From NCBI GenBank assembly GCA_910574345.1, contig CAJSZV010000035.1, forward strand, positions 1 through 39,475: DNA of 39,475 bases, in the 5' to 3' direction. The notes beneath the pieces were generated by a model. It ran no database searches. It was not told the DNA's origin and saw only the letters and a program-made list of their open reading frames with translations. This document shows, in pieces, positions 1 through 39,475 of the stretch (positions within the stretch are counted from its first letter, which is position 1; each line of letters starts with the position of its first letter). This DNA comes from Clostridiaceae bacterium. Lineage in GTDB: Bacteria; Bacillota; Clostridia; Lachnospirales; Lachnospiraceae. The position numbers and the translations under genes were made by a program.

Positions 1-365
1 TATGAAACGGTGCTGAAGCGGAATCTGAGCCGTTATCTTGCGGTGCTGATTGAGGAGGAGTGGAGTGGGAGTCGGATTGTGGGATTTAACGGGTATATGT
101 CAATGATATTTCTGCAGAAAGAACAGAGAAGTCTAAGGATTTTTCTCAGAAAGCAAAGCAAAAAGAAAATCAGGGGAAATTCCGGGAAGGAGAGGAGGTA
201 ACAGGGGAGGCCGATTTGCAGCAGCTAAAGGAGACTTTTGATGATTTTAATGAAAAATCGCCTTTACTGGATAAAGAAAAGGAAGAAGGAAAATCAAAAT
301 TACAGAAGGATACCAGAACTGGAGAAGTTGAACGGGTGGAGGATTTATTTACGGATGAATGGTGA
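1..365 (+). pseudogene. 3' end of an unidentified ORF, apparently split between two frames
   Basis: An open frame enters from the left edge in frame 1 and stops at 199-201. From about 93 to 365 a second open frame (frame 3) reads as a hydrophilic, Glu/Lys-rich tail ending in LFTDEW. The composition of this second stretch looks protein-like, while the tail of frame 1 after about 115 is Lys/Arg/Ser-rich and looks out of frame. This suggests one gene with a frameshift near 88-115, or two overlapping genes. I do not recognise the family. It precedes sortase B, so it is probably part of the ICE conjugation or accessory module. Only the 3' end is in the window, so the call is weak. Confidence 0.35.
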
Positions 366-636
366 AAACGGTATTGGCTTTCAGAATGGTTTGACGGATA
401 TGTTAGAACAGGAATTTTTGGTTCAGGAGAATTGGGATGAGAGGAAGCTTGCACGGGCGGCAAAGGCCTTGGAGGGGTATAGGAGTGTGGAGGAGTTTTT
501 AGAGAAAACCGGGTGGGGGAGAGATAATCCGGAATGTATGGCGGAGGAATATCTGACAGAGAACAGGATCTGCCGCTGGGTGAAGGGCAGATTTCTCTAT
601 TTTTCAAGGATTTTATATGAGGAGTCGGAACTATGA
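355..636 (+). CDS. Hypothetical 93-aa protein upstream of sortase B
   Basis: This is a small soluble protein of unknown function. The frame is open from 238, but the ATG at 355 is preferred. It overlaps the stop of the preceding frame (363-365) and has a GGTGGAGG-like ribosome binding site about 12 bases upstream. The protein is rich in charged and aromatic residues (for example the ENWDERKLARAAKAL stretch) and has no visible signal peptide or membrane segment. Its stop overlaps the sortase start by four bases (ATGA), so the two are translationally coupled. Its neighbours suggest an ICE-associated accessory protein; that is inference from position only. Confidence 0.5.
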   Translation: MNGENGIGFQNGLTDMLEQEFLVQENWDERKLARAAKALEGYRSVEEFLEKTGWGRDNPECMAEEYLTENRICRWVKGRFLYFSRILYEESEL

Positions 637-1430
637 GATGGGGTGAAAGGGTGATACTGGGAGGTCTGGTGCTGGTGCTAATAAGCACAACCGTAGTCAT
701 GGTTGGAAGGCAGTTAGATCTAAAAAAAGAGCAGGATACTTTTGGAATGTTGAGAGAAAAAGTGGAAGAGCAAAAAAACAGATCTGATTTTTCAGCACCA
801 TTAGTGGTTGAAGGAACAGCAGGTGCCGTTGAAGAAGATAGGATAGATGAAAGGGCAATGTTGGAAGAATATCAGGAGCTATACAAGGAAAATACGGATT
901 TTGTAGGGTGGATAACGATTGAAGGAACGAATATAGATTATCCGGTGATGCAGAATCTGGCAGACAGGGAGTATTATCTGCACAGGGATTTTTACAAGAG
1001 GGATTCCTATGCCGGGGTTCCCTTTGTGGGGACAGGGGATATGAATCTGGAGGAAGGGCCGTTGTTTCTGTATGGGCACAATATGAAGAATGGGACGATG
1101 TTTGCAGATTTATTAAATTATCAGAGTAGGGATTATTGGGAAAAGCATTCGGAAGTATTATTGGATACCTTATGGGATCACCGTCAATACAAGATTTTTG
1201 CAGTTTTACGTGTAACAGAGAGAGAATGGTCGGAGAATACAGGTTTGTTTTATTTTGATGTAATCGGCCGGTGCAAGGAGAGTGATTTGAGAATTCGGGA
1301 ATTAAAAGAAAGAGCAATTTTTGAGACATCTATTCTGCCAAATGACGAAGCATCTCTGCTATACCTTGTTACATGCAGTTATCAAAAGAAGGGAGAGCGG
1401 ATGGTGGTTGTATGCTGTAAAAACAGTTGA
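633..1430 (+). CDS. srtB: Class B sortase
   Basis: This is a membrane-anchored cysteine transpeptidase that attaches sorting-signal proteins to peptidoglycan or pilins. Residues 7-25 form a single N-terminal transmembrane anchor, followed by a charged linker to about residue 85 and the sortase fold to residue 265. The catalytic triad is visible: His149 in LYGHNMKNG, Cys248 in LVTCSY and Arg256 in GERMVVV. The length of 265 residues fits class B. It is coupled to the small ORF before it (ATGA overlap). SrtB genes are common in conjugative elements of Clostridia, where they probably act on surface or adhesin proteins. No sorting-signal substrate is visible in this window. Confidence 0.93.
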   Translation: MRWGERVILGGLVLVLISTTVVMVGRQLDLKKEQDTFGMLREKVEEQKNRSDFSAPLVVEGTAGAVEEDRIDERAMLEEYQELYKENTDFVGWITIEGTNIDYPVMQNLADREYYLHRDFYKRDSYAGVPFVGTGDMNLEEGPLFLYGHNMKNGTMFADLLNYQSRDYWEKHSEVLLDTLWDHRQYKIFAVLRVTEREWSENTGLFYFDVIGRCKESDLRIRELKERAIFETSILPNDEASLLYLVTCSYQKKGERMVVVCCKNS

Positions 1431-1522
1431 CATAGTTTTATCAGTTTTTATTTATATATGTGGAGCATTTTTATGTTTTGTATGATGGCGCATGATCTTC
1501 ATAGAGAGCATGCTTTGCTATA

Positions 1523-1551
1523 TTGACATGTGTAGTGCTATCTGTTAGAAT
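1523..1551 (+). promoter_or_regulatory. Sigma-70-type promoter for the DUF169/amidohydrolase unit
   Basis: A perfect -35 TTGACA (1523-1528) and a -10 TAGAAT (1546-1551) are separated by 17 bases. The first downstream ATG with a ribosome binding site is at 1602. A 16-bp palindrome lies directly downstream of the -10 (see the next entry). Confidence 0.6.
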
Positions 1552-1553
1552 AA

Positions 1554-1569
1554 AGAATCATTTGATTCT
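1554..1569. promoter_or_regulatory. TetR-type operator palindrome, copy 1
   Basis: AGAATCATTTGATTCT is a perfect inverted repeat with 7-bp arms and a 2-bp centre. It starts two bases after the -10 of the promoter above, so a bound protein would block initiation. Its exact reverse complement occurs at 4563-4578 in the next promoter. The TetR protein at 3705-4379 is the natural candidate to bind it (inference). Confidence 0.6.
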
Positions 1570-1601
1570 CTTTGAGATTGCTTTGTAGAAGGAACCATTA
1601 T

Positions 1602-2371
1602 ATGAAAAGTATATTATGTAAAAAACTGGATTTCAAGCTAAATCCGGTAGCAATTTTCTTCACGGATAAAAAAACGGAAAAGACCATCCAGGCCCCAAAA
1701 GGAGCCCGTGTATGTGCTGCATCTATGCTTGTGGCAGCAGCCACAAAAGATGTTATCTCCACATTTGATGAGGAAACATATGGTTGCGCTGGAGGTGGGG
1801 TAGGGCTATGTTTCGGAAATGCGTTTAAGAAAAAAGACATCCTACAGAAGCCCTGCTTTCCAGGGGAGATGAGATTTTGCAGCAACAGGGAATGAAGATT
1901 GGCAGAAGCCTGGGCAAAGGAGAACGTTTTTATGACACGCCGGAGCTTGTTCGCAAATGGGCGGATGCAATCCCATATACGGAAACACCTCAAAAATATG
2001 TGGTTTTCAAACCTCTTCATCTGGTAGGAGAAAAGGAATTACCGGATTTAATCGTATTCTTTGTAAATCCGGATCAATTGTCGGTTCTTGTAATTCTATC
2101 TGGATACTACCGTGGAAGGGCGCTGAATGTTGTTGCACCATTTTCCTCTGCTTGTCAGTCAGTCTTATTGGCGTATCAGGAAATTGAGAAAGAATACCCA
2201 AATGCAATCCTGGGATATTTTGATATTTCCCAAAGGAACTATCTGTCCAAGGAACTGCTGAGTTTTACGGTACCTTACAAGATGTACAAAGAACTGGAAG
2301 CGGGAGCTGTGGATGGATGTATGGAGACGCCTGTATGGAAGAAAATTGAAAATCGGTTTTCAGCTGAATAG
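1602..2371 (+). pseudogene. DUF169 family protein, split by a one-base frameshift
   Basis: The N-terminal part (1602 to about 1870) and the C-terminal part (about 1870 to 2371) are in different frames, and together match the DUF169 layout. First comes an NPVAIFF start with a CAAS segment, then YGCAGGGVGLCFGN, then a KYVVFKPL segment, VNPDQLSVLV, a CQS motif and LLSFTVPYKM near the end. The joint falls in a run of four Gs at about 1861-1866 (CCAGGGGAGA); one more G would restore a continuous protein of about 256 residues, the usual family length. The ATG at 1602 has AGAAGGA upstream. The family function is not established; conserved cysteines and a glycine cluster are typical. The break could be a real inactivation, a sequencing error or phase-variable slippage. 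Confidence 0.85.
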
Positions 2372-2448
2372 CTGATAGTATGTGTTTGATACAGTATGAG
2401 AATAGTCGATGCTGAAATTACTTTTTAAAGGAGGCTTCAGAATTTATT

Positions 2449-3324
2449 ATGAAAATAATTGATTTTCATCATCACGTATTTCCGCCGGATTTTAAAGTCC
2501 ATCCCTGGAACTTTGAACAGGATCAGATAGATATGAGATATCTACGGTTTGATGGAGCTGTGTTGTCATGTGTTTTGCCAGTGAGTAAAGGTCAGGCACG
2601 AAGAACAAATGAGCAAATGGCCGAAATCAGCCTGCTGGATTCGAAGCACTATACATTTCTGGCATCTATTCCTTTTGATGATGTAAAGGAAGCGATAGAA
2701 GAGATAGGATATGCTTTAGATAGTTTGCATGCGGCTGGTATTTGTATTCCAACGAATAATCATGGGATCTATATCAGCGATGATCGAATGGATCCGGTAT
2801 TTGACGAATTAAACCGAAGAAAAGCAGTGGTATTTTTACATCCCAGCGCAGTACGCGCCCCGGGGAATGATCTGCGTCTTTCCGGGTGTGATGATACGGT
2901 TTATGAATTCGTTTTTGAGACTACCCGGGCAATGATGGATTATATATATAGGGATAAGATGCTAAGGACACCAGATATACGGTGGGTATTATCTCATGCT
3001 GGCGGGACAATTCCGTTTTTGGCTTACCGCCTAAGCCGGGCAGGTGATTGGAACGGGATTTCGCAAAGTTCTGAAGTGGTAGAAAAACAGCTGAAATCCA
3101 TTTACTATGATTTGGCGTTGGCAGATAATGAATCGGTATTCCGCATGATGAAGGACTTTTGCGCAGCCGATCATATTGTGTTCGGATCAGATTATCCGCC
3201 AAGCGCAGTGCCTCACATTGCTGAAGCAGCGGAAAATTTGCGGAAAACAGATGTGTTTACAGCGGAAGAAAAAGAAAAGATTCTATATAGAAACGTTTCA
3301 CATCTTCTTAATTTTGTAGTTTGA
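2449..3324 (+). CDS. Amidohydrolase family 2 metal-dependent hydrolase/decarboxylase
   Basis: This is a 291-residue TIM-barrel protein of the amidohydrolase_2 (ACMSD/gamma-resorcylate decarboxylase-like) family. The metal and catalytic residues are intact: His7-x-His9 in DFHHHVF, His131 in VFLHPSA, His183 in LSHAGG and Asp248 in FGSDYP. Family members use Zn or Mn to decarboxylate aromatic or muconate-type acids, or to hydrolyse C-C, C-N or ester bonds of ring-derived compounds. An AAAGGAGG site lies 14 bases before the ATG, rather distant. It follows the frameshifted DUF169 gene and probably shares the promoter at 1523. The substrate is unknown; the neighbouring genes suggest a step in aromatic or lactone breakdown. 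Confidence 0.9.
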   Translation: MKIIDFHHHVFPPDFKVHPWNFEQDQIDMRYLRFDGAVLSCVLPVSKGQARRTNEQMAEISLLDSKHYTFLASIPFDDVKEAIEEIGYALDSLHAAGICIPTNNHGIYISDDRMDPVFDELNRRKAVVFLHPSAVRAPGNDLRLSGCDDTVYEFVFETTRAMMDYIYRDKMLRTPDIRWVLSHAGGTIPFLAYRLSRAGDWNGISQSSEVVEKQLKSIYYDLALADNESVFRMMKDFCAADHIVFGSDYPPSAVPHIAEAAENLRKTDVFTAEEKEKILYRNVSHLLNFVV

Positions 3325-3350
3325 CGGGTATTCGAAATTTTTTCTTAAAC

Positions 3351-3380
3351 AGAGGTATAATACATGGATATTATACCTCT
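3351..3380. terminator. Inverted repeat between convergent genes, possible bidirectional terminator
   Basis: AGAGGTATAATA (3351-3362) and its exact complement at 3369-3380 form a 12-bp stem with a 6-base loop. It sits between the end of the amidohydrolase gene and the end of the minus-strand gene at 3421. The stem is AT-rich and no clear T-tract follows on either strand, so termination is plausible but not certain. Confidence 0.45.
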
Positions 3381-3420
3381 GAAAGAAAGGCGAAGGAATT
3401 GCTTTTTATTGCTGCTGCCA

Positions 3421-3672
3421 TTAACCTTTCATCCCTTTGGCCTGTCTGTCCATATCTTCAATCACGATATCGTAAATTTCGCCGATAGATGCACAATATT
3501 CCAGGACTTTCCATGGCTCGTTGGTATGAAAATGAATTTTTATCAATTCTTCATCGCCTACGGCCAGTAAACAGTCGCCTTTGAAATGTTCGGTAAAATA
3601 ATCGTTTATGGCGTCCTCGTCAAGATCTGTGCCTTCAATTAATAATTGAGTGTCATATTTATATTCCAACAT
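3421..3672 (-). CDS. Small stand-alone DAK/YloV (FakA)-like C-terminal domain protein
   Basis: This 83-residue protein resembles the region of DAK2/YloV (fatty-acid kinase FakA-type) proteins that follows the kinase domain. It has an opening YKYDTQLLIEG, a central DEDAINDYF, then LLAVGDEELIKIHFHTNEPWKVLEY and a closing IGEIYDIVIEDMDRQ. In FakA the corresponding module is part of a much longer protein that phosphorylates fatty acids or binds glycerone-like ligands; here the kinase part is absent. The frame is open further upstream, but the ATG at 3672 has a perfect AGGAGG seven bases before it and is chosen as start. It lies directly downstream of the TetR gene in the same direction, so it is probably cotranscribed. 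Its role is unknown. Confidence 0.65.
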   Translation of the reverse strand: MLEYKYDTQLLIEGTDLDEDAINDYFTEHFKGDCLLAVGDEELIKIHFHTNEPWKVLEYCASIGEIYDIVIEDMDRQAKGMKG

Positions 3673-3704
3673 AAAATTCCTCCTGATTTTCTGAATGAAT
3701 GTTT

Positions 3705-4379
3705 TTAATTTTCTTGTGGGCATCCGTTTCCCTGGCGGTACGGATCCAGGTATGAGCGGATAGAAGAAAGAAGATAAGATTTTGTTAATATCTTCGCGTG
3801 AAGAATGTTCTCTGAATCTTCCATATCACACTCCAGAACCTGCCCGAGAACCCGGGGATACAGGGCAAGGTCAAAAAAGGAAAGAACCACAAAAAAGCTT
3901 AAAAGTCTTGCCGCAAACGGATCCATATTTGCGGCATAGGCCAGGAACAATTTACAGAAGTAGCTGTGAACGGACATGGCGTGGTCAGGTACAATGGGAA
4001 AAAAGGGGGTGAAGGATGTCATTTCCTGATTCATGAGGCGTATGACATTCTGCTCCTCTTTTAATGTGACCCAATCAGCCATTTTTGTTACCAAATCATT
4101 AATCAGGTTCCATGAGTTGTCAGAATTCAGGAGCCCGGCCTGCTCATAGGCATCAATTTCATCGAAAACCGGTTTCAGCATTTCGTGCTGTCTGGCTAAA
4201 GCGCGATTGATGGTCTCAGAGTAAACACTGTCCTTTGACTGAAAACAGGACTGCAGGGATGACAGGCTGGAACCAGCTTCTTTTACGATCTCACGGGTCG
4301 TAGTGCCGTGATATCCCCTTTCGGCAAAAAGCTTTGCGGCAGCTTTCAATATCCTTTCATATGTAGAACTATCCTGCAT
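3705..4379 (-). CDS. TetR/AcrR family transcriptional regulator
   Basis: This 224-residue one-component regulator has an N-terminal TetR helix-turn-helix (about residues 8-50; RILKAAAKLFAERGYHGTTTREIVKEAG) and a helical ligand-binding/dimerisation domain. The ATG at 4379 is chosen because AGAGGGG lies five bases upstream; a GTG six bases earlier sits on the ribosome binding site. The gene lies between two transcription units that share the AGAATCA-NN-TGATTCT palindrome and is divergent from the long operon starting at 4742. It is therefore the likely repressor of both, with autoregulation through the imperfect copy at 4479-4494. The ligand is unknown; the operon content suggests a pathway substrate or aromatic aglycone. 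Confidence 0.9.
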   Translation of the reverse strand: MQDSSTYERILKAAAKLFAERGYHGTTTREIVKEAGSSLSSLQSCFQSKDSVYSETINRALARQHEMLKPVFDEIDAYEQAGLLNSDNSWNLINDLVTKMADWVTLKEEQNVIRLMNQEMTSFTPFFPIVPDHAMSVHSYFCKLFLAYAANMDPFAARLLSFFVVLSFFDLALYPRVLGQVLECDMEDSENILHAKILTKSYLLSSIRSYLDPYRQGNGCPQEN

Positions 4380-4478
4380 GAACACCCCTCTTTTCTCTAG
4401 AAATTACTGCCCGTTTTGGACCTTTTCACCATTTTATCATAAAAAATCGAAATTAGAAAGAGTGATTTCGATAAAAAT

Positions 4479-4494
4479 AGATACAAATGATTCT
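4479..4494. promoter_or_regulatory. TetR-type operator, imperfect copy in the tetR upstream region
   Basis: AGATACAAATGATTCT matches the perfect palindrome at 4563-4578 in 14 of 16 positions. It lies about 100 bases upstream of the tetR ATG, in the divergent promoter region, and would allow autoregulation (inference). Confidence 0.45.
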
Positions 4495-4521
4495 AAAATA
4501 AGATTAAAATGTAATAATTTG

Positions 4522-4550
4522 TTGACTTTATCTATGAAAAGATATATAAT
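4522..4550 (+). promoter_or_regulatory. Strong sigma-70-type promoter of the SDR-to-OYE operon
   Basis: The -35 TTGACT (4522-4527) and the -10 TATAAT (4545-4550) are separated by exactly 17 bases. This is the best promoter match in the intergenic region 4380-4741. It is followed 12 bases later by the perfect operator palindrome. The leader to the first start codon is about 180 bases and AT-rich. Confidence 0.65.
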
Positions 4551-4562
4551 AAATGCCATAAG

Positions 4563-4578
4563 AGAATCAAATGATTCT
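4563..4578. promoter_or_regulatory. TetR-type operator palindrome, copy 2 (perfect)
   Basis: AGAATCAAATGATTCT has perfect 7-bp arms with a 2-bp centre and is the exact reverse complement of the site at 1554-1569. It covers the expected transcription start region of the promoter at 4522-4550, a position suited to repression. Confidence 0.65.
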
Positions 4579-4703
4579 GTCATATCCATACAGAACCACG
4601 GGCGATAGAGAGGAGGTATACGAAAAAATATAAAATATATACAAAATCAAAGCAAACTGGCGAGGATTTATTGAAAAAATAGTGGAGCTGTCTGATTTTG
4701 ATA

Positions 4704-4719
4704 AGAATCAAATGTATCT
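4704..4719. promoter_or_regulatory. TetR-type operator, imperfect copy in the operon leader
   Basis: AGAATCAAATGTATCT keeps one perfect arm and carries the same two-base swap in the other arm as the site at 4479-4494 (read on the other strand). It lies 23 bases before the SDR start codon, inside the leader, where a bound repressor could act as a roadblock. Confidence 0.45.
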
Positions 4720-4741
4720 ATATAGAAGAAAGGGAAAATAT

Positions 4742-5506
4742 ATGAAATTAGCGGGTAAAGTTGCAGTAGTCCCCGGCGGAACTGCCGGAATAGGAAAAGA
4801 AATTGCGCTTGCTTATGCAAAAGAAGGGGCGCAGGTGGTGGTAATGAGCAGAAACCAGGAGAGGGTATCTGCCATGGAAAAACTGCTCAAGGAGGCAGGT
4901 TCTGAAAAATCCTTTGGGATTGCAGTGGATATTTCCGATGAGCAGGCTGTTGTAGCGGCATTTAAGCATGTGAAAGAAACCTGCAGCAAGATTGATATCA
5001 TGCTGAACAGTGCCGGGATCTATCCGGTAGCAGCCTTTGTTGAGACCACGAAAGAAGAGTGGGACCGTGTGATCAATGTCAATCTTAACGGGCCTTTTTA
5101 CTGTTCCAGGGAAGCAGCGAAATATATGATTCCCCAAAAAAATGGGAGAATCATCTTTATTACTTCCGGTCAGGCATTGCGGGGAGAGGCACTGATGGCT
5201 CATTACTCTGCGTCTAAGGGGGCATTGGTAGCTCTTGCGCGTGCTTTGGCGGCGGAGTTGGGGCCTCATGGGATCACAGTCAACACCATCGCGGCTGGCC
5301 TGACCACCACGGATACGGTGAATTCCAGTATGCCGCCTCAGCTGCTGACCAATGCGGCTATGGGATTCCCGCTGCAGAGACTTGGAAGACCGGATGAATA
5401 CAATGGGGCGGCCATTTTGCTGGCTTCTGATGACGGAGCCTATATTACCGGCGATACCATCGCTGTTGACGGCGGAGGTTCCAATGCCAATGCATCCCAT
5501 CTGTAA
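4742..5506 (+). CDS. Short-chain dehydrogenase/reductase (SDR)
   Basis: This 254-residue NAD(P)-dependent classical SDR interconverts an alcohol and a ketone on a small molecule. Visible parts are the Rossmann glycine motif GGTAGIG (residues 12-18), the NSAG motif (89-92), Asn114, Ser142 in FITSG and the catalytic Tyr155-x3-Lys159 in HYSASKG. The C-terminal GDTIAVDGG is typical of FabG-like members. The frame is open further upstream, but the ATG at 4742 has AGAAAGG upstream and gives the normal N-terminus. It is the first gene of the long operon, just behind the promoter and operators. A role as hydroxysteroid-type or flavonoid-type dehydrogenase would fit but cannot be told from the sequence. 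Confidence 0.93.
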   Translation: MKLAGKVAVVPGGTAGIGKEIALAYAKEGAQVVVMSRNQERVSAMEKLLKEAGSEKSFGIAVDISDEQAVVAAFKHVKETCSKIDIMLNSAGIYPVAAFVETTKEEWDRVINVNLNGPFYCSREAAKYMIPQKNGRIIFITSGQALRGEALMAHYSASKGALVALARALAAELGPHGITVNTIAAGLTTTDTVNSSMPPQLLTNAAMGFPLQRLGRPDEYNGAAILLASDDGAYITGDTIAVDGGGSNANASHL

Positions 5507-5547
5507 AGGATGGTAAAAGGACAGGTTAAGAAAGGAGATTAAGATAT

Positions 5548-7122
5548 ATGGCAGAAAGACATGATATCGTGATTGTAGGGGCGGGACACAATGGATTGAC
5601 TGCGGGATGCTATCTGGCAAAAGCAGGCATGGATGTCTGTCTCATTGAAAAAAATGACAGTGTAGGAGGAGGCGTGTTATCAGGGGAATATATAGCTCCA
5701 GGGTTTGTGACAGATCATTGTTCCACCATCCATGTCCTGGCACAGTTGAGTCCTACCATTAAAGATGACGATTTGGGGCTTAAAAAAGATTACGGATTTG
5801 AATATATTTATCCGAAAGTGCAGATGTGTATTCACTTCTTAGATGGAACTACCTTAAGTATCTACAATACACTGGAGGAAACCTGCCAGGAGATTGCGAA
5901 ATATTCCGAAAAGGATGCCCAGGCTTACCGGAAATTCCAGGAATGGGCGGCAGGCGGAGTCGGCATGATTGTCCAGGGGTTCTATGCTCCGCCGCCATCT
6001 TTCGGGACCTTCGCCGGGATGATGGACAGCGGCCCGGAGATGCGGGAGCTTCTCCGCGCTACCATGATGAGCTGCGAGGATGTCATTGACGAATGGTTTG
6101 AGAATGATAAGGTTAAGATTGCCCTTACCCGCTGGATTTCAGAAATTATGGTTGACCCGTCTACCAAAGGAACAGGAATTATGGTGTTCGTTATGCTGGG
6201 TACGGCTCATATGGGGCAGGGGGCCGGCATGCCAAAGGGAGGTTCCGGAAGCTTAAGCAAGGCGGAGGAAGCCTATCTGAAAGACCACGGAGCAACCATC
6301 CATTTAAACAGCGAGGCAGTGAGATATATTGTGGAAGACGGAAAGTGTACCGGTGTCATCACAAAAGACGGAAAGGAAATTTATGCGGACCAGGCAGTGA
6401 TCAGCGGCCTTCATTTAAAACAGGTATTTCCGCATATGGTTCCGGAAGGCAGTGTGCCGGAGGATTTCCAGAAAAAAGTTGATCGCTTGAAATCCTCTGA
6501 TTTCTCCTGTTTCCAGCAGAGCGTGGCCCTTCATGAGCCGCCCAAGTGGATTGCGGACAGCCCCCAGTTAAATGAGGCGTTTATTGTAGAGTTTGCGCCC
6601 AATACCCTGGATGAGTACAAGCAGTATTTCTTCAATATAAAAAGAGGAATCCCGGCCCATTTCCCGCTGATTTCTGTATCAACCATCCACGATCCCAGCC
6701 GTGCGCCGGAGGGAAAGCATATTATGTATTTTTATGAGTATGCTCCCTATGATCTGCGGGATGGCGGAAGTGAAAAGTGGAGAGAAATCAAAGAAGACTA
6801 TGCCGAAGAAGTGATGAATTTCCTGAGAAAGTACACTACCAATATGGGACCGGAAAATATCATCGGAAAGTGGTCCTGCTCACCGGTTGAGCTGGAAGAG
6901 CATGATCCGGCAATGGTTCACGGAGACTTTGCCCAGCTGGGTAGCTTCCTGGAGCAGAATCTTGGAAATCGTCCGATTCCGGGATATAACTATACCACGC
7001 CCATTGATAAGCTGTTTATCTGTGGTCCCGGGTGCCATCCCGGCTCCGGCGTAAGCTGCGGAGGCCGTGCAGCAGCAATGGCCGTACTGGAGGCACTTGG
7101 AAAGGATATTGATGATATCTGA
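5548..7122 (+). CDS. FAD-dependent oxidoreductase, phytoene desaturase (CrtI)/PYROXD2-like
   Basis: This 524-residue flavoprotein has an N-terminal dinucleotide-binding fold (IVIVGAGHNGLTAG, residues 8-21, then the acidic strand end VCLIEKND) and a C-terminal flavin-closing segment (FICGPGCHPGSGVSCGGRAA near residue 500). Its architecture is that of the CrtI/carotenoid isomerase/PYROXD2 group, whose members desaturate, saturate or isomerise C-C bonds of hydrophobic substrates. AGAAAGGAGAT precedes the ATG. It is the second gene of the operon, 41 bases after the SDR. No carotenoid pathway genes (crtB, crtE with phytoene synthase) are present, so a pathway substrate other than phytoene is more likely. 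It may desaturate or rearomatise a ring and pass electrons to Etf/FixC (inference). Confidence 0.85.
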   Translation: MAERHDIVIVGAGHNGLTAGCYLAKAGMDVCLIEKNDSVGGGVLSGEYIAPGFVTDHCSTIHVLAQLSPTIKDDDLGLKKDYGFEYIYPKVQMCIHFLDGTTLSIYNTLEETCQEIAKYSEKDAQAYRKFQEWAAGGVGMIVQGFYAPPPSFGTFAGMMDSGPEMRELLRATMMSCEDVIDEWFENDKVKIALTRWISEIMVDPSTKGTGIMVFVMLGTAHMGQGAGMPKGGSGSLSKAEEAYLKDHGATIHLNSEAVRYIVEDGKCTGVITKDGKEIYADQAVISGLHLKQVFPHMVPEGSVPEDFQKKVDRLKSSDFSCFQQSVALHEPPKWIADSPQLNEAFIVEFAPNTLDEYKQYFFNIKRGIPAHFPLISVSTIHDPSRAPEGKHIMYFYEYAPYDLRDGGSEKWREIKEDYAEEVMNFLRKYTTNMGPENIIGKWSCSPVELEEHDPAMVHGDFAQLGSFLEQNLGNRPIPGYNYTTPIDKLFICGPGCHPGSGVSCGGRAAAMAVLEALGKDIDDI

Positions 7123-7134
7123 TCATGAAACCTG

Positions 7135-7163
7135 TGGCTCCCCGTAGATAACATGGGGAGCCA
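7135..7163 (+). other. Intercistronic hairpin
   Basis: TGGCTCCCC (7135-7143) pairs with GGGGAGCCA (7155-7163) across an 11-base loop. It has no T-tract. It lies between the FAD oxidoreductase and the small unknown gene, inside the operon, so it may stabilise or process the mRNA. Confidence 0.5.
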
Positions 7164-7191
7164 TAACCTTAATATTAGGAGGAATCGTTGG

Positions 7192-7590
7192 ATGAAGATG
7201 GTAAGCAAAGAAGGCCAGACAATGGTTGACGTTACCAAGGTGTATCCGGACAACGGAAACATTGTCATGGTGTGTAAGCTTATGGGAGCTTATTCCATGA
7301 AAATTTATCTGAAGCCGGAGGAATTGAGAAAAGCAATTTCTTTGGTCAACTGGGATTTGATTAAGGAGCTTCCGGATATGCTGGTAAAAGGCACAGCGGG
7401 GGAGGAGAAGCTTCGTGAGATTGGAAATAATCTGTGCAGACTGGGGCCGGATGCGTTACATATTATTTTGGGAGAGAATGGTCAGTCACGGCTGGCCGGT
7501 GCGGCCGCAGAGCTTGGTGTGGCCACTTTTGGAACTTTAGTGGACAGTACGCTGCTCCTTTTGCAGATTCTGCTGCAGGACAAAAAATAG
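7192..7590 (+). CDS. Unknown 132-aa protein in the Fix/prenyltransferase operon
   Basis: I do not recognise this protein. The ATG at 7192 follows a clear TTAGGAGGAA site and is preferred over an upstream ATG at 7153, which falls on the hairpin. The sequence is soluble and mixed alpha/beta, with a segment MVCKLMGAYSMKIYLKPEEL (about residues 25-45), then helices and an Ala/Gly/Leu-rich C-terminus (about 98-130) that could be a weak membrane-associating helix. It has no Cys cluster and no nucleotide motif. It lies between the CrtI-like enzyme and FixC, and a partner or assembly role for one of these is possible. Its conservation next to fixCX/ubiA in other genomes would be informative. Confidence 0.75.
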   Translation: MKMVSKEGQTMVDVTKVYPDNGNIVMVCKLMGAYSMKIYLKPEELRKAISLVNWDLIKELPDMLVKGTAGEEKLREIGNNLCRLGPDALHIILGENGQSRLAGAAAELGVATFGTLVDSTLLLLQILLQDKK

Positions 7591-7610
7591 TGGCCGGACA
7601 GGAGGATTTC

Positions 7611-8903
7611 ATGAAAAAAGGAATAGATAAATGGGATGCTATTGTGGTAGGCGGCGGGCTGGCAGGCCTTAGCGCGGCCTACGAGATGGCGAGGAACGGC
7701 CTGGAGGTGATGGTCGTTGAACGGGGAGAGCACTGCGGGGCAAAGAATGTCTCCGGCGGGCGGCTGTATGGACACAGTCTGGAAAAAATGATCCCTGGTT
7801 TCGCGAAAGAGGCCCCCATAGAACGCAGGATTGTGAGAGAGCGTCTGGCTCTGCTGACAGAAGATGGGGGAACCGTTATAGAGTATGGTTCCGACAGGCT
7901 TGACGCGGCCCCGTCTTACTCAGTAAACCGCAGTGAGTTTGACCAGTGGCTGGCCAGAAAGGCAGAAGAGGCAGGAGCATTGGTCATTACCGGAATTACA
8001 GTGAGGGAATTATATATGGAGGAGGGGAAGGTCTGCGGAATCTGCTCGGACAAAGATGTATTCCGTTCTGACGTGGTTATACTGGCAGACGGCGTAAACT
8101 CTCTTCTGGCCCAGAAAATCGGTATGAAGAAAGAGTGGGATCCGGAGCATGTGGCAGTGGGAGTGAAAGAAGTAATCAAACTGGATTCCCAGAAGATCAA
8201 TATGCATTTCGGTTTGAAAGACGGAGAAGGAACTGCCTTAATGGCCACTGGTTATGTGACCGGAGGGAAAATAGGCGGAGGATTCCTTTATACCAACAAG
8301 GATACGGTTTCGGTAGGCATTGTGACTACAGTGGGAGACACGGAACACAGTGAGGTTGCTGTCCCTGAGATGCTGGAGCGTTTTGAGCAGCACCCCATGA
8401 TTCAGCCTTTGATCCAGGAGGGAAAAGTGGTGGAATATTCTGCCCATCTGGTTCCTGAGGGCGGGAAAAAAGCACTCCCTGCATTAGTGAAGGACGGCGT
8501 GATCCTGACCGGGGATGCAGCAGGATTTGTCATGAATCTTGGATTTACGGTTCGGGGCATGGATCTGGCAATCGAATCCGGAAGGCTGGCAGCGGAGGCT
8601 GTCCTTCGGGCCAGGGCTTTGGGGGATTTTTCCCAGGCGTCCCTGTCCCAATATGAAACTTTGCTAAATGAAAGTTTTGTCATGAGGGATATGGCTCAGT
8701 ATCAGAACTTCCCAGGATTTATGGCCAGTTCCCATCGGCTGTATGATGATTACTCCCAGATGGCTGACTCCCTTTTGGCCCAGCTTTATGTTGTAGACGG
8801 AAACAGGCAGGATGATATTCTGACGAAAGCGGCCAGGGCGGCGGCGAAAGTAGGGTTGGTAAACCTGGCGCTGGACGGTATACGCGGATTGGGGGCATTG
8901 TAA
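7611..8903 (+). CDS. fixC: FixC-like electron transfer flavoprotein:quinone oxidoreductase
   Basis: This 430-residue FAD protein belongs to the ETF-QO/FixC family and moves electrons from an Etf to a membrane quinone. It has the Rossmann glycines GGGLAGL (14-20), the FAD-ribityl-binding GDAAGFVMNLGF segment near residue 305 and the following MDLAIESG helix. The Fe-S domain of mitochondrial ETF-QO is missing and is supplied by the next gene, FixX, as in Fix systems. The start at 7611 has ACAGGAGGATTTC immediately before it; the longer open frame upstream overlaps the unknown gene and is not used. FixX begins at the base after its stop codon. The presence of EtfB and EtfA in the same operon completes a FixABCX set, which in other organisms can bifurcate electrons between ferredoxin/flavodoxin and quinone. 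Confidence 0.93.
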   Translation: MKKGIDKWDAIVVGGGLAGLSAAYEMARNGLEVMVVERGEHCGAKNVSGGRLYGHSLEKMIPGFAKEAPIERRIVRERLALLTEDGGTVIEYGSDRLDAAPSYSVNRSEFDQWLARKAEEAGALVITGITVRELYMEEGKVCGICSDKDVFRSDVVILADGVNSLLAQKIGMKKEWDPEHVAVGVKEVIKLDSQKINMHFGLKDGEGTALMATGYVTGGKIGGGFLYTNKDTVSVGIVTTVGDTEHSEVAVPEMLERFEQHPMIQPLIQEGKVVEYSAHLVPEGGKKALPALVKDGVILTGDAAGFVMNLGFTVRGMDLAIESGRLAAEAVLRARALGDFSQASLSQYETLLNESFVMRDMAQYQNFPGFMASSHRLYDDYSQMADSLLAQLYVVDGNRQDDILTKAARAAAKVGLVNLALDGIRGLGAL

Positions 8904-9191
8904 ATGAATCGAATGAGTGTAGATGATAAGCTGGGAACCAATATGTTCCGTGTAGATGAAGAACATGCACATATTACCATAAAGCAGGAGAAGGTTGATC
9001 ACAAGGAGATTCATAAGCTTTTGCTGGCCTGCCCTGCTCATCTGTATACCCTGGATGAAGAAGGCGGGCTGCAATTTTCTTATGAAGGATGTCTGGAGTG
9101 TGGAACCTGCCGTGTGTTATGCGGCAAGAGCCTGATAAAAGACTGGGATTATCCGGAGAATGGCAAAGGCGTCCTTTATCGGAAAAGCTAA
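8904..9191 (+). CDS. fixX: FixX-like ferredoxin
   Basis: This 95-residue ferredoxin-like partner of FixC has the family layout: Cys43 in ACPAHLY, then Cys63-x2-Cys66-x2-Cys69-x3-Cys73 in the CLECGTCRVLC segment near the C-terminus, enough for one [4Fe-4S] cluster. FixX relays electrons between FixC FAD and quinone. The ATG directly follows the FixC stop codon (TAA ATG), so translation is probably coupled. The downstream prenyltransferase starts immediately after its stop or slightly overlaps it. Confidence 0.92.
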   Translation: MNRMSVDDKLGTNMFRVDEEHAHITIKQEKVDHKEIHKLLLACPAHLYTLDEEGGLQFSYEGCLECGTCRVLCGKSLIKDWDYPENGKGVLYRKS

Positions 9192-9192
9192 G

Positions 9193-10194
9193 ATGAAAAC
9201 GGGAAAACAATGGTTTAAAAATGCCAGGGCAGGCGCCCTGCCTCAGAGCATGATGCCTGCAGTGACAGCGATGTTCATGGCCTGGGGAAAAGAAGGTTTT
9301 TCTTTCCTTTTGGGAGCCTTGGGGGTCATGGGCGTGGCATTTGCTCATCTGGGGTTCAACCTGTTGGATGATTATTTTGATTATATCAGCCATCAGACAG
9401 GCTATCGCCATGTACTGGATCGGGCAGGGTTTCGGGCCTATACGGCAAAATGTCCCTATCTGCAGGATAAATCAGCAACTCTGCAGGATCTGGCCTGTGC
9501 AATCGCCTGTTTTGGCGGGGCGGCAATCGTTTGTGGGACAGTGATATTCGCAAGGCGCGGTATGATTATCCTGCAGATTGGAGTGCCGGCAGGCATCTTT
9601 GGGTACTTTTACTCAGGAAAGCCTTTTCGTCTAAGCTATCATGGGCTTGGGGAAGCTGTAGTGGGCATCATGTTCGGACCCTTTAACATGATTGGGGTCT
9701 ATGCCTCTGCCTGCGGCCGGGTAGAACCGGCAGTGTTCATGATAGGCCTGGGCATGGGAATCCTGGTGACGGTTATCTTGTTTACCCATTCTATTCTGGA
9801 TTATGCAGCCGATCAGTCTGTGGGGAAGAAAACCCTGGCTGCCCTGTTTCCCAAAGAGTCTGTCCGTCTGGCAGTATTTTATGGGATGAATGTATTGCCC
9901 TACCTCCTCATTACAGGGGCAGCCATTTGCGGGCTGCTGTCCTGGTGGTATTTGCTGGTGTGGACAGTGTTCCCCTTCTCCCTGGAACTGTGCCGATCCA
10001 TGAGAAGATATGTAAAATACCCACAGGAAGAAGTACGGTGGAAGCTGTGGTACGGCCCGGTAAAGAACTGGGACAGGCTGCGGGAACTTGGGGTAGACTG
10101 GTTTCTTGTCCGGTGGCTTTTGGCACGGAATATTGTCATCTATTTCAGCGGCGCAAGCATGGCCGCCATATGGCTGTCAGGAGGTGCGGGATGA
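9193..10194 (+). CDS. UbiA-family membrane prenyltransferase
   Basis: This 333-residue polytopic membrane protein transfers a polyprenyl chain from its diphosphate to an acceptor, usually an aromatic ring (UbiA, MenA) or a lipid head group. The first Asp-rich motif is Asn56-x2-Asp59-Asp60-x2-Asp63 (NLLDDYFDY) and the second is Asp203-x3-Asp207 (DYAADQSVGKKTLA), close to MenA-type proteins. About eight hydrophobic helices are visible. An ATG at 9160 would overlap fixX by 32 bases; the ATG at 9193, just after the fixX stop, gives the usual N-terminus. The pairing with a polyprenyl synthetase and FixCX suggests synthesis of a quinone-like carrier (inference). No other menaquinone or ubiquinone genes are seen here, so the acceptor ring must come from elsewhere or be unusual. 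Confidence 0.9.
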   Translation: MKTGKQWFKNARAGALPQSMMPAVTAMFMAWGKEGFSFLLGALGVMGVAFAHLGFNLLDDYFDYISHQTGYRHVLDRAGFRAYTAKCPYLQDKSATLQDLACAIACFGGAAIVCGTVIFARRGMIILQIGVPAGIFGYFYSGKPFRLSYHGLGEAVVGIMFGPFNMIGVYASACGRVEPAVFMIGLGMGILVTVILFTHSILDYAADQSVGKKTLAALFPKESVRLAVFYGMNVLPYLLITGAAICGLLSWWYLLVWTVFPFSLELCRSMRRYVKYPQEEVRWKLWYGPVKNWDRLRELGVDWFLVRWLLARNIVIYFSGASMAAIWLSGGAG

Positions 10195-11141
10195 AAATAG
10201 GGAAGTTGATCTATCTGCCTGTATGGTATGTGAAAAATGTGATGTTAGGAGGCCATGGCCCTCTTCAGACGGTGATTGCCATTACGGATTGCTGTAATTT
10301 GGCATGCCGGCATTGTGCCTCTTCGGTACACGCGGGCACAGCCATGAAACCCTTTGGGCAGATAAATGAGGAGCTTCAGGCAGCTTATAACGCAGGTTCC
10401 CGATTTATTGATTTTGAAGGAGGGGAGCCTACCTTGTGGATGGATGGGGAACACGCCCTCAATGACCTCTATGATCTTGCTCATGAAATAGGATTCTTTC
10501 ACTGTACGCTTACTACCAATGGGCAGCATCCTTTTGGAGATACCAGGGCAGATTTTGTCTGGGTAAGCGTGGACGGAAATCAAGCCTGTCATGACATGGT
10601 ACGGGGAAAGGGGACATTTCAGGTCTTAGACCGCAACATCCGTGAGAGCGGGCTTAAGAATCTGGCCATTAATATGGTAATACACAGAAAAAATGTGTCA
10701 TCCGTGACAGAGACTATACGTTATGCCAAGGAGAACCCGGCTGTCTGCGCTATTTCCCTGAATTTTCTCACGCCGTATCCTGGGACAGAGGAACTTCTTC
10801 TGCCATGGGAAACCAGAAAAAAAGTGATTGACCATATCATAAAGATGAAGAGGGCAGGCTATCCCATTATCAACAGCTGTTCAGGCTTAAGGAGGATGAA
10901 AGAGAGAAAGCCCCATCATAACTGCTGGATTTCCCATTTTATTCTTTTAGATGGCACATGGAAGGAGTGTCCGGGAAAAGAACTTGGAATCTGTATGGAT
11001 TGCGGCTTTTGCATGGCAGGAGAGATGGACGGGGTGGCAGGACTGCGGCCGGATACGGTTCTGGCAGGACTGAAGCTGAGAAACTCGTGGTGGAAAAACA
11101 GAAAAAAGAAAAAGAATACAGGCAGGGGAAGATCGCAATGA
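10191..11141 (+). CDS. Radical SAM protein with C-terminal cysteine cluster
   Basis: This 316-residue radical SAM enzyme carries the SAM-cluster motif Cys35-x3-Cys39-x2-Cys42 (CNLACRHC), the GGEP SAM-binding motif (77-80) and a SPASM-like set of C-terminal cysteines (Cys245, Cys260, Cys268, Cys271, Cys274) that could hold a second Fe-S cluster. Its ATGA start overlaps the prenyltransferase stop, and its own stop overlaps the start of the polyprenyl synthetase, so the three are tightly coupled. I cannot assign it to MqnC/MqnE, HpnH or a peptide-modifying subfamily with confidence. Position suggests it modifies the ring or chain of the prenyl product (C-C bond formation, oxidation or methylene insertion). 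The lysine/arginine-rich C-terminus may aid membrane contact. Confidence 0.85.
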   Translation: MKIGKLIYLPVWYVKNVMLGGHGPLQTVIAITDCCNLACRHCASSVHAGTAMKPFGQINEELQAAYNAGSRFIDFEGGEPTLWMDGEHALNDLYDLAHEIGFFHCTLTTNGQHPFGDTRADFVWVSVDGNQACHDMVRGKGTFQVLDRNIRESGLKNLAINMVIHRKNVSSVTETIRYAKENPAVCAISLNFLTPYPGTEELLLPWETRKKVIDHIIKMKRAGYPIINSCSGLRRMKERKPHHNCWISHFILLDGTWKECPGKELGICMDCGFCMAGEMDGVAGLRPDTVLAGLKLRNSWWKNRKKKKNTGRGRSQ

Positions 11142-12133
11142 AAAAATTGGGGCAGACTGGTCAGATCATGGAGTATGCGCTGGCGCAGACAGAGAAAAGA
11201 ATGAAGCGGATCGTGCAGGGAGTCTTAAAAGACAAGCTTACCGGGACGATGCTGAAAGATGCGCTGGCGGCGCCGGGAAAAATGCTGCGCCCTCAGATGC
11301 TGGTCCTAAGCGCCTGTCTGGTTGATGAAAAGGCAGCTGCAGCCCACATAGAAAGTCTTATCCGATGGGGAGCGGTCATCGAGCTCTGCCATACAGCTTC
11401 CCTTCTTCATGATGATGTAATTGATCAGTCCCCAATCCGCCGGGGAAGGCCTACATTGATGAAGCGATATGGCAATTCCCCGGCTGTTTACGCAGGGGAT
11501 TATGTGCTGGCCTGTGTTTTAAGGGAGGTCCTGAAATCCCATGGAGAGGACAGGGCGCTGCTTTTGACGGATGGTATTGAGGAAATGTGTGTCGGCGAAA
11601 TGAACCAGACCCACTGCAGGTACCGGCAGAATGTAACCATAGAGCAGTATAACAAAAATATAGCAGGAAAAACAGGCGTGCTGTTTGCCGCAGCCTGCTG
11701 TCTTGGCTCTATGGAAGTGACAGGGGATCAGGGAATTGTAGAAAAATATGAGCAGCTGGGCCGGAGACTGGGGCGGGCGTTCCAGCTGAGGGACGACTTG
11801 CTGGACATCATATCGGATACAAAGGAATCCGGGAAATTGGTCATGCAGGACTTTCGGGAAGGTATTTATACGCTTCCGGTCCTGCTGGCCCGTGATCATA
11901 CGATTTATGGTCCTGTTGTAAAAAAACTGATGAAGAAGAGCAGGAAAGGGATCCTGAGTGAAGAGGATTTGAAGGTTTTGAAGGAAACCCTTATAAAATC
12001 CCAGGCTGTTGGCAGGGTTTCAGAGGAGGTCTGTGATCTTCTGGAAGAATGTAAGAATGCAGTAAAGGATTCCTCATGCCTGTGGGCAAAAATAAGGACA
12101 GAAGCCATACTGGACAGACTGAAAACCATATAG
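11138..12133 (+). CDS. Trans-polyprenyl diphosphate synthase
   Basis: This 331-residue head-to-tail isoprenyl diphosphate synthase condenses isopentenyl diphosphate onto an allylic primer to make a chain. Both Asp-rich motifs are intact: DDVID at Asp92-Asp93-Asp96 and DDLLD at Asp219-Asp220-Asp223, with RRGRPT (101-106) between. The residue five positions before the first motif is alanine (Ala87), which in this family usually permits long products (C30 and up) rather than C15 or C20. The ATG overlaps the radical SAM stop codon. Together with the UbiA protein it provides a complete prenylation unit. The operon has no upstream isoprenoid genes, so it draws on the host's isopentenyl diphosphate. 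Confidence 0.93.
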   Translation: MKKLGQTGQIMEYALAQTEKRMKRIVQGVLKDKLTGTMLKDALAAPGKMLRPQMLVLSACLVDEKAAAAHIESLIRWGAVIELCHTASLLHDDVIDQSPIRRGRPTLMKRYGNSPAVYAGDYVLACVLREVLKSHGEDRALLLTDGIEEMCVGEMNQTHCRYRQNVTIEQYNKNIAGKTGVLFAAACCLGSMEVTGDQGIVEKYEQLGRRLGRAFQLRDDLLDIISDTKESGKLVMQDFREGIYTLPVLLARDHTIYGPVVKKLMKKSRKGILSEEDLKVLKETLIKSQAVGRVSEEVCDLLEECKNAVKDSSCLWAKIRTEAILDRLKTI

Positions 12134-12182
12134 CGATTCAGAAATCCAGTGGCTGTTATGAAGAAACATGGAGGTGATAAGG

Positions 12183-12989
12183 ATGAACATACTTGTCTGT
12201 ATCAAACAGGTGCCGGATACAACGGAGATTAAGATTGATCCGGAAAAGCATACTCTCATTCGTGATGGAGTACCCAGTATTGTCAATACGTTTGATACCT
12301 ACGGGCTGGAGATGGCCTGCCGTCTGAAAGAAGAGACAGGCGGAACCGTTACCGTCGTGACTATGGGGCTGCCTCAGGCAAAAAATGCTTTAAGGAGTTG
12401 TCTGGGAGCCGGGGCAGATGAGGCGGTGCTGATTTCTGACCGGCCTTTCGGCGGTTCGGATACGCTGGCTACCAGCTATATTATTTCTCAGGCGGTTGCT
12501 TTTTTGGAAAGGGAGAAAGGCAGTACTTTTGACCTGATCTTGTGTGGGAAACAGGCCATAGACGGGGATACTGCCCAGGTAGGGCCGGAACTTAGCGAGC
12601 ATTTAGGGAGGCCTTTGATTACTTATGTGTCTGCCCTGAAATACAGGAACGGTGAGTTTGAGGCAAAAAGGGAAAATGATGATGGATATGACCGGATCGG
12701 TGTGAAGGCGCCTTGTGTGATGACCGTGGTGAAGACCGCATATGAACCCAGGTATCCCACACTGAAAGCGAAGATAAGGGCTCAGTGGGCGGATATCCGG
12801 ACCATTACGGCAGAAACCATGAAAGATACCCTGGATTTATCCAGGTGTGGCCTGAAAGGTTCGCCTACCAAGGTAGTAAGGACTACGACACCCCAAAGAC
12901 AGAGTGAGTGCCAGTATATAAAAGAGGCTTCACCGGCTCTGAACGCGGGAAAGCTGGCAGATATTCTGGCCCGGAAAAAGGTGATCTAG
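12183..12989 (+). CDS. etfB: Electron transfer flavoprotein beta subunit (FixA/EtfB)
   Basis: This 268-residue EtfB has the N-terminal ILVCIKQVPDT, a GADEAVLISD segment and the signature CGKQAIDGDTAQVGPEL (about residues 124-140) that contacts the flavin/nucleotide. GGAGGTGA lies six bases before the ATG at 12183. It pairs with EtfA 12 bases downstream to form the soluble FAD carrier that delivers electrons to or from FixCX and possibly the OYE-type reductase. Whether it binds FAD (bifurcating) or AMP (classical) in the beta subunit cannot be settled by eye. Genes in the operon give it both a membrane outlet (FixCX) and an enoate-reductase-like partner. Confidence 0.95.
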   Translation: MNILVCIKQVPDTTEIKIDPEKHTLIRDGVPSIVNTFDTYGLEMACRLKEETGGTVTVVTMGLPQAKNALRSCLGAGADEAVLISDRPFGGSDTLATSYIISQAVAFLEREKGSTFDLILCGKQAIDGDTAQVGPELSEHLGRPLITYVSALKYRNGEFEAKRENDDGYDRIGVKAPCVMTVVKTAYEPRYPTLKAKIRAQWADIRTITAETMKDTLDLSRCGLKGSPTKVVRTTTPQRQSECQYIKEASPALNAGKLADILARKKVI

Positions 12990-13001
12990 GAGGTGGAACG
13001 A

Positions 13002-14018
13002 ATGGATTTTTCTGAGTATAAAGGTGTCTATGTCTTTGTGGAGACCGAAGAAGGGAGACCAAAGGCGGTAAGCTTCGAGCTTTTAAATCCGGCAAGGAAG
13101 CTGGCGGATAAACTGGGAGAGTTTGTGGGGGCCTTTGTGGTAGGACATCAGGTGGAAGAGACGGCACAGATGTGTGTTCAGTATGGGGCAGATAAAGTGA
13201 TCGTCATTGATGCGCCGGAATATCAGTATTATACCACGGATGCATTTACCAATGCGCTGCATAAAGCAGTAGAAAAATATAAACCAAACGTCATGTTGAT
13301 CGGCGCCACCAATAATGGACGTGACCTGGGTCCCAGGCTTAGCTGCCGCCTTCAGACAGGATTGACGGCAGACTGTACCAGTCTGGATATCAATGTGGAA
13401 TCAAGAAATATGGAATGGACCCGTCCCGCGTTTGGCGGAAATCTTCTGGCAACCATTATGTGCCCCAATGACCGTCCTCAGATGGGAACTGTGCGGCAGG
13501 GTGTATTTAAAAGACCCAAACCGGAACCGTCATGCCATGGGGAGATGATTTATGAAACGATCCGCACTATGCCGCAAGAGATATCTACCAGGCTGATCGA
13601 GCGTGTGAAAGAAGTTGTGGAATCCGTGAATCTGGAAGAGGCAGAGATCATCGTTGCAGGTGGATATGGCATTGGAAAAGCAGAGAATTTTAAATATTTA
13701 GAAGAACTGGCCCAGGTTTTAGGAGGTCAGGTAGGAGCTACCAGAAAAGTGGTAGATGCCGGGTGGATTGCCCATGCGTATCAGATCGGCCAGACAGGAA
13801 AGACGGTGGCACCGAAACTTTATATTGCCGTAGGAATTTCAGGAGCCATCCAGCATCTGGCAGGGATGAGCGGTTCAGAAACAGTAGTAGCAATCAATAA
13901 TGATGCCGGCGCGCCGATCTTTGGAGTTGCCCATTATGGCATTGCAGGGGATTATAAAGAAGTGCTTCCGGCGCTGGTTGATGAATTCAGAAAGAGAAAA
14001 GGAGAACAGGAAAGATGA
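13002..14018 (+). CDS. etfA: Electron transfer flavoprotein alpha subunit (FixB/EtfA)
   Basis: This 338-residue EtfA ends with the classical FAD-binding domain: [36 protein letters not shown] and [18 protein letters not shown] (about residues 245-320). AGGAGGTGG lies just before the ATG at 13002; an in-frame GTG at 12993 sits on this site and is not used. Its stop codon overlaps the start of the following OYE-type reductase (ATGA), which points to a functional Etf/reductase partnership, comparable in principle to reductase-Etf complexes such as CarCDE of Acetobacterium (inference). Confidence 0.95.
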
Positions 14019-15964
14019 AAAAGAGTTGTTTAGCAGAACCTTTAAAAATCGGCAGAATTATGGCGAAAAACCGGATTTGGCTTTCTCCTATGGAAACCAA
14101 TACCTGTTCTGTGGATGGAGAACTGACAGATGTGCAGCTGGCTCATTATGAGGCAAGGGCAAAGGGCGGAGCCGGCATGCTGATTCAGGAGTTTACCGCC
14201 GTGGACGGAGGGCATACCGTAAGGCCCCTGCAGCTGCGGATTGATGATGACAAGTTTAAAGTCCGCTTAAGCCGTCTGGTGGACGCGGTCCATGCATATG
14301 GTACTCCCATTATCTGCCAGCTCCACCATGCGGGAATGTTTTCCTCCCAGGATCCGGTATCGCCTTCTGGCGTTGCCTGTTATGAACTAGGGAAGGGACA
14401 TTATATCCAGCCGAGAGTCATGACCATTGAGGAGATCGAAGCGGCACGGCAGAGCTTTATCGAAGCGGCTGTCCGCGCAAAAGAGATTGGATATGACGGC
14501 GTGGAACTTCACGGTGCTACAGCCTACCTTCTCGCCCAGTTCTTTTCCGGGTACAACAACAAGAGAACAGATAAATACGGCGGAAGCCTGGAAGGAAGAA
14601 TGATGTTGGCAATCGAGATCGTTCAGGGAATCCGGAAGGCCTGCGGTCCTGATTTTCCCATAGGGTACACCATGTGCTATAACGACTGGCTGCCTGGAGG
14701 GGCCAATTTTGAGGATACCATGGTCTTTGCCTTGAGACTGGAACGGGAAGGGATTGATTTTATCGATTTTCAAACTGAGGGCACTTATGAGACCTTTACC
14801 CTGGAGCAATGTGCGGCAGGGGCAAGACGTCAGCCCAAAGGAATCTTCCAGACAGTAAAGGAATTTAAAAAAGTTCTCCATGTTCCTGTTTCCTGCCGTG
14901 CTTCCGGTGAGTATGATCCCAAAGTCTGGGAGAGGGCTGTGGCAGAGGGGCAGGTGGATGCTGTGCGTGCGGCCAAGGCCCATTTGGCAGATCCGGAGCT
15001 GGCTTCCAAGATATTAAAAGGAAGGGAGGAGGATGTCCGTCCTTGTATCCGCTGCCTGAACTGCCTGGACAGCGCGGTGGTGAAGCATATGGCTCTCAAC
15101 TGTTCCTTGAACAGCGGCTGCGCCCATGGGGAGGAAGAAATCCGGAAAGCGGATACGCAGAAAAAAGTCCTGGTAATCGGAGGCGGACCGGCAGGTCTGG
15201 AAGCAGCCAGGGTATCTGCTTTGAGAGGCCATCAGGTGACACTCTGGGAAAAGGAAGATCATTTGGGAGGTAACCTGTACATAGCCTCTCTTCCCATCGG
15301 TAAGGAGGAATTCCAGAAGTTTACACGGTGGGCCGAAAGGCAGTGCAAAAAGCTTGGGGTGGCCATCTGCCTGAATAAAGAAGCAACGGCCCAAGCCGTG
15401 AAAGAATTTGCCCCGGAAGCAGTCATTTACGCGGCAGGGGCTGATCCCATAAAGCTTTCCGTACAGGGAGCAGACCAAGCTCATGTGATTTTTGCCAGGG
15501 ACGCCCTTCTTGGAACGAAAGCTATTGGAAAGAAGGTTGCGGTGATCGGCGGCGGAGAAGTAGGAATTGAAACCGCAGACGCCCTGCTTTACAAAAATAT
15601 CGCGGAGGAAGTGACTATTGTTGAAATGCAAAATGACATAGGCCGGGATATGCCGGGGATGGATAAGGCTTCCCTTATGGGAAACCAGTTCCCCAAATAC
15701 TTCCCTCAAAGGCTTCATATTCTGGTAGATACAAAGCTGGATGAAATCCGGGAAAAGACCATTGTGGTGGAGGACAAAAACTGGAGAAAGACGGAGGTAG
15801 AGGCGGATACGGTAGTGCTGGCTATCGGCTACCATGCAAACAGAGAACTGTATGAGGAGCTTGAGGATATGACGGAAGAAATCTATATGATCGGAGATGC
15901 CATCCATCCAAGAAAGATCGTAAACGCAGTTCATGAGGGAAACAAGATTGCCCGTCAGATATAG
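14015..15964 (+). CDS. Old-yellow-enzyme-type NADH:flavin oxidoreductase with [4Fe-4S] and FAD domains
   Basis: This 649-residue enzyme has three parts: an FMN-binding TIM barrel (1 to about 330, with His166 and Tyr171 in ELHGATAYLLAQFFSGY and the NKRTDKYGGS motif), an Fe-S segment (Cys344-x2-Cys347-x2-Cys350-x12-Cys363) and a pyridine-nucleotide/FAD reductase domain (VIGGGPAGLEAA near 388, a second VIGGGEVGIETA near 510). This is the layout of 2,4-dienoyl-CoA reductase, BaiCD/BaiH, daidzein reductase and gut steroid reductases, which reduce alpha,beta-unsaturated carbonyls. The exact substrate is not visible. It is coupled to EtfA by an ATGA overlap and is the last gene before the hairpin at 15969. 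In this setting it probably reduces an enone or flavonoid-like aglycone. Confidence 0.93.
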   Translation: MKKSCLAEPLKIGRIMAKNRIWLSPMETNTCSVDGELTDVQLAHYEARAKGGAGMLIQEFTAVDGGHTVRPLQLRIDDDKFKVRLSRLVDAVHAYGTPIICQLHHAGMFSSQDPVSPSGVACYELGKGHYIQPRVMTIEEIEAARQSFIEAAVRAKEIGYDGVELHGATAYLLAQFFSGYNNKRTDKYGGSLEGRMMLAIEIVQGIRKACGPDFPIGYTMCYNDWLPGGANFEDTMVFALRLEREGIDFIDFQTEGTYETFTLEQCAAGARRQPKGIFQTVKEFKKVLHVPVSCRASGEYDPKVWERAVAEGQVDAVRAAKAHLADPELASKILKGREEDVRPCIRCLNCLDSAVVKHMALNCSLNSGCAHGEEEIRKADTQKKVLVIGGGPAGLEAARVSALRGHQVTLWEKEDHLGGNLYIASLPIGKEEFQKFTRWAERQCKKLGVAICLNKEATAQAVKEFAPEAVIYAAGADPIKLSVQGADQAHVIFARDALLGTKAIGKKVAVIGGGEVGIETADALLYKNIAEEVTIVEMQNDIGRDMPGMDKASLMGNQFPKYFPQRLHILVDTKLDEIREKTIVVEDKNWRKTEVEADTVVLAIGYHANRELYEELEDMTEEIYMIGDAIHPRKIVNAVHEGNKIARQI

Positions 15965-15968
15965 TACA

Positions 15969-15992
15969 AAAAGCCTGTTACATGTGGCTTTT
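15969..15992 (+). terminator. Hairpin after the long operon, probable terminator
   Basis: AAAAGCC (15969-15975) pairs with GGCTTTT (15986-15992), so the 3' arm ends in a short T-run. It lies five bases after the reductase stop codon. The stem is short, and some read-through into the VOC/Nfn genes is possible. Confidence 0.55.
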
Positions 15993-16017
15993 CCGTATAT
16001 TGATACATAAAAAGCAG

Positions 16018-16046
16018 GAACGGCAGACGATAACAGTCTGCCGTTC
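16018..16046. repeat. Strong inverted repeat upstream of the VOC gene
   Basis: GAACGGCAGAC (16018-16028) and its exact complement GTCTGCCGTTC (16036-16046) form an 11-bp stem with a 7-base loop. No T-tract follows on the plus strand, but on the minus strand the stem is followed by a T-rich run. It may be a second terminator stem or an mRNA 5' structure of the VOC/Nfn transcript. Confidence 0.5.
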
Positions 16047-16134
16047 TGTGAAGTATAAGACAGAAAATAGATTGGCCATCAGGTTTAAGGCATATAGCCT
16101 GTAACGATATAATCTACATATTGAGGAGGCAAAA

Positions 16135-16491
16135 ATGAAGCTGAACTTTATTACGATAATGGTTCGAAGTATAGAGAAATCCCTTATATTTTATCAGAAA
16201 TTAGTTGGATTACAGACTGTGAATCATATGGAGATGGAAAAGAGGAAAATTGTTTTTCTTGGAAATGGTAAAGAAGGGACTATGATTGAACTGATTGAGT
16301 TTAAAGATGGGGAGAAAGTTCAGGTGCATGGAATGGTTATGAGTTATCTGGCAGGAGAACCGTTGGAAAGAATCAGGGAAAGAGCCATAAGACTTGGGTA
16401 TTCACCTTCTGATATAGCAAAAGAAGAGCCAAAACCAAAACATTTTACAGTGAAAGATCCAGATGGGATTGTAGTTGAGTTTACAGAATAA
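16135..16491 (+). CDS. VOC (glyoxalase/bleomycin-resistance fold) family protein
   Basis: This 118-residue vicinal-oxygen-chelate protein begins with a TIMVRSIEKSLIFYQKLVGL helix-strand unit and ends with HFTVKDPDGIVVEFTE, both typical of glyoxalase I-like enzymes. Members bind a divalent metal and act on adjacent oxygen atoms (isomerisation, epimerisation, ring cleavage). TGAGGAGGCAAAA precedes the ATG. Its base composition appears more AT-rich than the genes on both sides, which hints at a different origin. It is separated from the Nfn genes by 38 bases and probably cotranscribed with them. Function in the pathway is unknown; a second VOC protein lies at 35510. Confidence 0.85.
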   Translation: MKLNFITIMVRSIEKSLIFYQKLVGLQTVNHMEMEKRKIVFLGNGKEGTMIELIEFKDGEKVQVHGMVMSYLAGEPLERIRERAIRLGYSPSDIAKEEPKPKHFTVKDPDGIVVEFTE

Positions 16492-16529
16492 TATTTACTC
16501 TACCTATATGCAGGGAGGAAAGCAAACAG

Positions 16530-17420
16530 ATGTATAAAATAGTAAAATCAGAGAAATTGGCAGATAAAATTTATCTGATGGATATCCAGGCTCCCAGAGT
16601 AGCCCGAAATTGTAGACCGGGAGAATTTGTTATTGTAAAGATAGACCAGACAGGAGAGAGAATCCCCCTAACCATTTGCGATTATGACAGGGAAAAAGGG
16701 ATGGTTACTATTGTGTTTCAGATTGTGGGCGCTTCCACTCAAAGAATGACTTCTTTGAAAGCGGGCGACTGTTTCCAGGATTTTGTTGGGCCTTTGGGGA
16801 AACCATCGGAGTTTATTCATGAGGATTTGGAGGTTTTGAAAGGCAGGAAGATGGTTTTTGTAGCAGGAGGTGTGGGTGCGGCCCCTGTATATCCACAGGT
16901 TAAATGGTTTAGGAATCACGGAATTAATACAGATGTAATCATAGGCGCGAAAACAAAAGATATGCTGATTCTGGAGAAGTCAATGAAAGCGGTAGCTGGA
17001 AATCTCTACATAACCACGGACGATGGTTCTTATGGGCGAAAAGGCATGGTGACGGATATGGTGAAGGAACTGGTGGAAGACCAGGGGAAACATTACGATG
17101 TATGTGTGGCCATCGGCCCCATGATCATGATGAAGTTTGTCTGTCTGCTGACGAAAGAGTTGAATATCCCTACCATTGTCAGCATGAATCCCATTATGGT
17201 AGACGGGACCGGCATGTGCGGCGCCTGTCGTCTGACCGTTGGGGATGAGGTAAAGTTCGCCTGCGTGGACGGGCCGGAGTTTGATGGTCATCTTGTGAAT
17301 TTTGACGAGGCCATGAAGCGGCAGCAGATGTACCGGACCGAAGAGGGCCGTGCCATGCTGAAACTGAAAGAAAGAGATACCCACCACGGTGGATGCGGAC
17401 ATTGCGGAGGTGACGAGTGA
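16530..17420 (+). CDS. nfnA: NfnA-like ferredoxin-NADP reductase/sulfide dehydrogenase small subunit
   Basis: This 296-residue flavoprotein has an FAD-binding domain (RPGEFVIV and RIPLTICDYD, residues 30-55), a nucleotide-binding domain (FVAGGVGAAPVYPQ near 111-124) and a C-terminal [2Fe-2S] site with Asp225, Cys230, Cys233 and Cys245 in the DGTGMCGACR segment. An Asp in place of the first cysteine is the known feature of NfnA. With the next gene it forms NfnAB, a soluble electron-bifurcating transhydrogenase linking NADH, NADPH and ferredoxin. The stop overlaps the start of NfnB. The PyrK/SudB family is similar, but the GltA-like partner supports Nfn. Confidence 0.88.
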   Translation: MYKIVKSEKLADKIYLMDIQAPRVARNCRPGEFVIVKIDQTGERIPLTICDYDREKGMVTIVFQIVGASTQRMTSLKAGDCFQDFVGPLGKPSEFIHEDLEVLKGRKMVFVAGGVGAAPVYPQVKWFRNHGINTDVIIGAKTKDMLILEKSMKAVAGNLYITTDDGSYGRKGMVTDMVKELVEDQGKHYDVCVAIGPMIMMKFVCLLTKELNIPTIVSMNPIMVDGTGMCGACRLTVGDEVKFACVDGPEFDGHLVNFDEAMKRQQMYRTEEGRAMLKLKERDTHHGGCGHCGGDE

Positions 17421-18814
17421 TGGATGTGCTGAAGAAAGTTCCGGTCCGTGAGCAGGACCCGAAGGTAAGAGCCACAAACTTTGAGGAGGTTTGCTTAGGC
17501 TACAATCAGAAGGAGGCCATGGAAGAGGCTTCCCGGTGTCTGAACTGTAAAAATGCCAGGTGTGTAAAGGGATGTCCCGTGGCTATCGATATTCCGGCGT
17601 TTGTGGAGAAAGTAAAGACAGGGGAGTTTGAGGCGGCGGCAAAGGTGATTGCCAGGTCTTCCGCCCTGCCGGCTGTGTGCGGCCGGGTGTGCCCCCAGGA
17701 GAGCCAGTGTGAAGGCCGGTGCATCCGGGGCATCAAGGGAGAACCGGTGTCCATCGGAAAGCTGGAGCGGTTCGTGGCGGACTGGTCCAGGGAGAACGGA
17801 TTTGTACCGGACAGACCGGAGAAAACAAACGGAAAGAAGGTGGCTGTCATCGGCTCCGGCCCGGCGGGACTGACCTGTGCCGGAGATCTGGCCAAGCTGG
17901 GGTATGAGGTGACGATCTTCGAGGCCCTTCATGAGCCCGGCGGCGTGCTGCTGTACGGTATCCCGGAGTTCCGTCTGCCCAAGGAGGGCGTGGTGATGCC
18001 GGAGATCGAGAATGTGAAGAAGCTGGGAGTAAAGATCGAGACCAATGTGATCATCGGAAAGTCGGTGACCATCGATGAACTTCTGGATGAGGAGGGATTT
18101 GACGCGGTGTTCATCGGCTCCGGCGCAGGGCTTCCCATGTTCATGGGGATACCGGGGGAGAATGCCAACGGCGTGTTTTCCGCCAATGAGTACCTGACCA
18201 GGAGCAATCTGATGAAGGCGTTTAGGGATGATTACGATACACCTATTGCCGCGGGAAAGAAAGTTGCCGTGGTGGGCGGCGGGAACGTGGCCATGGATGC
18301 GGCCAGGACGGCGCTGCGTCTGGGAGCGGACGTACATATCGTGTACCGGAGAAGCGAGGCGGAGCTTCCGGCCAGGGTGGAGGAAGTACACCATGCCAGG
18401 GAAGAGGGAATCATCTTTGATCTGCTGACCAACCCCACGGAGATTCTGGTGGACGATAACGGTTGGGTGAAAGGAATGCGGTGTATCCGCATGGAACTTG
18501 GGGAGCCGGACGCGTCAGGCAGAAGGAGACCTGTGCCGATCGAGGGTTCGGAGTTTGTGATCGATGTGGATACGGTCATCATGTCCCTGGGAACTTCCCC
18601 CAATCCATTGATTTCCAGCACCAACAAGGGACTGAAAGTGAACAGGAGAAAGTGCATTGTGGCGGAAGGGATGACCGGAAAGACCAGCAAGAAAGGCGTT
18701 TATGCCGGAGGCGACGCGGTGACCGGGGCTGCCACGGTGATTCTTGCCATGGAGGCAGGACGGGCGGGTGCCAGGGGGATAGATAAATATTTGACTGATA
18801 CTAATGAGAAATAG
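17420..18814 (+). CDS. nfnB: NfnB-like large subunit (glutamate synthase small-chain type)
   Basis: This 464-residue iron-sulfur flavoprotein is of the GltA/NfnB family. N-terminal cysteines (Cys40, Cys43, Cys48, Cys52 and further CGRVCPQESQCEGRC near 80-95) hold two [4Fe-4S] clusters. An FAD motif (VIGSGPAGLTCAG near 140) and an NADPH motif (VVGGGNVAMDAARTA near 284) follow. The ATG at 17420 has GGAGGTGA seven bases upstream; a GTG three bases earlier is less likely. No glutamate synthase large subunit is present, so a role as NfnB (NADPH and ferredoxin bifurcation with NfnA) is preferred over GOGAT. It probably balances reducing equivalents for the OYE, SDR and Fix enzymes. Confidence 0.9.
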   Translation: MDVLKKVPVREQDPKVRATNFEEVCLGYNQKEAMEEASRCLNCKNARCVKGCPVAIDIPAFVEKVKTGEFEAAAKVIARSSALPAVCGRVCPQESQCEGRCIRGIKGEPVSIGKLERFVADWSRENGFVPDRPEKTNGKKVAVIGSGPAGLTCAGDLAKLGYEVTIFEALHEPGGVLLYGIPEFRLPKEGVVMPEIENVKKLGVKIETNVIIGKSVTIDELLDEEGFDAVFIGSGAGLPMFMGIPGENANGVFSANEYLTRSNLMKAFRDDYDTPIAAGKKVAVVGGGNVAMDAARTALRLGADVHIVYRRSEAELPARVEEVHHAREEGIIFDLLTNPTEILVDDNGWVKGMRCIRMELGEPDASGRRRPVPIEGSEFVIDVDTVIMSLGTSPNPLISSTNKGLKVNRRKCIVAEGMTGKTSKKGVYAGGDAVTGAATVILAMEAGRAGARGIDKYLTDTNEK

Positions 18815-18885
18815 AAAATCAAAATACCAAGGCTGAGAATTGTTATTGTATAAATTGGTGTGACAGCGATTTTTTGGGATCCCAG

Positions 18886-18926
18886 ATAGGCTGAATCTGT
18901 CGGAAGCTCCGACAGGTTCAGCCTAT
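18886..18926 (+). terminator. Long hairpin after nfnB, possible terminator
   Basis: A stem of about 19 bp (18886-18904 with 18908-18926, one G-U pair, 3-base loop) lies 70 bases after the nfnB stop and before the convergent amidohydrolase. It has no T-tract on either strand, so it could be a structural inverted repeat or a termination/stability element. Confidence 0.5.
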
Positions 18927-19118
18927 TCAGGAAACAGTGCCTATAAGCTTAACCGATGTTATTCTCTGCCCCAGCCCGCAAAACAGCCCGTTTGATCATA
19001 GTCTTTTCGGCAGTTTCTTCCGAAATCTATTTCCCGCTCAAAATCTCCCCATTGACCGTTAGATTGAGATACCCGTTTTTTCTTCTCCCATTATGAACAA
19101 ACCTCCGATAAAAATATT
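18927..19118 (-). other. Gap with a possible gene remnant
   Basis: No intact gene is seen. On the minus strand, between about 19066 and 18949, two short protein-like stretches occur: LNLTVNGEILSGK, a stop codon, then ISEETAEKTMIKRAVLRAG in the same frame, ending at a TAA. This could be a decayed gene tail; a GGAGG followed by an ATG at about 19092-19094 gives only a ten-codon ORF. The evidence is weak. Confidence 0.2.
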
Positions 19119-20156
19119 TTAAAGTCCCAGCAGCGTCTTGGCGTTTTTATAAGCTACCTGGTCATACAGTTCTGGAGGAAGTTCTTTAAGCTGCTCCAGA
19201 GCATGGCCCATACCCCAGTCATCAGGGGTGATGGGATAGTCAGAACCAAAAAGAATCTTGTCGCTTCCCAGAATTTCAGCAGCGCACATAACAGCTTTCG
19301 CGCTCATGGAGTGGGTGTCCCCATAGATGTTATTCGTATAATTCTTCATATTGCGGAGAAAACGTTCAGGAGCGGAGGGGTCAGTTACACAGCGTCCGGC
19401 CCGTTCTGCTCCGGTCAAATACATGGTGTAGAGCATCTCCATCCGTTCCAGCATAAAAGGATACATTCCTCCCAGCTGTCCCAGAACCACTTTAAGCCGC
19501 GGATGGCGGTCAAAAATCCCGGAAAGCACCAGCCTGGCAGCGCAAAGGGCGTCTTCCATTAGCTGTCCCATTCCGGCATACAGAAGAGTGTCATTCATAA
19601 AACCGGGAAGAGGGGCGTCAGGGTCATTCACCTTATACAAATTGCTGAAATGGATAAAAACCGGTTTTCCCGCCCGCTCCGCTTCTGACCAGAAGGGTTC
19701 AAACTCAGGAGCGTCCAGAAAACAAAGCTGTCCATTCAGACGGTATGCCGCAAGAATCGAATACCCCTTTACTGAGTCATGACAACGGCCAATCTCTAAA
19801 AGTGCCTCATTGCCGAGTCGCAAATCCACAAGGGCAGTGGTCAAAAGACGCCCGCCGCTTTCTTTGCACAGGGAGATGGTCCGATCATTGAGAAGTTGCA
19901 CTGCTTCCAGGGGAGATATTCCCACGGTTACGCAGGCAGCATCAATGATCTGGGTGATATTGGCAGAGTAAGTGTTCAGAGAGATTTGAATACCAGAAGC
20001 TTCCATCTTTTTATAGCGCAGTGAAACCTCCTCAAAAGCCGGATTATTCCAGAGATAAACAGGTCCGAAATCCTTCCTGCCGGTTTGTTCCATCCAGGCA
20101 AGGTAATCGGTGTTAAAAGGTGCAGCCACATGATGAGCGTGGCAATCAATCAGCAT
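19119..20156 (-). CDS. Amidohydrolase family 2 protein with an altered catalytic position
   Basis: This 345-residue TIM-barrel protein is of the ACMSD/amidohydrolase_2 family. It has DCHAHHV (His6-x-His8), His169 in VFIHFSN and Asp306 in LFGSDYP. At the position where the family and the other amidohydrolase here (LSHAGG) carry the catalytic histidine, this protein reads VLGQLGG (Gln227). Zn-binding may be kept while the chemistry is changed or lost. AGGAGGA lies eight bases before the ATG. It is transcribed divergently from the sensor kinase, with only 169 bases between them, and convergently to nfnB. The substrate is unknown. Confidence 0.88.
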   Translation of the reverse strand: MLIDCHAHHVAAPFNTDYLAWMEQTGRKDFGPVYLWNNPAFEEVSLRYKKMEASGIQISLNTYSANITQIIDAACVTVGISPLEAVQLLNDRTISLCKESGGRLLTTALVDLRLGNEALLEIGRCHDSVKGYSILAAYRLNGQLCFLDAPEFEPFWSEAERAGKPVFIHFSNLYKVNDPDAPLPGFMNDTLLYAGMGQLMEDALCAARLVLSGIFDRHPRLKVVLGQLGGMYPFMLERMEMLYTMYLTGAERAGRCVTDPSAPERFLRNMKNYTNNIYGDTHSMSAKAVMCAAEILGSDKILFGSDYPITPDDWGMGHALEQLKELPPELYDQVAYKNAKTLLGL

Positions 20157-20325
20157 GATATGTTCCTCCTTTTTATGGATTTGCGAAACTTGATTTTTTT
20201 ATAAAAGTATTTTATAGTAAGAATATGGCAGAATAAATAAAAAATAAGACCAATTATGTCCGAAATATGACAAGTTGATGTAAATGTTCAGAAATAAAAC
20301 TGTTTACTGACAGAGAAAGCGGTGT

Positions 20326-22029
20326 ATGATGGAGAAAGAGAAAACCTTTGTGCTGCGCCGGAGGATTGTCTGGGCGGTTATTTTGCTGTTGTTCCCCACA
20401 TCTGTTTTCTTTGGGTGGGGTACCCATATGGCTACCAGGCAGATTCAGGATCAGATTGGGCAGGCAAACCGTTCCAGCCTTCAGCTTTATGTAAGTACCC
20501 TTCAGGATGAGATTATTGAAACCGAAAAGTTCCTTAATCATCTGGTCTATGAAGACAGTGATCTTTATGAATTTACATCCGGAGGCGCTCCGCAGACTCT
20601 GGAGACCTATAGCAACACAATATCCGGCGTGCTGGAAGAAGGGTTTAAAAATAACGCAGATCTTACCGCCCTGGTTGTTTGTTGTCCCAAAACGGAAACT
20701 ATATATGTAAAATTTAATTCCATTATCCTGTATACTGGCCTTGAACCGGAGATTCGGGCCATGGCCAGACAGAAGATGAACGCCAGGGAGACGGATCTGG
20801 GATGGTATCTGGAAAAGGGGCAGGAACATCACTATCTTTGTCGTATGGTGGAGCAGAACGGCTGCTATATTATAAGCTTTTATAATTTGTCCCAGGTTGT
20901 CACCAACGCCTCCATTTTTTATGAGCAAAGAGGAGAGTTGGTTCTGTTCACGAGAAAAGAAATCCTGGCCAACAGTCGGTTTCTGGAAAACCATAATATG
21001 CGGTTGGACTATGACTTTAATGGTGATTACTATTTTTCAGACAAGAACTATGAATACATCGTGACCCAGGAGCAGTTCATCAACTTTAAGATTGCCCTGA
21101 TAGAGCCTTACTCCTCTATGAATAACAGCATCCGTCTGCTCTACTTAAGTCCTGTTCTGTATGTGGCGGTGGCGGTGCTTGCTCTGGCCTTTGAACTGTT
21201 CTATCTGCGGAGTATGCTGTTTCATCCCCTGGCCCATTTGGTACGGGTTATGGAACAGATTCAGACAGGTAATCTCCATGTAAGGCTGGAAGGGCTAAGA
21301 AGCGCGGAACTGTTCAAAGTGCAGCAGACCTTCAACGCCATGGTCACAGAACTGGTGAATTCCAGGATAAAAAGCTATGAGCAGAAACTTGAGATTGAGC
21401 GGTCCCAGTTGAACAGTTTGAAGATGCAGATACGGCCCCACTTTTATCTCAACTGTCTCAAGGGCATATTCGGTCTGGCACAGTCCGGAAAGAACGCCAA
21501 AATTCAGGAGGCGGTCCTTTGTCTGTCCCGGCATATGCGTTATGTGATGGACATTGACACAGACATGATCCCACTGGAACAAGAGATTAAGATGTGCGAA
21601 AACTATATTCAGCTTCAAAAAGAATGTGAATGCGGCAGTCCAAAGATCTATATTTCTGTGGATCCGAAAGCCTCTATCGTCATGGTGCCTCCGGTCAGTC
21701 TTCTGACATTGGTGGAAAACTGTGTAAAGCACGCAACCACCCAGAAAGGAGAACTTGAAGTAAAGATACAGGTCAGGATGCTGGAGGCGGATGGTCAGCA
21801 GCTGGCTGATATCCTGATTGCCGACAACGGCCCCGGCTTCCCACCAGATATCCTGGAGGCATCCCGCCGGGATGGGATGAAGCAGAGCAGCATCGGACTG
21901 CGCAATGTCATACAGCGGATGGAACTTCTGTACGGGGACCGGTGTGTGTTCCGTTTTTTTAACGACAATGGGGCAAAGATAGAGCTGATGCTGGCAATGG
22001 ATGAAATAGGAGAGGAGGAGTCTGGATGA
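20326..22029 (+). CDS. Sensor histidine kinase, YesM/LytS type
   Basis: This 567-residue membrane kinase has one transmembrane helix near residues 15-33, an extracytoplasmic sensor domain to about 265, a second transmembrane helix near 270-295, HAMP (about 297-350), a His_kinase domain with the phosphoacceptor His372 (MQIRPHFYLN) and a HATPase domain with the VENCVKHA N-box and ADNGPGFPPD G-box. Its stop overlaps the response regulator start (ATGA). No strong ribosome binding site is seen before the ATG at 20326 (AGAGAAAG). The signal may be an extracellular carbohydrate or glycoside imported by the neighbouring ABC system; the pair probably controls that importer. Confidence 0.93.
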   Translation: MMEKEKTFVLRRRIVWAVILLLFPTSVFFGWGTHMATRQIQDQIGQANRSSLQLYVSTLQDEIIETEKFLNHLVYEDSDLYEFTSGGAPQTLETYSNTISGVLEEGFKNNADLTALVVCCPKTETIYVKFNSIILYTGLEPEIRAMARQKMNARETDLGWYLEKGQEHHYLCRMVEQNGCYIISFYNLSQVVTNASIFYEQRGELVLFTRKEILANSRFLENHNMRLDYDFNGDYYFSDKNYEYIVTQEQFINFKIALIEPYSSMNNSIRLLYLSPVLYVAVAVLALAFELFYLRSMLFHPLAHLVRVMEQIQTGNLHVRLEGLRSAELFKVQQTFNAMVTELVNSRIKSYEQKLEIERSQLNSLKMQIRPHFYLNCLKGIFGLAQSGKNAKIQEAVLCLSRHMRYVMDIDTDMIPLEQEIKMCENYIQLQKECECGSPKIYISVDPKASIVMVPPVSLLTLVENCVKHATTQKGELEVKIQVRMLEADGQQLADILIADNGPGFPPDILEASRRDGMKQSSIGLRNVIQRMELLYGDRCVFRFFNDNGAKIELMLAMDEIGEEESG

Positions 22030-23615
22030 ACCTTTTGATCGTGGATGACCAGGAATCCGTAATCAACGGGCTGCTGGATGGAATTGACTGGGGTGGGCTG
22101 TCTATCGACAGGGTCATGACGGCATCAAATGCTTTGGAAGCGAAAACTATTTTTGAGAAAGAACCTGTTGATATCGTACTCTGTGATATCGAGATGCCAG
22201 TAGAATCAGGCATTGATTTGTTCCATTGGGTCAGAAAGAAGGAATATTCCCCTTATTTTGTTTTTTTGACCAGTCACGCGGAATTTTCCTATGCCCAGGA
22301 AGCGCTGCGCCTAGGGGCGGCTGAGTACATTGTTCAGCCGGCTCCCTATTCGGAAATTGTCCGGGTAGTGACCAAAGCCATTGCTGCCGTAAGTAAAAAA
22401 AGGGAAGACGAGATTACCAGGAGTCAGGGCCAGGTTTTGGTAAGGCAGCAGAAGAGAATTGGCAGTGGAGCTATCCGAAGCCTTCTGGCGGGAAGGATCA
22501 TGAAAGAAGTCTGGCAATCTTTGGAAGAGCAGGGAATGTTGCCTAAGTTGAAAGAGCCGGCATACCTTGTAATGGTGCAGATCGTCCGGTGGAATGAAGA
22601 CGAAAGCAGATGGGAGCCAGCGCTTTTGGAGGCAACCCTTGAAAATGTGGCTGATGAGATCTTTGGTGCCTGTGGTCAGATTGCTGCCATGGCTATGGTT
22701 GACAATGATGTCTGCGCTCTTCTGCTCCAGGGACGTGAGAGAGAATTGGTATCCCAAAAGGAACTGGTGCGTCAGCTGGGCTTTTTGGACAGTTTCTGCG
22801 CCAGGTATTTTAAATTTGATGTGGCCTGCTATTTCCAGGAACCGGAGGCTGCAGAAAAAGCCGGACTTCTATGGAAGAAGCTTCAGACCAGGGCAGAAAG
22901 CAATGTTCTTCGGCAAAAAGGAGTCTTTTTTCCAGAAGCTGACGTTTTCCAGGGAGAGCCCGGCTACCGTTTGTCAAAAGTAAAGTACTGGAAAAAGCTG
23001 TTGGACGAAGGGTACTATCAGACGGTGGAAGAAGAGGCAATAGGGCTTTTGCGGCAGCTTTCCCAGCAAAATGTTATGAACAAGGAAACGCTGAGGGCAT
23101 TTTACCAGGATTTCATGCAGATGCTTTACGCCTGGATGAACGAGGGAGGACGGGCCCTGGGAAGTATCTTTACAACGGCTGAGGCCATGGAGCTCTACCA
23201 AAGCGGCACTAAATCTGTGCAGCAGATGGAGGAACTGATCCATTACGCACTTATGAATTTAGGCCAGGAGCAACAATCGGAGGATATTGATTCCCAAGCG
23301 GTCATGAGACTGGTTATGGATTATATTCAGAATCACCTGGAGGAAGACCTGCGGCGGGATGATATCGCAGCATATGTACACTTGAACCGGGATTATCTGA
23401 GCAGGATGTTCAGCAGGGAGATGGGGATATCCCTAAAAGAATTCATCACAGAACAGAAGATGAAAGCGGCTCAGGGAATGTTAAGAACAACAGGTTTTCC
23501 GATTAGTTTCATTGGAGCCAAGCTGGGGTACTGCAATTCCAGCCATTTTTCCTTTACTTACAAAAAAGTCATGGGACGGACGCCAAAGGAAGAGAGGGCG
23601 CTGAAAGAAAGTTAG
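22026..23615 (+). CDS. Response regulator, YesN type, with AraC DNA-binding domain
   Basis: This 529-residue regulator has a receiver domain (LIVDDQES start, phosphoacceptor Asp54 in LCDIEMP, residues 1-120), a long central linker and a C-terminal AraC/XylS double helix-turn-helix (about 425-525; the LNRDYLSRMFSREMGISLKEF and SNSSHFSFTYKKVMGRTPKE-like segments). It is cotranscribed with the sensor kinase. YesN proteins typically activate adjacent sugar-transport operons, here the ABC importer 200 bases downstream. Confidence 0.93.
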   Translation: MNLLIVDDQESVINGLLDGIDWGGLSIDRVMTASNALEAKTIFEKEPVDIVLCDIEMPVESGIDLFHWVRKKEYSPYFVFLTSHAEFSYAQEALRLGAAEYIVQPAPYSEIVRVVTKAIAAVSKKREDEITRSQGQVLVRQQKRIGSGAIRSLLAGRIMKEVWQSLEEQGMLPKLKEPAYLVMVQIVRWNEDESRWEPALLEATLENVADEIFGACGQIAAMAMVDNDVCALLLQGRERELVSQKELVRQLGFLDSFCARYFKFDVACYFQEPEAAEKAGLLWKKLQTRAESNVLRQKGVFFPEADVFQGEPGYRLSKVKYWKKLLDEGYYQTVEEEAIGLLRQLSQQNVMNKETLRAFYQDFMQMLYAWMNEGGRALGSIFTTAEAMELYQSGTKSVQQMEELIHYALMNLGQEQQSEDIDSQAVMRLVMDYIQNHLEEDLRRDDIAAYVHLNRDYLSRMFSREMGISLKEFITEQKMKAAQGMLRTTGFPISFIGAKLGYCNSSHFSFTYKKVMGRTPKEERALKES

Positions 23616-23620
23616 ACATG

Positions 23621-23657
23621 GGGCTGCTGCATATTTTTTGTGGCAGCTCATTTTTTT
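23621..23657 (+). terminator. Terminator after the two-component genes
   Basis: GGGCTGCT (23621-23628) pairs with GGCAGCTC (23642-23649) with two G-U pairs. The stem is followed by an A and seven Ts. It lies six bases after the response-regulator stop codon. Confidence 0.6.
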
Positions 23658-23680
23658 GAATAAAAAGTCAGAAAAAGGAT

Positions 23681-23738
23681 AGATTGTGGTAATATTCACG
23701 ATATATGGTTTTTGTGATGCTGAAAAATGTCACAATCT
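23681..23738. promoter_or_regulatory. Separated inverted repeat upstream of the ABC operon
   Basis: AGATTGTG (23681-23688) and its complement CACAATCT (23731-23738) lie 42 bases apart in the region before the importer genes. Paired half-sites of this kind can bind AraC-type response regulators; a role for the YesN-like regulator just upstream is inferred. A TAAAAT at 23742-23747 could serve as a -10, but the -35 is unclear. Confidence 0.35.
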
Positions 23739-23826
23739 GGATAAAATAAAGCAGAAAGTTGGCGGAGGAACTGGTAAAAACAGTATATAGTTAATACATA
23801 ATCATTTGACAGAAAGGAGTTGCGGT

Positions 23827-25335
23827 ATGTCAACAGAGCATGAAATACTGGTCCAGGTAAAAGACATGTGCAAGAATTTTGGCGTGACAATAGCTCTGAA
23901 CCATGTAGATATTGATATTCGGCGAGGGCAGATATTGGGACTGATTGGCGAAAATGGGTCGGGAAAATCAACGGTTTCCTCCATCATTGCAGGTATTCAG
24001 CCGCCCACCAGCGGTTCCATGACCTACAAAGGCCATCCATGGAGTCCCGCCACGGCTTTGGAAGCGGCCCGCGGCGGGATTGGGATGATTGTGCAGGAAG
24101 CAGGCACCATCGGAAGTATTTCCGTGGCCGAAAATATATTCCTGGGCAATTATGAGCCTTTTAAGACAGGACCCATTATCAATAAGAAAAAAATGGTGGC
24201 GGAGGCCAGGAAAGCCCTGGACAAGATTGGAGTAGAAGATATCGACCCATCCCTTCCGGCAGGGCTGTACGATATGCAGGACCGGAAACTGATCGAGATC
24301 GCCAAAGTGATGTACCATGAACCGGAACTTATTATTGTGGATGAGACGACCACGGCCTTGTCCCAAAAGGGCCGGGATCTGCTGTACAAGCTGATTCATG
24401 ACGGGGCGCAGAAAGGGAAGGCAGTAGTCTTTATCAGCCATGACCTGGAAGAATTGATGGAGCATTGCGACAAAATGACCGTATTGAGGGATGGAGTGAT
24501 TATAGATTCTTTCCCCAGAGAGCAGTTTGATCCGGAGGACATCAAGCGGAAGATGGTAGGACGGGAGATTAGCGGCCAGTACTACCGGGTTGATGAAGAC
24601 GGATACAGCAGTCAGGTGGTGCTGAAAGCCGACTGTATTACCACTATGTCATCCCTGCTGTGCTTCAGTATGGAACTGCACAAAGGGGAGATACTGGGGA
24701 TTGGAGGTATTTCCAGTTGCGGGATGCATGAGCTGGGGCGGGCATTATACGGGCTGGAGGATGTGGTAGATGGCAAAGTGGTCTTGATGAAAGACGAAAA
24801 AGTCATCACCGGAGCCAAATCAGCCTTTGATAATGGCATGGGTTATGTATCTAAGAATCGGGATACCGAATCTCTGGAACTTAATGCTTCCATTGAGGCC
24901 AACATACAGAGTACTGGTTATAAGAAAAACCGGCTGTTTGGTCCGTTCATATCGCCGGCGAAAGAAAAATCTTATGCGGCCCGGCAGATAGAAACCTTGG
25001 CCATTAAATGCATAAACGGCCGGCAGAAAGTGAAAGCCATGTCAGGAGGCAACAAACAGAAAGTCGTATTCGGCAAATGGATCGCCGACGATGCCGACAT
25101 CCTGATTCTGGACTGTCCCACCAGAGGCGTGGATGTGGGTGTAAAGGCATCCATGTACCAGCTAATCTATAAGATGAAGCAGCAGGGTAAATCCATTGTC
25201 ATGATCTCCGAAGAAATGCCGGAACTCATCGGTATGTCAGACCGGATACTTATCATGAAAGACGGACGGATCAACGGGGAGTTTTTCCGAAAAGACGGTT
25301 ATCAGCAGCACGAACTAATAGAATGTATGATTTAA
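23827..25335 (+). CDS. Sugar ABC transporter ATP-binding protein (RbsA/MglA type)
   Basis: This 502-residue fused double-ATPase powers a carbohydrate importer. The first domain has Walker A GENGSGKST (41-49) and a Walker B (LIIVDETTTAL), but its signature is degenerate (YDMQDRK instead of LSGGQ). The second domain lacks a normal Walker A (GIGGISSCG) but has an intact signature (MSGGNKQK) and LILDCPTRGVDVG. This complementary pattern is typical of RbsA/MglA ATPases. The ATG at 23827 follows AAAGGAG; an earlier start overlaps this site. It is the first gene of the importer operon. Confidence 0.95.
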   Translation: MSTEHEILVQVKDMCKNFGVTIALNHVDIDIRRGQILGLIGENGSGKSTVSSIIAGIQPPTSGSMTYKGHPWSPATALEAARGGIGMIVQEAGTIGSISVAENIFLGNYEPFKTGPIINKKKMVAEARKALDKIGVEDIDPSLPAGLYDMQDRKLIEIAKVMYHEPELIIVDETTTALSQKGRDLLYKLIHDGAQKGKAVVFISHDLEELMEHCDKMTVLRDGVIIDSFPREQFDPEDIKRKMVGREISGQYYRVDEDGYSSQVVLKADCITTMSSLLCFSMELHKGEILGIGGISSCGMHELGRALYGLEDVVDGKVVLMKDEKVITGAKSAFDNGMGYVSKNRDTESLELNASIEANIQSTGYKKNRLFGPFISPAKEKSYAARQIETLAIKCINGRQKVKAMSGGNKQKVVFGKWIADDADILILDCPTRGVDVGVKASMYQLIYKMKQQGKSIVMISEEMPELIGMSDRILIMKDGRINGEFFRKDGYQQHELIECMI

Positions 25336-25350
25336 GGAGGGGAGAAACAT

Positions 25351-26361
25351 ATGGAAAATACGAAGGAAAACAAGCTCCCCCAGGGGACGCGCAAACTAGG
25401 TGTTATGGATCATATCCGTATCATTCGGGACAAGCCCATGTTCCCGTTAATCTTTCCGCTGACCGTGCTGATCTTGATTATCGCAGGCTTCGGCATTGCT
25501 ACAGAAGGCGGTTTCTTCAGAAAAACCGTGCTCATGGGCGTATTTAACCAGGCGCTGATCATTGCCACGGTTTCAACTGCTATGACCTTTGTGTTTGCTG
25601 CAGGAAACATGGATATTTCAGTGGGAAGCGCTATGGCGTTTTCGGCAGTGGCAGGGGTTTACGCCTATAATGCCACAGGCAGCGTGTTTTTCATGGTTGT
25701 AGTCTGTCTGGTAATAGGGGTGGTGTTGATGAGTTTTAACGGGTTCATTCACGCCATGTTCGGCGTCAGGACCATCATTATTTCCATAGTTATGATGCAG
25801 CTATACAGTGCTATAGTCAGCCTGATCCTGGGACCGGACACTGTAAGCATAGACTACGGCCTCTGCCGTCAGCTTGAAAATGCAGGATTCCGCAACATCT
25901 CATTTATCCTGTTTTTTGTATTCTGTATGATACTGTTTCACAGCACCTCTGTAGGGCGCAAGCTGAAATTTGTAGGCGGCAACGCCAGATGCGCCCAGCA
26001 GACAGGCATTCAGTATAAAAATACAGTCTTGATAAGTTTTGCGGTTGCCGGATTGGGAGTAGGATTAAGCGCTGTGTTCTCCATAATTCGGACTTCCACA
26101 GTAGGTACGACCCTGGGGGCAGGCATGGGTATGGATGTGATGTTGGCAGTGGTTTTGGGCGGTATGTCAATATTCGGAGGTTCCCGCTCCAACGCCTACG
26201 CAGGTCTTTTGGGAGCAGTAACCGTATCAGCGCTGAATAAAGGACTTCTGATGTGTGATGTTTCGCCTATGCTGATTCAGGGAGTCAGGGGCATTGTGTT
26301 TCTGATACTGGTATTTTTGAACAGCGAGCGGCCGGCTACGCTTCCGTCCGCCCAGGATTAG
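25351..26361 (+). CDS. Sugar ABC transporter permease (RbsC type), first of two
   Basis: This 336-residue integral membrane protein has about eight to ten hydrophobic helices and the BPD_transp_2 signature (FAAGNMDISVGSAMAF near residue 85, GGMSIFGGSRSNAYAGLLGA near residue 270). TAAGGAGGGG precedes the ATG, 15 bases after the ATPase stop. With the second permease at 27916 it likely forms a heterodimeric channel. Confidence 0.94.
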   Translation: MENTKENKLPQGTRKLGVMDHIRIIRDKPMFPLIFPLTVLILIIAGFGIATEGGFFRKTVLMGVFNQALIIATVSTAMTFVFAAGNMDISVGSAMAFSAVAGVYAYNATGSVFFMVVVCLVIGVVLMSFNGFIHAMFGVRTIIISIVMMQLYSAIVSLILGPDTVSIDYGLCRQLENAGFRNISFILFFVFCMILFHSTSVGRKLKFVGGNARCAQQTGIQYKNTVLISFAVAGLGVGLSAVFSIIRTSTVGTTLGAGMGMDVMLAVVLGGMSIFGGSRSNAYAGLLGAVTVSALNKGLLMCDVSPMLIQGVRGIVFLILVFLNSERPATLPSAQD

Positions 26362-26413
26362 GGAAAAATAAATAAAAGAACATACATAAAAATAAAAATG
26401 GAGGATAAACAAA

Positions 26414-27760
26414 ATGAAAAAAAGAGCATTAGCACTTGCACTGGTTCTATCCATGACGTTTGGGCTGACAGCCTGTGGAAATGGAAACAGCACTTCCCAA
26501 GGCAGTAACGGAGGAAACACCACCACAGCCCAGGCTGATTCCGGCAGCGGCGAAACCGCAGCCCCGTCCCAGGCAGGAGCAGCAGGGGAAGCCAAGACTC
26601 CCCAGGATTTCAAGAAGTTTAAGATCGGAGTCATGGAATCCCAGTCTAACGACAGCACGGTGCTGCGCCGCAACTATTACGAAAACTATATCGCGCCCCG
26701 CTACAATGTGGAATTTGTATTCTCCGAGCAGGTGAAAAGTGCGGAGGACGAGATGAACTTTATCGAAAACTGCGTGGATATGGGCGTAGACGGCATCATC
26801 AGTTACCGCTCATCACCAGATGTGAATCAGATCATTCAGGTATGCGAGGAATATGAGCTGCTCTACAGCGTAAACACCACCCGCACTCCTATGGTAGAAG
26901 ACGCTTTTACCGGCGGATATCAGACCATGACCGGCGTGTGGGGCACTGAGCCCAGCATCGTATCCAATGAATTTAAAGAGTGGATCAAAAGTGTGGCTTC
27001 CGAAGACGGCTCCGAAGGCTTTATGGTAACCTCTGCTCTGGCGTTCCAGGGCAACACCATGCATGCAGAATGTACCCAGGGCGTGCTGGCAGCTCTCCAG
27101 GATATCTATGGCCTGACCTATGAAGACACCATCGAAAATCTGGCCGCAACTTCCGTTCCTTTGGAAGTTCCCAATGACAAGGGCCTCAATATCTATATCT
27201 ATCCAGGAACTAACAGCACTTCCGACAACTGGGTACAGGGAGCCAGCACAGCATTGCAGACCGGCAAATACGGAGTATTCCTTCAGGCGGCTCCCACATA
27301 CGGCTATACAGGCGTGGCAGTAGACGAAGTTGAGCGGGGATTTGACATGAATATCAAAGTAGCAGTAAACGCCTCCATTTCCGATACGTTGGTAACTGCC
27401 TTTAATACAGACGATAAATTCGGCAATTCGTCTCTGGATATGGCTACTGTGCAGTCTGTAAGTTTCTTAAGCGCCATGGGCTTTATCCAGGTCTATAACC
27501 ATTTGACAGGCTATGAGCACTTAAACCGCATGGCCAATGGCGAACCAGCCTTTTTCAATATGCCAATATGGGCATTAAGCAGTCGGGAACAGGTAAACCA
27601 GGCCGCAACATGGGATAATGCAGAAAAAGAAACCTGGATATTTAACGAGGATGCCATCAATGCCGCACTGGGCATCTGCAACCCGGATCTGACCAATGAA
27701 AAACTGGTAGATTACTATAAGAGCATTACCCTTGACTGGGTTATTGAACATATGAGCTAA
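26414..27760 (+). CDS. Sugar ABC transporter substrate-binding lipoprotein
   Basis: This 448-residue secreted lipoprotein has an N-terminal signal peptide with lipobox LTAC (lipidated Cys21), a Ser/Gly/Ala/Gln-rich linker to about residue 65, then a periplasmic-binding (type 1) domain beginning KFKIGVMES. It is longer than RbsB and has acidic and aromatic residues that may fit a bulky glycoside. The gene is followed by a strong hairpin at 27775, consistent with higher expression than the second permease. The cognate ligand may be a C-glycoside, based on the genes downstream (inference). Confidence 0.93.
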   Translation: MKKRALALALVLSMTFGLTACGNGNSTSQGSNGGNTTTAQADSGSGETAAPSQAGAAGEAKTPQDFKKFKIGVMESQSNDSTVLRRNYYENYIAPRYNVEFVFSEQVKSAEDEMNFIENCVDMGVDGIISYRSSPDVNQIIQVCEEYELLYSVNTTRTPMVEDAFTGGYQTMTGVWGTEPSIVSNEFKEWIKSVASEDGSEGFMVTSALAFQGNTMHAECTQGVLAALQDIYGLTYEDTIENLAATSVPLEVPNDKGLNIYIYPGTNSTSDNWVQGASTALQTGKYGVFLQAAPTYGYTGVAVDEVERGFDMNIKVAVNASISDTLVTAFNTDDKFGNSSLDMATVQSVSFLSAMGFIQVYNHLTGYEHLNRMANGEPAFFNMPIWALSSREQVNQAATWDNAEKETWIFNEDAINAALGICNPDLTNEKLVDYYKSITLDWVIEHMS

Positions 27761-27774
27761 CTGCTGGATAAAAG

Positions 27775-27808
27775 GCGGCGTGGCGGCGGTCGAGCCGGGC
27801 CACGCCGC
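27775..27808 (+). other. Intercistronic GC-rich hairpin after the binding-protein gene
   Basis: GCGGCGTGGC (27775-27784) pairs with GCCACGCCGC (27799-27808) across a 14-base loop. There is no T-run. Such hairpins often protect the upstream mRNA and raise the yield of the binding protein relative to the second permease. Confidence 0.6.
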
Positions 27809-27915
27809 TTCTGCTATCTGAACTGTTACTAAAAATTTACTTTATTTTAAGAAAGGCGGCCGCGGGCAGGCGTATGGATGGGAAGCCGCGCCGAATATCC
27901 TGCAGCCGGGACGGT

Positions 27916-28956
27916 ATGACTATGAAACAGAATCTGACTGCGCATAAAGTCAAAAGTATATTGAAGATGTTATCGCTGCCAATCATGGTCTTTCTCATTA
28001 TGAATACCATTGATCTCATAGCAACAGGCCAGGGTGTGATCAGTTCTGGAACAGATGTACGGGCCTTGTTTCGGAATATCCTTACCACATTCAGCTTTGC
28101 TTTGGCCCTCAACTGCAATCTTAGGGTAGGCCGAATGGATCTGTCCCTGGGTTCTCAGATGTACCTGGCATGTATCTTTGGCGGCAATCTGGCACTGCAG
28201 ATGGGACTAGGCGGTGTAGGCGTACTGATATTCAGTATGGTACTTGGCCTGCTGTGCGGGCTTCTGGTAGGTTCCCTGTATGTTCAGCTGCGCATCCTGC
28301 CCATGATTTTCGGCATCGGCATGTCTCTTATCTTTGAGTGTCTTTCTTTCGGAGCCTACAATCAGCAGGGATTGATGCTTTACGGCAAACCAGGAATATC
28401 GATCCTGTCCGAAATATGGTTTGTAGTGGCGGTCATTGTAATAATGATCGCAGTAATGACCTTTATGTTTCAGTACAGCACTTTCGGTTATAAAGGGAGG
28501 GCTGTCCAGGGTGGTCAGCGTCTGGCCTCCGACGCCGGCGTCAATATCTACACAAACTGTATCATCAGCTACACCCTGGCAGGAACTTTGGCAGCCTGTG
28601 CCGGTGTGTTCAATACAGCGTTTATGGGTACCCTGGTGCCTACCCTGGACATGGGAAGCAATGGTATGTTTTTCGGCAGCATGTTCCCTATGTTTGTAGG
28701 AACCTGGCTGGGAGCCTTTGTGGGCAATCCGGTCATGGGCGTGCTCTGCGGGACCATAAGCGTCCGGCTGTTGGGCCTGGGTCTGGCTAAGCTGTCCATG
28801 GAAGGCATGGTACAGAACATCATCATCTTTTCCTTGTTCCTTCTGTTTATGATACTGAGAGATAATATGAGTAAATGGAGTTACCGGAAAAAACGCCGCG
28901 CCCGCATGGCTCTGGCGAAACAGACCCGGCTGGAGATGGGATTGGCAGAAGCATGA
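27916..28956 (+). CDS. Sugar ABC transporter permease (RbsC type), second of two
   Basis: This integral membrane protein of about 346 residues is of the BPD_transp_2 family, with an ALNCNLRVGRMDLSLGSQMYL segment at about 65-85 and a series of hydrophobic helices. The frame is open from an ATG at 27874, but that start would add an arginine-rich segment; the ATG at 27916 (or 27922) gives a normal N-terminus, although no strong ribosome binding site is seen. It ends in a positively charged tail. It is separated from the binding-protein gene by 155 bases that contain the hairpin. Confidence 0.88.
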   Translation: MTMKQNLTAHKVKSILKMLSLPIMVFLIMNTIDLIATGQGVISSGTDVRALFRNILTTFSFALALNCNLRVGRMDLSLGSQMYLACIFGGNLALQMGLGGVGVLIFSMVLGLLCGLLVGSLYVQLRILPMIFGIGMSLIFECLSFGAYNQQGLMLYGKPGISILSEIWFVVAVIVIMIAVMTFMFQYSTFGYKGRAVQGGQRLASDAGVNIYTNCIISYTLAGTLAACAGVFNTAFMGTLVPTLDMGSNGMFFGSMFPMFVGTWLGAFVGNPVMGVLCGTISVRLLGLGLAKLSMEGMVQNIIIFSLFLLFMILRDNMSKWSYRKKRRARMALAKQTRLEMGLAEA

Positions 28957-28966
28957 TTAGGTTCAC

Positions 28967-31426
28967 CTATGTGGCAGTCAGGCCCTTATACTTTGACATA
29001 TCCGGCTCTCTGTGACAGGGCTGTATGTGCAGGCTCTGGATTTCATTAAGGGTCAGGACAGTGTCCACCACCAGGACCCCTTCAGATGCCTTTCGGTTAT
29101 AGATTTCTACATGAGGGACAGACACCCGCTCCATATAGGAGATGTCTTCGGGCGTCAGGTCGGAGGGCTGTCCCATGGAAAGCCACTTGTCCAAGGCGCT
29201 GCCGCTTTTGCGGCTGACAGAATAGACGGTGATCCGGTAATTATCCGTCGTATCCGTGCGGATATGAAAGACCAGACGCAGAGAGGAAGTGTCATCGAAG
29301 ACCTGTTCCCATCGGGGCATTTTGGAAGAAAAGCGTTCCTGGGAGGTTGCGTAATAACTGAAGTTCAGCTGCTTGCAATTGTGGCAGGCAATATCCAGAG
29401 TACCACTGCCGTCGTGGGTAGCCAGACAATGATCCCCATGATAAAGAACATAACGACCGGAACGGTTCATAAAAGAAAACGCGTAGTAGGCGGGCTTGCA
29501 GATTCCATCCTTGGACAGCAGCCCGCCTCCACCGTTTAAAAGAGCATCACTGTCATAAGAATCCGAAAACACATCACTGCCTACCCAGTACCCAAGCAGG
29601 GAAGCCTGGCCGTAGGTGTCAATAAGATTTTTCAGCACATAAGCCCCTTTGTAGCAGCTGTCATTAAAAATATCCCGGCTGGAGATGGTAGAATTCCATT
29701 CCGTAACATAAACCTCAGGGATCGTAAACCGGACTGAGGCCATGATCTCCCTGACCATACGGATCTGGTTCTTCAGATAATGGGTATCTGTAGAGCGCTG
29801 CCAGCGAACCTGCCCGCTTTTAAACCTCTTTTTGTTTCCCGGATCCACAGAATAAGGAATATACTGGTAGCTGTAAATCGAAATAAAATCAGGATAAGAC
29901 ATACGTTTCTTCCAGCTGCGGAGAAAATCCGCCATGGGGTCCGTACCGAAACTGACATTGAACCCAGCCCCTCCAATCCGCAGATGAGGCGCCCTGGCTT
30001 TTACGGTCTGAGACAGCAAGTCAAAAGTATCCAGATACCGCTCAACCGTCATCCGCTCATCATACCACAGTTCAATAACCCACTGTTCCACTTCGGCGAT
30101 GCCGTACCTTCGGATGCAGTGAGATAAAAACGCCTGGAGGAAGGCGGAAAACTGGCCGGGTTCCTCAAAAACAATCTTCTGCTCCTCATAAGTCACATAG
30201 TGATCCAGAGTCTGGATGATCTGAATCGGCTTAAAGCCCAGCTCCAGAAAAGGGTGCATCCCATTGGACGTCAGAAAATCCAGGATGTTATCCAACTTGC
30301 TGAAATTATAGCGATGCTCCTTTGGGTTGATAACAAGGTACAGTTCCCTGCTGAACAGGTCCCAGAGCCGGAACTGGGAAAATCCAAGAGTACGGCAGAG
30401 AAACAAAACATGAGACTGGGTCTTTGCCCGCAGCAGATCCTTAGCCGGGCCTATATTAATCATCTGGCTCCAAACTTTCTTATAGGGAACAAGAGACTGA
30501 CCTATAGGGTCCAGGGAAATATCCTTAAATGGCAGGCCGTCTGTTTCAGGAGAAGAGGACGCCTCCTGGCTCCACAGATGTTCCAAGCGTCCTGTCAGGC
30601 GGTCTGGCTTTGGCATTTGCGGGGGTGGACACGCCAAGATTCTGTGCTGTTCTAAATAGGCAGAGGGCGTGGTATGGTAAGTCTCCTTGAATATGCGGTT
30701 GAAAGAAGACATATTAGGGAATCCGGCCTCAATCGCTGCGCGGGTGATAGATTTCTTTCCGGAGAGAAGTTCCTCTACTGCGTGAGTCAGGCGAACTCCG
30801 TTTAAGTAGCGCACAAAGCCGCAGCCCAAGCTCTTTTTAATGTATTTAGAAAGATAGGCCTCAGAAAGATATAAAGCAGCGGCCAGATCGCCAAGCTTTA
30901 AATCCTCCTGATAGTGAAGGTCAATATAAGCGGTAATCTCGCTGCGGCGCTCCGAGTCCTCATCCTGTATCTGGCGGTAACGGGGATCCTCTGGCAGAAC
31001 GAGAAAATTGTTGACCAGGAGAAACAAAAGCTGGTTGTACAGAATATCCAGATAAATACCGGGCAATCCCAGACCGTCATTTGGCTGGCTGAAGATCTGA
31101 GTAATCAGCTTTCGGATTTCCCCATAAGCATTATGGCGTTCCAGCCTGCTGTTGCAGAAAAAATACGGGCGGCTGGTGCCAAGCTTCCGGCATAAGGCCC
31201 TATAATCAAGTTTGAGAATACCTAATAACACATGTTTGCTATGGCAGTATCGGTGGGGTTGATTAAAGTTAATAAGCAGAAAATCCCCCTTCTGCCACTG
31301 GAACGTCTTTTGGCCTACCGACAGTTCAAGCTCACCGTCCAGAAGAAAGAATAGTTCAGGCTCCAGGTGGTTGTGCCAGTCAGACTGAGGGGCGTCAGTA
31401 AAGGAAAAGTTCATGATCTGGTTCAT
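28967..31426 (-). CDS. AraC-family regulator fused to a GH39-like (beta-xylosidase) domain
   Basis: This 819-residue protein starts with a cupin-type AraC ligand-binding domain (1 to about 140), then the AraC double helix-turn-helix (about 165-265; LGDLAAALYLSEAYLSKYIKKSLG and ITRAAIEAGFPNMSSFNRIFKETYHTTPSAY), then a TIM-barrel region resembling glycoside hydrolase family 39 (about 300-780). In that region the nucleophile-like Glu576 is kept in VTEWN, but the usual WNEP acid/base motif reads LWYDER (454-458). This suggests sugar sensing rather than hydrolysis. AAGGAGGT precedes the ATG. It is divergent from the C-glycoside genes at 31751 and convergent with the importer, so it is the likely activator of one or both. 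Confidence 0.9.
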   Translation of the reverse strand: MNQIMNFSFTDAPQSDWHNHLEPELFFLLDGELELSVGQKTFQWQKGDFLLINFNQPHRYCHSKHVLLGILKLDYRALCRKLGTSRPYFFCNSRLERHNAYGEIRKLITQIFSQPNDGLGLPGIYLDILYNQLLFLLVNNFLVLPEDPRYRQIQDEDSERRSEITAYIDLHYQEDLKLGDLAAALYLSEAYLSKYIKKSLGCGFVRYLNGVRLTHAVEELLSGKKSITRAAIEAGFPNMSSFNRIFKETYHTTPSAYLEQHRILACPPPQMPKPDRLTGRLEHLWSQEASSSPETDGLPFKDISLDPIGQSLVPYKKVWSQMINIGPAKDLLRAKTQSHVLFLCRTLGFSQFRLWDLFSRELYLVINPKEHRYNFSKLDNILDFLTSNGMHPFLELGFKPIQIIQTLDHYVTYEEQKIVFEEPGQFSAFLQAFLSHCIRRYGIAEVEQWVIELWYDERMTVERYLDTFDLLSQTVKARAPHLRIGGAGFNVSFGTDPMADFLRSWKKRMSYPDFISIYSYQYIPYSVDPGNKKRFKSGQVRWQRSTDTHYLKNQIRMVREIMASVRFTIPEVYVTEWNSTISSRDIFNDSCYKGAYVLKNLIDTYGQASLLGYWVGSDVFSDSYDSDALLNGGGGLLSKDGICKPAYYAFSFMNRSGRYVLYHGDHCLATHDGSGTLDIACHNCKQLNFSYYATSQERFSSKMPRWEQVFDDTSSLRLVFHIRTDTTDNYRITVYSVSRKSGSALDKWLSMGQPSDLTPEDISYMERVSVPHVEIYNRKASEGVLVVDTVLTLNEIQSLHIQPCHREPDMSKYKGLTAT

Positions 31427-31682
31427 GGGATACCTCCTTGGGAATGGTTGTCACAGCCTCGAAGGGACTGTTTTTGGTATAGGCGTATTTGGGGCAAAAA
31501 TGCCGCAAGTCCGGTATTCTTCCTGTATTCTACCACATCAGTCCTTCTTATTGCAAGAATAGGACAAAAAATAGATGTGATATTTTGCTAAAATAGTCAT
31601 ATTAAGATAAAAATTAAAAAGAATTATTAAATAAATCGAAAATATAGTCAAAAAATAAAGCGATATTTTGGGTTTTCTTTTG

Positions 31683-31724
31683 TATACTAAAGCTACCAAA
31701 ACAAATCATCGTACAGTCGATGAT
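31683..31724 (+). promoter_or_regulatory. Promoter -10 and nearby palindrome of the C-glycoside operon
   Basis: The 324-base gap 31427-31750 holds this promoter region and otherwise AT-rich DNA; no other gene is seen. A -10 TATACT (31683-31688) has no good -35 at 17 bases, which is typical of an activated promoter. Downstream, ATCATCG (31705-31711) and its complement CGATGAT (31718-31724) form an inverted repeat with a 6-base centre, a possible operator or leader stem. The divergent AraC-type protein is the likely regulator. Confidence 0.45.
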
Positions 31725-31750
31725 AATAAAAAAGAAGAGAGGGATTGATC

Positions 31751-32866
31751 ATGAAAGACGGAAAACTGATGATCGGCATTATCGGCTGCGGAGGAATTTC
31801 AAATCAGAAGCATATGCCTGCATTGAGCAAGTTAGGTGAGAAGTGTAAGATGATAGCTTTCTGCGATATTATTGAAGAGCGGGCCAGGAAAGCAGCGGAT
31901 CAGTACGGCGAAGGCAACGGAAAAGTTTACACAGACTACCATGAGCTGTTGGCAGATCCGGAGATTGACGTAGTACATGTACTGACTCCTAATGTGGCTC
32001 ATGCGCCTATTGTAGTGGCAGCTTTTGAGGCCGGAAAGCATGTAATGTGCGAAAAGCCTATGTCCCATAGTACAGAAGACGCCAGGAAAATGATGGATGC
32101 CTGGAAAAAAAGCGGAAAGAAATTTACCATCGGTTATCAGAATCGGTTCCGCCCAGAAGTACAGATGCTCCACAAGTCCTGCGAGGCCGGTGAACTGGGG
32201 GAAATCTACTTTGCCAAAGCTCACGCCGTGCGCCGCAGAGGCGTACCTACATGGGGCGTATTTCCCAACAAATCTCTGCAGGGCGGCGGGCCCCTTATTG
32301 ACATCGGAACCCATGCCCTGGATATGACCTTATGGATGATGAACAATTACAAGCCGGTCAGTGTCAACGGTTCTGTATTCTACAAGTTGGGTCACTTGCC
32401 CCAAGCTGTGGAGGGCAACAAGTTCGGACCGTGGGATCCCAAAACCTATGAGGTGGAGGACTCTGCATTCGGCTACATTAAGATGGAGGGCGGAGCAACC
32501 ATTTATCTGGAGGCATCCTGGGCTTTGAATATCCTGGATGCCAGAGAAGCTTCTACTACTCTCTGTGGAACTCTGGCAGGAGCAGAAGTTCGGTCCGGCA
32601 TGTACTACGACAAAGACGAGCTGGTGTTTAATCGGGGACATCATGGAACCTTGACCGAGGAATGGCTTTCCAAGACCGGAAGAGTCGCTTACTTTGATGG
32701 TGGAAAGAAGGGAGAGCCAGGCTACGAGGAAGCAAACTACTGGCTTGACGCCATTTTAAACGATACAAACCCATTAGTTCTTCCGGAGCAGGCATTTGTG
32801 GTTACCCAGATTTTGGATACCATCTACAAGTCTGCCGCAGAAGGGCACGAGATTCAGTTAGTCTAA
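31751..32866 (+). CDS. Gfo/Idh/MocA family oxidoreductase (DgpA-like candidate)
   Basis: This 371-residue NAD(P)-dependent oxidoreductase has GCGGIS (12-17) in the nucleotide fold, the catalytic EKP motif at Glu101-Lys102-Pro103, a GGGPLIDIGTHALDM segment with the catalytic Asp/His, and a C-terminal alpha/beta domain. In C-glycoside breakdown an enzyme of this family (DgpA in strain PUE) oxidises the glucose C3 hydroxyl to a ketone, which activates the C-C bond. The frame extends to a TTG six bases upstream, but the ATG at 31751 is preferred (AGAGAGG ribosome binding site). It is the first gene of the operon that contains DgpB- and DgpC-like subunits. Which of the two oxidoreductases does the sugar oxidation is not decided by sequence alone. 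Confidence 0.9.
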   Translation: MKDGKLMIGIIGCGGISNQKHMPALSKLGEKCKMIAFCDIIEERARKAADQYGEGNGKVYTDYHELLADPEIDVVHVLTPNVAHAPIVVAAFEAGKHVMCEKPMSHSTEDARKMMDAWKKSGKKFTIGYQNRFRPEVQMLHKSCEAGELGEIYFAKAHAVRRRGVPTWGVFPNKSLQGGGPLIDIGTHALDMTLWMMNNYKPVSVNGSVFYKLGHLPQAVEGNKFGPWDPKTYEVEDSAFGYIKMEGGATIYLEASWALNILDAREASTTLCGTLAGAEVRSGMYYDKDELVFNRGHHGTLTEEWLSKTGRVAYFDGGKKGEPGYEEANYWLDAILNDTNPLVLPEQAFVVTQILDTIYKSAAEGHEIQLV

Positions 32867-32921
32867 AAAAAGAAAGTCCAAAGCAGTGTGTGCCGTCACA
32901 CGATAAGAGGGAGGGAAGACT

Positions 32922-33977
32922 ATGGTACGATTTGGAATCATCGGATATGGCTACATGGGCCATGTTCATCAGAAAAATCTGGAACAGACAGAAGGAGCGC
33001 AGCTGACCGCTGTTTGCGATATTAACCCCAAAGAGCTGGAGGACGTCCCAGGAGGCGTAGCAGCCTGCACAGATGCTGGGGAACTTCTGGCAAGGAACGA
33101 TGTTGATGTGGTTATCATCGCTGCCAATAACAATCAGCACAAATTGTTAGTTACCCAGGCAGCCAGGGCAGGCAAAGACATCATCTGCGAAAAGCCGGTG
33201 GCTATGAGCGTGGCAGAACTGGACGAGATGATATGCGTGGTGAAAGAATGCGGCGTGCGGTTTACTGTACATCAGCAGCGGCGGTATGACAAAGATTTCC
33301 GCACAATCAAAAAGGTTTATGACAGTCAGACTCTGGGCAATGTCTACACCATTCAGACATCTCTCTATGGATTTAACGGCTATATGCATGACTGGCATGT
33401 GAAAAAGTCTGAGGGGGGAGGAATGCTTTATGACTGGGGTGTCCATTTGTTAGACCAGATGCTGTGGATGGTGGGAAGCCGGGTAAAAAGTGTTTACGCC
33501 TGTCTCAAAAACGTGATCAACGAAGAAGTGGACGATTACTTCAATATTACTCTGTCCTTTGAGAATGGTGTAATGGCCCAACTGGAGCTGGGAACCTATT
33601 ATCTGACAGACCATCCAGGATGGTTCAGCCGCCACTGGTTTATGGGAGGCGACAAGGGGACTGTTTACTCGGACGGCATGAATCCTGTAGGAAAGATTGT
33701 TACCACATCATCCCTTCGAACCCACTCCCCAGAGCGGACGGCAGCCATGAATTACGGACCGACACGTTCCTTTGGCCCCGCTCCGGAAGGGCTTCTAGTC
33801 ACTAGCCCGCTTCCAGATGTGGATTGTGACCATCTGGATTATTTCCGTAACTACTTAAAGGCGTACCAGGGAAAAGAAGATTTTATCATCAGGATACCTG
33901 AAGTGCGCAGAGTGCTTGCCTTGATGGAGGCGGTGAGAGAGTCCGCTGCCACAGGCAAAAGCGTCGAATTTGAATAA
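32922..33977 (+). CDS. Gfo/Idh/MocA family oxidoreductase, second copy
   Basis: This 351-residue enzyme has GYGYMG (8-13), EKP (Glu90-Lys91-Pro92) and a GGGMLYDWGVHLLDQM motif. GAGGGAGGG precedes the ATG. It differs clearly from its upstream neighbour and is not a tandem duplicate. It may reduce the 3-oxo sugar released after cleavage, or act on a second glycoside, closing the NAD cycle of the first enzyme (inference). It is followed by the deglycosidase subunits with only 14 bases between. Confidence 0.9.
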   Translation: MVRFGIIGYGYMGHVHQKNLEQTEGAQLTAVCDINPKELEDVPGGVAACTDAGELLARNDVDVVIIAANNNQHKLLVTQAARAGKDIICEKPVAMSVAELDEMICVVKECGVRFTVHQQRRYDKDFRTIKKVYDSQTLGNVYTIQTSLYGFNGYMHDWHVKKSEGGGMLYDWGVHLLDQMLWMVGSRVKSVYACLKNVINEEVDDYFNITLSFENGVMAQLELGTYYLTDHPGWFSRHWFMGGDKGTVYSDGMNPVGKIVTTSSLRTHSPERTAAMNYGPTRSFGPAPEGLLVTSPLPDVDCDHLDYFRNYLKAYQGKEDFIIRIPEVRRVLALMEAVRESAATGKSVEFE

Positions 33978-33991
33978 GGCAGGTATTAATT

Positions 33992-34432
33992 ATGGATATT
34001 AATATGAAATATATGGTAGATAAATCCAAGATTCGCAATGTTCTGTCTCCAGACGGAAATCGGCTGGGATTTGAATTTAAACTGAAGATTCCTTATTATC
34101 GGGGAGTCGCCTTAAGCATGGTGGATGACCTGTTTGTGACTGTAGGTGAAGATCACTTTCCCAAGGAAACACTGACCTTTACTGTGGACGGCCACACCTA
34201 CACCTGGCCTCAGATTGAGACAGTAACCACCTTTCGCTGGGAATACGGACAGGAGGCGACCGTTTTTGTTCCTCTGGAGTTTGGTATCTTTTCCGGCCGT
34301 CCCACAAAGGTGGAGATCGGCTGTTCCATCCGCATGAGTTATATGGGACGCAAGGCCAGACCCTGCGTGGTAAGCCATATTGTAGACCCAGACGAGATGG
34401 ATACAGTTTGTTATGAAGGAGGTGCGGTTTAA
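33992..34432 (+). CDS. dgpB: C-glycoside deglycosidase beta subunit (DUF6379, DgpB-like)
   Basis: This 146-residue beta-sandwich-like protein is of the C-glycoside deglycosidase beta subunit family. Typical elements are VDKSKIRNVLSPDGNRLGFEFKLKIPYYRGVALSMVDDLFV at the start, a central YTWPQIETVTTFRWEYG stretch and a C-terminal MSYMGRKARPC. In strain PUE and Eubacterium cellulosolvens this small subunit pairs with a sugar-isomerase-like alpha subunit to cleave the C-C glycosidic bond of 3-oxo-C-glucosides such as 3''-oxo-puerarin. Its stop overlaps the alpha-subunit start (TAATG), which fits a 1:1 complex. Confidence 0.85.
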   Translation: MDINMKYMVDKSKIRNVLSPDGNRLGFEFKLKIPYYRGVALSMVDDLFVTVGEDHFPKETLTFTVDGHTYTWPQIETVTTFRWEYGQEATVFVPLEFGIFSGRPTKVEIGCSIRMSYMGRKARPCVVSHIVDPDEMDTVCYEGGAV

Positions 34433-35439
34433 TGGCAATCAAGAGAGGTGTTTCGCTGTACAGTTATCAGCAAGCATACTACACAGGTAAGCTGGATCTG
34501 GAAGGCTGTGTAAAAACGGCGGTAGAGACCACTGGAGCAAAAGGGATTGAACTGATTTATGAGCAGATGCCTATTGACCGTTACCCTGATGCCATCTATC
34601 CCAATATCACGGACAGAGGTATTGCCTGGTGGAAAGATCTGATGGTAAAATACGATACGGTGCCTGTATGCATGGATTCCTTCATCGATTCCATGATCTA
34701 TAAGGGACGAATTTCCTATGTGCAGGAACAGGTGCAAATGATGGAGCAGGATCTGGCGCTGGCATCTAAGTTGGGCTTTTCCTGTATCCGGGTCCTGGCT
34801 CTGGTGGCGCCGGAGGTGCTGGAGCAGGCGTTACCGGCTGCGGAGTATTACGGCGTAGCCATGGGGCTGGAGGTTCATCCGCCCCACGCACTCAACGGCA
34901 AATGGATGCTCAACGTGGCGGAACTGGCCCGTAAGCATGGAACCGACAAGATCGGCCTGATCCCTGACTTCGGGATTTTTATGACAGGATTAAACGGTGC
35001 TCAACTGAAAGCAGCCAGAGTAACCGGTGAAAAAGAAGCCGTTCTCTCATATGTGGAGGAAGCGGTAAAAAACAAAGAAAATTTCGGAAAGATCATTGCC
35101 AAGGCTAAGGAGATGGGGGCCAGTGGCCGGATTATCGGCGCACTGAACGGAGCGGCCATGATGAACCGCTACAGTGAGCCTGCGCTGCTAAAAGATATCA
35201 TTGATGTGACGCTTCATATCCACGGCAAATTCAATCAGATGGATGAGAATTGTGAAGAAACGGCAATCAATTATAAAGAACCTATCGAGATGCTGAAAAA
35301 GCTCAACTGGGACGGTTACATCTGCTCCGAATTTGAGGGACAGAGAGCATACCACGGCCAGGATTGTCCTTATGAGGAGGACGAGATCGAACAGGTCCGC
35401 CGTCACCATGTGATGATGAAAAGATATATCGGCCAATAA
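34432..35439 (+). CDS. dgpC: C-glycoside deglycosidase alpha subunit (sugar phosphate isomerase-like, DgpC-like)
   Basis: This 335-residue TIM-barrel (xylose-isomerase-like AP endonuclease fold) protein is the probable catalytic subunit. Candidate metal ligands are Glu147 (GLEVHPPH), Asp179 (LIPDFG), His262 or His264 (LHIHGKF) and Glu300 or Glu302 (SEFEGQR); His149 is a candidate general base. The family holds Mn and removes the proton at C2 of the 3-oxo sugar, eliminating the aglycone. GAAGGAGGTG precedes the ATG, which overlaps the beta-subunit stop. The substrate could be a C-glycosyl flavonoid, isoflavonoid, xanthone or anthrone, and this cannot be read from the sequence. Confidence 0.85.
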   Translation: MAIKRGVSLYSYQQAYYTGKLDLEGCVKTAVETTGAKGIELIYEQMPIDRYPDAIYPNITDRGIAWWKDLMVKYDTVPVCMDSFIDSMIYKGRISYVQEQVQMMEQDLALASKLGFSCIRVLALVAPEVLEQALPAAEYYGVAMGLEVHPPHALNGKWMLNVAELARKHGTDKIGLIPDFGIFMTGLNGAQLKAARVTGEKEAVLSYVEEAVKNKENFGKIIAKAKEMGASGRIIGALNGAAMMNRYSEPALLKDIIDVTLHIHGKFNQMDENCEETAINYKEPIEMLKKLNWDGYICSEFEGQRAYHGQDCPYEEDEIEQVRRHHVMMKRYIGQ

Positions 35440-35456
35440 GCCGGAACGATCAGCGC

Positions 35457-35481
35457 CGCCGCCCGCTACACCAGGGCGGCG
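35457..35481 (+). other. Intercistronic GC-rich hairpin after dgpC
   Basis: CGCCGCCC (35457-35464) pairs with GGGCGGCG (35474-35481) across nine bases, with no T-run. It lies between dgpC and the VOC gene and may set their relative expression. Confidence 0.5.
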
Positions 35482-35509
35482 GGCATTGGCATATAAAGGA
35501 GTGTGTACC

Positions 35510-35866
35510 ATGAATTTTTTGCTTGCTATATTGGAAGTGCGGGATATCGACCGTAGCCTAGCCTTTTACCGGGATCTTATTGGCCTTCCGGTAATCCGGC
35601 AGTTTATCAGCAAAGAGGGAGATCGGATCGCTATGTTGGGACAGGAGGATCAGCCTCACCTGGAACTGGTGTGCAGACAGACACCAAAAGATGTTGTTCC
35701 TGGCAACGGGATGGCGGTCAGCTTTGAGGTGGAAGACGCCTTAGAGATTATCAGACAGAATGAGAAGGCTTTTGAAGGGCCTGTTGTGACGGGGCCGGAT
35801 ATGCAGTTTTATTTTACTCAGGATCCTGACGGATACCGGGTGCAGCTGCAGGAGAAACGCAGATAG
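35510..35866 (+). CDS. VOC (glyoxalase-fold) family protein
   Basis: This 118-residue protein has the VOC pattern: LEVRDIDRSLAFYRDLIGLPV at the start, HLELVC in the middle and a closing TQDPDGYRVQLQE. The ATG at 35510 has AAAGGAG upstream; an earlier in-frame ATG at 35486 lacks a good site. It sits between the deglycosidase and the isomerase-like gene and may bind or isomerise the oxo-sugar. It is distinct from the VOC protein at 16135. Confidence 0.87.
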   Translation: MNFLLAILEVRDIDRSLAFYRDLIGLPVIRQFISKEGDRIAMLGQEDQPHLELVCRQTPKDVVPGNGMAVSFEVEDALEIIRQNEKAFEGPVVTGPDMQFYFTQDPDGYRVQLQEKRR

Positions 35867-35908
35867 GTAGGAAAACGAAAGGAACGAAAATAAAAGGAGG
35901 TATAGATC

Positions 35909-36874
35909 ATGAATTTAAGTGTTGTTACCGTACCCTTATATGACCGCAGCGCAGAAGATGCCTTTGCATGGCTTAGGGACAGAGGCGTAGACAGCGTGGA
36001 GATCGGTACAGGAGGATTTCCAGGAACAGGTCACTGCGCCCCGGAAACTTTGCTGGCAGATGAGAAGAGGTTGGAGGAATACCGCAAACTGTTGAAAAAG
36101 TACGATCTGAAGGTTAGTATTCTTGGCTGCCATTCCAACCATGTACATCCGGACAGCGAAGTACGGGCCAAGGCTGCCAAGGATTTCACCAACACCCTGA
36201 AGTTGGCGCAGAAGCTGGGTGTGGACCGTATCGTGACCTTCTCTGGATGTCCCGGCGGTGCCCCAGGTGATCAGACGCCCAACTGGGTCACCTATCCCTG
36301 GCCTGGTGATTTTGAAAAGACTTTAGACTATCAGTGGAATGAGGTGCTGATACCTTTCTGGAAAAAGGCAGTGGCCGAGGCAGCCGAATACGGCGTACAT
36401 AAGATCGCTCTGGAGATGCATCCGGGCTTCTGCGTATATAACGCCAGAACCCTGCTGAGACTGCGGGAAGCAGTGGGAACGGCTATCGGAGCTAATGTGG
36501 ATCCCAGCCATCTGTTCTGGCAGGGTATCGACCCAGCGCAGGCCATCCGGGCGCTGGAAGGCGCAATCTACCATTTCCATGCAAAAGATACATATCTGGA
36601 TCCGGTACAAGTTAAGATCCATGGTGTGCTGGATACTCAAAACCTGGGAGAATTGAATAAAAGGGCATGGATGTTCCGCACCGTGGGATATGGCCATGAC
36701 ACTCAGCAGTGGAAAGAGATTCTCAGCGCCCTTCGGCTGGTCGGCTATGATGGTGCCATTAGCATTGAGCATGAGGACGGGCTGATGTCTGTGGAGGAAG
36801 GGCTTGGCAAAGCCATTGATTTCCTCAAGCCGCTTATGATAAGAGAAAAGCCGATAGATGCTTTTTGGACGTGA
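35909..36874 (+). CDS. Sugar phosphate isomerase/epimerase family protein
   Basis: This 321-residue TIM-barrel enzyme has a probable metal site from EMHPGF, NVDPSHL, HFHAKD and ISIEHED. It belongs to the IolE/xylose-isomerase-like family but is different from DgpC. AAAGGAGGTATAGATC precedes the ATG. As last gene of the operon it probably acts on the oxo-hexose or anhydro-sugar released by the deglycosidase (hydration, isomerisation or epimerisation). Similar genes accompany 3-keto-glycoside pathways of gut bacteria. The exact step is inferred. Confidence 0.88.
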   Translation: MNLSVVTVPLYDRSAEDAFAWLRDRGVDSVEIGTGGFPGTGHCAPETLLADEKRLEEYRKLLKKYDLKVSILGCHSNHVHPDSEVRAKAAKDFTNTLKLAQKLGVDRIVTFSGCPGGAPGDQTPNWVTYPWPGDFEKTLDYQWNEVLIPFWKKAVAEAAEYGVHKIALEMHPGFCVYNARTLLRLREAVGTAIGANVDPSHLFWQGIDPAQAIRALEGAIYHFHAKDTYLDPVQVKIHGVLDTQNLGELNKRAWMFRTVGYGHDTQQWKEILSALRLVGYDGAISIEHEDGLMSVEEGLGKAIDFLKPLMIREKPIDAFWT

Positions 36875-36981
36875 TTAGGCAGAACTTAGTTTTATAAATG
36901 TGCTTTTTTCTATAAATATTCAGTATTATGTTTTGATGAGAATTTTAACAAATAAGTTAAAACTGAAAAAACATAATTCTG

Positions 36982-37380
36982 ATGAGAGAGAAAAGCTTTT
37001 TTGCTGAATTAATTGGCACCATGGAAAGGGCCATACGTGAAAACGGATATTACATGATGCTTTATACGTCAGGGAATGTAGAGGAATCCTTAAGAGTTGC
37101 CACTTCCTGGAATATCGAGAGACCGATTATCCTGGGGAGTCAGCCGGAGGGTTCCACTAAATTAAATAAACTGGCAGGAATACCGGTGGTATTTATTGAT
37201 TCTTATTTTACAAGAAAAGAGGAGGAATATGTAAATGTCGGTCTTCAAGATTATATGGCCACTTATGAGATGACAAACTACCTGATCAAACAGGGACACG
37301 AACGTATTGGGAATTATCCTGATGAAAAAACAGGAGTATTAAGGCTTTATGAGGCATTTATGATATTAATAGAAAGCTGA
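36982..37380 (+). pseudogene. LacI/GalR-family regulator remnant
   Basis: The 132 residues read as the start of a LacI periplasmic-binding-like domain (FFAELIGTMERAIRENGY, ERPIILGSQPEG, IPVVFIDSYF, TYEMTNYLIKQGHERIG). The N-terminal helix-turn-helix is missing and the frame stops soon after GHERIG, where about 150 more residues should follow. A short stretch before the ATG (about 36940-36981) reads TNKLKLKKHNS in frame and may be the decayed linker. It probably once regulated the operon upstream. No strong ribosome binding site is seen. Confidence 0.75.
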
Positions 37381-37391
37381 TTCTAAATAAG

Positions 37392-37649
37392 TTAACTCGT
37401 TGTGCTAGTTAATTTCTTTCATCATAATCAATATATAGTAAAGACACATATTTATATACTACATATTGATTAAATAAAGTAGTCATATGTTATGTCAAGT
37501 TTGTCTGAGTCATAATATAATGACAACTTTTGTTCCATACTACTGGATAAATAGGATCAAATAATAGTTGTCAAATCAATATTTAATATTTTAATATGAC
37601 GTATGTACAAAATATTGATTTGTGGAGTTTAACTAGCGCAACAGGTTAA
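37392..37649. mobile_element. MITE-like segment with 20-bp imperfect inverted ends
   Basis: The ends TTAACTCGTTGTGCTAGTTA (37392-37411) and, inverted, TTAACCTGTTGCGCTAGTTA (complement of 37630-37649) match in 17 of 20 positions. The 258 bases between them are very AT-rich, carry no gene and contain further internal symmetry (GACAACT near 37521, AGTTGTC near 37567). This resembles a non-autonomous transposable element or a relic of an insertion sequence. The rest of the gap 37381-37823 holds a hairpin at 37675 and the leader of the next gene. Confidence 0.5.
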
Positions 37650-37674
37650 GTTAATAGGATTATTATGAGATTAC

Positions 37675-37733
37675 ATACCCCCTTCTGACCAGACAGGTAA
37701 AATAATAATAACTTGTCACTTAGAAGGGGGTAT
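37675..37733 (+). terminator. Long hairpin upstream of the wHTH gene
   Basis: ATACCCCCTTCT (37675-37686) pairs exactly with AGAAGGGGGTAT (37722-37733), followed by TTCTGTTT. The 35-base loop may fold further. It may end transcription coming from the cargo or act as an attenuator for the regulator gene at 37824. Confidence 0.5.
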
Positions 37734-37823
37734 TTCTGTTTAAAAGAAGATTATGAAATAAGATATAATTGTCCATGTTCAATGGGATTGGAAAAAAGAA
37801 ATACTGATTTTAAGAGGTGATAA

Positions 37824-38138
37824 ATGAATTTGAATAAAAATTGTATTTTGAAATATGAAGATCTGATAGTTAATCCAATGGAACAAACGGTACTTTATAA
37901 AGGGAATGAAATTGAATTTACGAACCGAGAATTTCAAGTTTTATATTTGTTACACCAATACCAGGGGATTGTGCTTAGTAAAAAGCAGATATATAATCAA
38001 ATAGCAGAAGATGACAAAAACGATTATCATACCATAGAAATTACAATTTCCAGAATACGAAAGAAACTAAAAGAGCATACCGGAAGATCAGATTTGATTA
38101 TAACAATACGGGATCGAGGATACAAATTCAGAAAATAG
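37824..38138 (+). CDS. Stand-alone OmpR-type winged-helix regulator
   Basis: This 104-residue protein consists only of the OmpR/PhoB DNA-binding domain: FTNREFQVLYLLHQYQGIVLSKKQIY, then the recognition helix region YHTIEITISRIRKKL and the wing IITIRDRGYKF. No receiver domain precedes it. AGAGGTGAT lies upstream of the ATG. A strong terminator follows. It is AT-rich like the flanking ICE region and unlike the cargo, so it probably belongs to the element backbone. Confidence 0.88.
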   Translation: MNLNKNCILKYEDLIVNPMEQTVLYKGNEIEFTNREFQVLYLLHQYQGIVLSKKQIYNQIAEDDKNDYHTIEITISRIRKKLKEHTGRSDLIITIRDRGYKFRK

Positions 38139-38144
38139 AAAAAG

Positions 38145-38188
38145 AAGACATGTTGCAGAAACTGGTGCTTTTTGCGACATGTCTTTTT
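38145..38188 (+). terminator. Rho-independent terminator
   Basis: AAGACATGTTGC (38145-38156) pairs with GCGACATGTCTT (38174-38185, one G-T pair) and is followed by TTT within a run of five Ts. It lies just after the wHTH stop codon. Confidence 0.85.
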
Positions 38189-38212
38189 ACTTGAAAAAAT
38201 ATAAATAAAAAT

Positions 38213-38242
38213 CTGCTCAGAGAACTCCCAGAGAAAGAGCAG
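38213..38242 (-). terminator. Possible terminator of the XRE gene
   Basis: CTGCTC (38213-38218) and GAGCAG (38237-38242) form a short stem. Read on the minus strand, it is followed by ATTTTTATTTAT. It lies 35 bases after the XRE stop codon. Confidence 0.4.
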
Positions 38243-38277
38243 AGAAGTCCATATGTTATAAAGGACTATGGGGGTGG

Positions 38278-38601
38278 TTAATCATGTAAGTCAACTTGAA
38301 GCACAGCATCTACTAAGGAATTGATTAACTCCAGCTGCTTTTCACTGCACTGGGATAACTTTCTTGTAATATTTCTTATAGAATCAGAGGTCGTGTCAAA
38401 AATCATATCATCAATTGAGACATTGAGAAATTTACAGATCGGAAACAAAATAGCGGCACTGGGAACCGTACCTTTGCTTTCTATTTCGGATACATAAGTT
38501 GTTGAAATATTGATAATTTCTGCCAGTTTTTCCTGGGTCAGCTTTTTCTCCATACGTGCAGCTTTGATTCGGCTGCCAATCTGATGGCTTGAATCTTTCA
38601 T
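38278..38601 (-). CDS. XRE-family helix-turn-helix repressor
   Basis: This 107-residue protein has a Cro/C1-type helix-turn-helix at about 8-64 (IGSRIKAARMEKKLTQEKLAEIINISTTYVSEIESKG) and a short C-terminal helix. The ATG at 38601 has GGGGAG upstream. It is divergent from the sigma-like gene, and three copies of an ATACTATA-type site lie between them. This is the usual arrangement of the regulatory module of Tn916/Tn1549-like elements, where such a repressor controls excision and transfer. Confidence 0.92.
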   Translation of the reverse strand: MKDSSHQIGSRIKAARMEKKLTQEKLAEIINISTTYVSEIESKGTVPSAAILFPICKFLNVSIDDMIFDTTSDSIRNITRKLSQCSEKQLELINSLVDAVLQVDLHD

Positions 38602-38651
38602 ACAGTATTCATCTCCCCTTGAGTGTAAATGGAAATTGTGAAATAGAACAT

Positions 38652-38687
38652 ATACTATAAACCTTAGTTTTATAAGGTGTATAGTAT
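38652..38687. promoter_or_regulatory. Paired inverted operator sites for the XRE regulator
   Basis: ATACTATAAACCTTA (38652-38666) and the complement of TAAGGTGTATAGTAT (38673-38687) agree in 14 of 15 positions. They lie 50 bases upstream of the XRE start codon. The inner part also resembles -10 boxes, so a bound repressor would block transcription. Confidence 0.6.
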
Positions 38688-38759
38688 TAGAAGTTTTGAA
38701 AAAGGCCGTTGTTTAAAGAATCAGGGAGAAATTTAAAAGAGGGGAAACGTTATTTTTCA

Positions 38760-38795
38760 GAAGGGACAGTACAGGGCTGTTCCTTCTTTGCTTTT
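38760..38795 (+). terminator. Hairpin with T-rich tail, possible attenuator
   Basis: GAAGGGACAG (38760-38769) pairs with CTGTTCCTTC (38777-38786, one G-T pair), followed by TTTGCTTTT. It lies in the leader region between the XRE operators and the sigma-like gene. Confidence 0.5.
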
Positions 38796-38801
38796 GAACT
38801 A

Positions 38802-38816
38802 ATACTATACGCCTTA
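38802..38816 (+). promoter_or_regulatory. Third copy of the XRE-type operator half-site
   Basis: ATACTATACGCCTTA matches the site at 38652-38666 in 13 of 15 positions. It lies 85 bases before the sigma-like start codon, so the same regulator may control both directions. The surrounding gap 38602-38900 holds only these sites and the hairpin. Confidence 0.5.
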
Positions 38817-38900
38817 GTTAACTTGGGTATATGTACCTGTGAGATAAGAGGGCCGCCGGATTCCTTCGGAAATCAAAGATTTTGATAGCCGGAGGGAACT

Positions 38901-39386
38901 ATGAAAGGAAAAAAGGATGATCTTGTCAAAGGACGCTTTACCAGATATGTGGAAACAGCCGTAAAGCGGTCCAGGAAGGATTATATTAACAGAGAGCAGA
39001 AAAGGAAAGAACTGTCTGCAGATTTAGAGATATGGGAGGAAGCGGGCGAGGATCAACCGGATATTGCCGGATATAATCAGGAAGGGGCAGAGAAGGTTTC
39101 CTGGGAAACAGAGGAGATAAAGGGATATTTAAGAGACTGCCTGGACAGCGGGATGTGGAACAGCCTGTCCTGCCTGACGGACCTGGAGCTTCAGGTAGTG
39201 TTTGCCAAGGTGTTCCGGGAACTTACCTTTACGGAAATTGGTAAGATTCTAAGGTGCAGGCCGGAAAAGATTGCAGATACATACTCATATGCCCGCAAAA
39301 AGATCAGGAAAGGATGGAAAAAGAATGGAAACGGAAGAATTATTGCGCCTGGTGATTATTCTAAAGCTTGGGAGCCACTAATTTAA
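38901..39386 (+). CDS. Sigma-70-like ICE regulatory protein
   Basis: This 161-residue protein has a charged N-terminus (KGRFTRYVETAVKRSRKDYI) and a C-terminal sigma region 4-like helix-turn-helix (LTDLELQVVFAKVFRELTFTEIGKILRCRPEKIADTYSYARKKIRKGW). Such proteins occur upstream of excisionase and integrase in Tn916/Tn1549-type elements. CGGAGGGA precedes the ATG. The last residues (AWEPLI) are encoded by the repeat sequence described at 39363, so the natural C-terminus may have been changed by an insertion. Confidence 0.85.
   Translation: MKGKKDDLVKGRFTRYVETAVKRSRKDYINREQKRKELSADLEIWEEAGEDQPDIAGYNQEGAEKVSWETEEIKGYLRDCLDSGMWNSLSCLTDLELQVVFAKVFRELTFTEIGKILRCRPEKIADTYSYARKKIRKGWKKNGNGRIIAPGDYSKAWEPLI
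39325..39381 (+). pseudogene. 5' start of a helix-turn-helix ORF cut off by repeats
   Basis: An ATG inside the sigma-like gene begins METEELLRLVII, as small helix-turn-helix proteins of Tn1549-like elements often do. The frame then enters the AAAGCTTG-GAGCCAC repeat and stops after 18 residues. The rest of the gene is not seen before the window ends, so an insertion at about 39360 is likely. Confidence 0.45.
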
Positions 39387-39434
39387 AGCTTGAGAGCCAC
39401 CCGAATCCAGTGTATTTAAAAGCTTGAGAGCCAC
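39363..39434. repeat. Three direct repeats, possible end of an insertion sequence
   Basis: AAAGCTTGRGAGCCAC occurs three times, at 39363-39378 (G at the variable base), 39385-39400 and 39419-39434 (A), with start-to-start distances of 22 and 34 bases. Multiple subterminal repeats like these are known at the ends of IS21-family elements, where the transposase binds. The rest of the element would lie beyond the right edge, so the identification is tentative. Confidence 0.55.
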
Positions 39435-39475
39435 CACTATATATTGTGGTCAGCCAAATATATTGCTTAATATAA

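Follow-up and report, generated by a model that had tools for sequence, protein, structure and literature searches.

Which electron acceptor might a Fix complex reduce in a bacterium in whose genome no known quinone pathway was found? The question is raised by a contig of a Clostridiaceae bacterium (the window, 39,475 nucleotides), which carries a FixABCX gene set composed of FixC with a quinone-binding domain, FixX and the EtfBA pair in a single unit. The electron-bifurcating FixABCX of Azotobacter, which likewise combines FixC, FixX and EtfBA within one unit, uses ubiquinone as described in PMC5861303, whereas the window host lacks any known quinone pathway that we could find. Compared with Azotobacter, the window operon adds genes for a UbiA prenyltransferase, a radical SAM protein (rSAM) and a polyprenyl diphosphate synthase (PPS). 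Clostridia have long been described as devoid of menaquinone (PMC5861303, available part). PMC4746308 leaves unexplained the gut genomes that have quinone-dependent enzymes and no quinone pathway, and suggests alternative quinones or DHNA exchange.

Features of the locus are collected in Table 1. The genes from FixC to the BaiCD-like reductase, which the original prediction had joined into one transcription unit, do form a tight unit, lying on one strand with overlaps or short gaps. FixC and FixX are separated by a gap of 0, FixX and UbiA by a single base (taking 9193, the start position of homologues, as the UbiA start), and 4-base overlaps link UbiA to rSAM, rSAM to PPS, and EtfA to the OYE gene; EtfB is flanked by gaps of 49 and 12 bases. 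The unit may start further upstream, at the SDR gene (4742), which is followed after 41 bases by the CrtO/CrtI-like gene on the same strand. A promoter-like site (11/12) at 4522-4550 is weak, with 22 sites observed against 18.8 expected from shuffles. No match in Pfam or NCBIfam was obtained for the 132-aa ORF preceding FixC, at which (7192) the original prediction starts.

Table 1. Coordinates of the Fix-UbiA-rSAM locus and adjoining genes, with the matches on which the annotations are based.
Feature	Position	Strand	Evidence
Possible regulator, TetR-type, divergent from the unit	3705..4385	-	Pfam TetR_N 49 bits
Short-chain dehydrogenase (SDR), possible first gene of the unit	4742..5506	+	Pfam adh_short_C2 214 bits
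CrtO/CrtI-like FAD oxidoreductase, possible unit member	5548..7122	+	NCBIfam BCarotKetCrtO 263 bits, far below cut-off 1000
132-aa protein, unknown family	7192..7590	+	AGGAGG precedes start
FixC, electron-transfer-flavoprotein:quinone reductase family	7611..8903	+	PRK10015 and ETFQO_UQ-bd over cut-off
FixX ferredoxin-like subunit	8904..9191	+	PRK15449 93 bits, cut-off 166
MenA-like UbiA prenyltransferase	9193..10194	+	Pfam UbiA 71 bits, over cut-off
Radical SAM protein (rSAM)	10191..11141	+	Pfam 52 bits, over cut-off
Long-chain-type trans-polyprenyl diphosphate synthase (PPS)	11138..12133	+	Pfam polyprenyl_synt 196 bits, over cut-off
EtfB, FixA-like position	12183..12989	+	Profile matches
EtfA, FixB-like position	13002..14018	+	Profile matches
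OYE/BaiCD-like NADH:flavin oxidoreductase	14015..15964	+	mycofact_OYE_2 425 bits, BaiCD 405 bits, both below cut-off

FixC reaches 485 bits with NCBIfam model PRK10015 (cut-off 466) and 470 bits with the FixC-named PRK10157, below its cut-off of 610; its ETFQO_UQ-bd domain scores 36.4 bits in Pfam. The top NCBIfam models for PPS are mostly long-chain synthases, every one below cut-off. A tblastn search of the other rSAM clusters gave no close relative of the OYE, only a single one of 30% identity, located in L068 at 5 kb downstream from the rSAM; in relatives, EtfBA adjoins an acyl-CoA dehydrogenase in place of the OYE. The part of electron feeder that the original prediction assigns to the EtfA-OYE pair is hypothetical. 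EtfA, EtfB, OYE and rSAM all match models of the mycofactocin system, and a mycofactocin-like system was rejected because all four fall below cut-off (rSAM against the MftC type, 44.7 bits with a cut-off of 265). Neither UbiA nor a polyprenyl synthase is known to belong to it.

The expectation that known ring genes are missing from the window genome was borne out for MqnA/D, MenB and MenG, and a full Men or Mqn pathway was thus rejected. In this genome there is no match to MqnA/MqnD (PF02621), none to MenB at E 1e-20, and none to MenG over the cut-off of 158 bits, the two matches present scoring 58 and 47. A MenD-like match (191 bits, cut-off 244) neighbours glycosyltransferase, flippase and epimerase-like genes, which by eye make up a polysaccharide-type cluster. 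Across the hosts searched, none of 26 genomes has a MenB match above cut-off; weaker matches, reaching 164 bits, occur in 20. MenG is over cut-off in one of the 21 rSAM genomes, and MenD in one of the 20 other than the window's (G683, 259 bits, also in a polysaccharide-type cluster); four of these 20 have PF02621 matches of 28-47 bits, above a low cut-off of 26, inside ORFs resembling ABC-transporter binding proteins.

Close relatives of the rSAM, 49-60% identical, were found in 20 other genomes, 19 of which are MAGs, so that single absences weigh little. Cassette hosts belong to Lachnospiraceae, Oscillospiraceae and Treponema. UbiA lies directly upstream of the rSAM in 13 of the 20 relatives' loci, as it does in the window, while in L070-L073 and L079 the two genes are on separate contigs. 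The FixCX-UbiA-PPS context is present in seven genomes, the window counted, and Hdr and/or Flx genes (HdrABC-Flx) precede UbiA in 11 loci. In G687 (Oscillospiraceae), 88 bases separate the rSAM from a downstream TAT molybdo-reductase that has Fe-S and quinol-type NrfD subunits and is followed by EtfBA. Within the window's genus, the rSAM occurs in 1 of 26 genomes, indicating that the trait is dispensable there. A search for the predicted gene order recovered it exactly in the window only; what recurs is the combination of UbiA, PPS and rSAM with FixCX or HdrABC-Flx. This recurrence, along with the lack of MenB over cut-off, agrees with the central proposal of the original prediction, and an isoprenoid redox lipid that is made on site and linked to the Fix complex is well supported.

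The position of the rSAM was compared with UbiA loci elsewhere. In a 299-genome sample of the family (Lachnospiraceae), UbiE/MenG comes directly after UbiA in all five other UbiA-positive genomes, and none of these has an rSAM of the window clade. Four of the five combine MenG with a redox complex, arranged as PPS-UbiA-MenG-FixC-FixX in two and as Hdr-Flx-UbiA-MenG in two. Counting all six MenG loci, MenG is immediately 3' of UbiA in each. Both kinds of FixCX cassette, the MenG and the rSAM kind, coexist in G687, each with its own UbiA and PPS. What is new, as read from gene order, is that the rSAM occupies MenG's place after UbiA, which suggests that the cassette product probably differs from ordinary menaquinone. 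As both operon types carry UbiE/MenG elsewhere at this position, the assignment of the rSAM to the lipid module is upheld.

The UbiA of the operon is the only one in the window genome, and its Asp-rich motifs are invariant. MenA is its top NCBIfam model (106 bits, below the cut-off of 264; TIGR00751, 39.9 bits, below 102), and among PDB sequences the family profile matches UBIAD1 best (E 7e-24). The rSAM-linked UbiA and rSAM sequences are of two kinds, R1 and R2. In the UbiA tree, one branch (94/95) splits the UbiAs of 20 of the 21 rSAM genomes from all others (L067 was omitted for broken frames, and the UbiA of L079's genome was entered as L125). When the tree is midpoint-rooted, R2 UbiA groups with MenG-linked UbiAs, so rSAM-linked UbiAs need not form one clade. 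Ten alignment columns unite R2 with MenG-linked UbiA against R1 and none unites R1 and R2 against MenG-linked UbiA, the comparison covering five of the six MenG-linked rows (the partial L145 row was omitted). Since no column is particular to rSAM cassettes, UbiA bears no mark of a special ring substrate, which leaves DMK or MK as candidates for the lipid. The earlier suggestion of a ring of a new kind is therefore not sustained by UbiA, and the MenA-like sequence makes salvaged DHNA a possible ring source. The menAG-only DHNA-salvage module has in common with the window the MenA-like UbiA, often PPS, FixCX or Hdr-Flx neighbours, and no MenB over cut-off; it differs in having MenG where the window has the rSAM, and its UbiA lies across the 94/95 branch.

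The rSAM contains a CX3CX2C core, a CX9GX4C motif and three more Cys at the C end. C35, C39, C42, C245, C260, C268, C271 and C274 are invariant in all 19 alignment rows, which represent 19 of 21 sequences (L081, nearly identical to L078, and L073, which is cut off where its contig ends, were omitted; the L067 row lacks its N-terminal part). A CX3CX2C core together with CX9-15GX4C and additional Cys characterizes the SPASM/twitch subgroup, and by its sequence motifs the Cys layout of the rSAM is SPASM/twitch-like. Pfam detects the Radical_SAM domain alone, with neither a B12-binding nor a HemN-like C-terminal domain. The top NCBIfam match is TIGR03961, and membership in this PTO1314 family was rejected (62 bits, far below the cut-off of 306). 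In the predicted structure (pLDDT 80) the nearest structure is the decarboxylase BlsE, with the peptide maturases SkfB and SuiB also close, and the lipid rSAM GDGT-MAS is the second-ranked PDB sequence match. The modelled fold places the rSAM near SPASM proteins and viperin in general, too broad a neighbourhood to assign a reaction. MqnC and MqnE of the futalosine pathway, and the class C radical SAM methylase that acts in 8-methylmenaquinone formation, use radical SAM chemistry on rings of the menaquinone type; the best 25 NCBIfam models of the window rSAM include none of the three.

The rSAM tree, built with 10 of the 13 rows of clade B and without L081, groups the R2-kind rSAMs in one clade (100/99), including five that do not adjoin UbiA. 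R1 rSAMs are not a single clade; the window and L079 branches are long, and that of L079 joins the long branch of clade B. A class-wide search of 391 genomes with a two-sequence rSAM profile picked out 13 at E 1e-20. The window genome scores 660 bits and the others 143-181; among the latter is G022, from the clade that is linked to HemN. This related clade (30-35% identity) adjoins a HemN-like protein in Lachnospiraceae. A mobile element was rejected, as IMG/VR gave no relative by the patterns applied, and plasmids gave only eight records of distant rSAMs, whose 24-38% identity extends across no more than 71% of the protein.

Taken as a whole, the gene content makes it rather probable that the operon works as a quinone cassette complete in itself, providing the tail, its prenylation, a radical SAM ring step and reduction of the lipid by FixCX. 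PPS would make a long isoprenoid tail, which the MenA-like UbiA would join to a small dihydroxy-aromatic ring. The rSAM would tailor this ring, or build it beforehand, replacing the MenG of sister cassettes. FixCX would reduce the resulting quinone-like lipid in the membrane, drawing its electrons from EtfAB, probably in an NADH-driven bifurcation in which ferredoxin is reduced too. To our knowledge, Hdr-Flx is not a quinone enzyme, which counts against a quinone cassette. A tentative extension, which we regard as possible though less likely than not, is a third anaerobic quinone route, in which the rSAM (re)builds the ring of a novel isoprenoid quinone in these hosts, where no known quinone pathway was found. 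FixABCX and HdrABC-Flx, two bifurcating complexes with no relation to each other, would use this lipid as their high-potential acceptor, and it would feed molybdo-reductases.

The strongest competing explanation, which we hold to be unlikely, takes the rSAM as a non-orthologous replacement of MenG, with salvaged DHNA converted to demethylmenaquinone and methylated by the rSAM to (near-)ordinary menaquinone. It is in line with the exact MenG position of the rSAM, the UbiA columns that do not separate the two cassette kinds, and the GDGT-MAS match; DHNA salvage by menAG-only gut microbes is also proposed in PMC4746308, and PMC10746273 reports a quinone auxotroph that uses exogenous DHNA. The domain content and SPASM/twitch-like Cys layout of the rSAM, as well as its structural proximity to a decarboxylase, argue against it, and the two full cassettes of G687 would be redundant if both yielded menaquinone. 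Plain salvage, with UbiA and PPS forming demethylmenaquinone from imported DHNA and the rSAM engaged in an unrelated task, is distinctly improbable. The MenA-like UbiA and the failure to find ring genes would suit it, and L. plantarum offers a precedent (PMC10746273, available part), but the repeated rSAM-UbiA linkage, kinds that match between the two trees, and the alternation with MenG speak against it. A non-quinone product (for example a peptide or haem that is prenylated, or a structural lipid) is very improbable, for in spite of the SkfB- and SuiB-like model and the HemN-linked clade, quinone-type redox neighbours recur (FixCX, NrfD- and DmsC-anchored reductases) and sister operons carry MenG.

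Judged by titles and abstract openings, no description of a UbiA-rSAM-PPS-Fix module was found in open-licence literature, and 'radical SAM' occurs 0 times in the available part of Chobert et al. 2026 (PMC13386864). Both answers suggested in PMC4746308 are represented by the cassettes, each in a distinct gene set that can be tested: UbiA-MenG and UbiA-rSAM. Should the rSAM yield a new quinone, animal-gut bacteria would have a new respiratory lipid, radical SAM enzymes would have a new reaction, and electron bifurcation would gain a new acceptor.

The window spans contig C35 in full; its genome is 5.6 Mb in size and 97% complete. ORFs, Pfam and NCBIfam bear out the gene list of the original prediction: FixC, FixX, UbiA, a radical SAM protein (rSAM), a polyprenyl synthase (PPS), EtfB, EtfA and a BaiCD-like reductase (OYE). 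The proposed tight coupling, with rSAM between UbiA and PPS, holds as well, with 4-base overlaps at UbiA/rSAM, rSAM/PPS and EtfA/OYE, and gaps of 0 at FixC/FixX and 1 at FixX/UbiA. Judged by homologues, UbiA starts at 9193, not 9160. Three upstream genes may be members of the FixC unit. The promoter-like site is no more than suggestive, because the number of sites in the scan is about that obtained from shuffles.

Features of the window and their positions
Feature	Position	Strand	Remark
Amidohydro_2 protein	2449-3324		flanks operon
Promoter-like site	4522-4550		promoter scan
Short-chain dehydrogenase (SDR)	4742-5506	as FixC	upstream of FixC
CrtO-like flavoprotein	5548-7122	as FixC	upstream of FixC
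132-aa protein	7192-7590		no match to any family; directly before FixC
Amidohydro_2 protein	19119-20156		flanks operon
Glycosyl hydrolase family 39 domain fused to AraC-type HTH and cupin	28967-31426	-	

Recurrence of the gene set was followed using rSAM as the probe. A close homologue was found in just two of 299 same-family genomes, the window genome and G219 (53% identity), and a relative of 30-35% identity in 13 further ones. A pattern scan built on the alignment of these two rSAMs gave 20 named loci in 20 genomes (L066-L085; 49-60% identity), a lower bound because the scan reaches solely pattern-bearing sequences; L083 is G219's own contig (neighbours 100% identical). By record title, the hosts are Lachnospiraceae, Oscillospiraceae and further Clostridia, along with four Spirochaetota (Treponema among them) and a single Bacteroidales MAG. 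MAGs make up 19 of the 20 genomes, and 14 of the 20 titles point to faeces or a gut site of an animal. The clade is rare, since a class-wide draw of 391 genomes held no rSAM at the 49-60% level besides that of the window genome. Just one genome in 26 from the genus carries it (one in 11 when the better ones are counted), which makes it an accessory, perhaps transferred, trait. In the related 30-35% clade (L033-L045, e.g. L035:7950-10113), rSAM precedes a HemN/HutW-like rSAM of 417-483 aa in the three loci viewed (L033, L035, L037; identified by NCBIfam on the L035 protein alone).

The gene order of the window recurs in part. At 13 of the 20 loci rSAM comes straight after a UbiA gene of the same orientation (L066, L068, L069, L075-L078, L080-L085), with UbiA-rSAM only in the available sequence of L066 and L069, but elsewhere the genes are split or distant. 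At L067, rSAM lies ~3 kb past FixC-FixX-UbiA-PPS, in which the UbiA and PPS frames are broken by assembly error or decay; this cluster (L067/L133, Clostridia bacterium UC5.1-1D2) adjoins TatC (Pfam) and apparent molybdenum-cofactor genes. At L074 (genome G687), the FixCX-UbiA-PPS cluster (L122) starts ~12 kb from rSAM on the same contig. In four Spirochaetota (L070-L073), rSAM is on a separate contig from FixC-FixX-UbiA-PPS (L116, L117, L119, L121), adjoining malic enzyme (Pfam) at L070, and the related UbiA of the L079 genome sits on a different contig (L125). Each of the 20 genomes carries at least one UbiA-family match over the cut-off, some of other UbiA kinds.

Two redox contexts accompany these genes. 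FixCX-UbiA-PPS is present in seven genomes (window, L067, G687 and the four Spirochaetota), and EtfB and EtfA are nearby in six, none being seen around L067. G687 and the Spirochaetota have an acyl-CoA dehydrogenase beside EtfB/EtfA (Pfam for L117 and L122, position and sequence start for the other three), whereas the window's version has SDR, the CrtO-like enzyme and OYE, which look like its substrate end. The Spirochaetota clusters add cytochrome c assembly proteins of the ResB- and CcsA-like types and a di-haem protein resembling MauG (identified with Pfam and NCBIfam at L117 only). The second context (Hdr-Flx; L068, L075-L078, L080-L085) consists of HdrABC, MvhD and three Flx-like subunits, then UbiA and rSAM, with DUF445 after rSAM in 10 of 11 loci; contig ends leave the Flx genes alone visible at L080 and L081. 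PPS heads the cluster in 7 of 11, where available sequence extends there and PPS was detected. PMC5861303 sorts bifurcating complexes into four groups, of which the EtfAB and HdrA types are two.

On one strand in G687, an 88-base gap separates rSAM from a downstream TAT-signal molybdopterin oxidoreductase (DMSO_red_II-like); next come a Fer4_11 protein, an NrfD membrane anchor, EtfB, EtfA, acyl-CoA dehydrogenase and, ~4 kb on, FixCX-UbiA-PPS. By predicted function, this contig joins input, carrier module and quinol-type output. Two Treponema genomes without MenG have a second, MenA-like UbiA near DmsA-, DmsB- and DmsC-like genes (L118, L120; Pfam and NCBIfam for L118 only) and TatA/TatC-like genes, a possible demethylmenaquinone user.

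The favoured interpretation of the gene set is a cassette that combines a quinone with a quinone reductase; rSAM would perform the ring step done elsewhere by MenG. A UbiA profile (E up to 1e-15) matched seven of the 299 family genomes: the two rSAM carriers, the window genome (475 bits) and G219 (510 bits), and five genomes with lower scores (116-158 bits). The rSAM search found no member of the window clade in these five (a member of the related 30-35% clade in G050, weak matches only in G021 and G071, and G233 and G289 absent from the listed matches). In all five, a UbiE/MenG methyltransferase directly follows UbiA (PF01209 in four; tblastn, 45% identity, in G021), as PPS-UbiA-MenG-FixC-FixX (G289, G071), Hdr-Flx-UbiA-MenG (G050, G021) or UbiA-MenG-PPS (G233). 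MenG and rSAM therefore interchange at one place in both operon types. G687 has both PPS-UbiA-MenG-FixC-FixX (L123/L146) and FixC-FixX-UbiA-PPS without MenG, plus rSAM, which suggests two different products. Lachnospiraceae Hdr-Flx operons with UbiA-MenG (L144, L142) seem to be a menaquinone module that is fed by DHNA salvage and linked to a soluble bifurcating complex.

One branch of the UbiA tree (94/95) sets the UbiAs from 20 of the 21 rSAM genomes apart from those linked to MenG and the second ones of Treponema. Within the former, a deep split divides one kind, R1 (window, Hdr-Flx loci, L125), from another, R2 (Spirochaetota, G687, L066, L069); the midpoint root puts R2 with the MenG-linked side, so rSAM-linked UbiAs need not be a single clade. 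In the rSAM tree, R2 rSAMs form one clade (100/99), including five non-adjacent to UbiA, and R1 rSAMs do not, with long branches for the window and L079; the UbiA and rSAM kinds thus match. The whole rSAM clade is apart from the HemN-linked clade (100/100). Between window and R2, UbiA (18-23% identity) is far less conserved than rSAM (50-59%). Among UbiA columns conserved within each kind, 10 unite R2 and MenG-linked against R1 and none unites R1 and R2 against MenG-linked, which counts against a ring substrate special to rSAM cassettes. The recurrent FixCX or Hdr-Flx company supports the proposed locally made isoprenoid redox lipid, probably a quinone, but a new kind of ring is not supported.

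Known ring pathways were searched through MqnA/D, MenB, MenD and MenG. The expected absence of ring genes held for MqnA/D (PF02621), unmatched in the window genome, and for MenB, with no match above the cut-off among 26 genomes, but not fully for MenD, with a 191-bit match in the window genome (cut-off 244; L052, G000:C1). PF02621 matches of 28-47 bits (family cut-off low, 26 bits) in 4 of 20 other genomes all lie within ORFs resembling an ABC-transporter binding protein, permease and ATPase adjoining (neighbours judged by eye). Below the cut-off, 20 of the 26 genomes gave MenB matches of at most 164 bits, as expected of crotonases. A second MenD-like protein, in G683 (259 bits, over the cut-off; L129, G683:C8), like the first adjoins an SDR-like gene inside a cluster resembling polysaccharide synthesis; both are a trap for automatic menaquinone annotation. 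MenG exceeded its cut-off in 1 of 21 rSAM genomes (G687).

The ring may be host-made or salvaged as DHNA. PMC4746308 proposes DHNA use by microbes having MenA and MenG alone, and PMC10746273 reports a quinone auxotroph using exogenous DHNA. The cassette lipid may be a naphthoquinone. That hosts lacking a quinone pathway carry quinone-type enzymes is a known gap, which two defined gene sets now make testable.
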